Positions 1-64,000 of a stretch of 64,000 bases of DNA are shown here, one piece after another. Source of the DNA: Mucilaginibacter saanensis. GTDB lineage: Bacteria; Bacteroidota; Bacteroidia; Sphingobacteriales; Sphingobacteriaceae. The notes beneath the pieces are model-generated. The model made no database searches. It was not told the origin of the DNA and was given only the letters and a program-made list of their open reading frames with translations. Numbering within the stretch: the first letter of the stretch is position 1; the number at the start of each line of letters is the position of its first letter. Location of the stretch: positions 62,001-126,000 of the forward strand of contig NZ_JACHBZ010000003.1 in the NCBI RefSeq assembly GCF_014200575.1. Direction: 5' to 3'. The position numbers were made by a program, and so were the translations under genes.

Positions 1-19
1 CCAGGTAAAAGGTATTACC

Positions 20-65
20 AGTGATGGCAAATGAGCCGGTATAAAACTTACATTGTGCCATCACT
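20..65. terminator. Possible hairpin terminator of an upstream gene
   Basis: AGTGATGGCA at 20-29 pairs with TGCCATCACT at 56-65 across a 26-nt loop. It lies at the window edge before the LacI gene and may end a gene outside the window. The loop is long and the following T-run is weak. Confidence 0.35.
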
Positions 66-300
66 TTACACATGTAACTTTAACACTTATTAACTAAATG
101 ATAATAGATAATAATATTAACTTGCCTACAAGTTTTTAAAGTTTATACTGATGTTGCCGCTATATATTTGAGTGGCATTAACTTATAAACTTTTATTTTT
201 TCCATTAAATTGAAAACTTGCAATTGCCGGCTAAAATTTCCGTTCATTGATAATCAATTATTATATTTATATAAAATAAATTCATTTTGTATATGGCGTT
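66..300 (+). promoter_or_regulatory. AT-rich leader upstream of the LacI-type regulator
   Basis: There is no open reading frame of note here. The stretch is very AT-rich, especially 240-295, and presumably holds the promoter of the LacI-type gene. I could not fix a convincing -33/-7 pair or a palindromic LacI operator by eye. Confidence 0.3.
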
Positions 301-1305
301 ATGGGTAATATGAATATTAAAAAGCTTGCCCAGGAACTAAATCTATCACCGGCAACGGTTTCAAGGGCATTAAGGGACAATTACCAAATTAGTCCCGAAA
401 CCAAGACAAAAGTATTGGCTATGGCTAAAAAGCTAAACTACGAGCCCAATCCCTTTGCAAGTAACCTGCGCAATCAAAAAAGTAAAACCATTGCCGTAAT
501 TATACCGGAGGTAGCCAATAACTTTTTTTCACAGGCAATTAATGGTATTGAGGAAATTGCCCGTATGCGCGATTACCATGTACTCATTTACCAGACACAT
601 GAAAAAAGTGAAACCGAAATTGCATTTACCCAGCGTTTAATCAGCGGCCGGGTTGACGGGATCCTGATTTCCATCTCAAGCGAAACAAATGATAATGAGC
701 ACCTGAAAGAGATCATCAAAAATATACCCGTGGTATTTTTTGACCGCGTTTATGAGGATATTGACGCAGTTAAGATAACTACCGACGATTATGAAAGTAC
801 CTATAATGCTACATGCCATTTAATTGCCTGCGGATGTAAAAAGATTGGCTATTTACTGGCGCTAAATAATATTTCGACCGGAAAGAAACGGTTTGACGGT
901 TACAAGAATGCCTTAAAGGATAATGAAATTCCTTACAATTCTGATTTAATTTTAACCGATTCCAATAACGATGAGGAGAATTATGAACACATAAAACAAC
1001 TGCTCCATACTCAAAAACCTGATGGTATTATATCGTCTGTTGAAGAGATGGCACTACCCTGCTATTATGCCTGTAAAGAGCTTGATATCCGTATACCTGA
1101 CGATATCAAGATCATTAGTTTTTCAAATCTTAAAACGGCTCCCCTCCTAAATCCATCACTTACTACAATTACGCAACCAGCATTTGAAATAGGAAAAGAG
1201 GCTGCAAGTATCATGTTTAAAATATTGGATAAAAAGTATTTTGAACCCAATCAAACACATATACTGAAATCAACCCTGATCAAAAGGGAATCTACTTCTT
1301 TTTAA
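301..1305 (+). CDS. LacI-family transcriptional regulator
   Basis: A sugar-responsive DNA-binding repressor or activator. Residues about 4-50 form the LacI helix-turn-helix and hinge helix (KKLAQELNLSPATVSRALRD, then YEPNPFASNLR). Residues 60-334 match the periplasmic-binding-protein-like effector domain, with the family's VIIPEVANNFFSQAINGIE and GRVDGILISIS segments. At 334 aa it is full length. The fourth codon (position 310, MNIKKLAQEL) is the more typical LacI start, so the first three residues may not be translated. It faces the GH43 gene convergently and is the first gene of the fucose region, so it may sense a sugar released by those enzymes. The effector cannot be read from sequence. 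Confidence 0.93.
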   Translation: MGNMNIKKLAQELNLSPATVSRALRDNYQISPETKTKVLAMAKKLNYEPNPFASNLRNQKSKTIAVIIPEVANNFFSQAINGIEEIARMRDYHVLIYQTHEKSETEIAFTQRLISGRVDGILISISSETNDNEHLKEIIKNIPVVFFDRVYEDIDAVKITTDDYESTYNATCHLIACGCKKIGYLLALNNISTGKKRFDGYKNALKDNEIPYNSDLILTDSNNDEENYEHIKQLLHTQKPDGIISSVEEMALPCYYACKELDIRIPDDIKIISFSNLKTAPLLNPSLTTITQPAFEIGKEAASIMFKILDKKYFEPNQTHILKSTLIKRESTSF

Positions 1306-1476
1306 ATTGTAACGAGGTTGACGCAACTACTATAATGGCAAATCGGGAACCCGTTATTTTACAGAGCATTTAACTCATTATTGCAATGGGACATTAATAA
1401 TTTACACAATCGATTACCGGTATCTTTTCAGCAATAATTGATACAAAATCTGCAGCTAAATAAGCCATGTAATATA

Positions 1477-2466
1477 TTACGGAGTGTTAATTATTAAACT
1501 ATTTAACGTGGCGGGTTTAATCTTCAAAATATTACCATCATGATCAAAGTTCAAACTATCCAAACACAGTTCCCGTAAAACATATTCTTTATTCTGAGGG
1601 TGTATGCGATGATACAAAATATAATACTGTCCGTTCTGATTAAAAACTGTATGATGCCCGGGCCCTGTAGTCAGGCTGTCAGCACTGGTTGAAAGTATCG
1701 GATCATACTTACCCTCGGTCCAGGGGCCAAAAGGCGTTTTGCTCGTGGCGTACCTGATCTGATAAGTAGCATCTATAGCCTTACCGTAAGAGTACATTAA
1801 ATAGTAAGTATTATTACGTTTAACCATGTGCGGGGCTTCAAAATAATGCGGAGGTGTAATATCAACAGGTTCCCCGTCAAACGTAATCATATCTTTCTTC
1901 AGCTTTACGGCCATGCAGTGACCATTTATCCAATTAAAGCCCGATCCCCAATATAAATATGCCTGGCCGTTGTTATCAATAAAACAATCAGGATCAATAT
2001 TATGAACGCCAGGATACCTGTTCCCGGCTATCAACGGAGTATTATCAGACTTGGCATTTTTCCATGGGCCAAGCGGCTTATCGCTTACACCAACCCATAT
2101 CTCGCTGCCTACGGCTACGTACATATAAAATTTGTTATTAACTGCCTTCCTAATGCTTGGCGCCCATACCATTGAACCATTAGAGGTAGGACTGGTGCAA
2201 GCCGCCTTGGTTGGCCAGTTAATATGTTCCGTAGTAAAGTTTATAAAATCCTTTGTTGCAAGAACACCCAATTCTTTTGCACCCCATGGGTCAATTGTTG
2301 CATAGATATAAAAAACACCTTTATCTTTTATAATCGTAGGATCGGCATAATAACCTTTAACAATAGGACTGGTAACATTACTTTGCTGGGCAAATGCAAT
2401 ATGCGGAAAGCTCAAAAATACAAGGATAGCTACCAAACTTATAACAGCGTATTTTAACAATTCCAT
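1477..2466 (-). CDS. GH43-family glycosidase (arabinofuranosidase/xylosidase type)
   Basis: A secreted five-bladed beta-propeller glycosidase. The three expected acidic residues are visible: the base Asp in YYADPTI just after the signal peptide, the pKa-modulating Asp in NIDPDCF, and the acid Glu in FEAPHMV. The open frame extends to 2511, but I prefer the ATG at 2466 because it puts a clean signal peptide (MELLKYAVISLVAILVFL, ending in FAQQ) at the N-terminus. Family members cleave arabinofuranose, xylose or galactose from plant glycans; specificity is not decidable here. It is separated from the upstream GH95 gene by a terminator, so it is probably its own transcription unit. Confidence 0.88.
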   Translation of the reverse strand: MELLKYAVISLVAILVFLSFPHIAFAQQSNVTSPIVKGYYADPTIIKDKGVFYIYATIDPWGAKELGVLATKDFINFTTEHINWPTKAACTSPTSNGSMVWAPSIRKAVNNKFYMYVAVGSEIWVGVSDKPLGPWKNAKSDNTPLIAGNRYPGVHNIDPDCFIDNNGQAYLYWGSGFNWINGHCMAVKLKKDMITFDGEPVDITPPHYFEAPHMVKRNNTYYLMYSYGKAIDATYQIRYATSKTPFGPWTEGKYDPILSTSADSLTTGPGHHTVFNQNGQYYILYHRIHPQNKEYVLRELCLDSLNFDHDGNILKIKPATLNSLIINTP

Positions 2467-2635
2467 AGTTATTTTATCATTCGGTTTGTCTGTTACTCGT
2501 ATTGATATCATGAATTTGGGCTGTATATAATGGGTTTACAAGAGGTATAAAACTACAAAATAAGCGTTAAAACAACACTAATAAATTAAATTATTCATTC
2601 CAAATCCATGTTTATTTCCGGAATTTGGCAAAACA

Positions 2636-2674
2636 AAACGTCCGCAGACTATTTAAAATAATCTGCGGACGTTT
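2636..2674 (-). terminator. Rho-independent terminator of the fucose operon
   Basis: AAACGTCCGCAGA (2636-2648) pairs perfectly with TCTGCGGACGTTT (2662-2674) around a 13-nt AT-rich loop. On the minus strand it follows the GH95 stop codon by about 20 nt and is followed by a short T-run. It separates the fucP-GH95 operon from the GH43 gene. Confidence 0.85.
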
Positions 2675-2694
2675 AAATCAATTAACCAAGGCTG

Positions 2695-5163
2695 TTATGG
2701 GGTTTTTGCAGCTGCCAATTGATAAGCCTTCCCCTTTTGTGTTGGTATAGTCAATTCATAAGCATCCTGCGTCTTTTTTGACTGAATGTTTAATACCTTG
2801 GCTACCATTGGTACATTAGTTATTACGCGACAAATGCCACCGTTTTTTGAGAAAATTTCTGCTCCGGTAACCTTATTACTTTTCCATTTAATATTAATGG
2901 TATACGCTCCGCGAGCTACCAGGCCTTTTATTTCGCCATTTTTCCAGGTATCCGGTAAAGCCGGTAAGAGGTGAATATTACCATCCTGGCTTTGTAGCAG
3001 CATCTCAGCTAATCCTGATGTACCCCCAAAGTTCCCATCAATCTGAAACGGCGGATGCGCATCTAACATATTAGGATATAGGCCTCCACCCTCACTGTAA
3101 TTGTAGTCACTTTGATCAGTCACTCTCAAAAGGTCTCGGTAAAGTTTGTAAGCATGGTTACCATCACGCAGCCGTGCCCATAAATTCACTTTCCAGGCCA
3201 GGCTCCAGCCAGTACTTTCATCCCCCCTTAACTCCAATGATCTTTTTGCTGCCGCGGCGAGTTCAGGATTTTTTGATACCGATATTTCATTTGCCGGATA
3301 CACCGAGTACAAATGTGATACATGGCGATGGTGAGGATCTGGTGATTCATAATCTTTAAACCATTCCTGCAGCTGACCTTTGCTACCTATCTGATAAGGA
3401 AGTAGTTTTGCTTTTTTAGCCATCAGGGTATCCCTGAAATTCGCATCAACTCCCAGTACCCGGCTCGCTTCGGCAAGGTTATCAAACAGATCCCTGATGA
3501 TTCCCATATCCATGGTAGTTGATATGGAAACGTCCCCGGTTTTACCCGGTGCATAAATAAAATCATTCTCGGGCGACATAGAGGGAGCTGTAACCAAATG
3601 ACCGCTGCTATCTGCTATTAACCAGTTAAACGTAAACCGGGCTGCGCCTTTCATTATAGGGTAAGCCACATTTTTCAGAAATTGCTTATCGCCGGTATAT
3701 AGATAATGCTCCCACAAGTGGCGGCAAAGCCAATCGCCTCCCATAGCCCAGTTGGCCCACTTTGGATCTCCCCCGCCTAAATCTCCAACCGGATTTGCCA
3801 ATGCCCATATATCAGTATTATGGTGTGTTACCCAGCCTTGTGCATGATAAAAGTCCTTTGCCACCTGGGCACCATTTACAGATAACTCTTTAATTAAACC
3901 AAACAACGGCTGGTGCATTTCGGATAAATTACAATCCTCGGCCATCCAGTAATTCATTTGCACATTAATATTGCTGGTGTAATTTGAACTCCACGGAGCC
4001 CGCAGTTCTTTGTTCCAGATACCCTGTAAATTGGCAGGTACGTTTTTAGTTCTGGAACTGCTGATGAGCAGATATCGCCCGTATTGAAAATATAAAGATT
4101 CAAGTCCCGGATCGTTTGCACCTTTTTTGTAATTTCTTAACCTTTCAATCGTAGATAAATTGATATTACTACTTCGATCGTTATTCAACACTAATGAAAC
4201 CCGGTTAAAATATTTATGAAAATCGGCCAGGTGCGCTTCTAATAATTTAGAATAAGGTTTTTTAACGGCCTCATTAAGACTGGCTAAAGCCGTCTTATTT
4301 TCGTCCTTATTGGGACAATTGTTAAAACCATTAAAGCTGGTTGCAGCAGAAAGATAAATAGTAACAGCCGAAGCTGATTTTACGCTGATACCACTGGTAT
4401 CGGTAGTTATTTTTCCATCGTTACTCACTGCTTTTACCAGTAGTGCATAACGCATTCCTCTGCAGCTATCATTATCATTATAAACAATAGGCTCCTTTTT
4501 GTTATTTACATAACTGGGGTCGACATGTGCGGGGGCTTTGCCCTTTAAAGCCAATATAGTATTACTCACCGAGTGTGTGAACCGTAACTGGCTACTGGTA
4601 CTTATTTTGAAGTTTAATTGCTTAGGCTTATCGCTGGTTATACACACAACGATAACCTGATCTGGAGCCGAGGCAAAAACCTGACGCGTGAATGTTACTC
4701 CATTAACCTGATACCTGGTAGTAGCCACAGCATCCTGAATATTTAAATCACGGAAATATTTCTTAACTGCCCCGTTTCCTTTATAAGTTTGCTTAATGTG
4801 CAGATCAGCTAAAGGTAAATAGCTCTCTGTATACAAACCCTGCATCTTTTTTTCCAGATCATGCGCCTGCTGATAATTCCCTTTAAACAAGGCCTCACGT
4901 ACTTGTGCTAAATATGAAAAAGCATCGGGATTTACATTTTGTTTAACCGGCCCGCCCGACCACAACGTGGCCTCATTCAATTGCAATAGCTCGTCATCAA
5001 CCTTACCAAATACCATAGCACCGAGCCGGCCATTACCAACCGGTAAGGCGTCTGTCCAAACCGAGGCCGGCTCTTTATACCATAGGGTATTATTTTGAGC
5101 TTTACTTTCAAGCGCTAATAGCTGCGTACCTGCTAAGAATATAAATTTAAATATGTTTTTCAT
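2695..5163 (-). CDS. GH95 alpha-L-fucosidase (or alpha-L-galactosidase)
   Basis: An inverting exo-hydrolase for terminal alpha-1,2-L-fucose (some members prefer alpha-L-galactose). At 822 aa with an N-terminal signal peptide it is normal length. The N-terminal beta-sandwich starts at LWYKEPASVWTDALPVGNGR, and the (alpha/alpha)6 barrel follows. Family motifs are present: NVQMNYW (Q402-W406), with the Asn residues that activate water; PSMSPEND (acid Glu at residue 532); and QIDGNFGG (Asp at residue 709). It is the last gene of the fucP operon, next to a sugar dehydrogenase and a GH29 enzyme, which supports fucose release. Sequence alone does not separate fucosidase from galactosidase. Confidence 0.92.
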   Translation of the reverse strand: MKNIFKFIFLAGTQLLALESKAQNNTLWYKEPASVWTDALPVGNGRLGAMVFGKVDDELLQLNEATLWSGGPVKQNVNPDAFSYLAQVREALFKGNYQQAHDLEKKMQGLYTESYLPLADLHIKQTYKGNGAVKKYFRDLNIQDAVATTRYQVNGVTFTRQVFASAPDQVIVVCITSDKPKQLNFKISTSSQLRFTHSVSNTILALKGKAPAHVDPSYVNNKKEPIVYNDNDSCRGMRYALLVKAVSNDGKITTDTSGISVKSASAVTIYLSAATSFNGFNNCPNKDENKTALASLNEAVKKPYSKLLEAHLADFHKYFNRVSLVLNNDRSSNINLSTIERLRNYKKGANDPGLESLYFQYGRYLLISSSRTKNVPANLQGIWNKELRAPWSSNYTSNINVQMNYWMAEDCNLSEMHQPLFGLIKELSVNGAQVAKDFYHAQGWVTHHNTDIWALANPVGDLGGGDPKWANWAMGGDWLCRHLWEHYLYTGDKQFLKNVAYPIMKGAARFTFNWLIADSSGHLVTAPSMSPENDFIYAPGKTGDVSISTTMDMGIIRDLFDNLAEASRVLGVDANFRDTLMAKKAKLLPYQIGSKGQLQEWFKDYESPDPHHRHVSHLYSVYPANEISVSKNPELAAAAKRSLELRGDESTGWSLAWKVNLWARLRDGNHAYKLYRDLLRVTDQSDYNYSEGGGLYPNMLDAHPPFQIDGNFGGTSGLAEMLLQSQDGNIHLLPALPDTWKNGEIKGLVARGAYTINIKWKSNKVTGAEIFSKNGGICRVITNVPMVAKVLNIQSKKTQDAYELTIPTQKGKAYQLAAAKTP

Positions 5164-5199
5164 TTTTCCTACTTTCCATTATTATAACTATACCGGGGT

Positions 5200-6213
5200 T
5201 TAAAGCGCTATCATGGCTTTAATTACTCCATTTGCAGGGTTAAGCCAACCTTCAAAGTCCTGTTTCACATCATCAAATTGCACCCTATGGGTAATGTAAT
5301 GGTTAGGATCGATTAACTTTTCCTTTATAGCTAAAACTACCTGTTCAAAATCTGCCCGCGTTGCATTACGGCTACTCATTAATGTTGCCTCCCTTTTATG
5401 AAATTCGGGGTGGCTAAATTTAATTTCTCCTTTTTGCAAACCCACCAAAACGTATCTTCCGCCATGAGCCATATACTGAAACCCGTTATTAATAGCATTT
5501 TGATTACCAGTAGCATCAATTACAACCTCGGCCATATTATTACCGGTAATAGCATTAAGCTGCTGTATCACGTCCCCTTCGGCCACGTTGATGATATGGT
5601 CAACCTTAAGGTGGGTTCTGCAAAACTCCAGCCGCTCGGCATTAATATCCATGGCAATTACTTTACCTCCTGCTATGCGAGCAAACTCTATCACTCCCAA
5701 ACCAATAGGACCTGCTCCTATCACCAACACATATTCCCCTGCCTGCACACGAGCGCGATTTACGCCATGGGCACCAATAGCTAAAGGCTCTACCAATGCG
5801 AGCTCATCAAAGCTAAGGCCTTCACTGTGTACCAGTGATTGCGACGGTACCGTCACGTATTCGGCCATCCCCCCATCTATATGAACCCCAAAAACGTTTA
5901 TTTTTACACAGCAATTAGGCTTACCCGCTTTACAGGCAATACATACACCGCAGTTAAAATAAGGAATAAAGGTTACCCTATCGCCTTTTGTAAAGCCCTT
6001 TGCACCGTTTGGCTCAAGTAACTCGCCTGATAGTTCATGGCCGAGGATGCGGGGGTAATTGAAATACGGCTGAGTACCTTCAAAAGCATGCAGATCAGTT
6101 CCGCACACTCCTATCCGTCTGATTTTGATTAAAGAATAGCCTTCAGCTAAATCCGGAACCGGCTTTTCTCCATAACTTAATTCACCCGGTTGTTCACAAA
6201 TTAATACTTTCAT
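5200..6213 (-). CDS. Zinc-dependent medium-chain sugar dehydrogenase
   Basis: A cytoplasmic NAD(P)-dependent oxidoreductase of the medium-chain alcohol dehydrogenase family, closest in look to RspB/LgoD-type and sorbitol dehydrogenases. Catalytic zinc ligands are C37 and H59-E60 (GHE). The structural zinc loop carries C88, C91, C94 and C102. The Rossmann motif VIGAGPIGLG lies near residue 165. At 337 aa it is full length with no signal peptide. It sits between the mutarotase (7 nt gap) and GH95, in the fucP operon, so I infer that it oxidises L-fucose or a downstream acid. The substrate is not proven by sequence. Confidence 0.85.
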   Translation of the reverse strand: MKVLICEQPGELSYGEKPVPDLAEGYSLIKIRRIGVCGTDLHAFEGTQPYFNYPRILGHELSGELLEPNGAKGFTKGDRVTFIPYFNCGVCIACKAGKPNCCVKINVFGVHIDGGMAEYVTVPSQSLVHSEGLSFDELALVEPLAIGAHGVNRARVQAGEYVLVIGAGPIGLGVIEFARIAGGKVIAMDINAERLEFCRTHLKVDHIINVAEGDVIQQLNAITGNNMAEVVIDATGNQNAINNGFQYMAHGGRYVLVGLQKGEIKFSHPEFHKREATLMSSRNATRADFEQVVLAIKEKLIDPNHYITHRVQFDDVKQDFEGWLNPANGVIKAMIAL

Positions 6214-6220
6214 GTAAGTT

Positions 6221-6556
6221 TTATAGCTGAAATATCTGATCCATTAATATCCATTTTTCGTCTTGTTTTGCCCAGCGCAGCGGTTGTTGAAACTTCCACA
6301 TCAGCTGTTCCCATTCCTGAACTTTGGGATTAGCGGCATCCATTATTGCCTTTTTTTCGGCCTCGTAATCATCCACTGTTTCCATAATCATGAATAATCT
6401 GTTACCGGTACGGTATATCTGCATATCCGTAATACCGGCATCCAATATGCTCCGCCTTACTTCGGGCCAGCCATTCTCAGTTTTGTGCCAGTGTTCATAT
6501 TCCGCAATCAAATCCGGGTCTTCTTTTAAATCTAATGCCAGGCAATATCTTTTCAT
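6221..6556 (-). CDS. L-rhamnose/L-fucose mutarotase (RhaM family)
   Basis: A 111-aa cytoplasmic protein of the RhaM (DUF718) alpha/beta-barrel family, which interconverts alpha and beta anomers of 6-deoxy sugars. It shows the typical start KRYCLALDLKEDP, the central YEHWHKTENGWPEV segment with a conserved His, and the late NPKVQEWEQLMWKFQ segment. RhaM proteins are usually paired with rhamnose genes. Here the neighbours are a fucose transporter, two fucosidases and a sugar dehydrogenase, so L-fucose is the likelier substrate. It is 4 nt from the GH29 gene and clearly co-transcribed. Confidence 0.9.
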   Translation of the reverse strand: MKRYCLALDLKEDPDLIAEYEHWHKTENGWPEVRRSILDAGITDMQIYRTGNRLFMIMETVDDYEAEKKAIMDAANPKVQEWEQLMWKFQQPLRWAKQDEKWILMDQIFQL

Positions 6557-6560
6557 AAAA

Positions 6561-8072
6561 TTAATTTAATGCTATTGCAAAACCCAAAACTTTCCAGTCA
6601 GGTAAATGCGCCGGCCTTTTAATAACCAGGGCATCGCCATCCTGTTGCCATTTAACTGCTTCATTGCTACCCAGCATTTTTATGGAAACTATTTTTTTGT
6701 TATTCAGGCGCCCGTTTTTACCAAGCGATTTGATAGATAAATCCCCTTGTGGTTTATCCAGGCAAAAAGCATACAGGTTATTACCCTTGGTGGTAAAACG
6801 GATATCCTTATCGCTATATTTAATTTTACCTTCATTAAAATTACCAGCTTTGATCACTGTCGCATCTGCCGGTTTTTCACCAAATATAGTCCATGGACGG
6901 GTGCCATATACGCCATCGCCATTTGCGGCTATCCATTTACCTATTTCGTCCAAAGTTTTCAGCATGTCGGGCTCCAGATCTCCTTCTGGTGTTTGTACAA
7001 TGTTGATCAGCAAGTTTCCGTTTTTACTTACAATATCAACCAGCATCTGTAAAATTTCGGTAGATGTCTTGTATTTTTGACCTGTGCTGTAAAACCAGTC
7101 GCCGATGGAAGTATCTGTTTGCCAAGGATACGGACTAATGCTATCCTGAACCCCTCTTTCCAGATCCTCGGCCCATTTGCCTTGTGATGGCTCTTTACAA
7201 TTATAAACAGCTGTAAGTTTACCGTGGTTATAATCTAAATTACCGTTGTAAAAGTTGGCAAGCATACTGCGCCCTACATTGTCAAAAGGCAATTTGCTAT
7301 CTGAATAAAGCAAATCGGGGTGGTAATTATCAACCAGCTCTTTAACATCACTGTACCACTCCTTCATCCACTCCGGGTTGGTAGTTAACCAATCATTATC
7401 GCCGGGAGCTGCTTTGGTATGATATAAGTCCTGATATTGCGGATCATTACCATCATAAGGCACTCCTTTAAACTCTCCTTTTTGATCTGCTCCATGAGCC
7501 GCCTGAAACCAGGTATAACTGGCGGCCAGATGTTCTGAAACGCCAAAATACAGGCCATTCTTTTTTGCAGCCTTTTGCCAGATGCCAACAACATCTTTAT
7601 GAGGACCCATATTTACCGAGTTCCATTTATGGATTTTTGAGTTCCATAAAAAGAAATTGTCATGATGGCTACCCATACTTACAAAATATTTAGCTCCGGC
7701 TTTTTTATATAGAGCCATTAACTTTTCGGGATCCCATTTTTGGGCTTTCCAAAGCGGGATAATATCTTTATAACCAAACTTTGACGGATGACCATAACGG
7801 GTCAGGTGATCCTGGTAATCTTTATCTCCCTCCTCGTACATTTTTCTCGCATACCAATCGCCCTGGCGCGGCACGGCCTGCGGCCCCCAGTGTGCCCAGA
7901 TACCAAATTTGGCGTCACGAAACCATTCAGGATACTGGTATTGTTTTAGTGATTCGTCAGTAGCTTGATAAGGGCCCTTGTTAACTGGTAATTCTTGCGC
8001 ACAAATGGTGCCCGTAAAACAAGTTGCCAGAAGAGCGGCAACCGTAATTTTTTTTACTGTTTGTCTGTTCAT
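6561..8072 (-). CDS. GH29 alpha-L-fucosidase
   Basis: A retaining exo-alpha-L-fucosidase with a cleavable signal peptide (residues 1-25, ending ICAQ). Family hallmarks are WFRDAKFGIWAHWGP (residues 50-64), SHHDNFFLWNS (135-145) and HPDLLYSDS, whose Asp258 is the expected nucleophile. A C-terminal beta-sandwich (about 400-503) follows. The length of 503 aa is usual. The presence of both GH29 and GH95 in one operon suggests that differently linked fucose residues are removed before uptake by FucP. Confidence 0.94.
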   Translation of the reverse strand: MNRQTVKKITVAALLATCFTGTICAQELPVNKGPYQATDESLKQYQYPEWFRDAKFGIWAHWGPQAVPRQGDWYARKMYEEGDKDYQDHLTRYGHPSKFGYKDIIPLWKAQKWDPEKLMALYKKAGAKYFVSMGSHHDNFFLWNSKIHKWNSVNMGPHKDVVGIWQKAAKKNGLYFGVSEHLAASYTWFQAAHGADQKGEFKGVPYDGNDPQYQDLYHTKAAPGDNDWLTTNPEWMKEWYSDVKELVDNYHPDLLYSDSKLPFDNVGRSMLANFYNGNLDYNHGKLTAVYNCKEPSQGKWAEDLERGVQDSISPYPWQTDTSIGDWFYSTGQKYKTSTEILQMLVDIVSKNGNLLINIVQTPEGDLEPDMLKTLDEIGKWIAANGDGVYGTRPWTIFGEKPADATVIKAGNFNEGKIKYSDKDIRFTTKGNNLYAFCLDKPQGDLSIKSLGKNGRLNNKKIVSIKMLGSNEAVKWQQDGDALVIKRPAHLPDWKVLGFAIALN

Positions 8073-8125
8073 TTGGGTTGGTTATTTTTTCACGAATGAT
8101 GGTGGTGAAGCATTAGTTTATATGT

Positions 8126-9394
8126 TTAAAGTACTGATGAAACCAGTAATTCCTTATCCTTAAGTTTAACCGCATGTCCTTTTAAACCGAACAGCGCTAT
8201 CACGACAAAGCATACCATAGGTATTATATAACCGTATTGTATATTACCTGTAGCATCGCTTACCATTCCAAAAAACCGGGGAATAATAGCGCCACCAACA
8301 ATTGACATGATAATAAGGCTGCTTCCAAATTCTGTATCACCACCCAGACGTTTAATGCCTAATGCAAAAATGGTTGGGAACATGATTGACATAAAGAAGC
8401 AGATTCCTATTACGTTATAAATAGTGATAATTCCATGCGCAAAAATGGCTACTACACAAAGCGCAACATTAATTAATGCATAAAGCGCCAGCAAACGCTG
8501 TGGCAATATGTAACGCATTAAAACTGTCCCTAAAAAGCGCCCAATTAAAAATGCAAGTCCACAAATACCCAAATAATAAGCGGCGTTGGTTTCACCAAGA
8601 CCAGCAGATTTTTCGGCATAAAGAATAAACAGGCTAAAAACGGACACCTGTGCCCCAACATAAAAAAACTGTGCTGCCACAGCCCATGACAGGTGTTTGT
8701 GTTTAAACGCGTGGAGAATATTTTTACTGGTAGGATGATCTTCCGTATTTTGTATTTTAGGTAGTTTGATAAACACAAACGCCATTGCTATTACCACTAA
8801 AATACAACCCAAAACCAAATATGGCATTTTAACTGATGAAGCTTCCGCAGCAAGAGCTATTTTCCGGGCACTTTCAGTCATTCCTTTTAATTCAAGTTCG
8901 GTGTAGCCTTTTGTAAAAATAACGTGCGCACCTATAATAGGCGCCAGGAAAGTGGCCAATCCGTTAAAAGCCTGGGCAAAGTTGAGCCTTTGTGTACCTG
9001 AAGCTGGATCACCCAATGCGGTAGCATACGGATTTGCTGCTGTTTCCAGTATGGTTAACCCACATGCTATGATGAATAATGATACCAGGAAAAAAACATA
9101 TTGTTGAGTGTTGGCTGCCGGTATAAATAAAAAACATCCCAATGCAAATAGTAATAAACCCGTAATGATACCATTTTTATATCCATACTTTTTCATGATA
9201 AAACCTGCGGGTAATGCCATGATAAAATAGGCTATAAACACCGCTGAATCAACCAGTGTGGCTTGTACCGTAGTTAGAGTAAACGATTTTTTTAAGTGTG
9301 GAATCAGGATGGGATCGAGATTATGGGCAAATCCCCATAAAAAAAACAAACTGGTGATCAGGATAAATGCGAATGAGTTTTTATTTTTTGTCAT
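8126..9394 (-). CDS. fucP: L-fucose:H+ symporter (FucP family, MFS)
   Basis: An inner-membrane major-facilitator transporter of the fucose/glucose-galactose type. It begins with a short Lys-rich cytoplasmic tail followed by FAFILITSLFFLWGFAHNLD, the signature first helix of FucP, with the acidic residue used in proton coupling. About 12 hydrophobic helices fit the 422 aa. It is the first gene of the minus-strand operon with GH29, mutarotase, dehydrogenase and GH95, which supports L-fucose as substrate. Close relatives also carry glucose or galactose. Confidence 0.9.
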   Translation of the reverse strand: MTKNKNSFAFILITSLFFLWGFAHNLDPILIPHLKKSFTLTTVQATLVDSAVFIAYFIMALPAGFIMKKYGYKNGIITGLLLFALGCFLFIPAANTQQYVFFLVSLFIIACGLTILETAANPYATALGDPASGTQRLNFAQAFNGLATFLAPIIGAHVIFTKGYTELELKGMTESARKIALAAEASSVKMPYLVLGCILVVIAMAFVFIKLPKIQNTEDHPTSKNILHAFKHKHLSWAVAAQFFYVGAQVSVFSLFILYAEKSAGLGETNAAYYLGICGLAFLIGRFLGTVLMRYILPQRLLALYALINVALCVVAIFAHGIITIYNVIGICFFMSIMFPTIFALGIKRLGGDTEFGSSLIIMSIVGGAIIPRFFGMVSDATGNIQYGYIIPMVCFVVIALFGLKGHAVKLKDKELLVSSVL

Positions 9395-9537
9395 AACAAT
9401 ACGGTCGGCGGATAAAGCCGTTAAATAATTGGTTATTCAAATAAAGGCCATTTATAAAAATCAAATGCCGAAAGATTATCTATTTAATAAGATATTTTAC
9501 CATAGTATTTTATTTTTTAATAGTTTTATGAATAATT
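9395..9537. promoter_or_regulatory. Divergent promoter region between fucP and the AraC gene
   Basis: This 143-bp AT-rich spacer separates two divergent starts. A minus-strand TTTATTTG (9445-9438) resembles the Bacteroidota -7 box for fucP. On the plus strand TAGTTTTA just before 9538 could serve the AraC gene. An imperfect dyad AGATTATCTATTTAATAAGATA lies near 9473-9494. The AraC protein is the natural candidate to bind here. Confidence 0.4.
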
Positions 9538-10401
9538 ATGAAACCTCAGTTACTTAAAATACCATACGGACCTGACCACTCGTTTGCTGTTAGAAAAGAA
9601 ATGGCACCCAATATTAATAACAGGTGGCATTATCATCCGGAACTTGAATTAATTCACTTTCATAATGGTTTTGGCACCCAGTTCATCGGCGATCATATTT
9701 CACAGTTTGAACCCGGTGATATTGTATTAGTGGGTAGCAATCTGCCGCATTTCTGGAAATACGATGAGGTATATTTCAGTAACCAGATTAGTCCTGACTC
9801 TTATTCTACGGTAATTCATTTTTTTGAAAACTTTGTTGGCGAGCGTTTCCTGTACCTGCCAGAAACCAGGCATGTTAAAACATTATTGGAAAGGGCAAAA
9901 AGAGGTATTTTATTAAAAGGGGCCGATTCAAAAAAAATAGGAGGTTTAATTGAAACTATTTACCAATCAACAGGTATTAATAAAATCATCGCCCTGATAA
10001 TATGTTTATCAGAATTTGCCTCCTGCGAAGAGGTAACTACGCTGTCTTCCTTAGGCTTTAAATATGATTTTCCTGAATCAGAAAACAAAAGGATCAATGC
10101 TATATACAATTACTCATTAAATAATTTCCACAAAAAAATTAAGCTTAGCGATGTAGCTGAAATAGCAGGAATGACTCCCAATTCATTTTGCAGATATTTT
10201 AAGCATTATACCGGCAAAACCTACTCTGATTTCTTGAACGAAATAAAAGTTGGCTATGCCTGTAAACTATTAATTGCCAATAAAACCAGCATTAAACAAA
10301 TTTGCTATGAGAGCGGATTTAACAACTTTTCCTGCTTTCATCAGTGTTTCAAAAAAATTACCGGTAAAACTCCGCTCACTTATCAAATGGAGTATAAATA
10401 G
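9538..10401 (+). CDS. AraC-family transcriptional regulator with cupin sensor
   Basis: A 287-aa regulator, typical of the class. Residues about 20-100 form a cupin-like arm (WHYHPELELIHF, then FEPGDIVLVGSNLPHFW), which usually binds the sugar effector. Residues about 185-285 hold two helix-turn-helix motifs: LSDVAEIAGMTPNSFCRYFK and SIKQICYESGFNNFSCFHQC, ending in the conserved TGKTPLTYQ. It diverges from fucP, so it probably controls fucose uptake and the fucosidase operon. Confidence 0.93.
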   Translation: MKPQLLKIPYGPDHSFAVRKEMAPNINNRWHYHPELELIHFHNGFGTQFIGDHISQFEPGDIVLVGSNLPHFWKYDEVYFSNQISPDSYSTVIHFFENFVGERFLYLPETRHVKTLLERAKRGILLKGADSKKIGGLIETIYQSTGINKIIALIICLSEFASCEEVTTLSSLGFKYDFPESENKRINAIYNYSLNNFHKKIKLSDVAEIAGMTPNSFCRYFKHYTGKTYSDFLNEIKVGYACKLLIANKTSIKQICYESGFNNFSCFHQCFKKITGKTPLTYQMEYK

Positions 10402-10506
10402 AATATTCAGCAACATTCAGACACTACCAGTTTTACCTGAAATTCACCGACTAAAATACAGCCTTCACCAAAATCAACTAGTTGATTATTATGCCTGCCT
10501 CTATTT

Positions 10507-10995
10507 TTGGTTATGATCAATGTAATTTTACTTAGCTTATTTATCCTGTCCATCTCCCTGAGCTTAGGAGGTGGCATTTACGAAACCCTGGTTATTTACC
10601 CCAACTGGAAACATGCAAGAGGCCCGGCCGAACTATTGCAGAAGTTGCAATCATCTGGTCAGTTAAATGCAAATAAACGTTTCTGGCCAATGGTATCACC
10701 TGCCCAAACGTTACTGGTCATTGTTAATATTGTGCTGGCCGCGCGCTTTACCGGGCAGGCACATTGCGTTTGGTTAGGAGCATCCATTATTATTGCAGGC
10801 AGCAGGCTTATTACCTTTGGATACTTTATACCTGTTATGATCAGTAAGATAATGCAACCGGAAAAAATTGAAGCCTCCCGTCTGCAACGCATTGTAAAAT
10901 GGTGGACAACTTTAAGTCCATTGCGATTAATTGCAGATATCGCCTCCTGGGGTTTTGCACTATGGGCGCTCATGTTAATGGAAACAGGCCGCTAA
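10507..10995 (+). CDS. Small integral membrane protein, unknown function
   Basis: A 162-aa protein with about four hydrophobic helices and no recognisable catalytic motif. The pattern of a first helix ending in GGGIYETLVIYPNW, followed by RFWPMVSPAQ and a final helix, resembles DUF1772-type membrane proteins. ATG at 10513 (MINVILLSLF) is an equally good start. It lies downstream of the AraC gene in the same direction and ends at a shared terminator. No link to sugar use can be read from it. Confidence 0.7.
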   Translation: MVMINVILLSLFILSISLSLGGGIYETLVIYPNWKHARGPAELLQKLQSSGQLNANKRFWPMVSPAQTLLVIVNIVLAARFTGQAHCVWLGASIIIAGSRLITFGYFIPVMISKIMQPEKIEASRLQRIVKWWTTLSPLRLIADIASWGFALWALMLMETGR

Positions 10996-10998
10996 AAT

Positions 10999-11047
10999 AA
11001 AAGCATCTGCCCGCCGGCATATTAAACCCCGATACGCAGATGCTTTT
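10999..11047. terminator. Bidirectional terminator between membrane-protein gene and sulfatase gene
   Basis: AAAAGCATCTGC (10999-11010) pairs perfectly with GCAGATGCTTTT (11036-11047). The A-run and T-run flanks serve both convergent transcripts: the plus-strand gene ending at 10995 and the long PUL1 operon ending at 11092. Confidence 0.85.
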
Positions 11048-11091
11048 AAAACGCCGAATAATGATCAGTTACCCTAACCCACTCTTTGGGT

Positions 11092-12696
11092 TTACTCCCC
11101 TTTTGATTTTCCTAATTTATCAAACTCCACTACACCTATACGCGTGGCCCAGGCATTATACATTGCCGTAAGCTCAGCAACTTTTTGTGGATACTTATCA
11201 CTAAGATCATTCAATTCTGACCGGTCGGTACTGATATTATAAAGCTCCCATTTATTTTCAGGCCGTTGCGAAACCAGCTTCCAATCGCCTTGTCTTACTG
11301 CACGGTTACCTTCGTGCTCAAAAAACAGACCGTTATGCCCCGCCCACTTTTGTCCTTTAAATACTGGCACAAGGCTAATTCCTTCTGTAGGGGTTATGGC
11401 ATTACCGTGATAAATTTCAGGATAGGATACTTTTGCCAGATCAAGACAAGTGGCCATTAAATCAATAATATGGGCGGGCTTGTTTACCAATGAGCCAGGT
11501 TGTATAACGCCCGGGTAATAAGCTATAAAAGGCGTAGCAGTCCCTCCTTCGTATTCCCAGTGTTTAAATAAACGGAATGGCGTATCGCTTACGTTGGCGC
11601 CCAATGATTCATAAGATGTAAATGAGGTTGGGTCGCTTGCAGGCTTGTTGTTTGCAGCCAATACCTCGGGTGTAAAACCAGGCCCCTTGATACTTTCGTT
11701 ACTGGCACCATTGTCTGACAAAAACATGATCACCGTGTTTTTATCCTCGCCCAGATCGTGTAGCTGTTTTCTGATGCGGCCTATGTTTTGATCCATGCGG
11801 TCAACCATGGCGGCATACACAGCCATTTTAGTATCAAAACGTTCCTTCTCCTGTGGCGACAGACTATCCCATTCAGGCACGCTCTTGTCCCTCGGTGATA
11901 GCTGTTCGTCCTTATTTAAAATACCTAATGCTTTTTGATGTGCCAGGCGTTCCTGCCTGAGTTTATCCCACCCTTTCATGTACTTGCCCTTGTATTTGGC
12001 AATATCCTCTGGCAGCGCCTGAATTGGCCAATGCGGACTGGTAAAGGCCATGTACAGGAAAAATGGTTTATCTGTTTTTTTATTTTCGTCAATAAACTTA
12101 ATGGCATAATCGGCATAAGCATTGGTGGAGTACCAGTTTGGCCCGGGGGTAAATTCCTTATTATCCAATGCTATAGTAAGCTTTTGATTAGGTCGATAAG
12201 GCATTGTGGGATTAAAGTAACTGCTGGCTCCATCTATCAAACCAAAATACCGGTCAAATCCGCGCTTAACAGGCCAATGTGCAGTATCAGTACCCACATG
12301 CCATTTGCCAGCCATGAGTGTATTATAACCACCCTGCTTGAGGGCCTCTGCAATGGTTACACAATTTTGATTCAGGTAGCCCTGGTACTCCGGCACATCT
12401 CGATGGTTCACCATATCGCCCACGCCTGCCTGGTGCTGGTAAAGACCAGTTAGTAACGATGCCCGTGTTGGGCAGCAGCGCGAGGCATTGTAAAACTGGG
12501 TCATACGTAGGCCGCCTTTTGCCAACGCATCCAGATTAGGTGTTTGTGTTTCGGAGCCAAAACAGCCTATATCGGAATAGCCCATATCGTCAGCCAGTAT
12601 AATAATGATATTAGGACGCTTTCCCGGCTTGGTTTGAGCCTGTAACGCACTGTTGATAAGAATGGAGAGAAAGATGATGCTTAGTGTTTTTTTCAT
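11092..12696 (-). CDS. Secreted S1-family sulfatase
   Basis: An alkaline-phosphatase-fold sulfatase that removes sulfate esters after Cys is converted to formylglycine. A signal peptide occupies residues 1-20. Metal-binding Asp residues are D36-D37 (IIILADDMGY). The maturation motif is C74-C-P-T-R with the LLTGLYQHQ extension. The later VIMFLSDNGASNES supplies further metal ligands, and the C-terminus matches DUF4976. At 534 aa it is full length. It is the last gene of the operon that starts at GH28, 60 nt after GH31. Which sulfated sugar it attacks is unknown; sulfate is not a usual pectin decoration on land plants. Confidence 0.93.
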   Translation of the reverse strand: MKKTLSIIFLSILINSALQAQTKPGKRPNIIIILADDMGYSDIGCFGSETQTPNLDALAKGGLRMTQFYNASRCCPTRASLLTGLYQHQAGVGDMVNHRDVPEYQGYLNQNCVTIAEALKQGGYNTLMAGKWHVGTDTAHWPVKRGFDRYFGLIDGASSYFNPTMPYRPNQKLTIALDNKEFTPGPNWYSTNAYADYAIKFIDENKKTDKPFFLYMAFTSPHWPIQALPEDIAKYKGKYMKGWDKLRQERLAHQKALGILNKDEQLSPRDKSVPEWDSLSPQEKERFDTKMAVYAAMVDRMDQNIGRIRKQLHDLGEDKNTVIMFLSDNGASNESIKGPGFTPEVLAANNKPASDPTSFTSYESLGANVSDTPFRLFKHWEYEGGTATPFIAYYPGVIQPGSLVNKPAHIIDLMATCLDLAKVSYPEIYHGNAITPTEGISLVPVFKGQKWAGHNGLFFEHEGNRAVRQGDWKLVSQRPENKWELYNISTDRSELNDLSDKYPQKVAELTAMYNAWATRIGVVEFDKLGKSKGE

Positions 12697-12755
12697 AGTA
12701 TTCGAACTAATATGCTACTTATTTACCATAAGTTAAAATCCCGGCAAGGCTGTTA

Positions 12756-15227
12756 TTATTTAAAACTTATCGTAATGTCTTCACTATTGCTGTTTGTTGT
12801 TTTAATCCAAAGCACCTGATCGGTTTTATCATAATACCAGCCGCCTGTATTATTTACTGCTTCGGCAGTGCTTATAGCTTTTATCGTCTGCTTATTTTCA
12901 GTAACCGTTGATGGTTCTTTATCGCCGCTCCAATGTATTTTTGCGAGATAGTGATGTTTGGCAGGAGTATAATTACCTTCCGGCTTTTTAATATGTAACT
13001 CCCAGCGTCCGGCGTTATCTGCAATGGTAATTTGAGTAATGGCCTTTTCGCCCTGTTGGTATTTTAAGCTGACACCATCATCCTCATATAACTTAAAGGA
13101 CGATGACTGATATGGAAATATGTCAAGGGTGATCACATCTACCGGTTTTTCATCCATATATTTCATAGCCGGCTGCATTGGGATGATGCTACCTGCTTTT
13201 ACAAATAGAGGCAACTGATCCGTAGGAGTTAATACATGAATATACTGTTTACCGTTATATTTTTTACCTGTCCAATAGTCAAACCAAACACCTGCGGGTA
13301 AATAAAGGGTACGTGTTTGCGCTCCTTTTACAGTTACCGGGCAAACCATCATTTTGTCGCCAAATAAATACTGATCGGTTATATTATAGGTATTGGGATC
13401 GTCCTGATACTCCAGCACCAGCGCGCGCATCAGCGGCATGCCGGTTTGGTATTGTGTATACGCATTACTGTAGATATAAGGAATTAAACGATAGCGCAGA
13501 TCGTCGTACTTTTTAAAGTTGGCCAAAGCCTCGGCCCCGTAGTTCCACGGTTCTTTGTAACCCGGGTGATCCATCCCGAAAACCATAGCAACGGGACTAA
13601 ACATACCAAACTGCACCCAACGCATATATAATTCCGGATCGGCCGCGTGTTCAAAACCTCCCATGCAATGTGCCCAATACCCTACACCCGAAAGACCGAT
13701 GTTTAACCCGGCTTTAATAATAGGCGCAAAATACTGCCACTCACTGGGCCAGTCGCCGGCAAAGATGAACGGATAACGTTGTATGCCCGAATACCCCTCG
13801 CGGGTTTGATTAAAGCCACGAATATGGTTGTATTCCTGAAATTTCAAATATGGGGCTTTGGCATAAGCAATTGGGAAAACATTGTGCAGTTGTGCAACTT
13901 CCTTACCCGTTGGCCCCACCTTTTCGCTTTCATTGGCTAATGATCCAAAGGCACTGCCCTCATCTGTTTTCAGGAATTTAGCACCGATGGAAGCAACTTT
14001 CATTACGCCGTTGTTCCACCACCAATCGGCAGCCTGCTGATCAAAAAAATTAACAAACTCACCCGGTTTGCCATTTTCCGGATAGGTAAAACCTTTGGCC
14101 TGTGCCTGATCAAGCAGGTTCAGGTTTTTAGCATTATCAAACCGGGGGCGAATGTGCAACCCTACCATTTTAAAGTTCATAGCATATAAACTATCAAACA
14201 TGCCTTTAGGATCCTTAAATGTTTCGCGCCATTCAAAAGTTGTGGCTCCCTTGCCTCCTTTTTTACCAAACAAGCGCCAGGTAGAATCGAGGAAGAGAAT
14301 ATCAACCGGGATACCCATTTCGCGCATTTTACGCGCCAGCTCTATTACATATTTATCTGATGTAAGTTCCTCATGGCCCCAGGTACCGCCACTGTAGGTA
14401 CCCATGTGCAGGCCAAAAGCAAAGCGCGGCAACAATGGCGATTTGCCTGTAACGGATAAATAACTATTTAATATAGAGGGAAATGACGGCCCGTAAATAA
14501 AGTAATAGTCCAACTCTCCATCATTGGCTTTAAAGCTGTACTCACTATCGCTTTTACTACCCATATCCCATTCTGTGGCCGATGAATTATGCAGATAAAT
14601 ACCATACCCCCTGGTGCTCATAAAAAATGGTACCGGACAATAGTTAGCCTCATTAACATTATAGGCACCCAGCAAATTATTTTTACTCTTGCCCCTGCCT
14701 ACGTTTAACTTTACCAGTTTATTACGCTGATCGATAAAATCCATGCGCTCCCCAAAGCCAAAAAAATGCTCATTAGGCATCAGATCCTTGGTACATATCA
14801 CAGTATCGCCTATGTGATGCATACCCCCATTTTGCTTACTATCGGGTACATATTCGGATGATAACATTACGCCTTTGCTGTCAGAAATGTTAATGATAAA
14901 TGGCGATTTTAAAACTGTAATAATCAATGCCGATGTTTGAATAATATAGCCGGCTTTAGTATCAGTTACTTTATAGTTTACGGTAGGCCAGGTGTAGTTT
15001 TCCTGCATCAAATGCTCGTCGGGCTCAAATTTTCTGTTCCAGCTTGCCCTTACCCTAAACATGTAAGGCGAACAAAACTCAATTTGCACATCGCCATTGG
15101 TATTATTAAAATACAGCGTATTCCCCTGCTTTTTATACCCGGACTTGTTACCGCCTATACCTGTTTGAGCATACGCATTTATAGTGGTCAATAAAACAAA
15201 ACCCAAAAACAGAAATATTTTCCTCAT
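12756..15227 (-). CDS. GH31 alpha-glycosidase (alpha-xylosidase-like)
   Basis: A retaining alpha-glycosidase with a signal peptide (residues 1-20). After an N-terminal beta-sandwich, the barrel carries the nucleophile D422 in FLKTDEG and the acid/base D492 in FAGDWPSEW. The KTD context resembles alpha-xylosidases (YicI type) more than WxDMNE alpha-glucosidases. A DUF5110 beta-sandwich closes the 823-aa protein. Its ATG overlaps the GH105 stop codon by one base (TAATG), so the two are translationally coupled. Xylose removal would suit a xylose-bearing pectin or hemicellulose side chain, but substrate is inferred. Confidence 0.88.
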   Translation of the reverse strand: MRKIFLFLGFVLLTTINAYAQTGIGGNKSGYKKQGNTLYFNNTNGDVQIEFCSPYMFRVRASWNRKFEPDEHLMQENYTWPTVNYKVTDTKAGYIIQTSALIITVLKSPFIINISDSKGVMLSSEYVPDSKQNGGMHHIGDTVICTKDLMPNEHFFGFGERMDFIDQRNKLVKLNVGRGKSKNNLLGAYNVNEANYCPVPFFMSTRGYGIYLHNSSATEWDMGSKSDSEYSFKANDGELDYYFIYGPSFPSILNSYLSVTGKSPLLPRFAFGLHMGTYSGGTWGHEELTSDKYVIELARKMREMGIPVDILFLDSTWRLFGKKGGKGATTFEWRETFKDPKGMFDSLYAMNFKMVGLHIRPRFDNAKNLNLLDQAQAKGFTYPENGKPGEFVNFFDQQAADWWWNNGVMKVASIGAKFLKTDEGSAFGSLANESEKVGPTGKEVAQLHNVFPIAYAKAPYLKFQEYNHIRGFNQTREGYSGIQRYPFIFAGDWPSEWQYFAPIIKAGLNIGLSGVGYWAHCMGGFEHAADPELYMRWVQFGMFSPVAMVFGMDHPGYKEPWNYGAEALANFKKYDDLRYRLIPYIYSNAYTQYQTGMPLMRALVLEYQDDPNTYNITDQYLFGDKMMVCPVTVKGAQTRTLYLPAGVWFDYWTGKKYNGKQYIHVLTPTDQLPLFVKAGSIIPMQPAMKYMDEKPVDVITLDIFPYQSSSFKLYEDDGVSLKYQQGEKAITQITIADNAGRWELHIKKPEGNYTPAKHHYLAKIHWSGDKEPSTVTENKQTIKAISTAEAVNNTGGWYYDKTDQVLWIKTTNSNSEDITISFK

Positions 15228-16375
15228 TACTTGCTCAATTTATAAACCTCGCTGCCGGCCAGCAGGAAACAGCCTAAACCATAATCTTCAAAATCGGGCA
15301 CCTTATCATAGCCCACGGGTTGCCCGTCTTTGGGTTCCTTGCCAGTTCCCTGTACAAAACCAAGCATTCCATCGCTATGCAGGCAATCTTTTGACATGGC
15401 ATTCCATGCTTTGGTAACTATTGGTAAATAGGTTTTCTTTTTAAGTATGCCATGATTAATGCCCCAGGCCATACCATAAGTGAACAGCGCGGTACCTGAT
15501 AACTCCTTGCCACCAAAATTGGTAGAATCTTTTAAACTTACGTTCCAGTAACCATCAGTGCGTTGCAATGGCACCAAAGCGGTTATCATTTCCTTATAAA
15601 CCTGGAGATATTCCTCCCGGTGCGGCGCATTTTTTGGCATTATATCTAATACACGCAACATAGCTGCCACTACCCAACCGTTTCCGCGCGACCAGTAACA
15701 ATCTGCACCGTTAGGCTCTTTATAGGGCGGCACAAAGTCCTTATCACGCCACCAAAGATGATCGGCTGTGTTGTACAAGCCCTTACCGCCGTGTACAGTT
15801 TTACTGTAATTATAAATGGCGAACATCTTTTCATAATACTTATCATCATTATAAATTGCCCCCAGCCTTGCATACACCGGCATGGCCATTTGCAATGCAT
15901 CTATCCAGTTCCAGTCGTCTTTTTTTTCGCTGTTTACCATCAGATCAATTGACTGTTTTATCTTATCTATACGCTCCGGCTTTTTATCAATCAGGTACAG
16001 GTCAATATAAGTTTGGCCGCAGCATTGGTTATCGGCATTGCGGGTGCTTACGGCATCGCGAGGGCTCCATTGGTGTTTTTCGCCCCAGTCAACGGCATAA
16101 TTATAATATTTTTTCTGCGGATCAACGCCGTATAACGCCATCAAGCCCTCGTAATAAACTGCTCTTGTCCACAAATTACTTGTTCGGGTAATTCCCTTTA
16201 CCGTAACAGGGGCGCCTGCATCGGGCCATTTTTGCATAAAGTAGCTATTAGCCAGCGTCATATCAGCCAATACCTTACTTTTTAATGTTTGTTGTGCCTG
16301 CACGCCATTTACCGTCATGATCAGTGCTGCTGCACACAGTACGGTTGTTTTAAGCTTTGCAAATAGTTTATTCAT
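15227..16375 (-). CDS. GH105 unsaturated rhamnogalacturonyl hydrolase
   Basis: A (alpha/alpha)6-barrel hydrolase that hydrates the 4,5-unsaturated galacturonate left at the end of rhamnogalacturonan oligosaccharides by a lyase. Signal peptide: residues 1-27. Expected catalytic Asp is D159 in WIDALQMAMPVY. The family stretch YWSRGNGWVVAAM lies in the second half. At 382 aa it is full length. Its substrate requires a lyase, yet none is encoded in this window. It is coupled to GH31 downstream and lies 58 nt after the GH65-like gene. Confidence 0.93.
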   Translation of the reverse strand: MNKLFAKLKTTVLCAAALIMTVNGVQAQQTLKSKVLADMTLANSYFMQKWPDAGAPVTVKGITRTSNLWTRAVYYEGLMALYGVDPQKKYYNYAVDWGEKHQWSPRDAVSTRNADNQCCGQTYIDLYLIDKKPERIDKIKQSIDLMVNSEKKDDWNWIDALQMAMPVYARLGAIYNDDKYYEKMFAIYNYSKTVHGGKGLYNTADHLWWRDKDFVPPYKEPNGADCYWSRGNGWVVAAMLRVLDIMPKNAPHREEYLQVYKEMITALVPLQRTDGYWNVSLKDSTNFGGKELSGTALFTYGMAWGINHGILKKKTYLPIVTKAWNAMSKDCLHSDGMLGFVQGTGKEPKDGQPVGYDKVPDFEDYGLGCFLLAGSEVYKLSK

Positions 16376-16433
16376 ATTTGTAGGTTTTGATGTATCTGTT
16401 CAATTTTATGTTCACGAGCTTCGTTTTTAAACC

Positions 16434-18581
16434 CTAAGGCATTTTTTTAAGCCCCTCCCAACGTACCTTCCATGTTCCATCTTTGGGGAAACCAGGGTTT
16501 GTGGTGGTTGAGCCATCCCAGCCTGCGCACATCATAGCAACGGCCGCCAACAGCCCACCGTTTCCTGGTAAATAAAGGCGCAAACGTCCATCCTGATAGT
16601 TATGGCCATTGGGTAGATAGGTATTGGTTTTTATAGGCATAAATAAAGCATCAACAGCCTTTTGGGGCATATTTAAACGGGCGGCTGTCATGGCAGTCAT
16701 CGGGAAATCCCAGCCCCAGGTATCTTTCCAGTCCCATACGTCCCACACCAGGTTAAAGGTCTTCTTCATCACAACTGTATCCAGCTTGTTGTTATACGGC
16801 AGCATGCCATACGTAGCCAGCACAGCCGGGTGATCCGTTTTTAATTTTGGATTGGTATAAGCGTCTGGCGCACTCTCCGCAGCCAGGTAAACGCCATCTT
16901 TTTGAGGCAGTTCTGATAACTTTTTTAATATGAGCGCATATTTTGCATCGGGCTGCATACCTAAACGTTTACGCCAAGCCTGAGCAACGCCGAGTGCCCA
17001 ACGCCAGTATTGAAGTTCGTAGGTGGGATTAAATGTATCTTCGGGTTTATAACGTTCTTGTGCCAGGATAATGCCTTTTCCCAGGATATAACGGTCATGT
17101 TCTTTATCATAAGTGGGAAAAGAAGCCATAAAATCGGCATCAGCCAGTACCAGGTCTTTATATTTGTTTAGGGTTTGCTTATTAGGATGGGCACGATAAT
17201 CCAATTCGGCAAAATAGATAAAATGCGGTTGTTGCCATATCAGGAACGCACCTACCGATGACGGACTTTCATTACCATCCGGATCAGTCATTTTTTGCCA
17301 GCGCACACCCTCATAACCTTGCCGTTTGGCTATAGCACGGGCATTGGCCTTTACATGATGATACCAGGACATACTGTTTTCCAGCAGCTTTTCCCGGCCC
17401 CAAAGTGCAAAGTGAATGCCATGCCACCAATGCATTTCCAAATGAGGTTTACCATACCAGCTGTTATAAGTTAACCCGGTTTCTTGCGGAGGAAAATTCC
17501 CCGAGCATTGTATTTTTGTAAGGTATTGAGATAACACCACCCGGCGTTCCAGTTCATCGGCTCGCGGATCGGTACTACCTTTAAAGTCAACGGCACCTCC
17601 ACTTTGCCAAAAAGCTTTCCATTGTTGTATGCTATTGACCTCAGTTTGATTAAAGTTTGGTAAAGTGGCTACAGTTTTATGCGGACTAAACAAACAGGTA
17701 AACGATAACAGATCTGTTTTCCCCTTTGGGGATAACACAAACTGATGTGCTCCCGTATTTTTAACAGATGCGGTCCCCTGCCAGACTAAGCGCACAAAGT
17801 ATTGATTAGTATCCAACCGGTGGATAAAGGTAGCCTGCTGATTTCCGGATGCGGTAATGGCTGTGTAATGTCGCTGTGGATTTTTCCAATTATCGCCATC
17901 ATCAGCAAACTGGTTTGTAGGAAAAGGAAACCGCAGCCTTATCTTAAGCCGGCCCTCGGTTAATAGTTTAGATTGTATCTTTACGCCCACCAGATCCTGA
18001 TCCTGATGACCACAGGTTTCCACGTTCACTGCTTCGCCATCAAAGGTAAACGAACTGTGAATAATACCCGTCCACAGGTCAAGTTCCTGCCGGATGTTTT
18101 TAATATCGCCTACTTGTGCTTCGGTTCCGTCTTTATGCAACAATATAAAACCAAGGTTACCCAATTGCAGGCGGTGCACATTTTCGCGAAACCAATTGGC
18201 CGCATCTTTATTGCGCTGGGGCTGGCTCCATTGTACAGAGTAAGTTACCTTGCGGCCATTAAGCATGTATGTTTTTAAAGTTTCGTCAAATTTATAGCCA
18301 GCAGTATCTTTAAAGCTATGCCAGCCCCACTCTGATTGCGTACCCAGCGATATCCCTTTGTCATAGTGCTTTGGAAAAGTTTGCAGCCCTGTAGCGTCAA
18401 CCGTAAAGGCAAACCTTCCGTTACCAATTGATAGGGACGACAGGCTGTCTGTACCTCGATTAATGACGTCATGCCTTTGTACTACTGCCTTACGATCTAT
18501 TTTGGTTTGTGCCTTTATAACTACCGGCAACACACTGGCAATAATTACAAGATATAAAGACAATAATTTATTCATTTTCAA
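16434..18581 (-). CDS. GH65-like (alpha/alpha)6 glycosidase, substrate unknown
   Basis: A secreted 715-aa protein with a signal peptide (residues 1-25) and an N-terminal beta-sandwich carrying SIGNGRFAFTVDATGLQTFP. The helical barrel contains NSWYGKPHLEMHWWHGIHF, GYEGVRWQKMTDPDG and FNPTYELQYW, whose Glu is a candidate general acid. I recall these blocks from GH65-related proteins similar to protein-glucosylgalactosylhydroxylysine glucosidase, but I am not sure of the CAZy family. Inside a pectin operon it probably removes an alpha-linked sugar. It could equally belong to an unclassified six-hairpin family. Confidence 0.6.
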   Translation of the reverse strand: MKMNKLLSLYLVIIASVLPVVIKAQTKIDRKAVVQRHDVINRGTDSLSSLSIGNGRFAFTVDATGLQTFPKHYDKGISLGTQSEWGWHSFKDTAGYKFDETLKTYMLNGRKVTYSVQWSQPQRNKDAANWFRENVHRLQLGNLGFILLHKDGTEAQVGDIKNIRQELDLWTGIIHSSFTFDGEAVNVETCGHQDQDLVGVKIQSKLLTEGRLKIRLRFPFPTNQFADDGDNWKNPQRHYTAITASGNQQATFIHRLDTNQYFVRLVWQGTASVKNTGAHQFVLSPKGKTDLLSFTCLFSPHKTVATLPNFNQTEVNSIQQWKAFWQSGGAVDFKGSTDPRADELERRVVLSQYLTKIQCSGNFPPQETGLTYNSWYGKPHLEMHWWHGIHFALWGREKLLENSMSWYHHVKANARAIAKRQGYEGVRWQKMTDPDGNESPSSVGAFLIWQQPHFIYFAELDYRAHPNKQTLNKYKDLVLADADFMASFPTYDKEHDRYILGKGIILAQERYKPEDTFNPTYELQYWRWALGVAQAWRKRLGMQPDAKYALILKKLSELPQKDGVYLAAESAPDAYTNPKLKTDHPAVLATYGMLPYNNKLDTVVMKKTFNLVWDVWDWKDTWGWDFPMTAMTAARLNMPQKAVDALFMPIKTNTYLPNGHNYQDGRLRLYLPGNGGLLAAVAMMCAGWDGSTTTNPGFPKDGTWKVRWEGLKKMP

Positions 18582-18585
18582 TTTA

Positions 18586-19656
18586 TTATGATTCTATCTT
18601 AAATATAAACGGAGAGGCTGTCATGTACTTACCCCCCTGCGAGGTAGTAAACATATAGGTTGGCTTACCCTGCTGAAACAATAGTTGCGGCCGCTCAAAC
18701 CGCCCGTACTTGTTCAGGTATTTGGGTGGAGGCGGCTGATTGATGTGGTAATACTCCGCATTAAAATAGCCTATTTCAGGTTCGTTCCACTTTTTGCCTG
18801 TTTTTGATTCCATGTACAAACCATACTGATGATTGAACACGCCCATATCACGGGCCAGCATTTTAAAGCGGCCTTTATCCAGCCAAACAAAAGCATCTTC
18901 CAGTTGGGCATTATTACCGCGGCCAGAAAAGTCTATCACCGGGTTACCATCATATTTTATATAAGGCCCTTCCAGTTTATCTGAAATAGCAAGACCATAT
19001 TTACGGTTTCCTTTTACCAATGGGTCAGTTGAGCTTTCATACTCTTCCGTATTCCATGATTTATAGAACAGCCAGTATTGCCCGTTAGGATGCTTGATAA
19101 ATGCCGGGTTGGTAGTGCAATGATCATCCCATGCGCCGGTTGGTCCGGGCAGTAATAACGGCTGATCAGGACGTGTCCAGGGGCCGTCAAGTGAATCGGC
19201 CATTGCTAACCCGATACGCTTAGTATTAGTTTTTCCATTGCAATTACCCATGAAAAACAGGCAATACTTATCATCTACCTTTTTGATTGATGGATTATGA
19301 CAAGTGGTAGCATCCCAGTATCCGGGACCGCGTGGAGCAAGTATAGTTCCCTGGAATTTAAATTCGCTTTCGGGAGTGTCTGCTATTGCGTGGCAAATCT
19401 CGGAACCATTGATCCATCCGCCCATCTTTTTTGAAGCGATCCATCTGGAGAAAAATACATGAATCCTGCCATCGGGGCCCTCAATTGGGCTATTACACCA
19501 AACGTAGTAGCCATCCATTTCCAATGCCCGGCCAACAGGTTTTAGCTTTTTAGCAAATGCCGAAACATGATCGTTTGATCCTGCCGATGCCAAGCCCGGC
19601 AACAATATCATTGCCGAAGCCAAACTCAGATGTTCGATAAAATCCCGTCTTTTCAT
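18586..19656 (-). CDS. Five-bladed beta-propeller glycosidase (GH43-clan-like) with Tat-type signal
   Basis: A 356-aa protein starting MKRRDFIEHLSLASAM, with a twin-arginine export motif unlike the Sec signals of its neighbours. The repeating pattern (WCNSPIEGPDGRIHVFFSRW, ATTCHNPSIKKVDDKYCLFF, DDHCTTNPAFIKHPNGQYWL, QLEDAFVWLDKGRFKML) matches the GH43/GH32/GH117 propeller superfamily. The candidate acid is the Glu of QLEDAF. I do not recognise a characterised family member. It lies 4 nt after the acetylesterase operon segment and just before the GH65-like gene, so a side-chain exo-activity is plausible. Confidence 0.7.
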   Translation of the reverse strand: MKRRDFIEHLSLASAMILLPGLASAGSNDHVSAFAKKLKPVGRALEMDGYYVWCNSPIEGPDGRIHVFFSRWIASKKMGGWINGSEICHAIADTPESEFKFQGTILAPRGPGYWDATTCHNPSIKKVDDKYCLFFMGNCNGKTNTKRIGLAMADSLDGPWTRPDQPLLLPGPTGAWDDHCTTNPAFIKHPNGQYWLFYKSWNTEEYESSTDPLVKGNRKYGLAISDKLEGPYIKYDGNPVIDFSGRGNNAQLEDAFVWLDKGRFKMLARDMGVFNHQYGLYMESKTGKKWNEPEIGYFNAEYYHINQPPPPKYLNKYGRFERPQLLFQQGKPTYMFTTSQGGKYMTASPFIFKIES

Positions 19657-19686
19657 AAGTTAAATTTTCAGGTGAAATGATTGGGG

Positions 19687-20493
19687 TTATTTTAAATACT
19701 TGTTGAGCGCCAATTGGTTAAACGACCTTATTCCTTGGATTACAAACTTCGCGTTTAGCTGTGCTCCGGATTCCAGCGTGTGGGTGCCATCAGTACCAAA
19801 ATAAGTTGATTTAACTTTTGCCTCACCTTCGGTGTCATAATCGTCGGCTATTAATTTGTTCAGATCTATAAAATAAGCTCCGCTTTGTGTGCTCACTTCC
19901 TTTGCCCATTGTCCGTAGCTATCCACATCGTTACGGCCATCAGATTTACCGTCTTTCCATTTATTGCGGGGTATAGGCGAACAAATAATAGGCGTTGCGC
20001 CTTTAGCTTTTATATCAGCAACATATTTACGCATGTACCAGCCATAAGTTTTCACCACCTCCTGAACTTTCCTGATAGGGTTATAAACTTCCTTTTGTTC
20101 GTTACCTGTGCCGCGGATAGTTCCACGTGCACGGGCGGTGTCATCCAGCGCGCCACTATCATTGTGGCCAAATTGCATGATCACAAAGTCGCCGGGCTTA
20201 ACTTTTGTCAGTACTTTATCCCAAAGCCCCATTGTTTGAAAGGTACGGCTGCTGGTTCCGCCTAATGCATCATTTTCAACGGCTACACGCGTAGTATCAA
20301 AATACGCAGCAATGTAATTACCCCAACCCCACAAATCACCGTCGCCCCGGCCCTTGCCATTCTTTACGGTGGAATCGCCAATAAGGTAAAATGTGGGCTT
20401 TGCAGCCGGTTTGCTTAATATAAAAGACGAAAGAAGTATAGCTGATATGAGTAATAAGCTCAACCCTATATTTTTGCTAATCAAGTTTTTCAT
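19687..20493 (-). CDS. Rhamnogalacturonan acetylesterase (CE12, SGNH hydrolase)
   Basis: A secreted esterase that removes acetyl groups from galacturonate in rhamnogalacturonan. Block I is IGDSTVKN (nucleophile Ser41). Block III is QFGHNDSG. Block V is DGTHT, supplying the catalytic Asp and His. A signal peptide covers about residues 1-31. At 268 aa it is family length. It is a tandem paralogue of the next gene upstream (8 nt apart). Two copies may differ in the acetyl position they attack. Confidence 0.92.
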   Translation of the reverse strand: MKNLISKNIGLSLLLISAILLSSFILSKPAAKPTFYLIGDSTVKNGKGRGDGDLWGWGNYIAAYFDTTRVAVENDALGGTSSRTFQTMGLWDKVLTKVKPGDFVIMQFGHNDSGALDDTARARGTIRGTGNEQKEVYNPIRKVQEVVKTYGWYMRKYVADIKAKGATPIICSPIPRNKWKDGKSDGRNDVDSYGQWAKEVSTQSGAYFIDLNKLIADDYDTEGEAKVKSTYFGTDGTHTLESGAQLNAKFVIQGIRSFNQLALNKYLK

Positions 20494-20500
20494 GGTATAA

Positions 20501-21268
20501 CTAATTCTTTAAATATTTATTTAATGGGTTTTGGGGATCGGCTTTGATACCCTCAATAACCGATTCTGAATTTACTGTAGCCCCCATTTTATTGGTATGC
20601 GTATGATCGCCGGGAAAAAACTTCTTAACTGAATCCGGTCCCCATGTATCGTATTTATTAGCCGTTATACGGTTCATATCAATAAAGATCGCGCCTTCCT
20701 GTTGTGCTACTTCCTGGGCCCACTTACCGTAATCATTATTGGCACGTATTACTTTGCCATCCCTGAACTCGTTACGCGGAATCATGGAAAGCACAATAGG
20801 CGTAGCTCCTTTAGCCTTTGTTTCCCTGATGAATTTGCGAAAATACCAGCCATAAGTATGTACTGTTTCTTTAGTTCCATTGGGCCTGGTTAACTCCACT
20901 GTTTCATCACCGGTACCTTTTAACACACCGCGATATCCTTTTTTTGTGGTATCTGGCTGACTGCCTTCATTATGACCAAATACCATCATTACATAATCAC
21001 CCGGTTTTAACAGCGAATCAACCTTGTTCCAACGACCTTCCTTTATAAACGTACGCGTGCTGCGGCCCGCCATCGCATCATTTTCAATATTGATTTTTGA
21101 CAGGTCAAAGTAGTTTGGAATGGTACTTCCCCAACCCCATGTTTCCTTATCATTGTTATGGGTTGTGGAATCGCCTATGAGGTAAATTGTTGGTTTTTGC
21201 TTGTTGACAAAAGCCGAACCTGCAAAGGCAATTATCAGTATGGTTAAAATAGATTTCAATGTTTTCAT
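20501..21268 (-). CDS. Rhamnogalacturonan acetylesterase (CE12, SGNH hydrolase)
   Basis: The second of two adjacent CE12 esterases, 255 aa with a short N-terminal signal segment. It has block I IGDSTTHN (Ser34), block III VFGHNEGSQ and block V PGDHTHTN. Block III reads GHNE instead of GHND; the Asn of the oxyanion hole is kept. It sits 69 nt downstream of the GH2 gene in the same operon. The role is pectin deacetylation in the periplasm or at the surface. Confidence 0.92.
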   Translation of the reverse strand: MKTLKSILTILIIAFAGSAFVNKQKPTIYLIGDSTTHNNDKETWGWGSTIPNYFDLSKINIENDAMAGRSTRTFIKEGRWNKVDSLLKPGDYVMMVFGHNEGSQPDTTKKGYRGVLKGTGDETVELTRPNGTKETVHTYGWYFRKFIRETKAKGATPIVLSMIPRNEFRDGKVIRANNDYGKWAQEVAQQEGAIFIDMNRITANKYDTWGPDSVKKFFPGDHTHTNKMGATVNSESVIEGIKADPQNPLNKYLKN

Positions 21269-21337
21269 AGTTATTTAAAATTGGTATTAACTACTCTATG
21301 ATGATAAGGGTATCCGGCTTTTCATGGCCAGATCAGG

Positions 21338-24274
21338 CTATTTGTTCTTTATATTTTTAGGTCTTAGCTCATCAGGTGTGCCATTAGTATACGAAACAAA
21401 TACCTCTTTTGAGCCGGATTTAAAAATGTCTTCTATGGTGCCGATATTGATATCATCGACCGGTTTAAATTGCGGCGATGCCATATATTTCAATATACTA
21501 TAGTATAACTGTCGTGCTGCTGGTCTGTCATCAGCTATAGTGGGCGAAAGATCTGCACTGCTAACTATAATACTGCCTTTACCCACTTTTGCCTCAAACA
21601 GTAATGCTAACCGCCTATTCATGAACCAGGTATCTATAGGTTGTACAATTGGCCTGAATGTGGCCGGGAAATCTTCCAGGTGCATCACTTGTGCATTCTG
21701 TAAAATATCCCACCATGCTATTTCACTGTAAGATGCGGTTGGAAAATTACAGAATGCCGGATGTTGCGGGTTACATACAAATCCCAGCGTATGCGGCGGA
21801 CGCATTTTAAACCAGGAGGTATTCCAGAAAACCGGAGTAAACGACTGGATAATTTCTTTTCCTTTAATAACCTTGCCTGCGGCATTTAAAAACACTTTGC
21901 CACCATCATTCAGTACCTGTTTGGCTTTGTCATCCAGCAGTGTTGTATAATATATGTCTGTTTTAACCGCGGGCAGCATTGCCGGATACACCCAAAAATC
22001 CCAGTCATTTACATAAGTCGTATTGGGTACAGAAACTTCCAGATTCAATTTTTCGGGTGATTTGAACTCCGATAAAGGAATATTGATATCGCCAGATTGC
22101 TGGCAGTTACCCATCACATAATTCTTTTTATTAAGCACGCCATGCATAATTACTTTATGCTGTGCGTTGGTTAATTTCCAGCTCAGCGCGGCGGTAATAG
22201 GCTGGCTGTAATTAAACAATTCAACCGCGGCCTTTAAGGTTTCGTTATTATGATATACAAACTTTTGGGTGCGAATGAGTGGTACAGTGGCATTACAAAA
22301 ACGGGAGAATTGTTTAGCGGTTATATATCCCTTATCATCCCAAAAAGCATTAAGCACGCCAACCAGGGCAGTTCCCTGCCCCGGATAATCATTTAATGAC
22401 AACAGCTGGAAACCGGAGTACCCCGGCGTGCGCATGGCTTTTTCAATTTCATGTTTGTAACATAGCGCTTGTAATTTACCAGAAGCCATGAGAAATTGCG
22501 TTGCCTCATTAGCCATACCGTGATCCTTTAGATCCTCCTGAAAAAGCTCAAAGTTTTTGGCCCTGTAAACGCCGGTATATTTTTTAATTTCTTTAAAATC
22601 AGGAAATGTGCAGTACTGCCCCATTTCGTGAGCAACAAAGGGCACGTTGAACTGGGCTATCTGCCCGCTGTAGTCTGAATAACTTTCGGGGCGTTGGTTC
22701 CAGGTCAGCCCCCGTGCTCCGGCACGCGCCATATACTCATTGTTCGGAATTATTGGCCAGCTCCCACCTACGGCGGCTCCGGTATACAGCCTTCGGTTGT
22801 CTTTGGCTTTCCAGTAATCTACAAATTTAGTGAGATACTCTACTTGTTTGCCACTGGGTTCGTTACCATAGGCCATCATACAAAATGAGGGATGATTGCC
22901 GTACCATTTGGCCATACGGGTAGTTTCGTCATAGATATACTCATCGATAGGGCGCCCCAAACCCAAACCACTGCCATGATTAGCCCAGGATGGCCCTTCC
23001 ACATGTAAATAAAAACCTGCTTTATCTGCCGCTTCAAAAGCAGCCTCGGGCGGGCACCAGGAGTGAAAACGCATGTGATTTAAACCGTGGGCCCTGCATA
23101 TTTTAAAAATGCGATCCCATTCTGCTTCGGTAGCAGGCGGATACCCTGTTAATGGAAACTCACAGTTGTTTACGGTACCACGCAGAAAAACCGACTTACC
23201 GTTAATGGTGAAAGTTTTTCCGTCGGCCTTAAATTCGTGCATGCCAAAGTTTACCTGCCTGGTATCTATCAACCCAGCAGAGGTAGTCAACGTAGCCGTA
23301 AGCTGATACAAAGCCGGTTTAAATTCATCCCAGGTTTGCATCTTAGCTCCCATTGGTAAATCCATTGTAAATTCAGCCGCACCATCTTTTATAGTGACCG
23401 ACTTACTTACTGCGGGTATCAATTGTGCAATTGTGGTATTAAAAGTTTTGGCACTAAGTGTAATTTTACCATTTGTTATCCCGCTTTTACTATTTATCAA
23501 TATTTTAACCTGCGCGGTTTTTTGTTTCAGGTCAGGATAAACCTGTATATCATCTATCCAGATTGGCGAACCGGCCCGAAGTTCCATTTTACCAATTACA
23601 CCGTTCCAGTTGCCTTGTGTATGATCAGTAATACTATGCGAATCGGGGCCAACGTTAATGGCTTTTATTCGGTTATCAATGCAAAGTGTCATACTGTGTT
23701 TTCCGGGAGATATTTTATCGCCCAGATCAAACTCATGCGGGGCCACCAGACTGTTTTGCACACCGATCTCCATGCTATCAACCCATAAACGGGTTTCTGT
23801 ATGGGCTCTCTCCAGGAAAAGGACTACCCTTTTATTTTTCCAGTCAGCAGGGATAATTACCTCCTTTTTATACCAGGCCGCCCCTGTATAATGTTTGGGT
23901 GGTGTAAGCCAAAAGGGTATTTTCAAGTTGCCTGGCTGCCTGTATTTTGCCATGTGCGGGTTGTAAAACCAGGAGCTGTCATAAATACTGCCAGTCCATT
24001 TTGTTTTCAGGGTTATATCATCGCCTTTTAAGCGCTGAGTCATGGAACCGGGCAGGCGAATAGTATCGGTCAGGGATTTTAAAAACCATTTCTCTTCAAT
24101 CCCTTTATCTGTTGGGTCCATTTTAAACTGCCACACACCAGCCAGCGAAATACTATTAGCCGTTTTTTTTACCGGAGGAATTGACCACGCGCAAAAAAGC
24201 ACTCCTATGATAGCACATGCACAAACCAGAAGCTTTTTTAACCCCTTGTATTTATTACTCAGCTGCCCCTGCAT
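21338..24274 (-). CDS. GH2-family glycosidase (beta-galactosidase-like)
   Basis: A 978-aa retaining exo-beta-glycosidase. An N-terminal hydrophobic segment (residues about 14-30) is followed by the jelly-roll sugar-binding domain (LERAHTETRLWVDSMEIG), the immunoglobulin-like domain, and the TIM barrel with LRGTVNNCEFPLTGYPP. The acid/base is E472 in AYGNEPSGK and the nucleophile is E550 in VAHEMGQY. The long C-terminal part (about 640-978) lacks a motif I recognise. The start codon lies 20 nt inside the GH28 gene. Beta-galactosidase acting on pectic galactan is likely, but glucuronidase or arabinopyranosidase remains possible. Confidence 0.88.
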   Translation of the reverse strand: MQGQLSNKYKGLKKLLVCACAIIGVLFCAWSIPPVKKTANSISLAGVWQFKMDPTDKGIEEKWFLKSLTDTIRLPGSMTQRLKGDDITLKTKWTGSIYDSSWFYNPHMAKYRQPGNLKIPFWLTPPKHYTGAAWYKKEVIIPADWKNKRVVLFLERAHTETRLWVDSMEIGVQNSLVAPHEFDLGDKISPGKHSMTLCIDNRIKAINVGPDSHSITDHTQGNWNGVIGKMELRAGSPIWIDDIQVYPDLKQKTAQVKILINSKSGITNGKITLSAKTFNTTIAQLIPAVSKSVTIKDGAAEFTMDLPMGAKMQTWDEFKPALYQLTATLTTSAGLIDTRQVNFGMHEFKADGKTFTINGKSVFLRGTVNNCEFPLTGYPPATEAEWDRIFKICRAHGLNHMRFHSWCPPEAAFEAADKAGFYLHVEGPSWANHGSGLGLGRPIDEYIYDETTRMAKWYGNHPSFCMMAYGNEPSGKQVEYLTKFVDYWKAKDNRRLYTGAAVGGSWPIIPNNEYMARAGARGLTWNQRPESYSDYSGQIAQFNVPFVAHEMGQYCTFPDFKEIKKYTGVYRAKNFELFQEDLKDHGMANEATQFLMASGKLQALCYKHEIEKAMRTPGYSGFQLLSLNDYPGQGTALVGVLNAFWDDKGYITAKQFSRFCNATVPLIRTQKFVYHNNETLKAAVELFNYSQPITAALSWKLTNAQHKVIMHGVLNKKNYVMGNCQQSGDINIPLSEFKSPEKLNLEVSVPNTTYVNDWDFWVYPAMLPAVKTDIYYTTLLDDKAKQVLNDGGKVFLNAAGKVIKGKEIIQSFTPVFWNTSWFKMRPPHTLGFVCNPQHPAFCNFPTASYSEIAWWDILQNAQVMHLEDFPATFRPIVQPIDTWFMNRRLALLFEAKVGKGSIIVSSADLSPTIADDRPAARQLYYSILKYMASPQFKPVDDINIGTIEDIFKSGSKEVFVSYTNGTPDELRPKNIKNK

Positions 24275-25667
24275 TGTTTAAGTTAAGTTTAGTGTTGTCT
24301 TTTGTTGTGATGGTGGAGTTTTTCCACTCCCAACCTTGTGCAAACTGGATATCCCCTGCGGTAGCGGCCTCAATGTTCACGTTATCGAAGTGGAAATTTT
24401 GCATAGCGGCCTCTTTTAATCCAATGGCGTTAATGGCTTTTTTTGCTCCGGTTACTTTAACATTTGAAACAAAAATATCTTTAAAATGTGATATCCCCCT
24501 TTCGGCAGGCTCTACCTGGTGCAATATTTTTTTCCAATGTTCCGGAACACTGTCTATATGATAATCGTCTGGCAATTTTGAATAGCTGTAGCTGGGGTTC
24601 CAATTCATGGTGACCTGAAATGCGGTGCCTACCCCATTCATTGTAATGTTGGTGAAGTGAATATCCTCCACCGTTCCGCCCCTGGTTATGGCCGATTTAA
24701 TATTGAGCCCGTTACTGGTACCGTTACCTGTAAGGTCAGTAGCCAGTACATGCCTGATACCGCCTGATGTTTCACTGCCGCAGGTAATCAGCCCTGCCCC
24801 GGCCCTTGAAATACATTTACGTATTACCACATACTCGGTAGGTCGGTTTACCCGTAATCCGTCCCAATCACGACCGGCTTTAAGGCAAAAATCATCGTCA
24901 TTACAATCAATATCACAGTTTTGCACCAAGATCCAGCTGGATGAGTCTATATCTATACCATCTGTTGACGGCCCATGGCCATCAACGTTGTTACGAATGG
25001 TGATACCATCAACCGTAACTTGATTGGAATAAAGCAGCTGCACTGTCCAAAAGCCAGCCTGTTGCAGTGTAATATCTTTAATGGTTACGTCGGCAGAGTT
25101 AGAAACCAAGAGGGTTCGTGGGCGCTGTGCATCGTAATCTACAATCCAGCGCAGTCCTTTCGGGTCATACTCCGAACGCATTTTGCGGTAGATATCCCAA
25201 AAAAGTTTGCCCTGTGCGTTTACTAAGCCCTTTCCGGTAATGGCCACATTCTCCTGCCCGATAATATTGATCAAGGCGGCTGGCCATTTCATTTCTATAC
25301 CGGCCACTCGGGTATCAATTTCGGGATAGTCCTTTATATCCTGGCTGCCCATCAGTTCCACACCCGGCGGAATATTAAAACAAACGTTTTTCCTGATAAA
25401 TATAGAACCGGTTAAATATTTACCCGGTTTAAATGAAACTATGCCTCCCCCTTTTGCTGCACATTCATCTATTGTTTTTTGTATAGCTGCTGTATTGATG
25501 GTTTTACCATCGTTAACCGCGCCGTTATTATTTATATACCAGGTTTGTGTTTTTTGAGGATAACGTTTTGCTCCAACTTTAGCTGCCCATACGGGGATAT
25601 CTTGGGCATGTGATATAGCACCTGTTAAAAAAAATATCAAAACGAAACAGCACAGTATTTTCATCAT
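24255..25667 (-). CDS. GH28 polygalacturonase/rhamnogalacturonan hydrolase
   Basis: A right-handed beta-helix hydrolase of the pectin backbone. The open frame runs to 25847, but that extension crosses a terminator and a promoter. I place the start at 25667, giving the signal peptide MMKILCCFVLIFFLTGAISHA. Catalytic-region motifs are STDGIDID, CNDDDFCLKAG and CGSETSGG, then NIKS. Compared with classical NTDG/DD/GHG/RIK, the GHG His is absent and Arg is replaced by Asn. GSE-GG forms are common in bacterial exo-acting members. It is the first gene of the longest PUL1 operon. Confidence 0.9.
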   Translation of the reverse strand: MMKILCCFVLIFFLTGAISHAQDIPVWAAKVGAKRYPQKTQTWYINNNGAVNDGKTINTAAIQKTIDECAAKGGGIVSFKPGKYLTGSIFIRKNVCFNIPPGVELMGSQDIKDYPEIDTRVAGIEMKWPAALINIIGQENVAITGKGLVNAQGKLFWDIYRKMRSEYDPKGLRWIVDYDAQRPRTLLVSNSADVTIKDITLQQAGFWTVQLLYSNQVTVDGITIRNNVDGHGPSTDGIDIDSSSWILVQNCDIDCNDDDFCLKAGRDWDGLRVNRPTEYVVIRKCISRAGAGLITCGSETSGGIRHVLATDLTGNGTSNGLNIKSAITRGGTVEDIHFTNITMNGVGTAFQVTMNWNPSYSYSKLPDDYHIDSVPEHWKKILHQVEPAERGISHFKDIFVSNVKVTGAKKAINAIGLKEAAMQNFHFDNVNIEAATAGDIQFAQGWEWKNSTITTKDNTKLNLNNAGAAE

Positions 25668-25750
25668 TTGCTTTTTTTGGTGATGGTGTTTATTGCCGGT
25701 ACTGGCTTTTCTTTTCAGCGGGGTATACTTTGCAGAAAGCCAAAATTGGT

Positions 25751-25798
25751 ATACGAACTTATAAGATAATTTATCAATCGGCATCCTGTAGCATCCTG
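25751..25798 (-). promoter_or_regulatory. PUL1 promoter A: tandem CAGGATGC repeat plus -7 box (GH28 operon)
   Basis: Read on the minus strand, CAGGATGC-TA-CAGGATGC occupies 25798-25781. About 20 bp downstream is TAAGTTCGTAT (25761-25751), close to the Bacteroidota -7 consensus TAnnTTTG. The tandem copies are exactly one helical turn apart. The same layout appears upstream of three other PUL1 units. The GH28 start codon is about 84 nt further on. Confidence 0.75.
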
Positions 25799-25802
25799 CA
25801 AT

Positions 25803-25838
25803 ATAAGTATAGCGACACAGGATAGTCGCTATACTTAT
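25803..25838 (-). terminator. Terminator after the PUL1 SusC-SusD pair
   Basis: ATAAGTATAGCGAC (25803-25816) pairs perfectly with GTCGCTATACTTAT (25825-25838) around an 8-nt loop. It follows the SusD stop codon and precedes promoter A, separating the transporter unit from the GH28 operon. Confidence 0.8.
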
Positions 25839-25873
25839 GATAATCATTTTACTAAATAAGCTTTATTCTTTGG

Positions 25874-27397
25874 TTAATAACCCGGATTTTGCGTGTACAG
25901 TCCCGGAGCTGCATCCAGTTGTGTTTGCGGCACTGGGTATATCACATAATTTGCTACTACCGGTTTAATGCTCTTCTGAGCATCTTCCTTAGCAATCCAG
26001 GCGTTCATGATCGTGATCAGGTCGCCACTCCTTTGCAAATCAAACCAACGCGAACCCTCGTCAGCGAACTCCCTGCGGCGCTCGTCAAACAATTGCGGTA
26101 GTGTTACACCTGTTACTGATGGTAGTCCGGCCCTTGTTCTTACCTGGTTAACAATGGCATCCACATCGCTTTGTGAGCCGCCTGTTGCGCCGTGCAAAAT
26201 ACATTCAGCTTTCAGCATTAACACATCGGTATACCTGATGGCAATAAAGTTTATCCCCCAGTCAAACCTGCTTGCTGCAGGAATTTTGGTGATATCAAGC
26301 CATTTTTTAAAAAATGGACGATTTTCTGTACTTCCGGCATTGGTATAACCGGCAGAATTGATACTAAAGGCTTTACGCACATCGGTAGCATCATAGCTGT
26401 TAGCCAAATCATTTGATACCGGGATAATCTCTAAACTACCGTTTGATTTGGTATCCTTGATATATAAAAAGTAGGTGTTAGGAGCAAGTGTCCAAGGGAA
26501 TGAGGCGCCATAAAGGTCACTGCTGCCGCTTATGCCACTGGTATACATGACATCAAATACGGCCTCTTTATTCGTGGTAGGGCTTTGGTTAGTGTATGAA
26601 AATACGCTGGTATAACTTGGATCAAAAGCAAACAGACCGCTGGTAATTACGTCCTGTAATAAAGGTAACGCCAGGTTCCATTCATTTGAACCTGTTCCGG
26701 GCCCTTCTATGCCATAGTTTGGTGCCGATTTAGCCATATAAACCTGGGCCAGTAAGGCTTCGGCTGCATATTTGGAGGCACGGCCTACATCAACTCCGGT
26801 ATATGTAGCCGGTAAATTAGCTATAGCCGATTGCAAATCTGCAATGATGAGCTTGTAAACATCAGCCACCGGGCTACGGCCAATAGTAGCAGCTTCCGGA
26901 GCCGTTACCGGGTGATCAATAACAGGCACCTTGCCATAATACCTAACCAGGTCAAAATAATAAAACGCACGTAGAAACTTCGCTTCGGCCTGTAACCTGG
27001 TAGCCAGAGTGGCCGAACCGATGTAACTGCCGTTTTTAGTTACCTGATCAAGCAAGGTATTGGCCCTGAAAATACCGTTAAAATCGGTACCCCAAGCCTC
27101 AGTTACGTAGGCGTTTGCAGCCAGTGATGGCGAGAAATCATTTACCGGGTCCCAATCACGAACGGTAACGGAAACACCGTATATGTTGTCTGAACGAATT
27201 TCAGACATGTTAGCCAATCGTACCGGGTAGTTATGCAGATCGGCATAAATAGCGTTTGAGGCCTGCAGAAAATCACTCGGTGAATGGTAAAAAGTAGCTG
27301 TGGTAGAGGATGAAATAGGCACCTGGTTTAAATCCTTGTTACAGGACGACATTGCTAAAACAGCTGATATGGTTGATAGAAAAAATATCTTTTTCAT
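25874..27397 (-). CDS. SusD-family outer-membrane glycan-binding lipoprotein (PUL1)
   Basis: A surface lipoprotein that captures oligosaccharides and acts as the lid of its SusC partner. The lipobox ends at Cys19 (LAMSSC). The N-terminal SusD-like domain includes DLNQVPISSSTTATFYHS. The helical tetratrico-peptide-like core contains AEAKFLRAFYYFDLVRYYGK, a hallmark of the family, and the C-terminus has DERRREFADEGSRWFDLQRSG. At 507 aa it is full length. It starts 19 nt downstream of SusC and shares promoter B. Confidence 0.95.
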   Translation of the reverse strand: MKKIFFLSTISAVLAMSSCNKDLNQVPISSSTTATFYHSPSDFLQASNAIYADLHNYPVRLANMSEIRSDNIYGVSVTVRDWDPVNDFSPSLAANAYVTEAWGTDFNGIFRANTLLDQVTKNGSYIGSATLATRLQAEAKFLRAFYYFDLVRYYGKVPVIDHPVTAPEAATIGRSPVADVYKLIIADLQSAIANLPATYTGVDVGRASKYAAEALLAQVYMAKSAPNYGIEGPGTGSNEWNLALPLLQDVITSGLFAFDPSYTSVFSYTNQSPTTNKEAVFDVMYTSGISGSSDLYGASFPWTLAPNTYFLYIKDTKSNGSLEIIPVSNDLANSYDATDVRKAFSINSAGYTNAGSTENRPFFKKWLDITKIPAASRFDWGINFIAIRYTDVLMLKAECILHGATGGSQSDVDAIVNQVRTRAGLPSVTGVTLPQLFDERRREFADEGSRWFDLQRSGDLITIMNAWIAKEDAQKSIKPVVANYVIYPVPQTQLDAAPGLYTQNPGY

Positions 27398-27416
27398 TTT
27401 GCTAATGTTGAAATAA

Positions 27417-30400
27417 TTAAAAAGTAACGTTTATCCCGAAAATCAGTGATTTAGCCAATGGCAAACCACCATAGTCACCAGCTTCAGGATAATTACTATC
27501 AGAGCTGATAGCGGTATTTTGAGCTTCCGGGTTGAAACCTCCATAATATTTGTCATGACCGAAGAAATTTTCGGCGGTAACGTAAATACGCGCCGCACCT
27601 AAAACCTTTGTCTTGAAAATATTTTTAAGATCATAACCTAAAGTGATATCTCTAACCCTAACATAATCTGACGAGTACAACCAGTCGGTATTGGCTACAA
27701 ATCCAAAGGTTGAATAGGCCTTGCTTACGCGTCCAGCGCCTTGGTTATCGGGAGATCTCCAGCGATTATCATAAAATGCAGGTGCATTATCAGTAAAGCC
27801 TTGACCTGTACGGGTAATAGCCCGACCTAACAGGGAATAAATTGATCCCCCGTTTTGACCCTGAACTAAAACACTTAGATCAAAACCCTTCCAACGTACC
27901 GTGTTAGTAATACCCCAGGTATAAGAAGGATTTGGGTGCCCCACAATTTGTTTATCAGCCTCGGTAATAACACCATCGCCATTAAGATCCTGATATTTAG
28001 GATCACCAACTGTTTCACCGGTACCGTAGGTGGCCGCGTGGTTGTTAATATCGGCCTGGGTAAGGAAACCTATCTGCTTTACTACATAAATACTATTTAA
28101 CGGCTGACCTACCCGCAAAATGGCATCAGAAACATCAAATGAATTTGGAATGATGATTTGCTGCTGGTTACCATACAGACTAACAATCTTATTGGAATAA
28201 TGGCTGATATTGATAGAAGTACTCCACTGAAATTTACCCACCATGTTACGGCTGGTTAATTCCAATTCCTGACCAATATTACGTACCGAACCGGCGTTTC
28301 GCAGTTGACTGCTAAAACCAGTTGATTGCAGGATAGGCACGTTAAGTAATAAATCGGTATTTAATTTATTGTAATAGTCAAATGAACCTGTTAAACGGTT
28401 ACTAAACAATCCAAAATCAAAACCAAAATCATAGGTCTGTGATTTTTCCCATTTAATATCCGGGTTTGGTAAATTGCTTGGAGCCTGACCAATTGCCAAT
28501 GCCTGCGGCGAGCCTAAAACGTATCCGTAAGAACCTATTTGTGATATACTTCCGTAATCGCCAATGCTGTTATTGCCATTTACACCGTAGCTTGCGCGTA
28601 ATTTCAGATCGCTTACTACAGGTACACTCTTCATAAAGCTTTCCTGAATAACACGCCAGCCTAAGGATGCTGAAGGGAATATGCCGTATTTTGTGTTAAC
28701 GCCAAATCGGGAAGAACCATCCTCACGTAAGCTGGCCGACAATAAATATTTATCTTTATAGCCATATTGCACACGGCTAAAGTATGATACCAGGACACTT
28801 TTAGTACCAGTAGTATTACCGGTAACAGTGGCCGCCGCATTTAAAGTTTGAATAACACTGCTGGTATATCCTCCTACTGATGACAGGGTTGACTGATCTA
28901 ACCGATCAGTATTGTAGGATTGACCTACCAATACATTCAGGCTATGTACAGAATTAAATGTAGTGTTGTACGTAAGTGTGTTTTCATTAACAAACGTTTG
29001 TCTTTTAAATGTACTGTATGAACCCGATGTGTTGGCAGTAAGATTGGCATTGGTAGCCGCATTGAAAGTTCTGGAAGCCAATGTACCTGAAATAGTATAC
29101 GGGGTATAGCTATTAGATGCATTGTCCACATTATCAAGGTTTAATGAACTGCGTAGCGTTAAGCCTTTGATAATTTCATATTCGGCAAATATGCTACCGA
29201 GTGTGCGGTATTTTTTAGTTTGACCTACTTTGTTTTCCAGTTTAGCAATCGGGCTGTTTGCAGAGTTACCCCAGGTATACTGCCCGTTTTTAAACGCGTT
29301 TGGATATAAACCAACTGTATCTTCCTGTATTGGACTATAGCTGATTGCCTGATGAAAAATATTGTCTTTTCCTTCTACCCCGGGATCCTGTGTAATGGAA
29401 TAGGTAGGTGCTATATTTAAACCTAATTTTAAGTTCTTAGCTGCATGTACCTCTACGTTGGCGCGCGCAGAGTAAGCTTTATATCCCAGCCCTTTTACAA
29501 AACCATCCTGGTTAGCGTAATTACCTGAAATAAAATAGTTTACAAACTCATTACCGCCGCTGGCGCTAAGGGCCTGATTTTGCATGGCACCTTTCTGTTC
29601 AATGGCTTTTTCCCAGTCAACGTATTGTAATCCTGGGTGACCTGGCATAGCCCATCTTGGATCAAGCATGTAAGCCGAGCTAAAAGCACCGCCATTAAGC
29701 GACATTCGTTTTGCAACATCATCACTGGCTGTTGCGCCTGATGCTCCAAATTTAAGTACATAAGCCGCATTGATCATTTCCGTTGCGCGGTCTATCCATT
29801 GGTCGCCGTTAAGCATAGGCAGATATTTGCTGGCAGCGTTATACCCATAATAAGTATTGTAAGTAATTTTGGCCTTACCTGATTTGCCCTTCTTGGTGGT
29901 AATTAAAACAACACCATTTGAAGCTCTTGATCCATAAATAGCGGCCGCGGCTGCATCTTTTAAAACCTGGATATCTTCAATATCATTCGGGTTAATATTG
30001 TCAAGTGGGTTGCCTGATCCGAAGCTGCCGCCGGTACCTATGGGAGAAACCGATAAAGGAAAACCATCAATTACATACAGTGGCTCATTACCGGCGCTTA
30101 TGGAGCCGCTGCCACGTACGTTAACGCTGAACGCCTTACCGGGTACACCAGTGGTTTGCTTTACACTAACACCTGCCATCTGGCCTACAAGTGCCTGATC
30201 AACACGGGTTATGGCGCGTTCATCAAGATTATCGGCTTTAAATGTAGCTACGGCTCCGGTAACATTGGCCCGTTTTTGAGCTCCGTAACCGATAACCACT
30301 ACTTCATTTAACTGCGATTCGGCTTCTGATAGGCTAACATTGATAACGTTGTTGGAACCAACGGTAACTTCTTTAACATCAAATCCGACTGATTTAAATA

Positions 30401-30632
30401 TTAATACCTGCCCGGCCGAAGCTTTAATAGTGTACTTCCCGTTTACATCGGCAGTTGTACCTGATTTTGTACCTTTTAACTGCACAGAAACGGCGGGAAC
30501 CGGTTGATGTTTACTGTCAGTAATAGTACCTGTGATACTGAGTTGCTGTGCAAAAGCGCTATAGATGTTTGTTGCGTTAAAAAAAAGCAACAACAATAGC
30601 ATTTTACAAGAATGAATAAAAATTCTTTTCAT
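27417..30632 (-). CDS. SusC-family TonB-dependent oligosaccharide transporter (PUL1)
   Basis: A 22-strand outer-membrane barrel that imports oligosaccharides using TonB energy. Order of parts: signal peptide (about 1-28), carboxypeptidase-regulatory-like domain (LSITGTITDSKHQPVPAVSV), TonB-box region (LNEVVVIGYGAQKRANVTGA), plug with NPNDIEDIQVLKDAAAAAIY, then the barrel ending in a terminal Phe (FGINVTF). At 1071 aa it is full length. It is paired with SusD downstream and driven by promoter B. Confidence 0.96.
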   Translation of the reverse strand: MKRIFIHSCKMLLLLLFFNATNIYSAFAQQLSITGTITDSKHQPVPAVSVQLKGTKSGTTADVNGKYTIKASAGQVLIFKSVGFDVKEVTVGSNNVINVSLSEAESQLNEVVVIGYGAQKRANVTGAVATFKADNLDERAITRVDQALVGQMAGVSVKQTTGVPGKAFSVNVRGSGSISAGNEPLYVIDGFPLSVSPIGTGGSFGSGNPLDNINPNDIEDIQVLKDAAAAAIYGSRASNGVVLITTKKGKSGKAKITYNTYYGYNAASKYLPMLNGDQWIDRATEMINAAYVLKFGASGATASDDVAKRMSLNGGAFSSAYMLDPRWAMPGHPGLQYVDWEKAIEQKGAMQNQALSASGGNEFVNYFISGNYANQDGFVKGLGYKAYSARANVEVHAAKNLKLGLNIAPTYSITQDPGVEGKDNIFHQAISYSPIQEDTVGLYPNAFKNGQYTWGNSANSPIAKLENKVGQTKKYRTLGSIFAEYEIIKGLTLRSSLNLDNVDNASNSYTPYTISGTLASRTFNAATNANLTANTSGSYSTFKRQTFVNENTLTYNTTFNSVHSLNVLVGQSYNTDRLDQSTLSSVGGYTSSVIQTLNAAATVTGNTTGTKSVLVSYFSRVQYGYKDKYLLSASLREDGSSRFGVNTKYGIFPSASLGWRVIQESFMKSVPVVSDLKLRASYGVNGNNSIGDYGSISQIGSYGYVLGSPQALAIGQAPSNLPNPDIKWEKSQTYDFGFDFGLFSNRLTGSFDYYNKLNTDLLLNVPILQSTGFSSQLRNAGSVRNIGQELELTSRNMVGKFQWSTSINISHYSNKIVSLYGNQQQIIIPNSFDVSDAILRVGQPLNSIYVVKQIGFLTQADINNHAATYGTGETVGDPKYQDLNGDGVITEADKQIVGHPNPSYTWGITNTVRWKGFDLSVLVQGQNGGSIYSLLGRAITRTGQGFTDNAPAFYDNRWRSPDNQGAGRVSKAYSTFGFVANTDWLYSSDYVRVRDITLGYDLKNIFKTKVLGAARIYVTAENFFGHDKYYGGFNPEAQNTAISSDSNYPEAGDYGGLPLAKSLIFGINVTF

Positions 30633-30686
30633 AAAATTGTTTTTTGGGGTTTAACTGTTTGGTGCAGTTGGGGTTTGTAATTGTAT

Positions 30687-30734
30687 ATACGAACATAAAA
30701 GTTAAAATTAAAAAGACCGTCCTGTAGCATCCTG
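30687..30734 (-). promoter_or_regulatory. PUL1 promoter B: tandem repeat plus -7 box (SusC-SusD)
   Basis: On the minus strand CAGGATGC-TA-CAGGACGG covers 30734-30717 and TATGTTCGTAT covers 30697-30687, again 20 bp apart. It matches promoter A at nearly every repeat position and in the -7 box. The SusC ATG is 55 nt beyond. Confidence 0.78.
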
Positions 30735-30756
30735 CTCTGTGAGAATACGGCAACAA

Positions 30757-30783
30757 AAAAGGCGATCAATTTGATCGCCTTTT
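30757..30783 (-). terminator. Terminator after the GH106 gene
   Basis: AAAAGGCGATC (30757-30767) pairs with GATCGCCTTTT (30773-30783) around a 5-nt loop. It follows the GH106 stop codon at 30807 and precedes promoter B, ending the acetylesterase-CE4-PL22-GH106 unit. Confidence 0.88.
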
Positions 30784-30806
30784 ACATTATAAAAACTTAA
30801 TAATAA

Positions 30807-33662
30807 CTACCTTACATGCAAATAACTAACCGGATTAAGGGTTACCGGCCCCACCAAACCAGATGCTTTAGGATCCCATTTTATGGCTGTAAAAAGTCCA
30901 TCAGCCCCTTTGGAGCCCGGGCTATGAGATTGCAAATTGGTGTTATAGAATATCCTGTAAGGAATGTTCTTCTTATCCATATCAATAATACGGTTCACCA
31001 TCAGGTTGGCTACTTTTATCTGTAATTGATTAACCGCTTTTAACTTTGCCGATGGTATGATAACCACGTATTGGGGACCTAAAAGGGTGGCCAACTTTTG
31101 GCCATTGAGATAAACCTCGGCATTTTCATAAACCTTACCCAGGTTAAGCTGCCAGGCTATCACATTTTGTACCGGCTTTTTAAAATTGATGGAATAGGTG
31201 CCTGTTCCGGAAAAGGCCTTAAATTCATCACCCAACTCAGTCCATGATTTAAGTTGATCAATTTTTACCGGCTGTGGCAAGGTTGGGCCTCCCTCGGTAA
31301 AGCTAAGTGTCCAAATACCGGTTATAGCAACAGGCTTACCCGCGAGCTGATAAACCGGATAGTTTGCTATATTAACTTTTGAAGGCAGGGTTTGTAAAAT
31401 GCAGCTTTGCCCGGGTTGCAGCTGTAAGTACACGGCTGTTTGGTCTTTACTTAACCTCTTGCTTTTTGCCAGGCCGTAAGTTTTAGTCATCGGATCAAAT
31501 ACCACTACTGAGGTTGCATTGACTGACAAATTTACCCATCCATCAACCGCTTTATCGCCCTTGTTTGCTATAAAATAGCTATTGCCATTTTGGTAGGTAC
31601 GGCGTACAAATTGTAAACCAGCATCAGTCATAGGTTCCCGGTTTATGCCTGCGCCATCCAGTAATGATGAAATATCATCCGCAATTAAAAAACGTCCGTG
31701 GCCTATAGCAGCTGTTTTAACTCCATCGTTACCGGTTTTAAAATCCAATCCAGCCAGTAGGTCTTTAAATGTTTTTTCGCGTTCGCTCAGATGAGCATAT
31801 CCCGGTACATCTGAAGGCAGTTTCTTATACACCACTACCGTTGCGCCGGCCTTCGCCATAGCTATCAACTTATTAAATGTTTCCAGCGGAATGTATTTAC
31901 AATCAGGCAGCAGGATGGTTTTGTAGTTAATGCCACCGGTTGTAATAGCAGCACCTTTAGTTTCTAATCCAAGTATTTGCTTATCAGATATAAAGTCAAA
32001 AGTATAACCCTTTTGCAGCATTTCTTCGGTTGAGGATTCAAAGCCTGTACCCTTAAAATCTGGTTTCATGGCATCATAATGTTTAAGCAAACCGTTATGT
32101 CCCATCTCAGAAAAACTATCAAATAGCGGGTAATAAACCAATACATCGTTGTCGGGCTTACCTTGTTGCAAAAACGACTGGCAATTAGTTATGTATTGAT
32201 TAAGCGTTGAAAAATCATTCCAAAATGGATTGGTTTGATTAAAATGTACAGCAGCATAAAACAGCCAGCCTGGCCACTGTGCATCTTTTGGCGAATAACT
32301 AATACCATGATAAAATATATGGTTTACGCCGCCAATAAAATATTTATCAATGGCTTGTTTAACGTTCCCTAATGACGACAAAAAGTGATCATTAAGCCAG
32401 GTTGCCGACTCAGATGATGCCAGCGGCTTGCCCATAACATGCGCGGCAGAAGTGGCAAATTTAAACCTTAGGATATCCTCCCCTTCGGTTTCGGGAATAT
32501 CTATAGCAGCGTACAGATCCAATATATTTGAAGGGGAACCGTGAGATTGGTTACGGATCAAAGCGCCTTTGGTTTTGGCCCAATCATGCCACGGTTTGGT
32601 AAAGTTGTCCAGCAACAGATCTGAAATTGTTTGCCGGTAATCGCACAAGATTCTGCTGTTACTTTCCTTATCATCGTTACCAAACAAAGCCGGTAAATGA
32701 TCCTGCAGATTATAACCGCGGCGTTTACTAAACTCTTCAAAAAACTGAGGTGTAAAATTTGATTGTCCGCGAGCATCATCCACCTCGTATGAGTCATTAA
32801 AATAGGCTCTTATTGCGCTTACATCCTGTCCTTTAAATGCCTGGTCAAATTTGTCAAGGTAATGAGCCAGGGCCGGTTTCGAGAAATGATCAATCACATA
32901 ACCCTCACCACCAGGGGCCGCACGCTCTACCATTTTGCCGTGCCATCCCTGAAAAAGGGCATAAAGTTTCCAATCGCCAGCAGGTGCAGTCCAGTTTAGC
33001 TGTCCTTCGGCATCAACCTTATCGGTCAAATTTAAAGCTTGCCCCTTGCCGTCATAAGCCATTAAAACGGTTAATGGAATGCGTTTTTCAAATCTTACCT
33101 GGTCAAGCGCCATTAGCTGCAGATTTTTATTACTGCTGATAGGTTCAACCAGATCGGTGATCTTTGGCGCCACCCCATCTGCTCTAACTAAGGGTTGTTG
33201 TATAAATACTACATGCTCGCTGAGTTTTTTGCCGGTCTTAAGATCGTAGTTTTTCCAGAACAGTTCTTTACTGGCGTCCTCATTGGTTACCCACGGCCCG
33301 CCAAAAGGCCAACCAGTAGCGTTGGCCAAATCAATACCCATGTTTAAACGCTTAGCCTCCTGCAGCGTATATTTAAGCATATCAACCCATTGCGGCGATA
33401 AATACTGTATAAATTCGCTTTCGTGGCCCTTAACCCCGTAAATGGGCGTTATCTCAAGTCCACCCAAACCCGCATTCCTGTAACTTTCCATATTCCAGGT
33501 AAGGTCTTTTTTGTTTACAGCGCTTCCTTCCCACCACCACCTGGCCCAGGGCCTGGTTTGTTTAGTAGTTGCCGGCCATCCAATTTGTGCCGAGGCTGCC
33601 TGCGAACCTATTAAAAGGGCAAATACGGCTGCAATTTTTATATTATTTCTAATAAATGACAT
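30807..33662 (-). CDS. GH106 alpha-L-rhamnosidase
   Basis: A large secreted exo-alpha-L-rhamnosidase acting on pectic rhamnose. The signal peptide ends near residue 25. Family blocks are TRPWARWWWEGSAVNKKDLT, GLGGLEITPIYGVKG, IDLANATGWPFGGPWV and the Glu-bearing FNDSYEVDDARGQ, followed by a long C-terminal beta-sandwich (ENAEVYLNGQKLA). At 951 aa it is family length. It is the last gene of a four-gene unit. GH106 members act on rhamnogalacturonan I or II, which fits the neighbours. Confidence 0.94.
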   Translation of the reverse strand: MSFIRNNIKIAAVFALLIGSQAASAQIGWPATTKQTRPWARWWWEGSAVNKKDLTWNMESYRNAGLGGLEITPIYGVKGHESEFIQYLSPQWVDMLKYTLQEAKRLNMGIDLANATGWPFGGPWVTNEDASKELFWKNYDLKTGKKLSEHVVFIQQPLVRADGVAPKITDLVEPISSNKNLQLMALDQVRFEKRIPLTVLMAYDGKGQALNLTDKVDAEGQLNWTAPAGDWKLYALFQGWHGKMVERAAPGGEGYVIDHFSKPALAHYLDKFDQAFKGQDVSAIRAYFNDSYEVDDARGQSNFTPQFFEEFSKRRGYNLQDHLPALFGNDDKESNSRILCDYRQTISDLLLDNFTKPWHDWAKTKGALIRNQSHGSPSNILDLYAAIDIPETEGEDILRFKFATSAAHVMGKPLASSESATWLNDHFLSSLGNVKQAIDKYFIGGVNHIFYHGISYSPKDAQWPGWLFYAAVHFNQTNPFWNDFSTLNQYITNCQSFLQQGKPDNDVLVYYPLFDSFSEMGHNGLLKHYDAMKPDFKGTGFESSTEEMLQKGYTFDFISDKQILGLETKGAAITTGGINYKTILLPDCKYIPLETFNKLIAMAKAGATVVVYKKLPSDVPGYAHLSEREKTFKDLLAGLDFKTGNDGVKTAAIGHGRFLIADDISSLLDGAGINREPMTDAGLQFVRRTYQNGNSYFIANKGDKAVDGWVNLSVNATSVVVFDPMTKTYGLAKSKRLSKDQTAVYLQLQPGQSCILQTLPSKVNIANYPVYQLAGKPVAITGIWTLSFTEGGPTLPQPVKIDQLKSWTELGDEFKAFSGTGTYSINFKKPVQNVIAWQLNLGKVYENAEVYLNGQKLATLLGPQYVVIIPSAKLKAVNQLQIKVANLMVNRIIDMDKKNIPYRIFYNTNLQSHSPGSKGADGLFTAIKWDPKASGLVGPVTLNPVSYLHVR

Positions 33663-33677
33663 CTGCTTTTATAGTTA

Positions 33678-34904
33678 TTAATGTTTGGCTATTTCTACCG
33701 CGTAAACGCCCTCATTCCCCTCAAAATTGGCCCTGAATATTATCCATTTTTCATCCGGTGAGAAGTGTACGTTTGGCTCCAGGTGATAGTTATGATTTTT
33801 CATATTTACCAGTTTTTCTGATTTGAAATGATCACCGGCTGGTTTAAACAAATATATCCACATACCATCCGGGGCTTTGGCTACCTGTCCCGAGTTTCCT
33901 CCGTCGCCTGCAAATGTTTGCTCATCTTTAGTTACGTTAAAATGGATTGACCATTCGTTCCGGTCCATTTGGTAAACACGGTCTTCCTTACCTGTTTTCA
34001 TATTAATTCCGGCCAGAAAAAATGTTTGCCCTTTGGGTTTCTGCAAATCAAACCACTCCGTATTTCCCGTTGGCGAAAAAAACTCGTGCCCTGCAATTTC
34101 ATTTACCATGGTACGCTTATGAAGTAGTTTTTTTTCGCCTGTTTTTATATTGATGTTCCATATACGATCAACTTTTTCCCACGGCCCCTCATGGCAGTAT
34201 GACAAATTATCAGGATCAGCAGGCGAAAAAAGCAGGTGATTTGTCCATTCGTTTTCCTGGTGTATTTGTTTTAATACCTTGCGGTTAACATCAAGCACAT
34301 ATAAGGTATGTTGTATATGTGCATCATATATACGGTTAAAAAAATCATGTTTCTCGGGATATTTAGCAAGTATTTCCCGCTCCTGCTCACCTGTAGCTTT
34401 TACACAGGCCATAAAAGTACCATCGGCATTTACCGTACCCACACGCCCTTTAAAATCGGGAGCAAAAGCATAAATAAACCTGGTTTTATGAGTATTAACA
34501 TTTACGGCAAATATACTATCGCCGCTTTGATAAAATGCTTCCCTGGTTTTGGCGCAAACCATTTCACCAGACACCTTCTGTCTATCGGTTAACTGCTCCG
34601 TTTTCAGCGTTTTTAAATTAACGGTAAATAACTGCATCCCATTGGATGTTTTACCATAAAATACCATCAGATCACCTTCGTTCTTTTTTTGAGGAACAAA
34701 CGGCGTATTGTTAAAATAAAAGCTTCCGTTGTCACTTTCCCTGTTTACCAGCCGAATTATTTTGTGGCCGGTAGTTTTATCAATCCATTGGGCGGGCATA
34801 GGTTTTGTACCCCCTGTTTCCATAACGTCCTGTGCTTTTACGGTAAAAAAGCATACCTGTAAAAAGGCAAAAGCCGCTAAAGTCAGTTTTTGGGTTGTTT
34901 TCAT
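33678..34904 (-). CDS. PL22-like oligogalacturonate lyase
   Basis: A seven-bladed beta-propeller that cleaves galacturonate disaccharides or short oligomers to the 5-keto-4-deoxyuronate precursor. A signal peptide (about 1-24) is present, so it acts in the periplasm, unlike the cytoplasmic Ogl of enterobacteria. Diagnostic segments are NEWTNHLLFSPADPDNLSYC with His223, CHEGPWEKVDRIW with His238, and later HFNVTKDEQTFAGDGG, containing probable metal ligands. At 408 aa it is near the usual 390. It lies between the CE4 and GH106 genes. Confidence 0.88.
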   Translation of the reverse strand: MKTTQKLTLAAFAFLQVCFFTVKAQDVMETGGTKPMPAQWIDKTTGHKIIRLVNRESDNGSFYFNNTPFVPQKKNEGDLMVFYGKTSNGMQLFTVNLKTLKTEQLTDRQKVSGEMVCAKTREAFYQSGDSIFAVNVNTHKTRFIYAFAPDFKGRVGTVNADGTFMACVKATGEQEREILAKYPEKHDFFNRIYDAHIQHTLYVLDVNRKVLKQIHQENEWTNHLLFSPADPDNLSYCHEGPWEKVDRIWNINIKTGEKKLLHKRTMVNEIAGHEFFSPTGNTEWFDLQKPKGQTFFLAGINMKTGKEDRVYQMDRNEWSIHFNVTKDEQTFAGDGGNSGQVAKAPDGMWIYLFKPAGDHFKSEKLVNMKNHNYHLEPNVHFSPDEKWIIFRANFEGNEGVYAVEIAKH

Positions 34905-34915
34905 TTATTTAGGTT

Positions 34916-35686
34916 TTAATAGGTTGGTTCGGCATTTATATATTTATCCAAATCTCGCATAGCGATTACGGTATAATGGTTTTCTTTAAGGTAGTTCAAA
35001 TATCCTTTAAGTACCTCAACTGAGGTATTTACCCATGGATGCGCATCATCAGGCACACCATGGATAGTTAATACAGCTATTTTGCCATTTTTTGCTTCCT
35101 GCAATAATTCAAAACCTTGTTTGGTGTTTTCTGTATGCGTGGTAAAACCCGGAATAAGGTATGGGCTATCTGCAGCTGGATCATACGGCCTGTCCCATCC
35201 TGCCCTGGCATAGCGATAACCCTTGTTTTTTAATACCGTTATAGCCCGTTTGCTGGTATCATAGCCGGGATATGCAAAACTTACCGGCTTGGGAATATGG
35301 TATTCGCGGCACTTTTTTTCAATATAGTCCAATTCGGCTTCAAAACGGGTGCTATCCATTTTGTTAACATGCGTATGATGCCAGGTATGATTACCTATTT
35401 CGAACCCCATCTGGCTTAGCTTCGCTATCTGCTCCCAAGTCATATAAAGCGATTTATCCTGGAACGACGGTTTGCCAAACTCGCACACAAAAAACGTGGC
35501 ACCAAAGCCGTACTGTTTCAGCAAAGTGGCCACTGTGGTATAATGGCTCAAAACAGCATCATCAAAAGTTAAAACCACCAGCTTATCCGGTACGTTTTTT
35601 TTCAATTGCTGTGCATGTGCCCCGTGGCAACAGCTTAAAAGCAACAATATCACTAATGGAATTTCTTTCATGATATTTTTCATCAA
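34916..35686 (-). CDS. CE4-like polysaccharide deacetylase (NodB domain)
   Basis: A metal-dependent deacetylase. The signal peptide ends near residue 26. Motif 1 is LTFDDA (Asp42-Asp43), and motif 2 is NHTWHHTHV with metal ligands His100 and His104. Motif 3 is seen in FAYPGYD, and LTIHGVPDDAHPW near residue 220 gives the late His. At 256 aa it is a single NodB domain. The ATG overlaps the stop of the upstream acetylesterase by 4 nt. In this operon it likely removes acetyl groups from a pectin side chain. Chitin- or peptidoglycan-type substrates are less likely from context. Confidence 0.88.
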   Translation of the reverse strand: MMKNIMKEIPLVILLLLSCCHGAHAQQLKKNVPDKLVVLTFDDAVLSHYTTVATLLKQYGFGATFFVCEFGKPSFQDKSLYMTWEQIAKLSQMGFEIGNHTWHHTHVNKMDSTRFEAELDYIEKKCREYHIPKPVSFAYPGYDTSKRAITVLKNKGYRYARAGWDRPYDPAADSPYLIPGFTTHTENTKQGFELLQEAKNGKIAVLTIHGVPDDAHPWVNTSVEVLKGYLNYLKENHYTVIAMRDLDKYINAEPTY

Positions 35687-37038
35687 TTACCGTCAGGTTT
35701 AATAGCACTATTGCTTGGACTGGCGGGCAAACTGAACTTGTCTGCCGGGTCGGGATGCGCGGGGTCAAAAGATGGCGCATCTATAATATACTGTTCCAAA
35801 TTCAGATGATTACTGCGGATGCCCTGTATAATGCATTTGGCAATTTCGTAAGCACCATAATTATTAAAATGGGTGTTGTCGGTTAAATCTTTAGGCTGAT
35901 TGGGAAACGAATTTGCGGGGTACCACACAAAAGCTTTTTTTGAAGCTTCATTGCCCAATGCTTCGTAAAATTTTGCCGTCATCATGTTAAGATCAATCAG
36001 GGGGACATTTAGCTCCCGTGCAACTTTGCGCGCTGCGTTGGGATAATCACCTAATGTATTTACCACTTTATTGCTATCATTAAAAGCGCGGCGACTGGTG
36101 GAAGTAACAATAACAGGAATGGCACTTTTATCACGGATCTTGCTGATAAATAATTTCAGCCGTTCGGTATAGGAGTTATAAGCGCCATCCTGCGGGCCTT
36201 TTTCCTTCTGATCGTTATGTCCAAACTCTATAAAAAGATAATCTCCCGGCTTAATCACACTCAACACCTTATCTAAACGATGGCTCCCTAAAAAGCTACC
36301 CAGCGTAAGGCCAGATTCAGCGTGATCTGCAATGCTAACTCCCGGTTTAAAGAACCGGGTAATCATTTGCCCCCAGGAACACCAGGGTTCATCGTCCTGA
36401 TCAACTACGGTTGAGTTACCTGCCAAATAAACGGTTATCTGATCGTCTACACGTTCAATCTCCATGGCGTCAACACATGGTTTGGTATCATTAAATTCAA
36501 TACTCAATTTATTGTCCCAATCATATTTTCCAAACTCACGGGGTTTCAGGGTTACTTTTCCCCCTGTGCTGATCTCCGGCTTACGGATATTGACCATAAA
36601 GCTTACCGTTTTAACCGCACCATTATAGGTTTTAAGTTTCTCCACCATTAGCCTGCGCGACTCGGCACGTACAGTAATGGCGCTGCTGCCCTTGATATCG
36701 CCTAATGTGAGTGTTACTTTATAATTACCTTCGGGTACATTTACCGAAAAATAAAAAGGCTTGTCGCTGGTCACATAATCGCCCGTAAGCGCTTTATGGG
36801 TATTGCGGACTATAGCATTGACCTTTGAACCAAAATCAAACCCATAACCTTTATTTTCATTAAATATATCATCAGGCGTTACCTTCTGATAGCCTTTAGC
36901 CGCTTTGCCCACGCCAAAATCAAACCTGAAGCTGGTTTTGATCTCTTGTGCTAAAAGCGTTGCTGGCGAAGTAACCAGCAGCAGAAAACAAAAAAATGGC
37001 AATAAGAGCTTATACGTCAGCTTGATCATTTTGTACAA
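35683..37038 (-). CDS. Rhamnogalacturonan acetylesterase with N-terminal beta-sandwich (CE12)
   Basis: A two-domain secreted esterase. Residues about 34-200 form a galactose-binding-like beta-sandwich, starting FRFDFGVGKAAKGYQKVTPD, possibly a carbohydrate-binding part. Residues about 202-430 are an SGNH domain: LAGNSTVVD (Ser209), EFGHNDQKE, and DNTHFNNYGA near the C-terminus. At 451 aa it is about 180 residues longer than the two simple CE12 esterases in the window. It is first in a four-gene operon under promoter C and overlaps the CE4 gene by 4 nt. A second Met at residue 4 is an alternative start. Confidence 0.92.
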   Translation of the reverse strand: MYKMIKLTYKLLLPFFCFLLLVTSPATLLAQEIKTSFRFDFGVGKAAKGYQKVTPDDIFNENKGYGFDFGSKVNAIVRNTHKALTGDYVTSDKPFYFSVNVPEGNYKVTLTLGDIKGSSAITVRAESRRLMVEKLKTYNGAVKTVSFMVNIRKPEISTGGKVTLKPREFGKYDWDNKLSIEFNDTKPCVDAMEIERVDDQITVYLAGNSTVVDQDDEPWCSWGQMITRFFKPGVSIADHAESGLTLGSFLGSHRLDKVLSVIKPGDYLFIEFGHNDQKEKGPQDGAYNSYTERLKLFISKIRDKSAIPVIVTSTSRRAFNDSNKVVNTLGDYPNAARKVARELNVPLIDLNMMTAKFYEALGNEASKKAFVWYPANSFPNQPKDLTDNTHFNNYGAYEIAKCIIQGIRSNHLNLEQYIIDAPSFDPAHPDPADKFSLPASPSNSAIKPDGN

Positions 37039-37087
37039 TTTTATCCAGGTTATTTCGGTGCCCGCAATGGGTAGTGGTTTATAATAA

Positions 37088-37134
37088 TTTAAAGTTATAT
37101 GATGTTTATACCAATGGCGTCCTGCACCATCCTG
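37088..37134 (-). promoter_or_regulatory. PUL1 promoter C: tandem repeat plus -7 box (acetylesterase operon)
   Basis: On the minus strand CAGGATGG-TG-CAGGACGC covers 37134-37117 and TAACTTTAAAT covers 37098-37088. Repeat spacing is 10 bp and the gap to the -7 box is 19 bp. It lies in the 140-bp spacer between the DUF4450 stop and the acetylesterase start. Confidence 0.72.
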
Positions 37135-37178
37135 ATTAAGAGATCTGTTATTGTAACAAATTCATCACTTTTGTTTTT

Positions 37179-40100
37179 TTATTGGCGCATCAGGGTAACT
37201 CCCATCAAACCTATTACCACATCGTTTGCTAATGTTTTTAATTGTATGCTCTTTAATTGTTTTTTACCATCAAGCGGTAAATCAAGAACAGTGCCCGCAC
37301 CACCGTCAATACCTTTGTTGGTATAGCCTTTGATAGTGATGTACTGTTGATAATCAGTGGTTATCTCGCCGGTTTTAAAATATACCCGCAACGGCTTTGG
37401 AGCACCTGTTTTAAAGGCAAAACCGTCGTAATCATCATCCTGTTCTATAGGCCACCAATTTTCAGGATTTTTAATATTTAAAATGGCATTTGTACCGTCA
37501 TTGTAACTAATTGTTACCACGGCATTTGTAATGCGCGATTGCATAGGATTGGTTGAACCCGCCATAAGCAAATAAGCATGCACCGCGTTGCCTGTTAACG
37601 GAATGTTTACTTCATTCGGGTAGTTATCCCAGCGTGATGTGAACAGGATATTTTTACTATCATCAACCGGAGTGATAAAAGGTATTTGATTGGGCAACTT
37701 AAAAACCCCATTGTTTTTGCTGGCTGCTTTTTTTAAACCGCTGTTGTCAATATTTGCTGTAATAAGTGGATATGCCCAATTGCCTATCCCCTGCCAGGGT
37801 AATTGAAGAGTAGGTGATTTTGGTCGCGGGGAAAGGTATTTATTTAAGAAAATTTGCTTAAGCTTATCATTAAAGTAGGCAGATAGATTAACCGTTTCAG
37901 GTTTCCAATCTGGCGACTTATTAATATTCCAATTTATCAATGTGGTATCCAAGATATTTCGCCCGTCTGATAAACGGATGTGATTACTGCCTGGTACCAG
38001 GTTAAAAGCAGGAATAGTTACATGAGCAGATTTGCCTTTGGGTTTAATAATAATATCGGAATGATAGGCCGTTTTTAGTTCAGGATTGACGGTGACAGTT
38101 ATATACCTCTCTGAACCGTTGTTTATTACTTTAAAGCCAAGCTCATTACTATTTTGTAGTGTATCGGCAATTATCGTAAAGGATTTGGTGATTTTTATGT
38201 TTACAGGCTGCCACCAGTTAAAGCTACCTTGCTTTAACTGCACGAAAAAGGTATGATTACCTGTTGAACTGCTCAGTATTGCCATTATGTTTTTCCCTTT
38301 AATAATCGCGTGTGCTAATATCTGCTGCGGATCATTAATATTGATAACCTGCGCCTTATCAAACCTATGGGTTAGCGTACTATTGATGCCATAGCTGGTT
38401 TCTGCACATTCAGTTTGCGGTTTTACCTCGCCCCACGTTATCTTTATTTTCCAGATACTTTGTTTACCAGCTATTATTTGTAAAACAGGGTTACCAACGG
38501 CACTGGGAACTGCCGTCCATTTTGCTGGGCGGCCATTTACGGTTACCGATTGAACGGAAACCGACCTTGCGAGTATCTGGAATTTAAGTACCGGGACTTT
38601 ATTAAAGGCTGGTTTAATGGTATAAGTATCCGTCTGCCCAACATGTTTATAGTCAAATTTAATGTCAGGCACTGATAATGAAGCATAATTCCATTGTTGC
38701 GGCAGCCCAGGTTTAATAGTTAGCGTGTCCTTTAACAGATCGGGCTTGATGCCGAATAATCCCTCCACCAATGAGCGGGCTGCCATCCCTATTGGATCGG
38801 CAAAATCACGATACAGTTCACCTCTGTGAACATCATAAAACGAGATCTGTTGAAAATTACCAGGACTGGTACCCAGATACATACTTTCCAATATCGCACT
38901 TTTCCATAACGTAAAGGCATTTTCCTGCTGATTGCCCTGCCAGTATGCCAAAGCCATATGCAGGTTTTCGGCCATTACCACGTTATTTAACGACCAATCA
39001 TAAGGCAGCCAATTGGTAGTTGACAGTAAATAATTATTACCTGATAAGCCTTTGGCTATAACCGGAATATGTGGTATCTCGGTATCCACATAACGTAAAG
39101 CCTGATAGGCTTGAAAGGTATCCGGTATTTCAGAATCAATAGCATGATAAATTGTCCACAAACCTGCAGATGGATGTAATAAGCGCAGCCCCAGCAAATC
39201 CTGGTACTCTGCATAATTGCCTGTTCCTCGTATCCATAATGTTTTATTAATGGCTGTCACTATTTTATCAGCCTCCTGCCGGTAAGGTTCAGGATCTTCA
39301 CCAATAAGCTGTGCCAGATACACCGCAGCTTTATTTGCCCGGTAATTATAAGCCGATGTATGCGTTACCCCGCCACCGCTATACTGCAAAGCATCACTTG
39401 CCCAAATGGCACAATAAGCATCGTATAAACCGTCGCCGTCTGCATCAAAATTTCGTTTTTCCCAGGCCAGGTGCCGCTGAATGAGCGGCCACATTTTTTT
39501 AACTTCATTTAGGTCCCCCGTCCACTTGAAATGATTAAGCAATGCATCTATATACACCAAATTCATATCGTAATGATGAGGACGAATATCGCCGCCGGGA
39601 TTACGGCTGATATAACCACTGCTAAACATGGCTGTACCCAGTTTTTCAAGCTGACGGGCTATGTGCAGAGCTGTATCTGCTATAACTGGCCCGGATGTTG
39701 GTTCTGTAATTTGTGATAGGGCGTAGCTACTAAAATGCGACCGGGCACGGTCATGCCAGCCTAAAGGATCGGCAACATAAGGCCCGCGCCATGCCGGGAG
39801 GCGCATACGCCAGGCTACCGCACCATGCAGATACGAAGGGCTTTCCCAAATACCATCGGCGGCAACACTTAGCGCACCACCAAGTGTATTGATATAAGGA
39901 TCGGGGGTACTGACAACAACCCGTGAGGCTAATTTTTTTATGTAGGCTGCGGCCTCATTAAACAGCAATTCGGGGTTGCTATGCTCAAAAGGCTTTCCGT
40001 TCTGGATTGCCCAAAATATATTTTCATCTTTATTACCATTTACCAAACCGGCTATCGCCGGTTTATCGACTGCATTAGAGTTCAGCATTATTAATGGCGA

Positions 40101-40904
40101 ACTTTGCTCATTTGCGCTAACCAGATGAACATTAGCGCAGGCTGGGTAAATACCATATAACACATTTTTGGCTACGACTTCTTTTTTTTGCTCATCTGAC
40201 TTAACCTGACCATTTTCATAACGTCCGGCTTCACTTAAACTTTTACCGTTAAAGTTCAAAGTAAAATGGCCTTCAGTAATTTTGAAATCATTTCCCTTGC
40301 AGTAATCAGGCTGCATTTCAAAGCCTGATTCAGGATCGGCACCTATATCACCATCTCTTGAAAACTTTTTGCCCGTGGCGCCGCCAAATGCCCAAAATAG
40401 CCTTACCTGTTTACCGGTATTTGAAAACCTCGCCTTAATTAGCATATTTTCGGCAGATGAACCTGCCAGTACTTCTATATCCAGTACACCATTTTTACCT
40501 AAAAGCGCATCTTTAATTTTATAGATCATGCTACCGGGCCGATAGCGGGCTTTAATAAATCCGGCATTAATAAGCCATTTACTTTGGTCGCCGTTGATCA
40601 ACCCCATTTTAAGATTCCCTCCCATTCCTGGCAGGTACAGAGCAAACTCAGGCAGGTCACCAGCCTCAACCCTGAAAGCGGTATTGGTGCCGTAAAGCGC
40701 CCTGTTAAAACGATGCCTGCCATTAACGATCACAAAATCCCGTCCGTCAGGATGATAGCGCAGTTCCCGTTTAACATGGTGCCATAAACGGCTATCTGAT
40801 TGCGCATAGCCTTTTTTAGCAAGCAATTGCAAAGCTCCGGAAATTAAACAAACCCATAATACAAAGCCGGAAAAAGCTTTGATTTTAAAAGCTACTCGAT
40901 CCAT
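37179..40904 (-). CDS. DUF4450 family protein, putative (alpha/alpha)6 glycosidase
   Basis: A very large (1241 aa) secreted protein of unproven function. The N-terminal part (residues about 40-330) matches what I recall of DUF4450: HVKRELRYHPDGRDFVIVNG, RALYGTNTAFRVEAGDLPEF. The middle part (about 330-800) looks like a six-hairpin barrel with WRMRLPAWRGPYVADPLGWH, AIWASDALQYSGGGVTHTSA and DWSLNNVVMAENLHMALAYW. The rest is beta-rich. The Asp/Glu residues of the barrel are catalytic candidates. It is a single-gene unit under promoter D, transcribed divergently from a GntR regulator. An exo-hydrolase for a pectin backbone or side chain is the best guess. Confidence 0.7.
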   Translation of the reverse strand: MDRVAFKIKAFSGFVLWVCLISGALQLLAKKGYAQSDSRLWHHVKRELRYHPDGRDFVIVNGRHRFNRALYGTNTAFRVEAGDLPEFALYLPGMGGNLKMGLINGDQSKWLINAGFIKARYRPGSMIYKIKDALLGKNGVLDIEVLAGSSAENMLIKARFSNTGKQVRLFWAFGGATGKKFSRDGDIGADPESGFEMQPDYCKGNDFKITEGHFTLNFNGKSLSEAGRYENGQVKSDEQKKEVVAKNVLYGIYPACANVHLVSANEQSSPLIMLNSNAVDKPAIAGLVNGNKDENIFWAIQNGKPFEHSNPELLFNEAAAYIKKLASRVVVSTPDPYINTLGGALSVAADGIWESPSYLHGAVAWRMRLPAWRGPYVADPLGWHDRARSHFSSYALSQITEPTSGPVIADTALHIARQLEKLGTAMFSSGYISRNPGGDIRPHHYDMNLVYIDALLNHFKWTGDLNEVKKMWPLIQRHLAWEKRNFDADGDGLYDAYCAIWASDALQYSGGGVTHTSAYNYRANKAAVYLAQLIGEDPEPYRQEADKIVTAINKTLWIRGTGNYAEYQDLLGLRLLHPSAGLWTIYHAIDSEIPDTFQAYQALRYVDTEIPHIPVIAKGLSGNNYLLSTTNWLPYDWSLNNVVMAENLHMALAYWQGNQQENAFTLWKSAILESMYLGTSPGNFQQISFYDVHRGELYRDFADPIGMAARSLVEGLFGIKPDLLKDTLTIKPGLPQQWNYASLSVPDIKFDYKHVGQTDTYTIKPAFNKVPVLKFQILARSVSVQSVTVNGRPAKWTAVPSAVGNPVLQIIAGKQSIWKIKITWGEVKPQTECAETSYGINSTLTHRFDKAQVININDPQQILAHAIIKGKNIMAILSSSTGNHTFFVQLKQGSFNWWQPVNIKITKSFTIIADTLQNSNELGFKVINNGSERYITVTVNPELKTAYHSDIIIKPKGKSAHVTIPAFNLVPGSNHIRLSDGRNILDTTLINWNINKSPDWKPETVNLSAYFNDKLKQIFLNKYLSPRPKSPTLQLPWQGIGNWAYPLITANIDNSGLKKAASKNNGVFKLPNQIPFITPVDDSKNILFTSRWDNYPNEVNIPLTGNAVHAYLLMAGSTNPMQSRITNAVVTISYNDGTNAILNIKNPENWWPIEQDDDYDGFAFKTGAPKPLRVYFKTGEITTDYQQYITIKGYTNKGIDGGAGTVLDLPLDGKKQLKSIQLKTLANDVVIGLMGVTLMRQ

Positions 40905-40997
40905 AAATAAATATCAAGAAAAGATTAACTGCGGTAATTGGCTAATTATCTGTATTATTTTCGACTGGTTTGTGTCTGAAAATAATACAGATGTGTT

Positions 40998-41045
40998 TTG
41001 TAAAATAAGCCCGTTTTTATTAAACAACCATCCTGTAGCGTCATG
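40998..41045 (-). promoter_or_regulatory. PUL1 promoter D: tandem repeat plus -7 box (DUF4450 gene)
   Basis: On the minus strand CATGACGC-TA-CAGGATGG covers 41045-41028, with one mismatch in the first copy, and TTATTTTACAA covers 41008-40998. It lies in the divergent region between the DUF4450 gene and a GntR regulator, 80 bp from the regulator's start codon. Confidence 0.65.
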
Positions 41046-41125
41046 ATTAACGGGCGAAAAATTATAACTTAGCCTATGTGAACTTGTTTTAGATCTATAA
41101 ACGGTTTCCTCCTTAATGATGAGTT

Positions 41126-42157
41126 ATGAAGTCTTCACGATTATTAGAATACATATATATTGATTACTATTCGTCTACACCAAAATATATACAGTTAGCT
41201 AACTCCATTATTAAAAGTGTGCGTGAGGGAAAGCTGCTTATTAACGAAACACTGCCGTCTATAAATGAATTAAATATACATTTTGAAATATCACGTGATA
41301 CTGCCGAAAAAGCATACAAACATTTAAAAGCAATTGGCCTGCTTGGTTCGGTACCGGGCAAAGGATATTACCTTAAAAATACAGAAGCGGGCCAGCAGTA
41401 TAAGGTATTTTTAATTTTTAACAAGTTAAGTACCCATAAAAAATTAGTATACGACGCTATTGTTGACGGACTTGGCCACGAGGCGGCCATTGACTTTTAT
41501 ATTTACAATAATGATTTTGAGTTTTTCAAAAAACTGCTTCAAAACAAAAGTGCGGATTATACGCATTATGTAATTCTCCCTCATTTTATGGATGGCGGCG
41601 AAAATGTACATGATATCATCAATACCCTGCCTAAAGAAAAACTGATTATACTTGACAAACTTGTGCCCGGCATCAAGGGAGATTTTGCGGCGGTATATGA
41701 AAACTTTGAAAAAGATATTTTTAAAGCACTGGAAGAAGCTGTACCGCAGCTTAGCAGGTATCATACGTTAAAAATCATTTTCCCTGAATACACTTATTTC
41801 CCCGGCGAAATTCTGAAAGGTTTTTTTAGTTTCTGTATTCAATATGCTTTTACCTATAAGGTAGTTCATGATATACAAAAAGAACCTATAAACGAGGGCG
41901 AGGTTTTTATTAATCTGATGGAAAATGACCTCGTAGTTTTAATTGAACGGATACTCGCCACCAAATTACAGATTGGTAATGATGTAGGCGTAATCTCCTA
42001 TAACGAAACACCACTAAAGAAAATAATTTTAAACGGCCTAACTACTATATCAACTGATTTTGAAAAGATGGGGCAAATGACCGCCCAAATTATAAAAGAT
42101 GGTAGTACGGGCCGATATGAAGTACCTTTTTACTTAACCCTCAGGTCATCATTGTAA
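41126..42157 (+). CDS. GntR-family regulator with LacI-type effector domain (AraR-like)
   Basis: A 343-aa regulator. Residues about 1-80 are a GntR winged helix (YIQLANSIIKSVREGKLL, LPSINELNIHFEISRDTAEK, LGSVPGKGYYL). Residues about 95-343 are a periplasmic-binding-protein-like sensor (YKVFLIFNKLSTHKKLVYDA, GVISYNETPLKKI). This combination is known from AraR of Bacillus, a sugar-responsive regulator. It diverges from the DUF4450 gene across promoter D, so it is the prime candidate to recognise the PUL1 repeat. It ends 20 nt from the stop of a convergent paralogue. Confidence 0.92.
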   Translation: MKSSRLLEYIYIDYYSSTPKYIQLANSIIKSVREGKLLINETLPSINELNIHFEISRDTAEKAYKHLKAIGLLGSVPGKGYYLKNTEAGQQYKVFLIFNKLSTHKKLVYDAIVDGLGHEAAIDFYIYNNDFEFFKKLLQNKSADYTHYVILPHFMDGGENVHDIINTLPKEKLIILDKLVPGIKGDFAAVYENFEKDIFKALEEAVPQLSRYHTLKIIFPEYTYFPGEILKGFFSFCIQYAFTYKVVHDIQKEPINEGEVFINLMENDLVVLIERILATKLQIGNDVGVISYNETPLKKIILNGLTTISTDFEKMGQMTAQIIKDGSTGRYEVPFYLTLRSSL

Positions 42158-42177
42158 AGAGCCCGATGCTATAAATT

Positions 42178-43209
42178 TTATAGTGATTTCCTGATGATGA
42201 TCTTAAAATCATTTTTAATCACAGCGGTTTTATGCTGGAGCATCAACTCTGCCGTTTTTCGGCCCATCTCTTCAAAATCGGTGGAGATCACGGTTATATC
42301 CAGTAATTCTTTAAATACAGTTTCATTAAATGAGATGATACCGATGTCTTTCCCCAACTTATTACCGGTAATTCTAACACCTTTGATCAGGTCGGCCAGA
42401 TCGTTCTCGGCAAGTACAATATAAACAGTTCCTTTTTTAATTTCATCCAACTTAATGGAGGGCAGAACTTCAAACCCTTTATTTTTCTCCTCACAAAACT
42501 GGGCAACCCCATCCTTGATTTCGGGTGGATGATGACGATCAACGGGATATATAATAGTCACTTTTCCATATTTTTCTATTTGGGTAGTCACTGCAATCAG
42601 CGCCCCATAAATATCATTCCTAAAATCCTGAAATACTGCCGAACGCCGGTTTAATTGAGGAACATCTTTATCCAGCAATATTAATTGGTCAATGGGAATC
42701 TTTTTCAGAATATTTAAATAATCCTGCTCATCGGCATAATCAAAAAAATGCGGCATTACTACGTAATAGTGATAATTTCCCAAATTAGCTTCGATACTTT
42801 CCTCAAGTAATGCGGGATTATAATGATGAATATGAAGATCTACTTTACCCCTATCTCCCAGGGTATCTACAAGAGAATCATATACGGTTTTCTTATACGA
42901 ACTCAATTTATTAAACAATAGCAACACCTTTATCCGTACATCCGGTTTGCCGATTACAAAATACCCTTTCCCCGAAACCGAATGAATATAACCGTCCTGC
43001 TTCAATTTATTATAGGCCTTTTCAACGGTGTCTCTGGCTACTCCATGTTGCTTACTATAAATAGTTATGGATAATAGCTTTTCATTTTTAGGATAAATGC
43101 CTTTATCTATATCCTTTTTAACGGAGTTAGCTACTTGCTCTACCAGCGACTTCATTCCATAATTAGCCCTTTTTTTTGTTGCCATTTTATTATTTGTATC
43201 AGGTGCCAT
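42178..43209 (-). CDS. GntR-family regulator with LacI-type effector domain, paralogue
   Basis: Same length (343 aa) and architecture as the convergent neighbour: winged helix (LVEQVANSVKKDIDKGIYPK, KQHGVARDTVEKAYNKLKQD, HSVSGKGYFVIG) and sensor domain (VLLLFNKLSSYKKTVYDSLV, DIGIISFNETVFKELL). The first eight codons may not be used, since ATG at 43185 (MATKKRANYG) is an equally good start. The paralogue probably controls the adjacent genes or itself through repeats at 43176-43293. Its effector is unknown. Confidence 0.92.
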   Translation of the reverse strand: MAPDTNNKMATKKRANYGMKSLVEQVANSVKKDIDKGIYPKNEKLLSITIYSKQHGVARDTVEKAYNKLKQDGYIHSVSGKGYFVIGKPDVRIKVLLLFNKLSSYKKTVYDSLVDTLGDRGKVDLHIHHYNPALLEESIEANLGNYHYYVVMPHFFDYADEQDYLNILKKIPIDQLILLDKDVPQLNRRSAVFQDFRNDIYGALIAVTTQIEKYGKVTIIYPVDRHHPPEIKDGVAQFCEEKNKGFEVLPSIKLDEIKKGTVYIVLAENDLADLIKGVRITGNKLGKDIGIISFNETVFKELLDITVISTDFEEMGRKTAELMLQHKTAVIKNDFKIIIRKSL

Positions 43210-43293
43210 ATTTGAAAAAAATATAGAATAGGGTCAATATTATAAAAAAAAATGATGGCAACAATAGGAATGCTTAAGGTTTAATGGCAACAA
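43176..43293. promoter_or_regulatory. ATGGCAACAA repeats around the GntR paralogue start
   Basis: ATGGCAACAA occurs on the plus strand at 43255-43264 and 43284-43293, 29 bp apart. It also occurs on the minus strand at 43185-43176, covering the alternative start codon. Three 10-bp copies within 120 bp suggest operator half-sites for autoregulation, although the one over the start codon may be chance coding sequence. Confidence 0.45.
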
Positions 43294-43309
43294 GATACTA
43301 TTTAAAAAG

Positions 43310-43341
43310 AAAGCCGCCCGTATTTATTTACTGACGGCTTT
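43310..43341 (-). terminator. Putative terminator after the DUF2264 gene
   Basis: AAAGCCG (43310-43316) pairs with CGGCTTT (43335-43341) around an 18-nt loop. It follows the minus-strand stop at 43437 by about 95 nt and would end PUL2. The stem is short. Confidence 0.5.
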
Positions 43342-43436
43342 TTGTTCATGATCTTAAACAGATTAGTTATCTAAAAGTATGACTATCTGTTAAACAGTAC
43401 CTTATATTTAATTTTATTCTATTTTCAGCATAATCT

Positions 43437-44666
43437 TTATTTCAAATCCAGTGCGTGGTCGCCTTTTACGTCGCTCCCGCTCCATATTTTAATCTCTGTC
43501 CATGGTAATGGCGCACCACTCCAAAAATCATCAGTTTGGGGCAAACCGAGCGGCAGGAAAACATTGGTACAAATGTACAGGCTGCCAGTAGTATTGTAAA
43601 AATCAGCCAGTCCGGGTTGCTTTCCATAAAGACCAATATTAAGCCATCCATCACTGGTAAATGTAGAAGGCGATTCCAGCGTTTTTTTGATCACCGCAGT
43701 TAACGCACACCTGATTTGAGCAGGAGGTAATGATGCCGGTAACTGTTGCTGATAAGCCATGTTAGCCAAATGATGAAAAACTCCGGCACGATAAACAATG
43801 GAACGGCCGGTTGCCGGGTAACTACCGTCAGCACCGATCAACCGCTCCAAAATCTCGGCGTAGCGTTGACCGATGGCTTTAACCCGCTGCTTTTCGTTCA
43901 GGTACTTTTTCCTTTTATCATCCTGCACCTGTAAAATCACACTTAAATTAGGTTGAATAACAATGCTGTTATAATAATCAAAATGAAAATCCATCCCGTC
44001 AGAGTACATACCATCGCCAACATACCAATGCTGGGTAAATTCCCGAATAGCATATTCGGTACGCACGGGGTCGTCGCCCAAATCATATTTGCAAAAAAAT
44101 GCTTCGATCATGCCGGTGAATAAAATCCAATTGCTGTAAACCGGCACTGTTCCCCGGGTTATTTTAAGCGCATCTACCACCTGTTGCTGAACATGCTTAT
44201 CCAGATGCTCCCAAAGCCAGGGGCTTCTGATTAAGGCTAACGCCAGGTAAGAGGCATCAACCAAAGGCTGCCCACCGTTCCATTGTAAATAATCCTTAGC
44301 TTGCGGATCTACCGCATTTGCAATAGCTTTTAACGACCATTCGCGGTATTGATTACGCAATTTAATCTCCGCCGCATCTCCCCCTTCAAGGTTAATCCAG
44401 GGTGCGATACCACTTAAGGTACGGGCAAATGCCTCAAGATAAGCCACTTTTGATCTGCTCTCTTTATTATCAATTCGGTCAGACAACATTACCGGCATAC
44501 GCTCCTTTAACTTATCCTGTGCCAGATTTGACATTACCGGTCGCGAAATCTTGTCCATATAGCTCAGCCAAAGCTTCCTGTCAGCCACTCCGGTTGATGG
44601 TTTATCCTGAGCATGGGAATACAATATTGTTGGCAGGCTCAACAACAATAAAAATATCTTTTTCAT
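43437..44666 (-). CDS. DUF2264 protein, GH154-like putative beta-glucuronidase
   Basis: A secreted (signal peptide about 1-19, ending SHAQ) 409-aa (alpha/alpha)-barrel protein. Family blocks are KVAYLEAFARTLSGIAPWIN, LVDASYLALALIRSP, NWILFTGMIEAFF, DGMYSDGMDFHFDYYNS and IGADGSYPATGRSIVYR. From memory DUF2264 corresponds to CAZy GH154, whose founder from a Bacteroides arabinogalactan locus removes glucuronate. That link needs checking. It is the last gene of PUL2, 21 nt after a broken GH43 gene and near GH88, in keeping with a glucuronate-containing substrate. Confidence 0.78.
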   Translation of the reverse strand: MKKIFLLLLSLPTILYSHAQDKPSTGVADRKLWLSYMDKISRPVMSNLAQDKLKERMPVMLSDRIDNKESRSKVAYLEAFARTLSGIAPWINLEGGDAAEIKLRNQYREWSLKAIANAVDPQAKDYLQWNGGQPLVDASYLALALIRSPWLWEHLDKHVQQQVVDALKITRGTVPVYSNWILFTGMIEAFFCKYDLGDDPVRTEYAIREFTQHWYVGDGMYSDGMDFHFDYYNSIVIQPNLSVILQVQDDKRKKYLNEKQRVKAIGQRYAEILERLIGADGSYPATGRSIVYRAGVFHHLANMAYQQQLPASLPPAQIRCALTAVIKKTLESPSTFTSDGWLNIGLYGKQPGLADFYNTTGSLYICTNVFLPLGLPQTDDFWSGAPLPWTEIKIWSGSDVKGDHALDLK

Positions 44667-44687
44667 AAATAACTAATTTATAGATAA

Positions 44688-45658
44688 TTACCTGGAAATT
44701 TTAACTGGTTGTACTTTTTCAAAAACATCAACAGGCAAAATGTTTCCCTGTTCATCAAACCGCATACGCGAAATGCAGGTTTCCCGGTTATATCCGTTTC
44801 CATCAGGTATTTTAAACCGATGATAAGCTATATACCATTCGTCTTTACCGGGTATTTGAATAACAGAATGATGGCCTGCTCCTTTAACCACTCCCTTACC
44901 CTTCAGAACCGGATAACCTTCTGCCTTTTTGAATGGCCCCAAAGGTGATGTCTAGGTGGCATAAGCTATGGAATAGCGCGGATCGCGGGTATCGTATTCA
45001 GACCACATTAAATAATAAATTCCTTTTCGTTTAATTACAAATGGCCCTTCGTTATAACCAGGTGGCTTAAAGGATATAATTTTTGAAGTATCAACCGATA
45101 TCATGTCATTATTCAACTTTACTATATTGCACTGCCCCTGTCCCCAATATAAATAAGCGGCTCCGTCGTCATCTACAAAAACCATAGGATCAATCATTTG
45201 CCCACGTTTGGTTCCTTTCTCAATCAAAGGTTTATTTAAAGGATCTTTGAAAGGCCCGGTAGGTTTATTGCTCACGGCCACACCATGTTGACATTGGCCG
45301 TATAGTAGTAGTAATATTTATTGTTTTTTACAGCAATGGTAGGTGCCCAGGCACGATCTTTAGCCCAGCTCAAATCACGGGGCAGATCTAATATTACACC
45401 TTCATTTTTCCAATTCACCAAATTATCTGATGACCAGCATGTAAAACTGGTTGATAACCACCCTTCGGTACCATCGGTTGTGGGATAGATATAAAACTTT
45501 TTACCAAAAACAGCAATATTCGGGTCAGCATAAACGCCATTCAATACAGCCTTTGGACCGTGTAAAGTATCACTAACCTGCGCTTTTAAAGGTAAAGCGG
45601 TTACCCCTATAAGTGCCATACCAATTAATAGCTGCCAACTGATCTTGTTTTTGTTCAT
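44688..45658 (-). pseudogene. GH43 glycosidase gene broken by a frameshift and an in-frame stop
   Basis: Three fragments on one strand together form a single GH43 protein of about 320 aa. Fragment 1 (45658-45272) has the signal peptide and base Asp motif YADPNI, then leaves frame at VNMVWP. Fragment 2 (45281-44952) continues with VAVSNKPTGPF, IDPMVFVDDDG and YNEGPFVIK. One base is missing near 45285: AAC-ATN-GGT-GTG would read NIGVAVS. Fragment 3 (44942-44688) is in frame with fragment 2 but separated by TAG at 44954-44952 (YAT-stop-TSPLGPF). Neither lesion lies in a homopolymer. It sits 1 nt after GH88. A gene recently lost in this strain, or two assembly errors, would both explain it. Confidence 0.85.
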
Positions 45659-45659
45659 C

Positions 45660-46880
45660 TTATTTATTTATGTTTTTATATCTTATTAATGCTTCTACAA
45701 AATAATAGTCGGCATAAGTAAGCGGCATATCAATCTCTGAATTCTCAGGAAGATTACCAACGCTATGCTTCAAAATAAATCCACCATTTGTACCCGGTTT
45801 AGCCAAATATTGAGGCGATGAAAGCGACCTGATGATCAATCCGGCAGTATTCACATACTTTTGGGCCAATTGCTCGTTATTATACTTACTTAGCTCCAAC
45901 AATGCCGATGACAATACTGCCCCAGCTGAAGCATCACGAAGTGCATTAGGAATACCCGGCAAATTAAAATCCCAGTAAGGAATTCCATCTTTGGGCAAAT
46001 TAGGATTATTTAGAATAAACTTAGCAATATGATTTGCCTGATCAAGATATTTTTTGTCTTTAGTTTCACGATACATTACGGTATAGCCATATAATCCCCA
46101 GGCCTGCCCTCTTGCCCATGCTGATTCATCAGCATACCCCTGTTTTGTTCTTTTTCGCAGCACCTGGCCGGTTGTCGGGTTATAATCTATTACATGGTAA
46201 GAGCTGTAATCAGCACGGAAATGATTTTTCATAGTCGTGTTGGCGTGTTTTACAGCTATTTTATAAAAACTGGAGTCGCCGGTTACCTTGGTGGCCCAAA
46301 AAAGCAGTTCAAGGTTCATCATATTATCGATGATTACAATGTATTCGGGCTTTTTTGAATCCCATGACCTTATACACCCTACCTTTGGATTAAAACGTGT
46401 AGATAAGGATTTAGCGCTGTTTATCAGTATCTGCTTATATTCTGGCCTGGGTTCAATTTTTTCGGCATTGCCAAAGCTGCAATACATCATAAAACCCAAA
46501 TCATGGGTCGTGGTATTATATTGTTCCTTTGTCAGTAATTTTAGCATCCGGTTACTTTCACTAAGTAAGGCCTTATCATGGTTTTGCTGATACAAGAATA
46601 GCAGCGTACCAGGATAAAAACCGCTGCACCACCAGCCTGAGTTACTTGTTTCAAGGGAATCGCCAGTAGTATGATAGCTCTTCGGAAAACTATCTACAGG
46701 TACTCTCTTCATCATATAATGATATTGTGCCGCGGCAGATGATAAGTCATTTTGTATAACGGGCAAAAGCGATTTATCGGCTTTCAGCTTTTGCTGCGCA
46801 TAACCGCTATTTATGCAAAGGCATAAACCAGCTGCTATAAAGCTTATTTTTGTTATAGTGTTAATTGATATTTTATTCAT
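45660..46880 (-). CDS. GH88 unsaturated glucuronyl hydrolase
   Basis: An (alpha/alpha)6 hydrolase that hydrates and removes the 4,5-unsaturated uronic acid left by a lyase. A signal peptide ends near residue 29. Catalytic Asp candidates are D127 (THDLGFMMYCSFG) and D185 (IIDNMMNLELLFWA). SAWARGQAWGLYGY and PYWDFNLPG are further family blocks. At 406 aa it is full length. Its ATG overlaps the stop of the propeller gene by 4 nt, so the two are tightly coupled. This supports the propeller protein being the lyase that makes its substrate. Confidence 0.94.
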   Translation of the reverse strand: MNKISINTITKISFIAAGLCLCINSGYAQQKLKADKSLLPVIQNDLSSAAAQYHYMMKRVPVDSFPKSYHTTGDSLETSNSGWWCSGFYPGTLLFLYQQNHDKALLSESNRMLKLLTKEQYNTTTHDLGFMMYCSFGNAEKIEPRPEYKQILINSAKSLSTRFNPKVGCIRSWDSKKPEYIVIIDNMMNLELLFWATKVTGDSSFYKIAVKHANTTMKNHFRADYSSYHVIDYNPTTGQVLRKRTKQGYADESAWARGQAWGLYGYTVMYRETKDKKYLDQANHIAKFILNNPNLPKDGIPYWDFNLPGIPNALRDASAGAVLSSALLELSKYNNEQLAQKYVNTAGLIIRSLSSPQYLAKPGTNGGFILKHSVGNLPENSEIDMPLTYADYYFVEALIRYKNINK

Positions 46881-48235
46881 TTTGGTTTCGGGTAATTTTT
46901 AATATCCACCTGTAAAACTGTTACAGGTTGCTGCTGCAGGTCAGCCTTTCCTTCGCTGTCAACTTGTTGCACCTTTTCAACAAAAACATTAAGCAATCCT
47001 TTATTAGTCCATAGTTCAGTATCATAACTCGGTTCCCAGTCACCAACCGACTCAGTTGTAAGATCAACAACCTGCCATTGGTCAACTCCTAAATGCTGAT
47101 TAATAGCTACAGAAACTTTGCTATCGCGCTCGGCACCTCTAAAAATCAGTGCTGCCGACAGGGCGTGATGTGCTTGCCAGGTTATTATTTGCGGGCGTGA
47201 GATAGGAATATGTTTGGTGCCGGCCCCGCTTAGGCTAAAGGCATTTTTAAATAGTTTTAGATTTTGAACACTCCATTTTTTTCCATCAAAATATATTAAA
47301 TGATATTGAGGCACTGTTTGCCCCGCCTCCCGCCAATAGGTAGCAATACAAGGATTTCCTTTGTTATCCGCTACCATTGAAGTTTGATTGATAAGTTCAC
47401 TACCTGCGGGGATTTTGCAAACATACTCCGCAGTGGCTGCAGTAATAGGAAGTGTGTATTTTTTGCCTGTTGATTTCTCCCAGGTTACTCCGCCATCTAC
47501 CGACCGTGCGTAGCACATATCATGATTACTGGCTACATCAGGACTTTCGCGCCACACCCACGACAGGTGAATCACTCCCTTATTATCAACACAGGTTTGC
47601 GTATAGGCACTACGCTTACCTTCGCCATTAATAACACCGCGCTGTAATTGTATCCATTTCTTGGTTTTTACGCTGTATTTGTTGATCATTAAGTTCCCCA
47701 TACCTGATTGCCCATTGCGGTACAAGAACAAAAGATCGCCACCTGATAACTTGTAAAACTCCGGATAGGTTACCCGTTTTTCGTCTACACCAGTCATTGG
47801 TATTTTTTTAGTCATTTCCAATGAACCAGGCTTTACACCATGGCAATAATTAAGCGCATTATCATGATGCCCCCAGCTCACGTGTAAAAAACCATCCCCG
47901 TCTACAATAATGCTGATAGATTTATGAGCATCGGTAACATCACCGCTTAAAGGAGTTTCCTTTAATTCCCAGTTATCATTATGTATACTCCTTTTACCTA
48001 ATACTACTTTTTGTTGCTGGTTGTAAAAAGCGATGTACTGTGTATCCTTAAACGTAACCAGTGAGTTTTTACGAAAAACTACGGCATTTACTGAGTTGCC
48101 GGCCCAACCATCAGCCACCTTAATAGCTTGTACCGGACTTTGTGCTTTTGCAGCAAGCAAACAGGTAAAGAATAGGAAAATAAGACAAATTGATTTCAAA
48201 CTTTGTTGGGTATAAAATAGATTTCTTGATTTCAT
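46877..48235 (-). CDS. BNR-repeat seven-bladed propeller protein, PL25/GH145-like
   Basis: A secreted 452-aa propeller (signal peptide about 1-32) of the BNR_4 type. Relatives are ulvan lyases (PL24/PL25) and GH145 alpha-rhamnosidases of arabinogalactan loci. Candidate catalytic residues are H104 (TDAHKS), H123-H124 (SWGHHDNALNYC), Y157 (RVTYPEF) and R173 (LYRNGQSGMGN). The H104-H124 and Y157-R173 spacings of 20 and 16 equal those I recall for the PL25 catalytic residues (His123/His143 and Tyr188/Arg204). Coupling to GH88, which needs a lyase product, favours lyase over hydrolase. The exact family is unproven. Confidence 0.75.
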   Translation of the reverse strand: MKSRNLFYTQQSLKSICLIFLFFTCLLAAKAQSPVQAIKVADGWAGNSVNAVVFRKNSLVTFKDTQYIAFYNQQQKVVLGKRSIHNDNWELKETPLSGDVTDAHKSISIIVDGDGFLHVSWGHHDNALNYCHGVKPGSLEMTKKIPMTGVDEKRVTYPEFYKLSGGDLLFLYRNGQSGMGNLMINKYSVKTKKWIQLQRGVINGEGKRSAYTQTCVDNKGVIHLSWVWRESPDVASNHDMCYARSVDGGVTWEKSTGKKYTLPITAATAEYVCKIPAGSELINQTSMVADNKGNPCIATYWREAGQTVPQYHLIYFDGKKWSVQNLKLFKNAFSLSGAGTKHIPISRPQIITWQAHHALSAALIFRGAERDSKVSVAINQHLGVDQWQVVDLTTESVGDWEPSYDTELWTNKGLLNVFVEKVQQVDSEGKADLQQQPVTVLQVDIKNYPKPK

Positions 48236-48244
48236 ATTTAAAAG

Positions 48245-48292
48245 ATCATAACCATGTATAAAAGCATAAAGCTATAAATACATGGTCATGAT
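48245..48292 (-). terminator. Hairpin between SusD and the propeller gene (possible attenuator)
   Basis: ATCAT-A-ACCATGTAT (48245-48259) pairs with ATACATGGT-C-ATGAT (48278-48292), with one mismatch and an 18-nt loop. It fills most of the 66-nt spacer after SusD. No separate promoter is obvious, so it could give partial read-through, lowering enzyme genes relative to SusCD. Confidence 0.55.
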
Positions 48293-48301
48293 TTTTATTA
48301 A

Positions 48302-49924
48302 TTAATAACCCGGATTCTGAGTTAAAGTAGCGTCTTTATTAAGCTGAATTTCGGTTAGTGGAATAGGCAGCAATAAATTTTTGGCCGCTAAACCTGAGAT
48401 CGGATGCTGGGCATCATTTGAGTTAAGCCTTAATGCGCGGTCAACTAACGTTCCGGTACGCATTAACGTCATACGCCTGTTTTCTTCTCCGATCAATTCC
48501 CGTGCTCTTTCATCCAGTACAAAATCAAGCGTCATTTGGTTGGCAGTAACCTGCGGAGCATTGGCCCTTGTTCTTAACGCATTGATGCTGTTGGCTGCAT
48601 CGGCTGTTTTTCCTTGCTTTACCTGGGCCTCGGCCAACAGCAGGTAGGTTTCGCCTAAACGCATCATGATAAAATCCTTAATCATAGCGTAACCAAATGT
48701 GTCATTGGGATCAAACTGTCCCCATTTTAAAGTGCTTGGGCAGATTCTGAAAAGTGTATCTGCACCGGCAAAAGTTACCGGCTTGCCCAACGTTGCCGGA
48801 AAAGCAGGATCATTATAATAATAACGTCTTTTAATGCTGTATTGTGAATTGCGCATATCGCCGGTTGGATACAAACCATACAATACCCAGTTGCTTAAAC
48901 GCAACCTGGCAATACCACGACCACCCAGTGAATCGCAAGGTAACATACCCGGAACAGCATAATAAGCCGCTCCCCAAACTCTGCGTTGCTGGGCATTATC
49001 AACGTTACCACCAACTACCGAGCTTGGATTTTCCTGCTCTAATACCCAGATAGACTCGCTATTTCCCTGGGCGCGCCTTTGGTTACCATACACAAACATA
49101 TCTGAATAATAATCGCCTGCACCACCGGCACGCACACCAAAACGGGTTTTAACCAGGCTAAATTTATTGCTATTAATTACTGCCTGAGCCTGTTGTTCGG
49201 CTAAATCATTTTTACCCATACGCAGATAAACCTCGGCAAGTAACTGCATAGCCATATATTTGTTGGCACGACCAGCAGGTTTACCTTGTAAGTTTACCTT
49301 AGATGATACTCCAGCCAAATCGGCCAGGTTAGTGCTGGCATAGGTAAGGTCGTTAACAATCTGAGCATTAACATCGGCCAGGGCAGCACGTGTAAAATCA
49401 GTTTTAGGCCCGGTTAATGTATGTACAATAAGCGGAACAGCGCCGTAAAGCGTAGCGAGGTTATTATAAGCGTATGCCCTAAAAAACTTAGCTTCGGCTT
49501 CTACCTGGCTCTTACCTATCCCTCCAATTTTAGCAGATGAACTTTCAGCAGCATCAATGATAATATTAGCATTATTAATTAATGCATAATATTTACCCCA
49601 TGTATAACTTGCAGCACCATCTGTAGATGTTAAGGTGGCATAATTATAATATGGCACCTCAATCCCTTGCTGTTGGGCAGTTGAATTGGCTACATCGGTA
49701 CCTACCTGCCATACACAGGGCCATCCTTGTTGGCTGGAATAGGTTAATATTCCTGTTTCAAGATTATACATACCCACAGCCGAGGCTTCAAAGCCCAGGG
49801 AATCAGTAAGCGTTACCGGTGTATATGAAGAGTATGGCTTTTCGGCCAGAAAGCTTTTTTTACAAGATGTAAACGCTGCCGCCAATACCGTTATTGACAT
49901 TAATATAGTTGAATACTTTTTCAT
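48302..49924 (-). CDS. SusD-family glycan-binding lipoprotein (PUL2)
   Basis: A 540-aa surface lipoprotein with lipobox FTSC (Cys20). Family parts are the N-terminal FLAEKPYSSYTPVTLTDSLG, the core AEAKFFRAYAYNNLATLYGA and the C-terminal DFVLDERARELIGEENRR. It ends in the common TLTQNPGY. It is 15 nt downstream of its SusC partner and clearly forms the PUL2 binding/uptake pair. It differs strongly from the PUL1 SusD, so the two loci serve different glycans. Confidence 0.95.
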   Translation of the reverse strand: MKKYSTILMSITVLAAAFTSCKKSFLAEKPYSSYTPVTLTDSLGFEASAVGMYNLETGILTYSSQQGWPCVWQVGTDVANSTAQQQGIEVPYYNYATLTSTDGAASYTWGKYYALINNANIIIDAAESSSAKIGGIGKSQVEAEAKFFRAYAYNNLATLYGAVPLIVHTLTGPKTDFTRAALADVNAQIVNDLTYASTNLADLAGVSSKVNLQGKPAGRANKYMAMQLLAEVYLRMGKNDLAEQQAQAVINSNKFSLVKTRFGVRAGGAGDYYSDMFVYGNQRRAQGNSESIWVLEQENPSSVVGGNVDNAQQRRVWGAAYYAVPGMLPCDSLGGRGIARLRLSNWVLYGLYPTGDMRNSQYSIKRRYYYNDPAFPATLGKPVTFAGADTLFRICPSTLKWGQFDPNDTFGYAMIKDFIMMRLGETYLLLAEAQVKQGKTADAANSINALRTRANAPQVTANQMTLDFVLDERARELIGEENRRMTLMRTGTLVDRALRLNSNDAQHPISGLAAKNLLLPIPLTEIQLNKDATLTQNPGY

Positions 49925-49939
49925 GTTCTTGCGTTTATT

Positions 49940-52900
49940 TTATTTTAAAGAAATATTGGCACCTATAATAATTGTGCGTGTTACAGGATAGTTATTCGTC
50001 CAATCAGCAACATAGGCCGATTGGTTAACATTTGAATTTGAGCTTCCCCTGGTATAAAAAGTTTGTTCAGGGTCCCATCCTATCCATTTGGTGAAGGTGG
50101 CCAGGTTACGACCGCTGGCATAAACAGTTAAGCCGCCCAAGTGTAAGCTATTAGCCAAACTTTGTGAAAACACATAGCTAAAAGTAATGTCTTTAAGACG
50201 CGTGTAACTGGCATCATGAGGATATCCATAACCACGGGTATTGGTATAACTTAACGATTGAAAAGAGTTACTGCCGTTAGTTGGTGTCCAGTAACCAATT
50301 TGAGCAGGGGTATTTCTGCGACCTGACTCATCTGCGTAATTATAATCAGCATCGTTCCTTAACATTCCTTGTGCCGTTTGAATAAAAATGCTCAGGTTAA
50401 ATTGCTTGTAGTGGAATGTATTGGTTATACCTCCGGTCCATTTTGGAGCTGTTTGCCCTTGTACTACTTTATCATCGGCGGTAATTTTGCCATCGCCATT
50501 AGTATCAGCAAATTTCAGATCGCCGGGCTTTGCGCCGGGATCTTGTTTTGACGGATCTTCGCCGGTTTGCCACACACCAGTCATCTTGTAATCATAAATT
50601 ACGCTGATTGGTTTGCCAATAAACCACCGGTTACCGATGTCATCTTTACCATCGCCGTACAGGTCAACAATTTTATTTTTATTGGCTGCAAATACGATAT
50701 TGGTTTCCCATTTAAAATTATTTGAAACGATGTTCCTGGTGTTCAACGAAACTTCGATACCACGATTGTTGGTTTTACCAATATTGTCCCATACGTTATT
50801 GTAACCTGTAATGGTTGGCAGGTTTCTCAAAAGTAATATCCCTGAGGTATTGGTATTATAAACATCAACGGAACCGGTAATACGGCTCTTGAACAGGCCG
50901 AAATCAACTCCGATGTTTGTACCTAAGGTGGTTTCCCAATGCAGGTTGGAATTTCCCAAATTATTGGCCTGAACGCCAATAGTACTTACACCATTAAATG
51001 GAGTTCTTACGGTGCCATCCTGAGTAATGGTTTGATAAACCGTTATAGCTTCGTTTCCTGTTTTACCATAAGATGCCCTTAGTTTCAGGTTGTCAACAAT
51101 GCTTGAGTTTTTAAGGAAGTTTTCATTACTCATATTCCAGGCTGCTGCACCAACCGGGAATACACCATATTTGGACGTATTACCACCAAATACTGATGAA
51201 CCATCACGACGGGTAGTGAAAGTAAGAATGTAACGGCTATCGTAACCATAATTAATACGAGCCATTTGTGAATTTAGCGCATATCTGTCTGAATATGAAT
51301 TTGATGTTTGTGTTGCTCCAGCTCCTATGTTGTTGTAAGACAACTCATCATTAATGAAGTTAGTTGCCCCTGCAGTTGAGCTGAAATACCTGCGGCGTTG
51401 TGAACTATACAAGCCGGTGAAATCAATGTGGTTTTTACCAATGTCCTTGTTATAGTATAATAAATTCTCAAGTGTATAGGCACTCGTTTCTGTACTTACA
51501 GCACTTGCAGAGCCTAAAGGCACATTGGCTAAACGACCACTGTAGCTATCCACACGGGTAGGTAAATAAGTATAGCCAGCATTTAAGCGGTATTTTAAAC
51601 CTTTAAGCACACCACCAAATTTTATCTCGGCATAACCGTTACCGTTTAAATTAATACTGCGATTAAGCTGATCGGTTGTTAAGCCCAATAGTGGATTGGT
51701 ATATAATTGCTCAGGAGCCATTGGGTAAATGGTATAGGTACCATCGGCATTACGCACGGTGCCATAAGGGCTCATTGCTGTAGCATTGAGTAAGTTAGCA
51801 CGGCCGCCATCATAATTGTTATTGGTAAAAAACGTAGTCGCTCCTACCGTTAAGAAATCGGTTACATTAATATCAAGATTTGAGCGTATGCTTACCCTAT
51901 TATATTGGTAGCCCTGTATTACACCCTTTTGTTTCAAATAATCACCAGATACATAATATTTGACATCCGGAGATCCGCCACTTACACTCAGGTTGTGATC
52001 CTGCATGACGCCTTGTTGGGTAACTTCTTTTATCCAGTCAACAGTGCGGCCAGCAGCATAGTTGGCCCTTTCGCCGTTATTGTATACCGGCTCTGGAAAT
52101 TGCTGGGTTAATTTGTTTTGTGACTCATAATCCAGAAACTTTTGTGTAAAAGAAGCCGGATCACGCGGTGCAAGTATATGCGCCAGGTTTTCATAACCGC
52201 CATAACCACTGTAGCGGATAACGGGCTTGCCACCGGTACCGCGCTTGGTAGTAACCAATATAACGCCGTTTGAACCATTGGTACCATAAATGGCTACTGC
52301 CGATGCATCCTTCAGTATTTCCATTGAAGCAATATCATTGGGGTTGATATCATTTAAAGAGCCACCGCTTTTGCTTAACGGAATACCATCGACTACCACA
52401 TAGGGCCCTGTGCCTGCATTAATTGAATTTTGCCCACGTACTATAGCGGTCGGCTGACTACCAGGTATGGAAGATGGGGTTGTTATGGTAACACCCGGAA
52501 CGGCACCTTCAATAGCCTGCAATACGTTGGTAACCGGTAATTCAGACAACCGCGCTTTGGGCACAGATACCACCGATCCTGTAACGTCACTACGCTTTTG
52601 TGTTCCGTAACCTACTACCACAATTTCATTAAGGCTGGTACCGCTGTATGCTAAATTAACGTTGATAGCAGTTCTTGACTTAACTTCTACGTTTTGGGTA
52701 ATCATTCCGATAAAGGAAAAAACCAACACACCATCTTTAGGTGCCTTGATGGAGTATAAGCCATCAACGTTTGAAAGGGCCCCGGTTGATGTACCTTTTA
52801 ATAACACACTTACACCAATAAGCGGTTCGCCTTTTGAATCTGTTATTTTACCTTTTACAATGGTATTATCTGTGTTTTGAGCAAAGGTTAAACTGCTGCA

Positions 52901-52969
52901 GCAAAGCATAATGATTAATAGTAACCATGCACTTGTGCATTTTTTTAAATAAGTAAATTTCATGTTCAT
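49940..52969 (-). CDS. SusC-family TonB-dependent transporter (PUL2)
   Basis: A 1009-aa outer-membrane barrel. Parts in order: signal peptide ending near residue 30 (LTFAQN), regulatory-like domain with IVKGKITDSKGEPLIGVSVL, TonB-box region LNEIVVVGYGTQKRSDVTGS, plug with NPNDIASMEILKDASAVAIY, then the barrel. The first Met or Met3 may be the start. It is transcribed with SusD and sits directly downstream of the HTCS gene in the same direction. The palindrome at 53023-53041 is 54 nt before its start. Confidence 0.96.
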   Translation of the reverse strand: MNMKFTYLKKCTSAWLLLIIMLCCSSLTFAQNTDNTIVKGKITDSKGEPLIGVSVLLKGTSTGALSNVDGLYSIKAPKDGVLVFSFIGMITQNVEVKSRTAINVNLAYSGTSLNEIVVVGYGTQKRSDVTGSVVSVPKARLSELPVTNVLQAIEGAVPGVTITTPSSIPGSQPTAIVRGQNSINAGTGPYVVVDGIPLSKSGGSLNDINPNDIASMEILKDASAVAIYGTNGSNGVILVTTKRGTGGKPVIRYSGYGGYENLAHILAPRDPASFTQKFLDYESQNKLTQQFPEPVYNNGERANYAAGRTVDWIKEVTQQGVMQDHNLSVSGGSPDVKYYVSGDYLKQKGVIQGYQYNRVSIRSNLDINVTDFLTVGATTFFTNNNYDGGRANLLNATAMSPYGTVRNADGTYTIYPMAPEQLYTNPLLGLTTDQLNRSINLNGNGYAEIKFGGVLKGLKYRLNAGYTYLPTRVDSYSGRLANVPLGSASAVSTETSAYTLENLLYYNKDIGKNHIDFTGLYSSQRRRYFSSTAGATNFINDELSYNNIGAGATQTSNSYSDRYALNSQMARINYGYDSRYILTFTTRRDGSSVFGGNTSKYGVFPVGAAAWNMSNENFLKNSSIVDNLKLRASYGKTGNEAITVYQTITQDGTVRTPFNGVSTIGVQANNLGNSNLHWETTLGTNIGVDFGLFKSRITGSVDVYNTNTSGILLLRNLPTITGYNNVWDNIGKTNNRGIEVSLNTRNIVSNNFKWETNIVFAANKNKIVDLYGDGKDDIGNRWFIGKPISVIYDYKMTGVWQTGEDPSKQDPGAKPGDLKFADTNGDGKITADDKVVQGQTAPKWTGGITNTFHYKQFNLSIFIQTAQGMLRNDADYNYADESGRRNTPAQIGYWTPTNGSNSFQSLSYTNTRGYGYPHDASYTRLKDITFSYVFSQSLANSLHLGGLTVYASGRNLATFTKWIGWDPEQTFYTRGSSNSNVNQSAYVADWTNNYPVTRTIIIGANISLK

Positions 52970-53199
52970 AATTTGATTTTAATATTTGGTTTAATTGTTT
53001 TTCATCCATAATAGGCATGGGTATTAACCAGACAGGTTAATGAATAATTGGGCGTAAACGCTTAAAAAATCCTTTGATTTTTTCATACAATAAGGTTAAT
53101 TAGTTATCAGAAATTATGTGCCCGTAAGAGAGCTTCATATAATTGGTTTAGCGAAATAAGGCTAATAAAAGGAGATATACAGGGGACAAAACTGTAAAA
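52970..53199 (-). promoter_or_regulatory. PUL2 SusC upstream region with ATTAACC palindrome
   Basis: A 320-bp gene-free spacer lies between the HTCS and SusC genes. It contains the palindrome ATTAACC-agaca-GGTTAAT at 53023-53041 and another GGTTAAT half-site at 53094-53100. The rest is AT-rich with no coding signal. It lacks the CAGGAYGS repeat of PUL1, consistent with a different regulator, presumably the HTCS. Confidence 0.5.
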
Positions 53200-53240
53200 A
53201 AGAGGGGTAAATCAATACAAAGCATTAATTTACCCCTCTT
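53200..53240 (-). terminator. Terminator after the HTCS gene
   Basis: AAGAGGGGTAAAT (53200-53212) pairs perfectly with ATTTACCCCTCTT (53228-53240) around a 15-nt loop, 50 nt after the HTCS stop. It separates the regulator from the PUL2 SusC transcript. Confidence 0.85.
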
Positions 53241-53289
53241 CATAAACTATTAAGAGAGAAAAGATTTTTGAAAGAATATCAGCGTGCTA

Positions 53290-56200
53290 CTACAACCCGG
53301 AATTGTAATTTAATTTATAGGATTTATGGAATGTATACCGGTGCTTTTTTATAAACTCTGATGGGTTAATACCAAATAAAGCATGAAACTGTTCGCGGAA
53401 ATATTTGATATCGTTAAAGCCTGATTGCAAGGCCGCCTCGTTTACATTACAATTGGTATTGATCAATAGCTCGGCGGCTTTTCTCAAGCGTACAAACCGC
53501 ACAAAACCATTAACTGATTGCCCGGTGATGAGCTTAATTCTCTTAAAAAGTGCAGAATAGCTCATTCCCATTTCTGTGGCAATTGTTTTCACATCAAAAT
53601 CAGACTCCGACAGGTAATCTTCTATAATAGCTATACAACTATACAGAAAATCTTTATGCTGTTCTGATATGTTGCGGCTGTTTGTCTTGAGGGTTATTTC
53701 ATTATAAAAATAATTCTGAAGCTCTGATTTACTTTTCAATATGCCTTTCACCCTGGCCACCAGCAAATCTTTTTCAAAGGGCTTGCTCACAAAATCAACG
53801 GCGCCAACTTCAATACCTTTTAATTTTATATCTAGTGTTGCATCGCCAGTGAGCAAAATTATGGGGATGTGACTTAACGAAGTATCCTGTTTAACCAACT
53901 TACAAAGTTCAATTCCGGTTAAACCATCCATCATTACATCGCATATTATGATATCGGGCAGATGTTTTTTTATCAGATCCAGGCCAGTTAAACCGTCAGG
54001 GGCTTCATAAATTTTATAATCTGGCTTAAATATCTTTTTGATGTAATCCCTTATCTGACTATTGTCATCAATGATTAATACCGACTGCTGATCAGAGATC
54101 AGCAACTCCAAATTGCCTGTTTCTTTTTCTTCTGTCACGTTTACCGGCTCTTCTTCAATGTCACCACCTATCAATTCATAAATGTGCCTTTGCTGATCGG
54201 GGGTATCCTCAAATACCTGTACACTTGCAAATTGCCCCTGGGTTTTGCTTAGCGTTACCGTGAATATTGTACCCCCACCTGTATTGTTTTTATAATCTAT
54301 ATTACCTCCGTGGCTTTCCAAAAAGCTTTTTGCAAGGTATAAACCTATACCAAAACCGTTTTTTAATGATTTGTTGTCTTTAATCTGATAAAATTTGTCA
54401 AACAGCTTATCATCTGTACCCGCTTTAATTCCACAACCATTGTCAACCACCTCTAAAAAAACATTCTCTTCGTTTTCCTTAATGATCACTTCGATGGTTC
54501 CCGACGACGGAGTAAATTTGACCGCATTAGAGATCAAATTAAAGAGTGCAATCTCAATTTTCTCGCGGTCAACATATACCTCTATATCATTACTTAGTGA
54601 TTGAAAGCAATATTTAATCTTTTTGGCCTTGGCCTGTTGAATAAAACACTGGAATACGTCCTCTGCTAACGAAACAAAGTTGAGCTTCACAACATTTAAT
54701 TTATCGGTTTCGCTTTCAGCCTTTCTAAAAAGCAGTAAATGATCAACCAAACCCAGCAAACGCCTTGCATTACGATAAATAATTTTCAACTCATCTTTTG
54801 TTCTCTCATCGGCATCATGCAGCAAATCCTTTATTGGGTTTATAATGAGTGTAAGTGGTGTGCGAAACTCGTGCGATATATTGGTAAAGAAGGAAAGCTT
54901 TTTTTCATTTAACTCCCTTTCTTTCTCTGCCTTAATTACTGTTATCTCCACCTCATGCTTTAACTTTGTTTGCCTGGTTTGATAAAGCCAATAACGATAA
55001 ACCACAGCTATTGTAAAACCAATATAAAGTAACCAGGCCCACCAGGTTCTGTACCATGGAGGTAATACGGTGATATAAATTACTTTTTGGTTGTTACTCC
55101 AAACCCCATCGGTACCTGTCGATTTAATTCGTAGTGTATAATGCCCTTCATTTAATCGAGAATAGTACGCCGTTTTAACTTTACCAACATAGTTCCAGTT
55201 GTGATCCCAGCCTTCCAAATAGTAGGCGTATGAAATTTTATCTGGAAATGAGTACTCAAGTGCCACGTAATCTACTGCAATTACTGCCTGGTCATAACTC
55301 AGGGTAATCTTTTTCATGTCAATTACATTACGGCTCCCCTTAAATGATGAATCTTCCTGAATAGAAATATTATTGATCTTAAAACCCGTTACATATATGG
55401 GCGGTGTAACACTATTGTTTTTTACACTGTCCGGAAAAAACCTGTTAAACCCTTTGATACCGCCAAACAAAAACTCGCCTGAGCTAAGTTTTAACGCTGC
55501 ATTATAGTTAAACTGGTTGCTCTGTAAACCATCGGAAGCGTAATAATTCTTAAATTTTCTTGTTGAAAGGTCATATTTAGAGATTCCATTGAAAGTACTA
55601 ACCCATATAGCACCGCTTTTATCTTCCAGCATATTCAATATGGAGTTACTGGGTAATCCATCAGCCTCAGTATAGCGGGTAAAGGTGTTTGTTTTCCGGT
55701 TAAACAGCAGTAAACCGCCACCATCGGTACCAAGCCATAACTGGTTCCTGCTATCGTCATAAATAGCATGTATAGGAGAATTAATGCTGATATACTGATG
55801 GTGTTTATTTTTTAAATCAACCTTTATTAGCTGATCATTATTGGCGAGCCATAGTTGCCCGGCCCTGTCCTCGTTAATAGCATTGATATTTTTTAAACGG
55901 TAATCAAAAAGCTCAAATTTATCTTTAATCCGGTTATAAATAAATACCGAACCACCACGGGTTGCAGTTGCCCACAGATTATGCTGCGCATCCTCGTAAA
56001 GCTTCCATATATTTCTGTCCTCTATATGTGCCGAATCATTATAACAGGTGTAATGCTTAAACGTGTGGTTATCTTTATTAAATAGATTAATGCCCCCGTT
56101 TAAAGTAGCAATCCATATATTTTGCCGGAAATCTTTCACTATGCTGAATACAAAATCGCTGCTGAGCGATTGTGGATTGTTTTCGTGGTGCTTATAGTTT

Positions 56201-57366
56201 TGAAAAGTATTTAATTTGGTGTTCCAATAACTTAGGCCACCTCCTGATGTTCCTATCCATATATTATTATTTTCATCCTCACAAAACGAACGGGTAAAAT
56301 TGTTAACCAGGCTATGGGCATTTAGCGGATCGTTGGCTATAGTTTTAAACTGATGGCTTTTATAATCTATAACATTTACGCCACCACGTAAAGTGGCAAC
56401 CCACATACGTGCCCCAGGATCTTCGTAAAGCGCATATATAGCTCCGCTGCTCAACATCCCTTTTGAGTCATTAGGGAGCATGTAGGTTACCTTATTGGTA
56501 AGGGTATTAATAATATTGATACCTCCCCCATCTGTAGCAACCCACAATTGTGCATGTTTATCCATGTACAATTGCATGATATTGTTGCTACTTAATTTAT
56601 AATTATCCAGCTTTTTAATAGTGTGTTGGGCTATATTATAACTAAATAGCCCACTCTCCAGCCCCAACCATAAAAGTTTATTTCCGGGATCTGCCGTTAT
56701 ACAGTTCAACCCCTTCATTTTATCGGTCATCAATGTTATACTTTGTGTTTCTGGCTTGTAAACAAAAAGTCCAATATCTCTGATCATTAACCAAACCCTG
56801 TTTAGGTTATCGATAGTAAGTGTTTGTAAATTCGCCCGTATTTGCCGGTCAGTAAGCTTTACCTGCTCGCATATTGTACTATGCTTTTTACAAATAAGGA
56901 TTCCCTCGCCTTCTGTAGCTATATACACATTGCCGTTAATATCGGTTTTAAGGATATTAATTCTTGAGGTTATCTTTTTTAATCCGGTTTGATTAGCAGG
57001 CCGGTAATAAGCCGGGTGAATTTGTGAATTAGAATAATCATAATACGCCAAGCCTTTTTCAGTACCTATCCATATTTTATTCTGATGGTCGCCGGTTATG
57101 GATATGATGTGGTTGTTGATGAGCGACTGAGGATCATTCCAGCGGTTTTTAAATACTTTAAAACTATTACCATCATATCTGTTTAAGCCATCATAAGTGC
57201 CCATCCACATAAAACCATAGTGATCCTTAAAAATGCAGGTTACGGCATTATTTGAAAGTCCTTCATCAAGTCCTAAATATTTAACCGGAATATTTTGGGC
57301 ACGCAAACAGGAAATAGTGCATATAAAAACACAAATCTCTGCAAAAAAGCGCTTGCAGTTTTTCAT
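53290..57366 (-). CDS. Hybrid two-component system regulator (HTCS) of PUL2
   Basis: A single 1358-aa polypeptide combining sensor, kinase and regulator. A signal segment (1-23) precedes about 14 periplasmic propeller repeats (GFMWMGTYDGLNRYDG is the first) and a Y_Y_Y domain (about 690-770). A transmembrane helix (WWAWLLYIGFTIAVVYRYW) follows. The kinase H-box SHEFRTPLT has His832, with ATPase motifs DNGCGI and GFGIGLYLAKSF. The receiver domain carries phospho-acceptor Asp1143 (IICDVMMDG). The C-terminal AraC helix-turn-helix region spans about 1255-1345. It senses oligosaccharides in the periplasm and activates its own PUL, here SusC onwards. Confidence 0.97.
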   Translation of the reverse strand: MKNCKRFFAEICVFICTISCLRAQNIPVKYLGLDEGLSNNAVTCIFKDHYGFMWMGTYDGLNRYDGNSFKVFKNRWNDPQSLINNHIISITGDHQNKIWIGTEKGLAYYDYSNSQIHPAYYRPANQTGLKKITSRINILKTDINGNVYIATEGEGILICKKHSTICEQVKLTDRQIRANLQTLTIDNLNRVWLMIRDIGLFVYKPETQSITLMTDKMKGLNCITADPGNKLLWLGLESGLFSYNIAQHTIKKLDNYKLSSNNIMQLYMDKHAQLWVATDGGGINIINTLTNKVTYMLPNDSKGMLSSGAIYALYEDPGARMWVATLRGGVNVIDYKSHQFKTIANDPLNAHSLVNNFTRSFCEDENNNIWIGTSGGGLSYWNTKLNTFQNYKHHENNPQSLSSDFVFSIVKDFRQNIWIATLNGGINLFNKDNHTFKHYTCYNDSAHIEDRNIWKLYEDAQHNLWATATRGGSVFIYNRIKDKFELFDYRLKNINAINEDRAGQLWLANNDQLIKVDLKNKHHQYISINSPIHAIYDDSRNQLWLGTDGGGLLLFNRKTNTFTRYTEADGLPSNSILNMLEDKSGAIWVSTFNGISKYDLSTRKFKNYYASDGLQSNQFNYNAALKLSSGEFLFGGIKGFNRFFPDSVKNNSVTPPIYVTGFKINNISIQEDSSFKGSRNVIDMKKITLSYDQAVIAVDYVALEYSFPDKISYAYYLEGWDHNWNYVGKVKTAYYSRLNEGHYTLRIKSTGTDGVWSNNQKVIYITVLPPWYRTWWAWLLYIGFTIAVVYRYWLYQTRQTKLKHEVEITVIKAEKERELNEKKLSFFTNISHEFRTPLTLIINPIKDLLHDADERTKDELKIIYRNARRLLGLVDHLLLFRKAESETDKLNVVKLNFVSLAEDVFQCFIQQAKAKKIKYCFQSLSNDIEVYVDREKIEIALFNLISNAVKFTPSSGTIEVIIKENEENVFLEVVDNGCGIKAGTDDKLFDKFYQIKDNKSLKNGFGIGLYLAKSFLESHGGNIDYKNNTGGGTIFTVTLSKTQGQFASVQVFEDTPDQQRHIYELIGGDIEEEPVNVTEEKETGNLELLISDQQSVLIIDDNSQIRDYIKKIFKPDYKIYEAPDGLTGLDLIKKHLPDIIICDVMMDGLTGIELCKLVKQDTSLSHIPIILLTGDATLDIKLKGIEVGAVDFVSKPFEKDLLVARVKGILKSKSELQNYFYNEITLKTNSRNISEQHKDFLYSCIAIIEDYLSESDFDVKTIATEMGMSYSALFKRIKLITGQSVNGFVRFVRLRKAAELLINTNCNVNEAALQSGFNDIKYFREQFHALFGINPSEFIKKHRYTFHKSYKLNYNSGL

Positions 57367-57892
57367 TTAAATAGATTAAGGGCTTATAAACCTCAATTTT
57401 AGTAAAAAAAAATTACGTGCTAAAGCGTTATAGGATAAGCAGGCTTATTTACTAAATTATTCGCTTCTTAAGCTTCTTATAGAATTTATTAATGCTCACG
57501 TACTCAGATTTCCTTAGTACGTTGTTCTGCCATAAATGAAGTCGTGCCAAACAAGCCCAAGTAGCTGATAAATACAACCAGTATAGCACATTGCCAGTTT
57601 ACCGATACGTTCTTCAGTGACAATAAAAACCTTTAATAGCCCGGTCTTGAGCAACGTATAATAATATATTATTGATCATAATAGTTGCAATGCGCATATT
57701 ATTGTAACAATATTGTTCAGGTATACAACAGTTTACCCTGTTAACAAAAATGTTACCTGACATAACAAATGAATTTATCAATTTCGCCTATCCTGCTGAC
57801 GTAATCCAGAAATTCTCATCACAAGAAGTTCCGGGTATTTATTGTAATTAAATCATTTTCATCCCGCTGTGGGGTGACGAATATATTTCAGT
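57367..57892. other. Divergent intergenic region between HTCS and efflux operon
   Basis: This 526-bp AT-rich spacer has no credible gene on either strand. It contains a small inverted repeat ACGTACT/AGTACGT at 57498-57522 and the dyad at 57717-57760 described separately. Promoters for both divergent units must lie here, but I could not place them confidently. Confidence 0.6.
57717..57760. promoter_or_regulatory. Dyad upstream of the RND efflux operon
   Basis: TCAGGTA (57717-57723) and TACCTGA (57754-57760) form an inverted repeat with an inner CAACAG/CTGTTA pair. It lies about 130 bp before the TolC-like start codon. A repressor operator or an RNA hairpin is possible; no TetR- or MarR-type gene is in the window. 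Confidence 0.35.
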
Positions 57893-59326
57893 ATGGACAG
57901 AAGTCGCGCTTATTTATTTATTTCCTTTTTATTTTGTTTACCGGTTTTAGCTTCGGCTCAAAATAGTAATTCAAGCAACCTGCCTCCGGTTACGCCGCCA
58001 GATACCAGCAAGAATGTGCTGATTGTTCCGTTGAACCCACAAGGCACCGGAAGTGATGGTTCCGGACAGTTTTTAACCCTTCAGCAATGTATTGACTATG
58101 CTATGCAGCACCAGCCTGCGTTAAATAAGGCTTTAATCAATGTATCTATTGCAAAGGCTACCAACGCTATCAATTTATCTGGATGGTTACCACAGGCCAA
58201 TGCCTCCGGTAACCTGATCCACTATCTTCAAACATCAAGCAACAGCTCAAGCACTACTATACCGGGCGGCACGTCAACAGGCGTATCAACCAGGGGGCAG
58301 TATACCAATACATTTATACCGGGCATAGCTGTGTCGCAGGCCATATTTAATCCAAGCCTTTTATATGCCTATAAAAGTGCGCCCCTTTATTTAAAACAAG
58401 CCCAGCAGGCAACAGATAGTACCAAAATATTCCTGGTTTCATCAATAAGTAAATCATACTACAATGTTTTGCTCACACTGGAGCAAATTAATGTATTGAA
58501 AGAAGACACCACCCGTTTAGGTAAAAATTTAAGGGATGCCTACCACCAGTACAAAGGCGGTATAGTTGATGAAACAGATTATGAACAAGCGGCTATCACG
58601 TTAAATAATTCCGCGGCTCAGTTAAAGCAAGCTAATGAAAATGTGGTTCCGCAGTATGCCGCATTGAAACAATTAATGGGCTTTACCCCCGAAAAAGAAT
58701 TCAATGTAAGCTTTGATACGATACAAATGATAAAGGGTATTTACATTGACACCACACAGCAGCTACAGTATGAAAAACGTATAGAGTATCAGCAAATTAA
58801 AACCAATAAGGATTTGCAAACACAGCAGGTAAATTACTACAGAACCTCGTTTTTGCCTACGTTATCAGCTTTTTATAACTATAACCTGGCTTATGATAAT
58901 AACAAGTTCTCTAATCTTTTATCAACGGCATATCCAAGTTCATTAGTTGGCCTATCATTCAGCATACCCATTTTTACCGGTTTTTCAAGAATACATAACC
59001 TGCAAAAGGCAAAGTTAGAGCAACAGCTTATATCATGGGACGAAATGGATCTTAAGCTTCAGATAAACAAGGAATATACCACGGCCTTAGCTAATTATAA
59101 GGGCAACTTTTATAACCTGCAGCTATTGCAAAAAAATGTGGCGATGGCCAAACGCGTTTATTTTGTTGTGACCTTACAGTACAAACAGGGTATCGTGCCT
59201 TATTTAAATGTAATTACTGCCGAATCTAATTTAATCACTTCCGAAATAAGCTATCTGAATGCTTTGTTCCAACTATTGTCAAGCAAAATTGACCTGGAAA
59301 AAGCTATGGGAAGCATTACATATTAA
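57893..59326 (+). CDS. TolC-family outer-membrane efflux protein
   Basis: The outer-membrane channel of a tripartite efflux pump. A signal peptide (about 1-22, ending ASAQ) precedes two outer-membrane-factor repeats rich in coiled-coil helices: LQQCIDYAMQHQPALNKALI near residue 65, then QAQQATDSTKIFLVSSISKS and a second repeat after residue 290. At 477 aa it is family length. It is first in an operon with an adaptor (23 nt downstream) and RND permeases, so the complex spans both membranes. Confidence 0.93.
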   Translation: MDRSRAYLFISFLFCLPVLASAQNSNSSNLPPVTPPDTSKNVLIVPLNPQGTGSDGSGQFLTLQQCIDYAMQHQPALNKALINVSIAKATNAINLSGWLPQANASGNLIHYLQTSSNSSSTTIPGGTSTGVSTRGQYTNTFIPGIAVSQAIFNPSLLYAYKSAPLYLKQAQQATDSTKIFLVSSISKSYYNVLLTLEQINVLKEDTTRLGKNLRDAYHQYKGGIVDETDYEQAAITLNNSAAQLKQANENVVPQYAALKQLMGFTPEKEFNVSFDTIQMIKGIYIDTTQQLQYEKRIEYQQIKTNKDLQTQQVNYYRTSFLPTLSAFYNYNLAYDNNKFSNLLSTAYPSSLVGLSFSIPIFTGFSRIHNLQKAKLEQQLISWDEMDLKLQINKEYTTALANYKGNFYNLQLLQKNVAMAKRVYFVVTLQYKQGIVPYLNVITAESNLITSEISYLNALFQLLSSKIDLEKAMGSITY

Positions 59327-59349
59327 CATTATAAAATCAACATACCTCT

Positions 59350-60531
59350 ATGAATAGAGTAATTTTAAATACCGTTTTAATAAGTTGCCTGGCTATAGCT
59401 GCCTGTAAAAAAAAGCAACCGCCATCCAATCCAGAGGTGCCCGTTAATTTATTAAAGTTAAAAACACAAAACGTTCTGTACTTTGATAAATATCCCTCAA
59501 CAACTGCGGCGTTGAGCCAGGTTAGCCTGCTCCCCCAAATACAAGGGGCAATTACGCATATATTCTTTACAGAAGGTACGCATGTTAAAAAGGGCGAAAA
59601 ACTATATGAAATAGACCAGCGTATTTATCTCGACAACTACAATGCCGCTGTTGCCAATCAAAAAGTAGCCGAGGGAAACCTGGCTCAGGCCCAGCAGGAT
59701 GCAGACCGTTATGAATATTTAAACAAATATAATGCGGTGGCCAAACAACAGTATGACCATGCCGTAATTACGCTGCAAAATGCTAAAAATTCGGTTCAAT
59801 CAGCTGTACAAGCTGTAAAAACTGCCCACACTAATTTAAACTATGCCATTGTAACGGCACCCTTTGATGGCACTATAGGCTTTAGCCTGGTAAAATTGGG
59901 AGATGTTGTTAATACAGGTTCAACAGTACTGAACACTATTTCAACTGACGGGTCAATTGCAGTTGACTTTATTGTTAATGAAAAGCAATTACCGCATTTT
60001 GAAAGGCTGCAAAACAGCAAACCAGTTACCGACTCTCTGTTCACTTTACTGCTGCCTGATAATACACTTTATCCATACACCGGTAAGATATCGGTAATTG
60101 ACCGTGCAGTTGACTCGCAAACCGGCGCCATCCGCATCAGGCTGGTTTTCCCGAATCCTAAAAATATCATGCGGGTGGGCATGAGCTGCGTGGTAAGGGT
60201 ACACAATGAAGAAACCACGCCACAAATGGTACTGCCAAGCAAAGCTGTTGTAGAGCAAATGGGCGAATATTTTGTATTTGTTGCCAAAGACAGCACCATT
60301 AATAACCCTAAAGCACAAACAGATACAGGCAGGGTAAAACACAAGTTGCTGGCTGTTCAAAAAAAGGTGCAGGTGGGACAAACAATAGGACCTAACGTAA
60401 TTATAAAAACCGGAGTAAACCCAGGCGACAGGATTGTGACCGATGGTGTGCAATTGCTTCACGATGGTTCACAAATTACAACAGCAAACAAAATAGGTCC
60501 ATCAGCAGGTGGTAAAGGCGGCCGCGGATAA
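59350..60531 (+). CDS. RND efflux periplasmic adaptor (membrane fusion protein)
   Basis: A 393-aa lipoprotein adaptor with lipobox LAIAAC (Cys19). It has the biotinyl-lipoyl halves (ITHIFFTEGTHVKKGEKLYE and the later YAIVTAPFDGTIGF), a helical hairpin (about 95-155), and the beta-barrel region with GDVVNTGSTVLNTISTDGS. It connects the permease to the TolC-like channel. Its AcrA-type layout fits the HAE1-type permease downstream. Confidence 0.93.
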   Translation: MNRVILNTVLISCLAIAACKKKQPPSNPEVPVNLLKLKTQNVLYFDKYPSTTAALSQVSLLPQIQGAITHIFFTEGTHVKKGEKLYEIDQRIYLDNYNAAVANQKVAEGNLAQAQQDADRYEYLNKYNAVAKQQYDHAVITLQNAKNSVQSAVQAVKTAHTNLNYAIVTAPFDGTIGFSLVKLGDVVNTGSTVLNTISTDGSIAVDFIVNEKQLPHFERLQNSKPVTDSLFTLLLPDNTLYPYTGKISVIDRAVDSQTGAIRIRLVFPNPKNIMRVGMSCVVRVHNEETTPQMVLPSKAVVEQMGEYFVFVAKDSTINNPKAQTDTGRVKHKLLAVQKKVQVGQTIGPNVIIKTGVNPGDRIVTDGVQLLHDGSQITTANKIGPSAGGKGGRG

Positions 60532-60576
60532 TAAATGATTACACAGGTCTTTCTGTGTTAAGATGAACGATAATAT

Positions 60577-63500
60577 ATGATTGCTAATACCTTCATTAAA
60601 AGACCCATAACCGCTATAGTTATATCTATTGTACTGGTTATTACCGGTACAGTATGTATACTGCTGCTGCCTATTGATCAGTACCCGGATATTACCCCGC
60701 CTATTGTACAGGTAAATGGCCAGTTTACAGGTGCCGATGCCCAAACAGTTGAACAAACTGTGGCTACCCCTATTGAAGAGCAGGTAAACGGTACCCCCGG
60801 CATGGAATACATGCAAAGTAACAGTACCAATAACGGGCTGATGTCAATGAACGTAACCTTTAAAATAGGTACCGATATTGATGTTGCCGCACTCGATGTA
60901 CAAAACAGGGTAAGTATCGCTACTCCCCTGCTACCAGCTGTGGTAAGCCGGTTAGGACTAACGGTTAGGGCGGTTAACCCCAGCATGCTTATGATGGTTG
61001 CCATTTATGCACCCAAAAACACGCATAACGTAACCTTTTTGGACAACTACACTAATATTTTTATCCAGGATGCCTTGTCACGTGTGCCGGGTGTAGGAAC
61101 CATCAACCGCTTTACTGATGATTTCAGTATGCGGATCTGGATGAACCCGGAAAAGATGGCCGCCTATAGTTTAACCCCTGCCGATGTTATTGCCGCGCTT
61201 AACGCCCAAAACGTTCAGGTTGCAGCCGGAACGGCCGGCGTGCCGCCGCAATCATCAAGTCAAACCTATGAGCTTGGAATTTTGGTTAACGGCCGGTTAA
61301 GCAAGGTGACAGAATTTGAAAACATTATAGTAAAAACCATTCCAGCTACGGGTTCCCTTGTTTATTTAAAGGATGTGGCCCGTGTTGAATTGGGTAAATT
61401 CACATTTTCAAGTAATTCATTTGTCGACGGGCATCGTGCTTCCTATTTGCAAATTTACCAGGCACCGGGCAGTAATGCACTTGCAACAGCCAAGGGAATA
61501 TACGACGCATTGGCCAAGTTAAAACAAACATTCCCAGCCGATGTGGAATATAGCGTACCATTTGAATCAGTTACCGTAGTTAAGGTATCCATGCAGGATG
61601 TAGTAGGTACTTTATTAAAAACACTGGGGCTGGTTGCCATTGTGGTATTTCTTTTCCTGCAAAACTGGCGCTCCACACTTATACCTGTACTGGCAATTCC
61701 CGTATCTATTTTTGGTACGTTCTGCTTTTTTATTCCCTTAGGATTCACCATCAACACACTAACCATGTTCGGTTTCGTACTCGCGATAGGTATTGTGGTA
61801 GATGATGCTATTATTGTGGTAGAAGCAGTTCAGCATTATATCGATCATGATAAAATGTCGCCTAAAGAAGCTACCTACCAGGCCATGAAGGATATATCTG
61901 CCCCGGTAGTGGCTATTGCCCTCATATTGGCAGCGGTGTTTGTTCCGGTGGGTTTTATTCCGGGTATCGTGGGCCGTCTGTATCAGCAATTTGCCATAAC
62001 CATTGCCATATCAGTAATGATATCGGCATTTATAGCCTTGTCGTTAACACCGGCATTATGTACTTTATTGCTTAAACCAACCGATCCAAGTAAACAGAAT
62101 AAAGGATTAAATAAATGGTTTAACAAGTTTAATGACTGGTTTGACCGGGTTACTGCAAAATATACCAATGGCGTAAAAAGAAGCATACAAGGTTCAAGAT
62201 ATATACTGATCCTGTTGCTATGCATCTGTATAGGAACTTACTTTATGTTCCAGGGAAAGCCATCCGGCTTTATACCTTCTGAGGATGACGGAAACTTGTA
62301 TGTTACCTTTCAGTTGCCGCCTGCTTCCTCAACGGCAGCTTCGGTTGACGCCATGTCAAAATTGATGCATGTAATTGGTACTACACCTGGAGTTGCTCAC
62401 TATGCAGCGCTTTCGGGCCTTAACGTAGTTACCAATGCCAGTAACTCCAACAGCGGTACTATTTATTGCCAGCTGGCGCCTTGGGATGAACGTACAACAA
62501 CAAGCGAACAGGTTCCCGGGATTGTGGAGGTGCTGAAAAAACGCATTGCAGATGCAGGCATTAACAATGCTAATGTACAGGTAGTTCAACCATCCCCATT
62601 ACCGGGCGTGGGCACAACCATAGGTTTCAGTATGCAAATTGAACAACGCAGTACAACAGACGATGTTCACGCGTTTGAAAAAGTGGTGAATAATTTTGTG
62701 GCAGAGGCCAATAAAACGCCCGGCATATCAAAAGCTTACAGCTATTTTACAGCGCATACACCAAACGTTAGTTTAAACGTTGACCGGGAAAAATGCGAAA
62801 AGCTGGGCGTCAATATAGCCGACGTATTTACCACCATACAAGCATACATGGGTAGTTTGTATATTAATGACTTTACTACGTACAACCGTACCTTTCACGT
62901 AGTGGTACAGGCTGATACGGCGTTCCGCACAAATGTATCTGATATGGATAAATACTATGTACGTAACCAGGCGGGTACCATGGTACCACTCGGAACCCTC
63001 ATTAGTAATAAACCAACAGAGGCTGCCCCACTCATATCACACTTTAATATTTTCAGAACGGCCGAGATAGATGGCTCCAACGCCGACGGATACAGCAGCA
63101 GCCAAGCTTTGGAGGCTCTGCAGAAGTTAGCAGCAGAAAAACTACCAGAGGGTTATACCTATGAGTTTTCGGGTTTAAGCTATGAGGAGCAAAAGGCCGG
63201 ATCAACTACCATATACATTTTTATATTTTCCATAACCTTTGTATTCCTTTTCCTAGCAGCATTATATGAGAGCTGGTCGGTACCTTTTTCAGTATTACTT
63301 GCGGTGCCTATCGGGGCGTTTGGAGCTATTCTTGCCTTATTGATGGTGCCCGATCTTACCAACAATGTTTACGCACAAATTGGTTTAATAACACTCATTG
63401 GTTTGGCCGCTAAAAATGCCATTTTGATTGTGGAATTTGCCAAAGTACGTGTAGACCGCGGTGAAGATCTGTTACAATCAACACTGGATGCGGTAAGTCT

Positions 63501-63837
63501 TCGTTTGCGTCCTATTATCATGACGTCGCTTGCATTTATTTTAGGGGTGCTGCCCCTTGTACTGGCAACGGGTGCAGGTGCTGTATCACGGCGGACAATT
63601 GGCTATACCGTTTTGGGTGGCATGTTTGCCGCATCAACTATTGCCATATTCGTGGTTCCGGTACTGTATGTGGTTATTACCCGCCTGTCTTATGGTAAAG
63701 CACGCTTAGCGTACCTGAAAGAGCATCATGAAGAATTGATGGAAAAGGCTCGAAAAGTAGAGGCTCAAAATATTGATCCTGAGTTAGAATATGAAATTGC
63801 GAAATCACGCGATTTAAGTAAACCCGATCATATATGA
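60577..63837 (+). CDS. RND efflux permease (HAE1/AcrB type)
   Basis: A 1086-aa inner-membrane proton-driven drug or lipid exporter. The N-terminus FIKRPITAIVISIVLVITG is the first transmembrane helix, followed by the periplasmic porter domain. Proton-relay residues are Asp409-Asp410 in GIVVDDAIIVVEAV and Lys946 in GLAAKNAILIVEFAK. Twelve membrane segments are expected. The substrate is unknown. Its stop overlaps the next permease's start (ATGA). Confidence 0.95.
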   Translation: MIANTFIKRPITAIVISIVLVITGTVCILLLPIDQYPDITPPIVQVNGQFTGADAQTVEQTVATPIEEQVNGTPGMEYMQSNSTNNGLMSMNVTFKIGTDIDVAALDVQNRVSIATPLLPAVVSRLGLTVRAVNPSMLMMVAIYAPKNTHNVTFLDNYTNIFIQDALSRVPGVGTINRFTDDFSMRIWMNPEKMAAYSLTPADVIAALNAQNVQVAAGTAGVPPQSSSQTYELGILVNGRLSKVTEFENIIVKTIPATGSLVYLKDVARVELGKFTFSSNSFVDGHRASYLQIYQAPGSNALATAKGIYDALAKLKQTFPADVEYSVPFESVTVVKVSMQDVVGTLLKTLGLVAIVVFLFLQNWRSTLIPVLAIPVSIFGTFCFFIPLGFTINTLTMFGFVLAIGIVVDDAIIVVEAVQHYIDHDKMSPKEATYQAMKDISAPVVAIALILAAVFVPVGFIPGIVGRLYQQFAITIAISVMISAFIALSLTPALCTLLLKPTDPSKQNKGLNKWFNKFNDWFDRVTAKYTNGVKRSIQGSRYILILLLCICIGTYFMFQGKPSGFIPSEDDGNLYVTFQLPPASSTAASVDAMSKLMHVIGTTPGVAHYAALSGLNVVTNASNSNSGTIYCQLAPWDERTTTSEQVPGIVEVLKKRIADAGINNANVQVVQPSPLPGVGTTIGFSMQIEQRSTTDDVHAFEKVVNNFVAEANKTPGISKAYSYFTAHTPNVSLNVDREKCEKLGVNIADVFTTIQAYMGSLYINDFTTYNRTFHVVVQADTAFRTNVSDMDKYYVRNQAGTMVPLGTLISNKPTEAAPLISHFNIFRTAEIDGSNADGYSSSQALEALQKLAAEKLPEGYTYEFSGLSYEEQKAGSTTIYIFIFSITFVFLFLAALYESWSVPFSVLLAVPIGAFGAILALLMVPDLTNNVYAQIGLITLIGLAAKNAILIVEFAKVRVDRGEDLLQSTLDAVSLRLRPIIMTSLAFILGVLPLVLATGAGAVSRRTIGYTVLGGMFAASTIAIFVVPVLYVVITRLSYGKARLAYLKEHHEELMEKARKVEAQNIDPELEYEIAKSRDLSKPDHI

Positions 63838-64000
63838 TTGCGAATACATTTATAAAAAGGCCGGTAACCGCAATCGTTATATCTATTGTATTAATGATTG
63901 CGGGTACCATTTGCCTCTTCAACCTCTCGGTTGATCAGTATCCCAATATCTCCCCTCCCAGCGTATCGGTTAACGGGTCATATACAGGTGCTGATGCCGA
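63834..64000 (+). CDS. Second RND efflux permease, partial (cut by window end)
   Basis: The first 55 codons of another HAE1-type permease begin at the ATGA overlap with the previous gene. It starts MIANTFIKRPVTAIVISIV, nearly identical to the start of the upstream permease, and continues through DQYPNISPPSVSVNGSYTGA. It is a tandem paralogue. Two permeases behind one adaptor may form a heteromeric pump, as in MdtBC. The rest lies outside the window. Confidence 0.92.
   Translation, partial: MIANTFIKRPVTAIVISIVLMIAGTICLFNLSVDQYPNISPPSVSVNGSYTGADA

Follow-up and report, generated by a model that had tools for sequence, protein, structure and literature searches.

The 64,000-nucleotide stretch of Mucilaginibacter saanensis DNA analysed here (the window) raises the question of what reads a tandem element that recurs at four promoters of its pectin-degradation gene cluster, and whether that element belongs to this locus alone. 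The original prediction described it as CAGGAYGS-TR-CAGGAYGS, with a constant 10-bp period and 19-20 bp away from a -7-like box, and a pattern scan of the window recovered it at all four places on the minus strand, without mismatch at A, B and C and with one deviating letter at D (Table 1). Its promoter-side edge lies 19, 19, 19 and 20 nt from the box at A-D, so the claimed spacing is right. Element A falls inside the longest mechanical ORF of the GH28 protein, the real start of which is likely to be near 25663. As had also been claimed, the fucose operon and PUL2 lack the element: the rest of the window holds no match to the strict pattern at ≤2 mismatches. A fifth match, at 35185, appeared at 3 mismatches; shuffling the window produced 0.27 matches on average at ≤3 mismatches, and at least five in 0 of 100 shuffles. 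We propose, with a probability of roughly 0.75 and on the basis of sequence comparison, that the tandem element serves as operator for a GntR-type activator that has a LacI-type sensor; the protein encoded at 41126 and its orthologues are the predicted activators, and they would co-activate L-rhamnose and rhamnogalacturonan genes.

Table 1. Genes, tandem elements and -7-like boxes at the locus (window coordinates)
Feature	Position	Strand	Sequence	Remark
GH28 protein	24255..25847	-		Longest mechanical ORF
-7-like box of A	25754..25761	-	TAAGTTCG	19 nt past element A
Element A	25781..25798	-	CAGGATGC-TA-CAGGATGC	Upstream of GH28 operon
SusD-like protein	25874..27397	-
SusC-like TonB-dependent receptor	27417..30632	-
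-7-like box of B	30690..30697	-	TATGTTCG	19 nt past element B
Element B	30717..30734	-	CAGGATGC-TA-CAGGACGG	Upstream of susC-susD
GH106 alpha-L-rhamnosidase	30807..33662	-
GDSL esterase	35683..37038	-		Heads operon C
-7-like box of C	37090..37097	-	TAACTTTA	19 nt past element C
Element C	37117..37134	-	CAGGATGG-TG-CAGGACGC	Upstream of GDSL esterase operon
DUF4450 gene	37179..40904	-		First 14 codons resemble rhaM start
-7-like box of D	41000..41007	-	TATTTTAC	20 nt past element D
Element D	41028..41045	-	CATGACGC-TA-CAGGATGG	Upstream of DUF4450 gene
Predicted regulator, GntR winged helix + LacI-type sugar sensor	41126..42157	+

Many copies at random genomic positions had been named as an outcome that would speak against the element, yet A-D are the only sites at ≤1 mismatch in the whole genome (6.24 Mb, 46 contigs), with three further sites at 2 mismatches. 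Conservation at orthologous loci, another test named at the outset, held for B, C and D and failed for A. The orthologous promoter carries the element in L067, L070-L072, L074 and L075 for B, and in L067 and L069-L075 for C. The counterpart of D precedes rhaM in L067 and L070 (1 mismatch) and in L069 and L073 (2 mismatches), and D is likely to be an ancestral rhaM promoter that now stands upstream of the DUF4450 gene. In front of the GH28 gene, element A was found in none of the five relatives examined.

Assigning the element to PUL1 proved too narrow. A PUL1-specific element was rejected, as sites occur in other genomes of the genus and at a rhaT operon elsewhere in this genome; there, on another contig and unlinked to the GntR gene, the element is present at 2 mismatches. 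In the more general form CAKGAYRS, the half-site marks an L-rhamnose/rhamnogalacturonan regulon in Mucilaginibacter and beyond, sites being present in Niastella, Pedobacter and Filimonas, among others. The element most often lies in the rhaT promoter adjoining an orthologue of the 41126 GntR gene, and it accompanies GDSL esterase homologues at unlinked loci in other species. At 1 mismatch the pattern was found in 57 of 149 genus genomes and the reversed pattern in 0 of 149; reversed controls gave one match (G074) in a further search and a few in a search with free spacing. Among the 150 matches listed in the free-spacing search, 47 had a period of 10, and the other periods from 9 to 29 averaged 5.15 each (largest, 13). 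Chance or a coding artefact was rejected for the non-coding sites. In the GntR-lacking genomes with any match (G007, G031, G047, G059, G100 and G128), those that were read all lie inside ORFs. The element is followed by an ECF sigma factor gene in some relatives.

The anatomy of these promoters is strikingly uniform. Two CAKGAYRS half-sites form a direct repeat with a 10-bp period, that is, one helical turn, and the promoter-side edge of the element lies mostly 19 nt ahead of the TA of TAnnTTTG. Among 166 de-duplicated non-coding sites, counts that near relatives inflate and that come in part from loci retrieved because they bear the motif, TA..T[TC] stands exactly 19 nt from the element in 117 and 18-20 nt from it in 135, the kind of fixed distance to the core promoter that is expected at a class-II-type activator site. 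Exact sites with a gene start on one side only point in the direction of that gene in 63 cases and in the opposite direction in 2. With the TAnnTTTG box taken as -12 to -5 (excerpt of PMC9723704), the element extends from about -49 to about -32 and takes up the position of the -33 box. The original prediction had put it just upstream of -33, a position suited to an activator; activator-like placement is supported, with the element at the place of the -33 box itself. TTTG was seen at -33 in 0 of 135 sites, which is no evidence because the element pattern occupies that place.

Such a position could also serve a repressor, with the GntR protein covering the -33 region until rhamnose arrives and releases it. 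Most GntR and LacI proteins do repress, and a protein bound over the place of the -33 box could block RNA polymerase. Still, we consider this unlikely, since the near-fixed distance to the -7 box and the fixed direction fit contact with polymerase, and promoters that carry the element in place of a -33 box would be expected to be weak when unaided.

The identity of the protein is suggested by how closely the element follows the GntR gene. Of the rhaT promoters near a GntR with the recognition helix [SC]RDT[AV]E[KR], 44/47 carry the element at ≤2 mismatches, as opposed to 0/14 readable rhaT promoters in GntR-lacking genomes that keep rhaI; L221, scored as a miss among the 47, shows an exact site ahead of an ORF interpreted as a misread N-terminal fragment of rhaT. 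The contrast holds (p = 1.6e-9) when L338, L339 and L340, in which rhaT lies behind another gene, are removed, leaving 11 instead of 14. Pedobacter-type loci in which rhaT precedes GntR were judged where the sequence reached the rhaT promoter. At 2 mismatches, reversed upstream sequences gave 4/58 matches and letter shuffles 0/1160, and around rhaI in all 16 GntR-lacking genomes (127,959 bases) no non-coding site at ≤2 mismatches was found. Across the genus, an exact non-coding site occurs in 50 of 110 genomes with GntR (49 read, G098 not read) and in 0 of 39 without. The 60 GntR-bearing genomes with no such site are explained in part by the GntR E-value cut, which admits paralogues with other half-sites or pathways. 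Among the 159 loci picked by GntR alone, a non-coding site with ≤1 mismatch was found in 63 (18/20, 7/19, 38/80, 0/20 and 0/20 by batch), the two empty batches being mostly paralogues with another helix type.

These data bear on a quite unlikely alternative in which the element is bound by an unlinked AraC, hybrid two-component, OmpR or DeoR regulator, the GntR gene being no more than a frequent neighbour. The window itself encodes an AraC regulator at 9538 and an HTCS at 53290, and the element is missing from many GntR loci. Direct repeats are, moreover, usual among such regulators, with a period of 10-11 bp for DeoR and of about 21 bp for AraC and HTCS (excerpts of PMC3870299 and PMC3878776). 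On the other side, presence of the element tracks GntR among rhaT promoters, at some of the loci the letters of the half-sites change with the recognition helix of GntR, and GntR is the recurring regulator around rhaT in gene lists read by eye. The activator encoded outside the window, of OmpR or another type, that had been left as an option is now less likely, because the element goes with the GntR gene in rhamnose-operon genomes and because half of the loci with other helices have drifted half-sites.

The drift is seen in paralogues of the proposed GntR activator. In 3 loci a helix of the form SRDTI[HQ]K goes with half-sites of the CATAACAG type, and SRN-, ARN- and SRA-type helices go with tandems resembling NARGACAGTA-NRGGATAGTT, in the same 10-bp layout, in 17/34 loci, a count obtained with a pattern composed after viewing carrier loci and made up of 16/23 in chosen loci and 1/11 in loci left out of the first set. 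Most of these tandems lie 18-20 nt from a -7-like box. The drifted element was not found in L171, L184-L188, L346, L311-L313, L320-L323, L325, L326 and L168. Two paralogue groups were named by eye from their neighbours: a 10-bp tandem before a -7-like box occurs in none of the 6 loci of the dihydrodipicolinate-synthase-like group, and one doubtful case in the 12 loci of the oxidase-like group. In 29 loci, mostly of the other helix type, tandem repeats of period 10 numbered 15, and those of periods 9 and 11-20 between 1 and 10, so mild an excess that the tandem count alone is weak.

The original prediction had offered the 41126 protein as an uncertain candidate; it now stands as the probable regulator. 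Its N-terminus is a GntR winged helix (PF00392, residues 21-82, 38 bits against a cut-off of 27), its C-terminus scores just under the cut-off for PF13377 (24.6 against 26.5 bits), and its predicted model (mean pLDDT 90.9) matches LacI-family structures with a best E of 4.3e-12. A GntR winged helix joined to a LacI-type sensor is the architecture of the AraR subfamily of GntR (excerpt of PMC4494728). Both parts are present in the 41126 protein, and the AraR DNA-binding domain structure 4egy is among 19 matches. AraR of B. subtilis is a repressor acting on palindromic sites, and a palindrome is a defining trait of operators of this subfamily. The conserved sites here are 10-bp direct repeats with no palindrome, in an activator-like position, and the element is therefore not filed as an AraR-type operator.

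While GntR-type proteins act mostly on palindromes, direct repeats are common in the MocR subfamily (GabR, PdxR), which includes several activators and binds as head-to-tail dimers (excerpts of PMC5320631 and PMC4494728). The likeness extends to the GntR winged helix, but the MocR sensor is aminotransferase-like, a domain found in the 41126 C-terminus neither by profile search nor in the structure model, and the MocR passages of these two sources make no mention of a 10-bp tandem locked to -7. Bacteroides FucR (BT1272) and ManR (BT2103) are GntR-family sugar regulators from the same phylum, ManR also covering a SusC/SusD operon (excerpt of PMC3878776), although they serve other sugars. Only a GntR domain was detected in 41126, to the exclusion of AraC, DeoR or LacI DNA-binding domains.

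To our knowledge, the L-rhamnose regulators described so far are of the AraC, DeoR or LacI types. DeoR rhamnose regulators come close in that they control rhamnose genes from two imperfect direct repeats with a 10-11 bp period, and the characterised one, from Rhizobium, represses (excerpt of PMC3870299); here, instead, the GntR winged helix is joined to a LacI-type sensor, and the distance of the element is fixed and activator-like. AraC-type RhaR/RhaS and Bacteroides RhaR BT3768 activate rhamnose genes, and HTCS are predicted to control rhamnogalacturonan PULs, from repeated sites (excerpts of PMC3870299 and PMC3878776), but the period of about 21 bp in the Bacteroides AraC/HTCS repeats contrasts with the 10 bp seen here. 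According to the same excerpts, monosaccharide and PUL genes of B. thetaiotaomicron are under separate regulators, whereas one putative regulator would cover both here. As regards XylR, E. coli XylR is an activator with an AraC DNA-binding domain and a LacI/GalR-type ligand domain, and a Vibrio homologue has direct-repeat sites described as XylR-like (excerpt of PMC12125979). It shares with the activator proposed here the joining of a LacI-type sugar sensor to a DNA-binding domain, AraC there and GntR here. The XylR site is positioned near -35.

In the proposed mechanism, rhamnolytic digestion would release L-rhamnose, which, itself or as a derivative, would bind the sensor domain. A head-to-tail pair of subunits would then occupy a single face of the DNA between about -49 and -32 and contact RNA polymerase from a class-II position, making up for the absent -33 contact. 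Transcription would start for transporter, lyase, esterase, rhamnosidase and rhamnose-catabolic operons; four operons in the window would be switched on at once, and the rhaT operon on another contig in trans. In relatives with the ECF sigma factor behind the element, the sigma would relay the signal. An alternative sigma factor that recognises the element as a core-promoter component is highly improbable, for, despite its fixed distance to the -7 box and the ECF sigma genes among the downstream genes, the box is of the ordinary TAnnTTTG-like kind, the 18-bp element consists of two repeat units, with three or four at some promoters, and it follows GntR presence.

Among the papers listed by our literature searches, we recognised none that describes such a regulator for the use of rhamnose or rhamnogalacturonan by Bacteroidota. 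At slightly less than even odds, these proteins may form a new class of activator: GntR/LacI-sensor proteins that, with no symmetric dimer, sit head to tail on 10-bp repeats replacing the Bacteroidota -33 box and govern one rhamnose-pectin regulon over several families, with paralogue half-sites having drifted in step with the recognition helix and 3-4-unit arrays as the extreme. If the proposed regulation is true, CAKGAYRS-TR-CAKGAYRS followed by 19 nt and TAnnTTTG would find much of the regulon in a genome, co-regulation would suggest roles for unknown genes, the paralogue/half-site series would help to explain how direct repeats are recognised by a palindrome-built winged helix, and Bacteroidota would gain a rhamnose-inducible promoter module. 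A few of the genes downstream of the element, such as those for an O-antigen ligase and a fasciclin, do not look rhamnolytic.

The tandem element is real; its sequence, the conservation of copies B, C and D, its spacing, its tie to a GntR gene and its partial drift with the recognition helix of that regulator are all shown. The best interpretation makes it the operator of a rhamnose activator of the GntR-LacI type, for which we infer GntR binding, head-to-tail assembly, the effector and activation alike. A pattern scan of the window confirmed the strict pattern (CAGGAYGS-TR-CAGGAYGS) at all four minus-strand places named in the original prediction, ahead of the GH28 operon (A), susC-susD (B), the GDSL esterase operon (C) and the DUF4450 gene (D), and a motif search of the 6,242,960-base genome returned these four places only at <=1 mismatch. 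The near-constant spacing that had been claimed likewise held, the element standing 19, 19, 19 and 20 nt from the -7-like box for A, B, C and D, respectively. The products of the cluster (GH28, SusC, SusD, GH106 rhamnosidase, an oligogalacturonate-lyase-like protein, polysaccharide deacetylase, GDSL esterase and a DUF4450 protein) form a gene set that we read as rhamnogalacturonan-type. Automatic annotation could mask the promoter of A, since the longest GH28 ORF covers both the element and its -7 box.

Coordinates of features noted in the window and in two loci fetched from relatives
Stretch	Positions	Feature
Window	25663-25847	Mechanically longest GH28 ORF overlaps element A and its -7 box
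Window	40863-40904	DUF4450 ORF start MDRVAFKIKAFSGF, resembling the rhaM start in relatives, then a signal-peptide-like stretch
Window	42178-43209	Second GntR-LacI-like gene, 37% identical to and convergent with the regulator gene at 41126
Window	44952-45658	Two short overlapping ORFs; since they cover successive segments of a single GH43 profile (positions 4-85 and 98-212), the gene seems split by a frameshift or sequencing error
L087	5027-5088	Two oppositely directed copies of the element ~40 bp apart; no gene start lies ahead of the outer one
L158	3206-3264	Two oppositely directed copies ~40 bp apart; each faces its own divergent gene

Promoter geometry was read from 166 de-duplicated non-coding sites at <=1 mismatch, each upstream of a same-direction gene and chosen without any part played by the -7 columns. 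TA..T[TC] stood at 19 nt in 117/166 and at 18-20 nt in 135/166, and no other single offset exceeded 17 sites. With TAnnTTTG placed at -12 to -5 (excerpt of PMC9723704), the element would lie at about -49 to -32. Exact sites had a gene start in the same direction only (63), the opposite direction only (2), both (63) or neither (4), and one was coding. Among the matches listed for free half-sites, period 10 accounted for 47 of 150, and the other periods from 9 to 29 for a mean of 5.15 each (largest 13). Longer arrays also occur, with four units in L141 and L125 and three in L277, L166 and a second L125 promoter.

The link to the GntR gene rests on several comparisons. Among 58 de-duplicated rhaT promoters near GntR (one, from L125, fetched by motif), the element was present at <=2 mismatches in 44/47 with a [SC]RDT[AV]E[KR] helix, in 1/3 with SRDTI[HQ]K and in 0/8 with SRN-type helices. 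GntR is absent at E 1e-40 from 39 of the 149 genomes of the genus (probably Mucilaginibacter), and 16 of the 39 keep rhaI; none of their 14 readable rhaT starts carries the element within 300 bases upstream, even at three mismatches, and all 16 stretches (127,959 bases) hold zero non-coding sites at two mismatches. The rhaT contrast, 44/47 versus 0/14, gives p = 3e-11 by Fisher's test with genomes treated as independent, though they are related. Genus-wide, 57/149 genomes hold the pattern at one mismatch and 0/149 the reversed control. An exact non-coding site occurs in 50/110 GntR-bearing versus 0/39 GntR-lacking genomes (p = 6e-9), or in 50/105 versus 0/16 when only rhaI-bearing genomes are counted (p = 2e-4), both tests assuming an independence that does not hold. 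The 50 come from 57 genomes with a hit in a separate genus-wide search, minus seven: two GntR-lacking (coding), G081 (coding), G035 (ORF end), and G103, G111 and G127, removed for a sequence identical to a coding one in L049 rather than by their own reading; non-coding status was read in 49 of the 50 (all but G098).

Loci with other helices show a partial drift of the letters. Those with SRDTI[HQ]K (L162-L164) carry CATAACAG-type half-sites, and those with SRN-, ARN- and SRA-type helices carry NARGACAGTA-NRGGATAGTT-like non-coding tandems in 17/34 at <=2 mismatches, mostly 18-20 nt upstream of a -7-like box; this drifted pattern was derived from some of the 34 loci scored, several of them close relatives, and was not found in the other 17. 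In L184, L185, L187 and L188, GntR has tandem repeats of another kind nearby. The layout thus stays constant as the letters shift in part of the GntR family, which supports the GntR-element link without proving it.

We infer that the ancestral home of the element is the rhaT promoter beside the GntR gene. In L076-L086 (GntR 70-86% identical), GntR adjoins rhaT, rhaDA (the bifunctional rhamnulose-1-phosphate aldolase/dehydrogenase), rhaI, rhaK and sometimes rhaM, names that come from NCBIfam on L077, where the rhaI models were strong but under curated cut-offs and the rhaK match was weak. Most sites at the rhaT promoters there resemble CATGACAGTGCATGATAG, a form of the element whose third letter is T instead of G, and GntR also stands beside rha genes in many other GntR-fetched loci (batches of 19 and 80). 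Loci picked by GntR alone have a non-coding site at <=1 mismatch in 63/159, exact in 49 (by batch 18/20, 7/19, 38/80, 0/20 and 0/20, the last two mostly paralogues with another helix type), and among named genomes the element reaches Niastella, Filimonas, Segetibacter, Pedobacter, a Cyclobacteriaceae MAG and others. The genome of the window has its rha operon on another contig (C19), in a stretch read without GntR, and the rhaT of this operon is preceded by CATGACAGACCATGACAG (2 mismatches) 19 nt ahead of TAAATTAG; on C7, a related site with one mismatch belongs to a susC gene close to a GntR of 62% identity, with no clear -7 box found at 19 nt.

Conservation of the four-promoter arrangement in orthologous loci holds for B, C and D and fails for A. 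In nine loci (L067-L075, GntR 92-93% identical), of which L068 lacks the PUL in its stretch, the element precedes the esterase operon (C) in 8/8 and susC (B) in the 6/6 whose stretch includes susC (absent from those of L069 and L073). A D-like site lies ahead of rhaM in four loci, with one mismatch in L067 and L070 and two mismatches in L069 and L073, and no match at <=3 mismatches precedes GH28 in any of five relatives (L067, L070, L071, L074, L075). In L070, rhaM and DUF4450 are separate neighbouring genes; the DUF4450 gene of the window appears to have acquired its promoter and start from rhaM through a deletion.

Genes after the 166 sites include rhaT (47), esterase (19) and SusC (17) homologues and GH106-like genes (7), among others; 53, the window's own four among them, are unnamed in this tally. 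Pfam assigned 30 further downstream proteins to rhamnosidase-type families (8, one weakly), PL4 rhamnogalacturonate lyase (1), Pel9A-like (3), esterases (3), GH43 (2), GH2 (1), ECF sigma factors (4), O-antigen ligase-like (2), apiosidase-like (1), fasciclin (1), WbsX (1) and no family (3). The O-antigen-ligase-like genes (L122, L290), from two genomes, are off the pectin theme. ECF sigma-factor genes follow the element in L105, L114, L273 and L277, and by eye in L278, L308 and L309; several adjoin SusC-type genes, and the rhamnose regulator may control ECF sigma factors in a cascade.

GntR-type regulators of sugar use are known, FucR and ManR of B. thetaiotaomicron among them (excerpt of PMC3878776, which also puts HTCS repeats at 21 bp on average). 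In the excerpted sources, rhamnose regulators are of AraC, DeoR and LacI types (PMC3870299), most GntR motifs are palindromic and a few are direct repeats, AraR being a chimera of GntR and LacI types (PMC4494728), and MocR regulators use direct repeats (PMC5320631). No GntR-type rhamnose regulator was found in the excerpts of PMC5507952 and PMC12125979, or recognised in a literature search mostly at title level. By profile search, the 41126 product has a GntR winged helix and, at its C-terminus, a LacI-like part. Its AlphaFold2 model (40 sequences) has a mean pLDDT of 90.9; Foldseek gave 480 matches at E <=0.001, the best 50 of the 480 being mainly LacI-family regulators (top E 4.3e-12), and the N-terminus matches solved GntR domains, AraR and MocR members included. 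The second GntR-LacI-like gene of the window occupies the same place in 8/9 related loci (L067, L069-L075).
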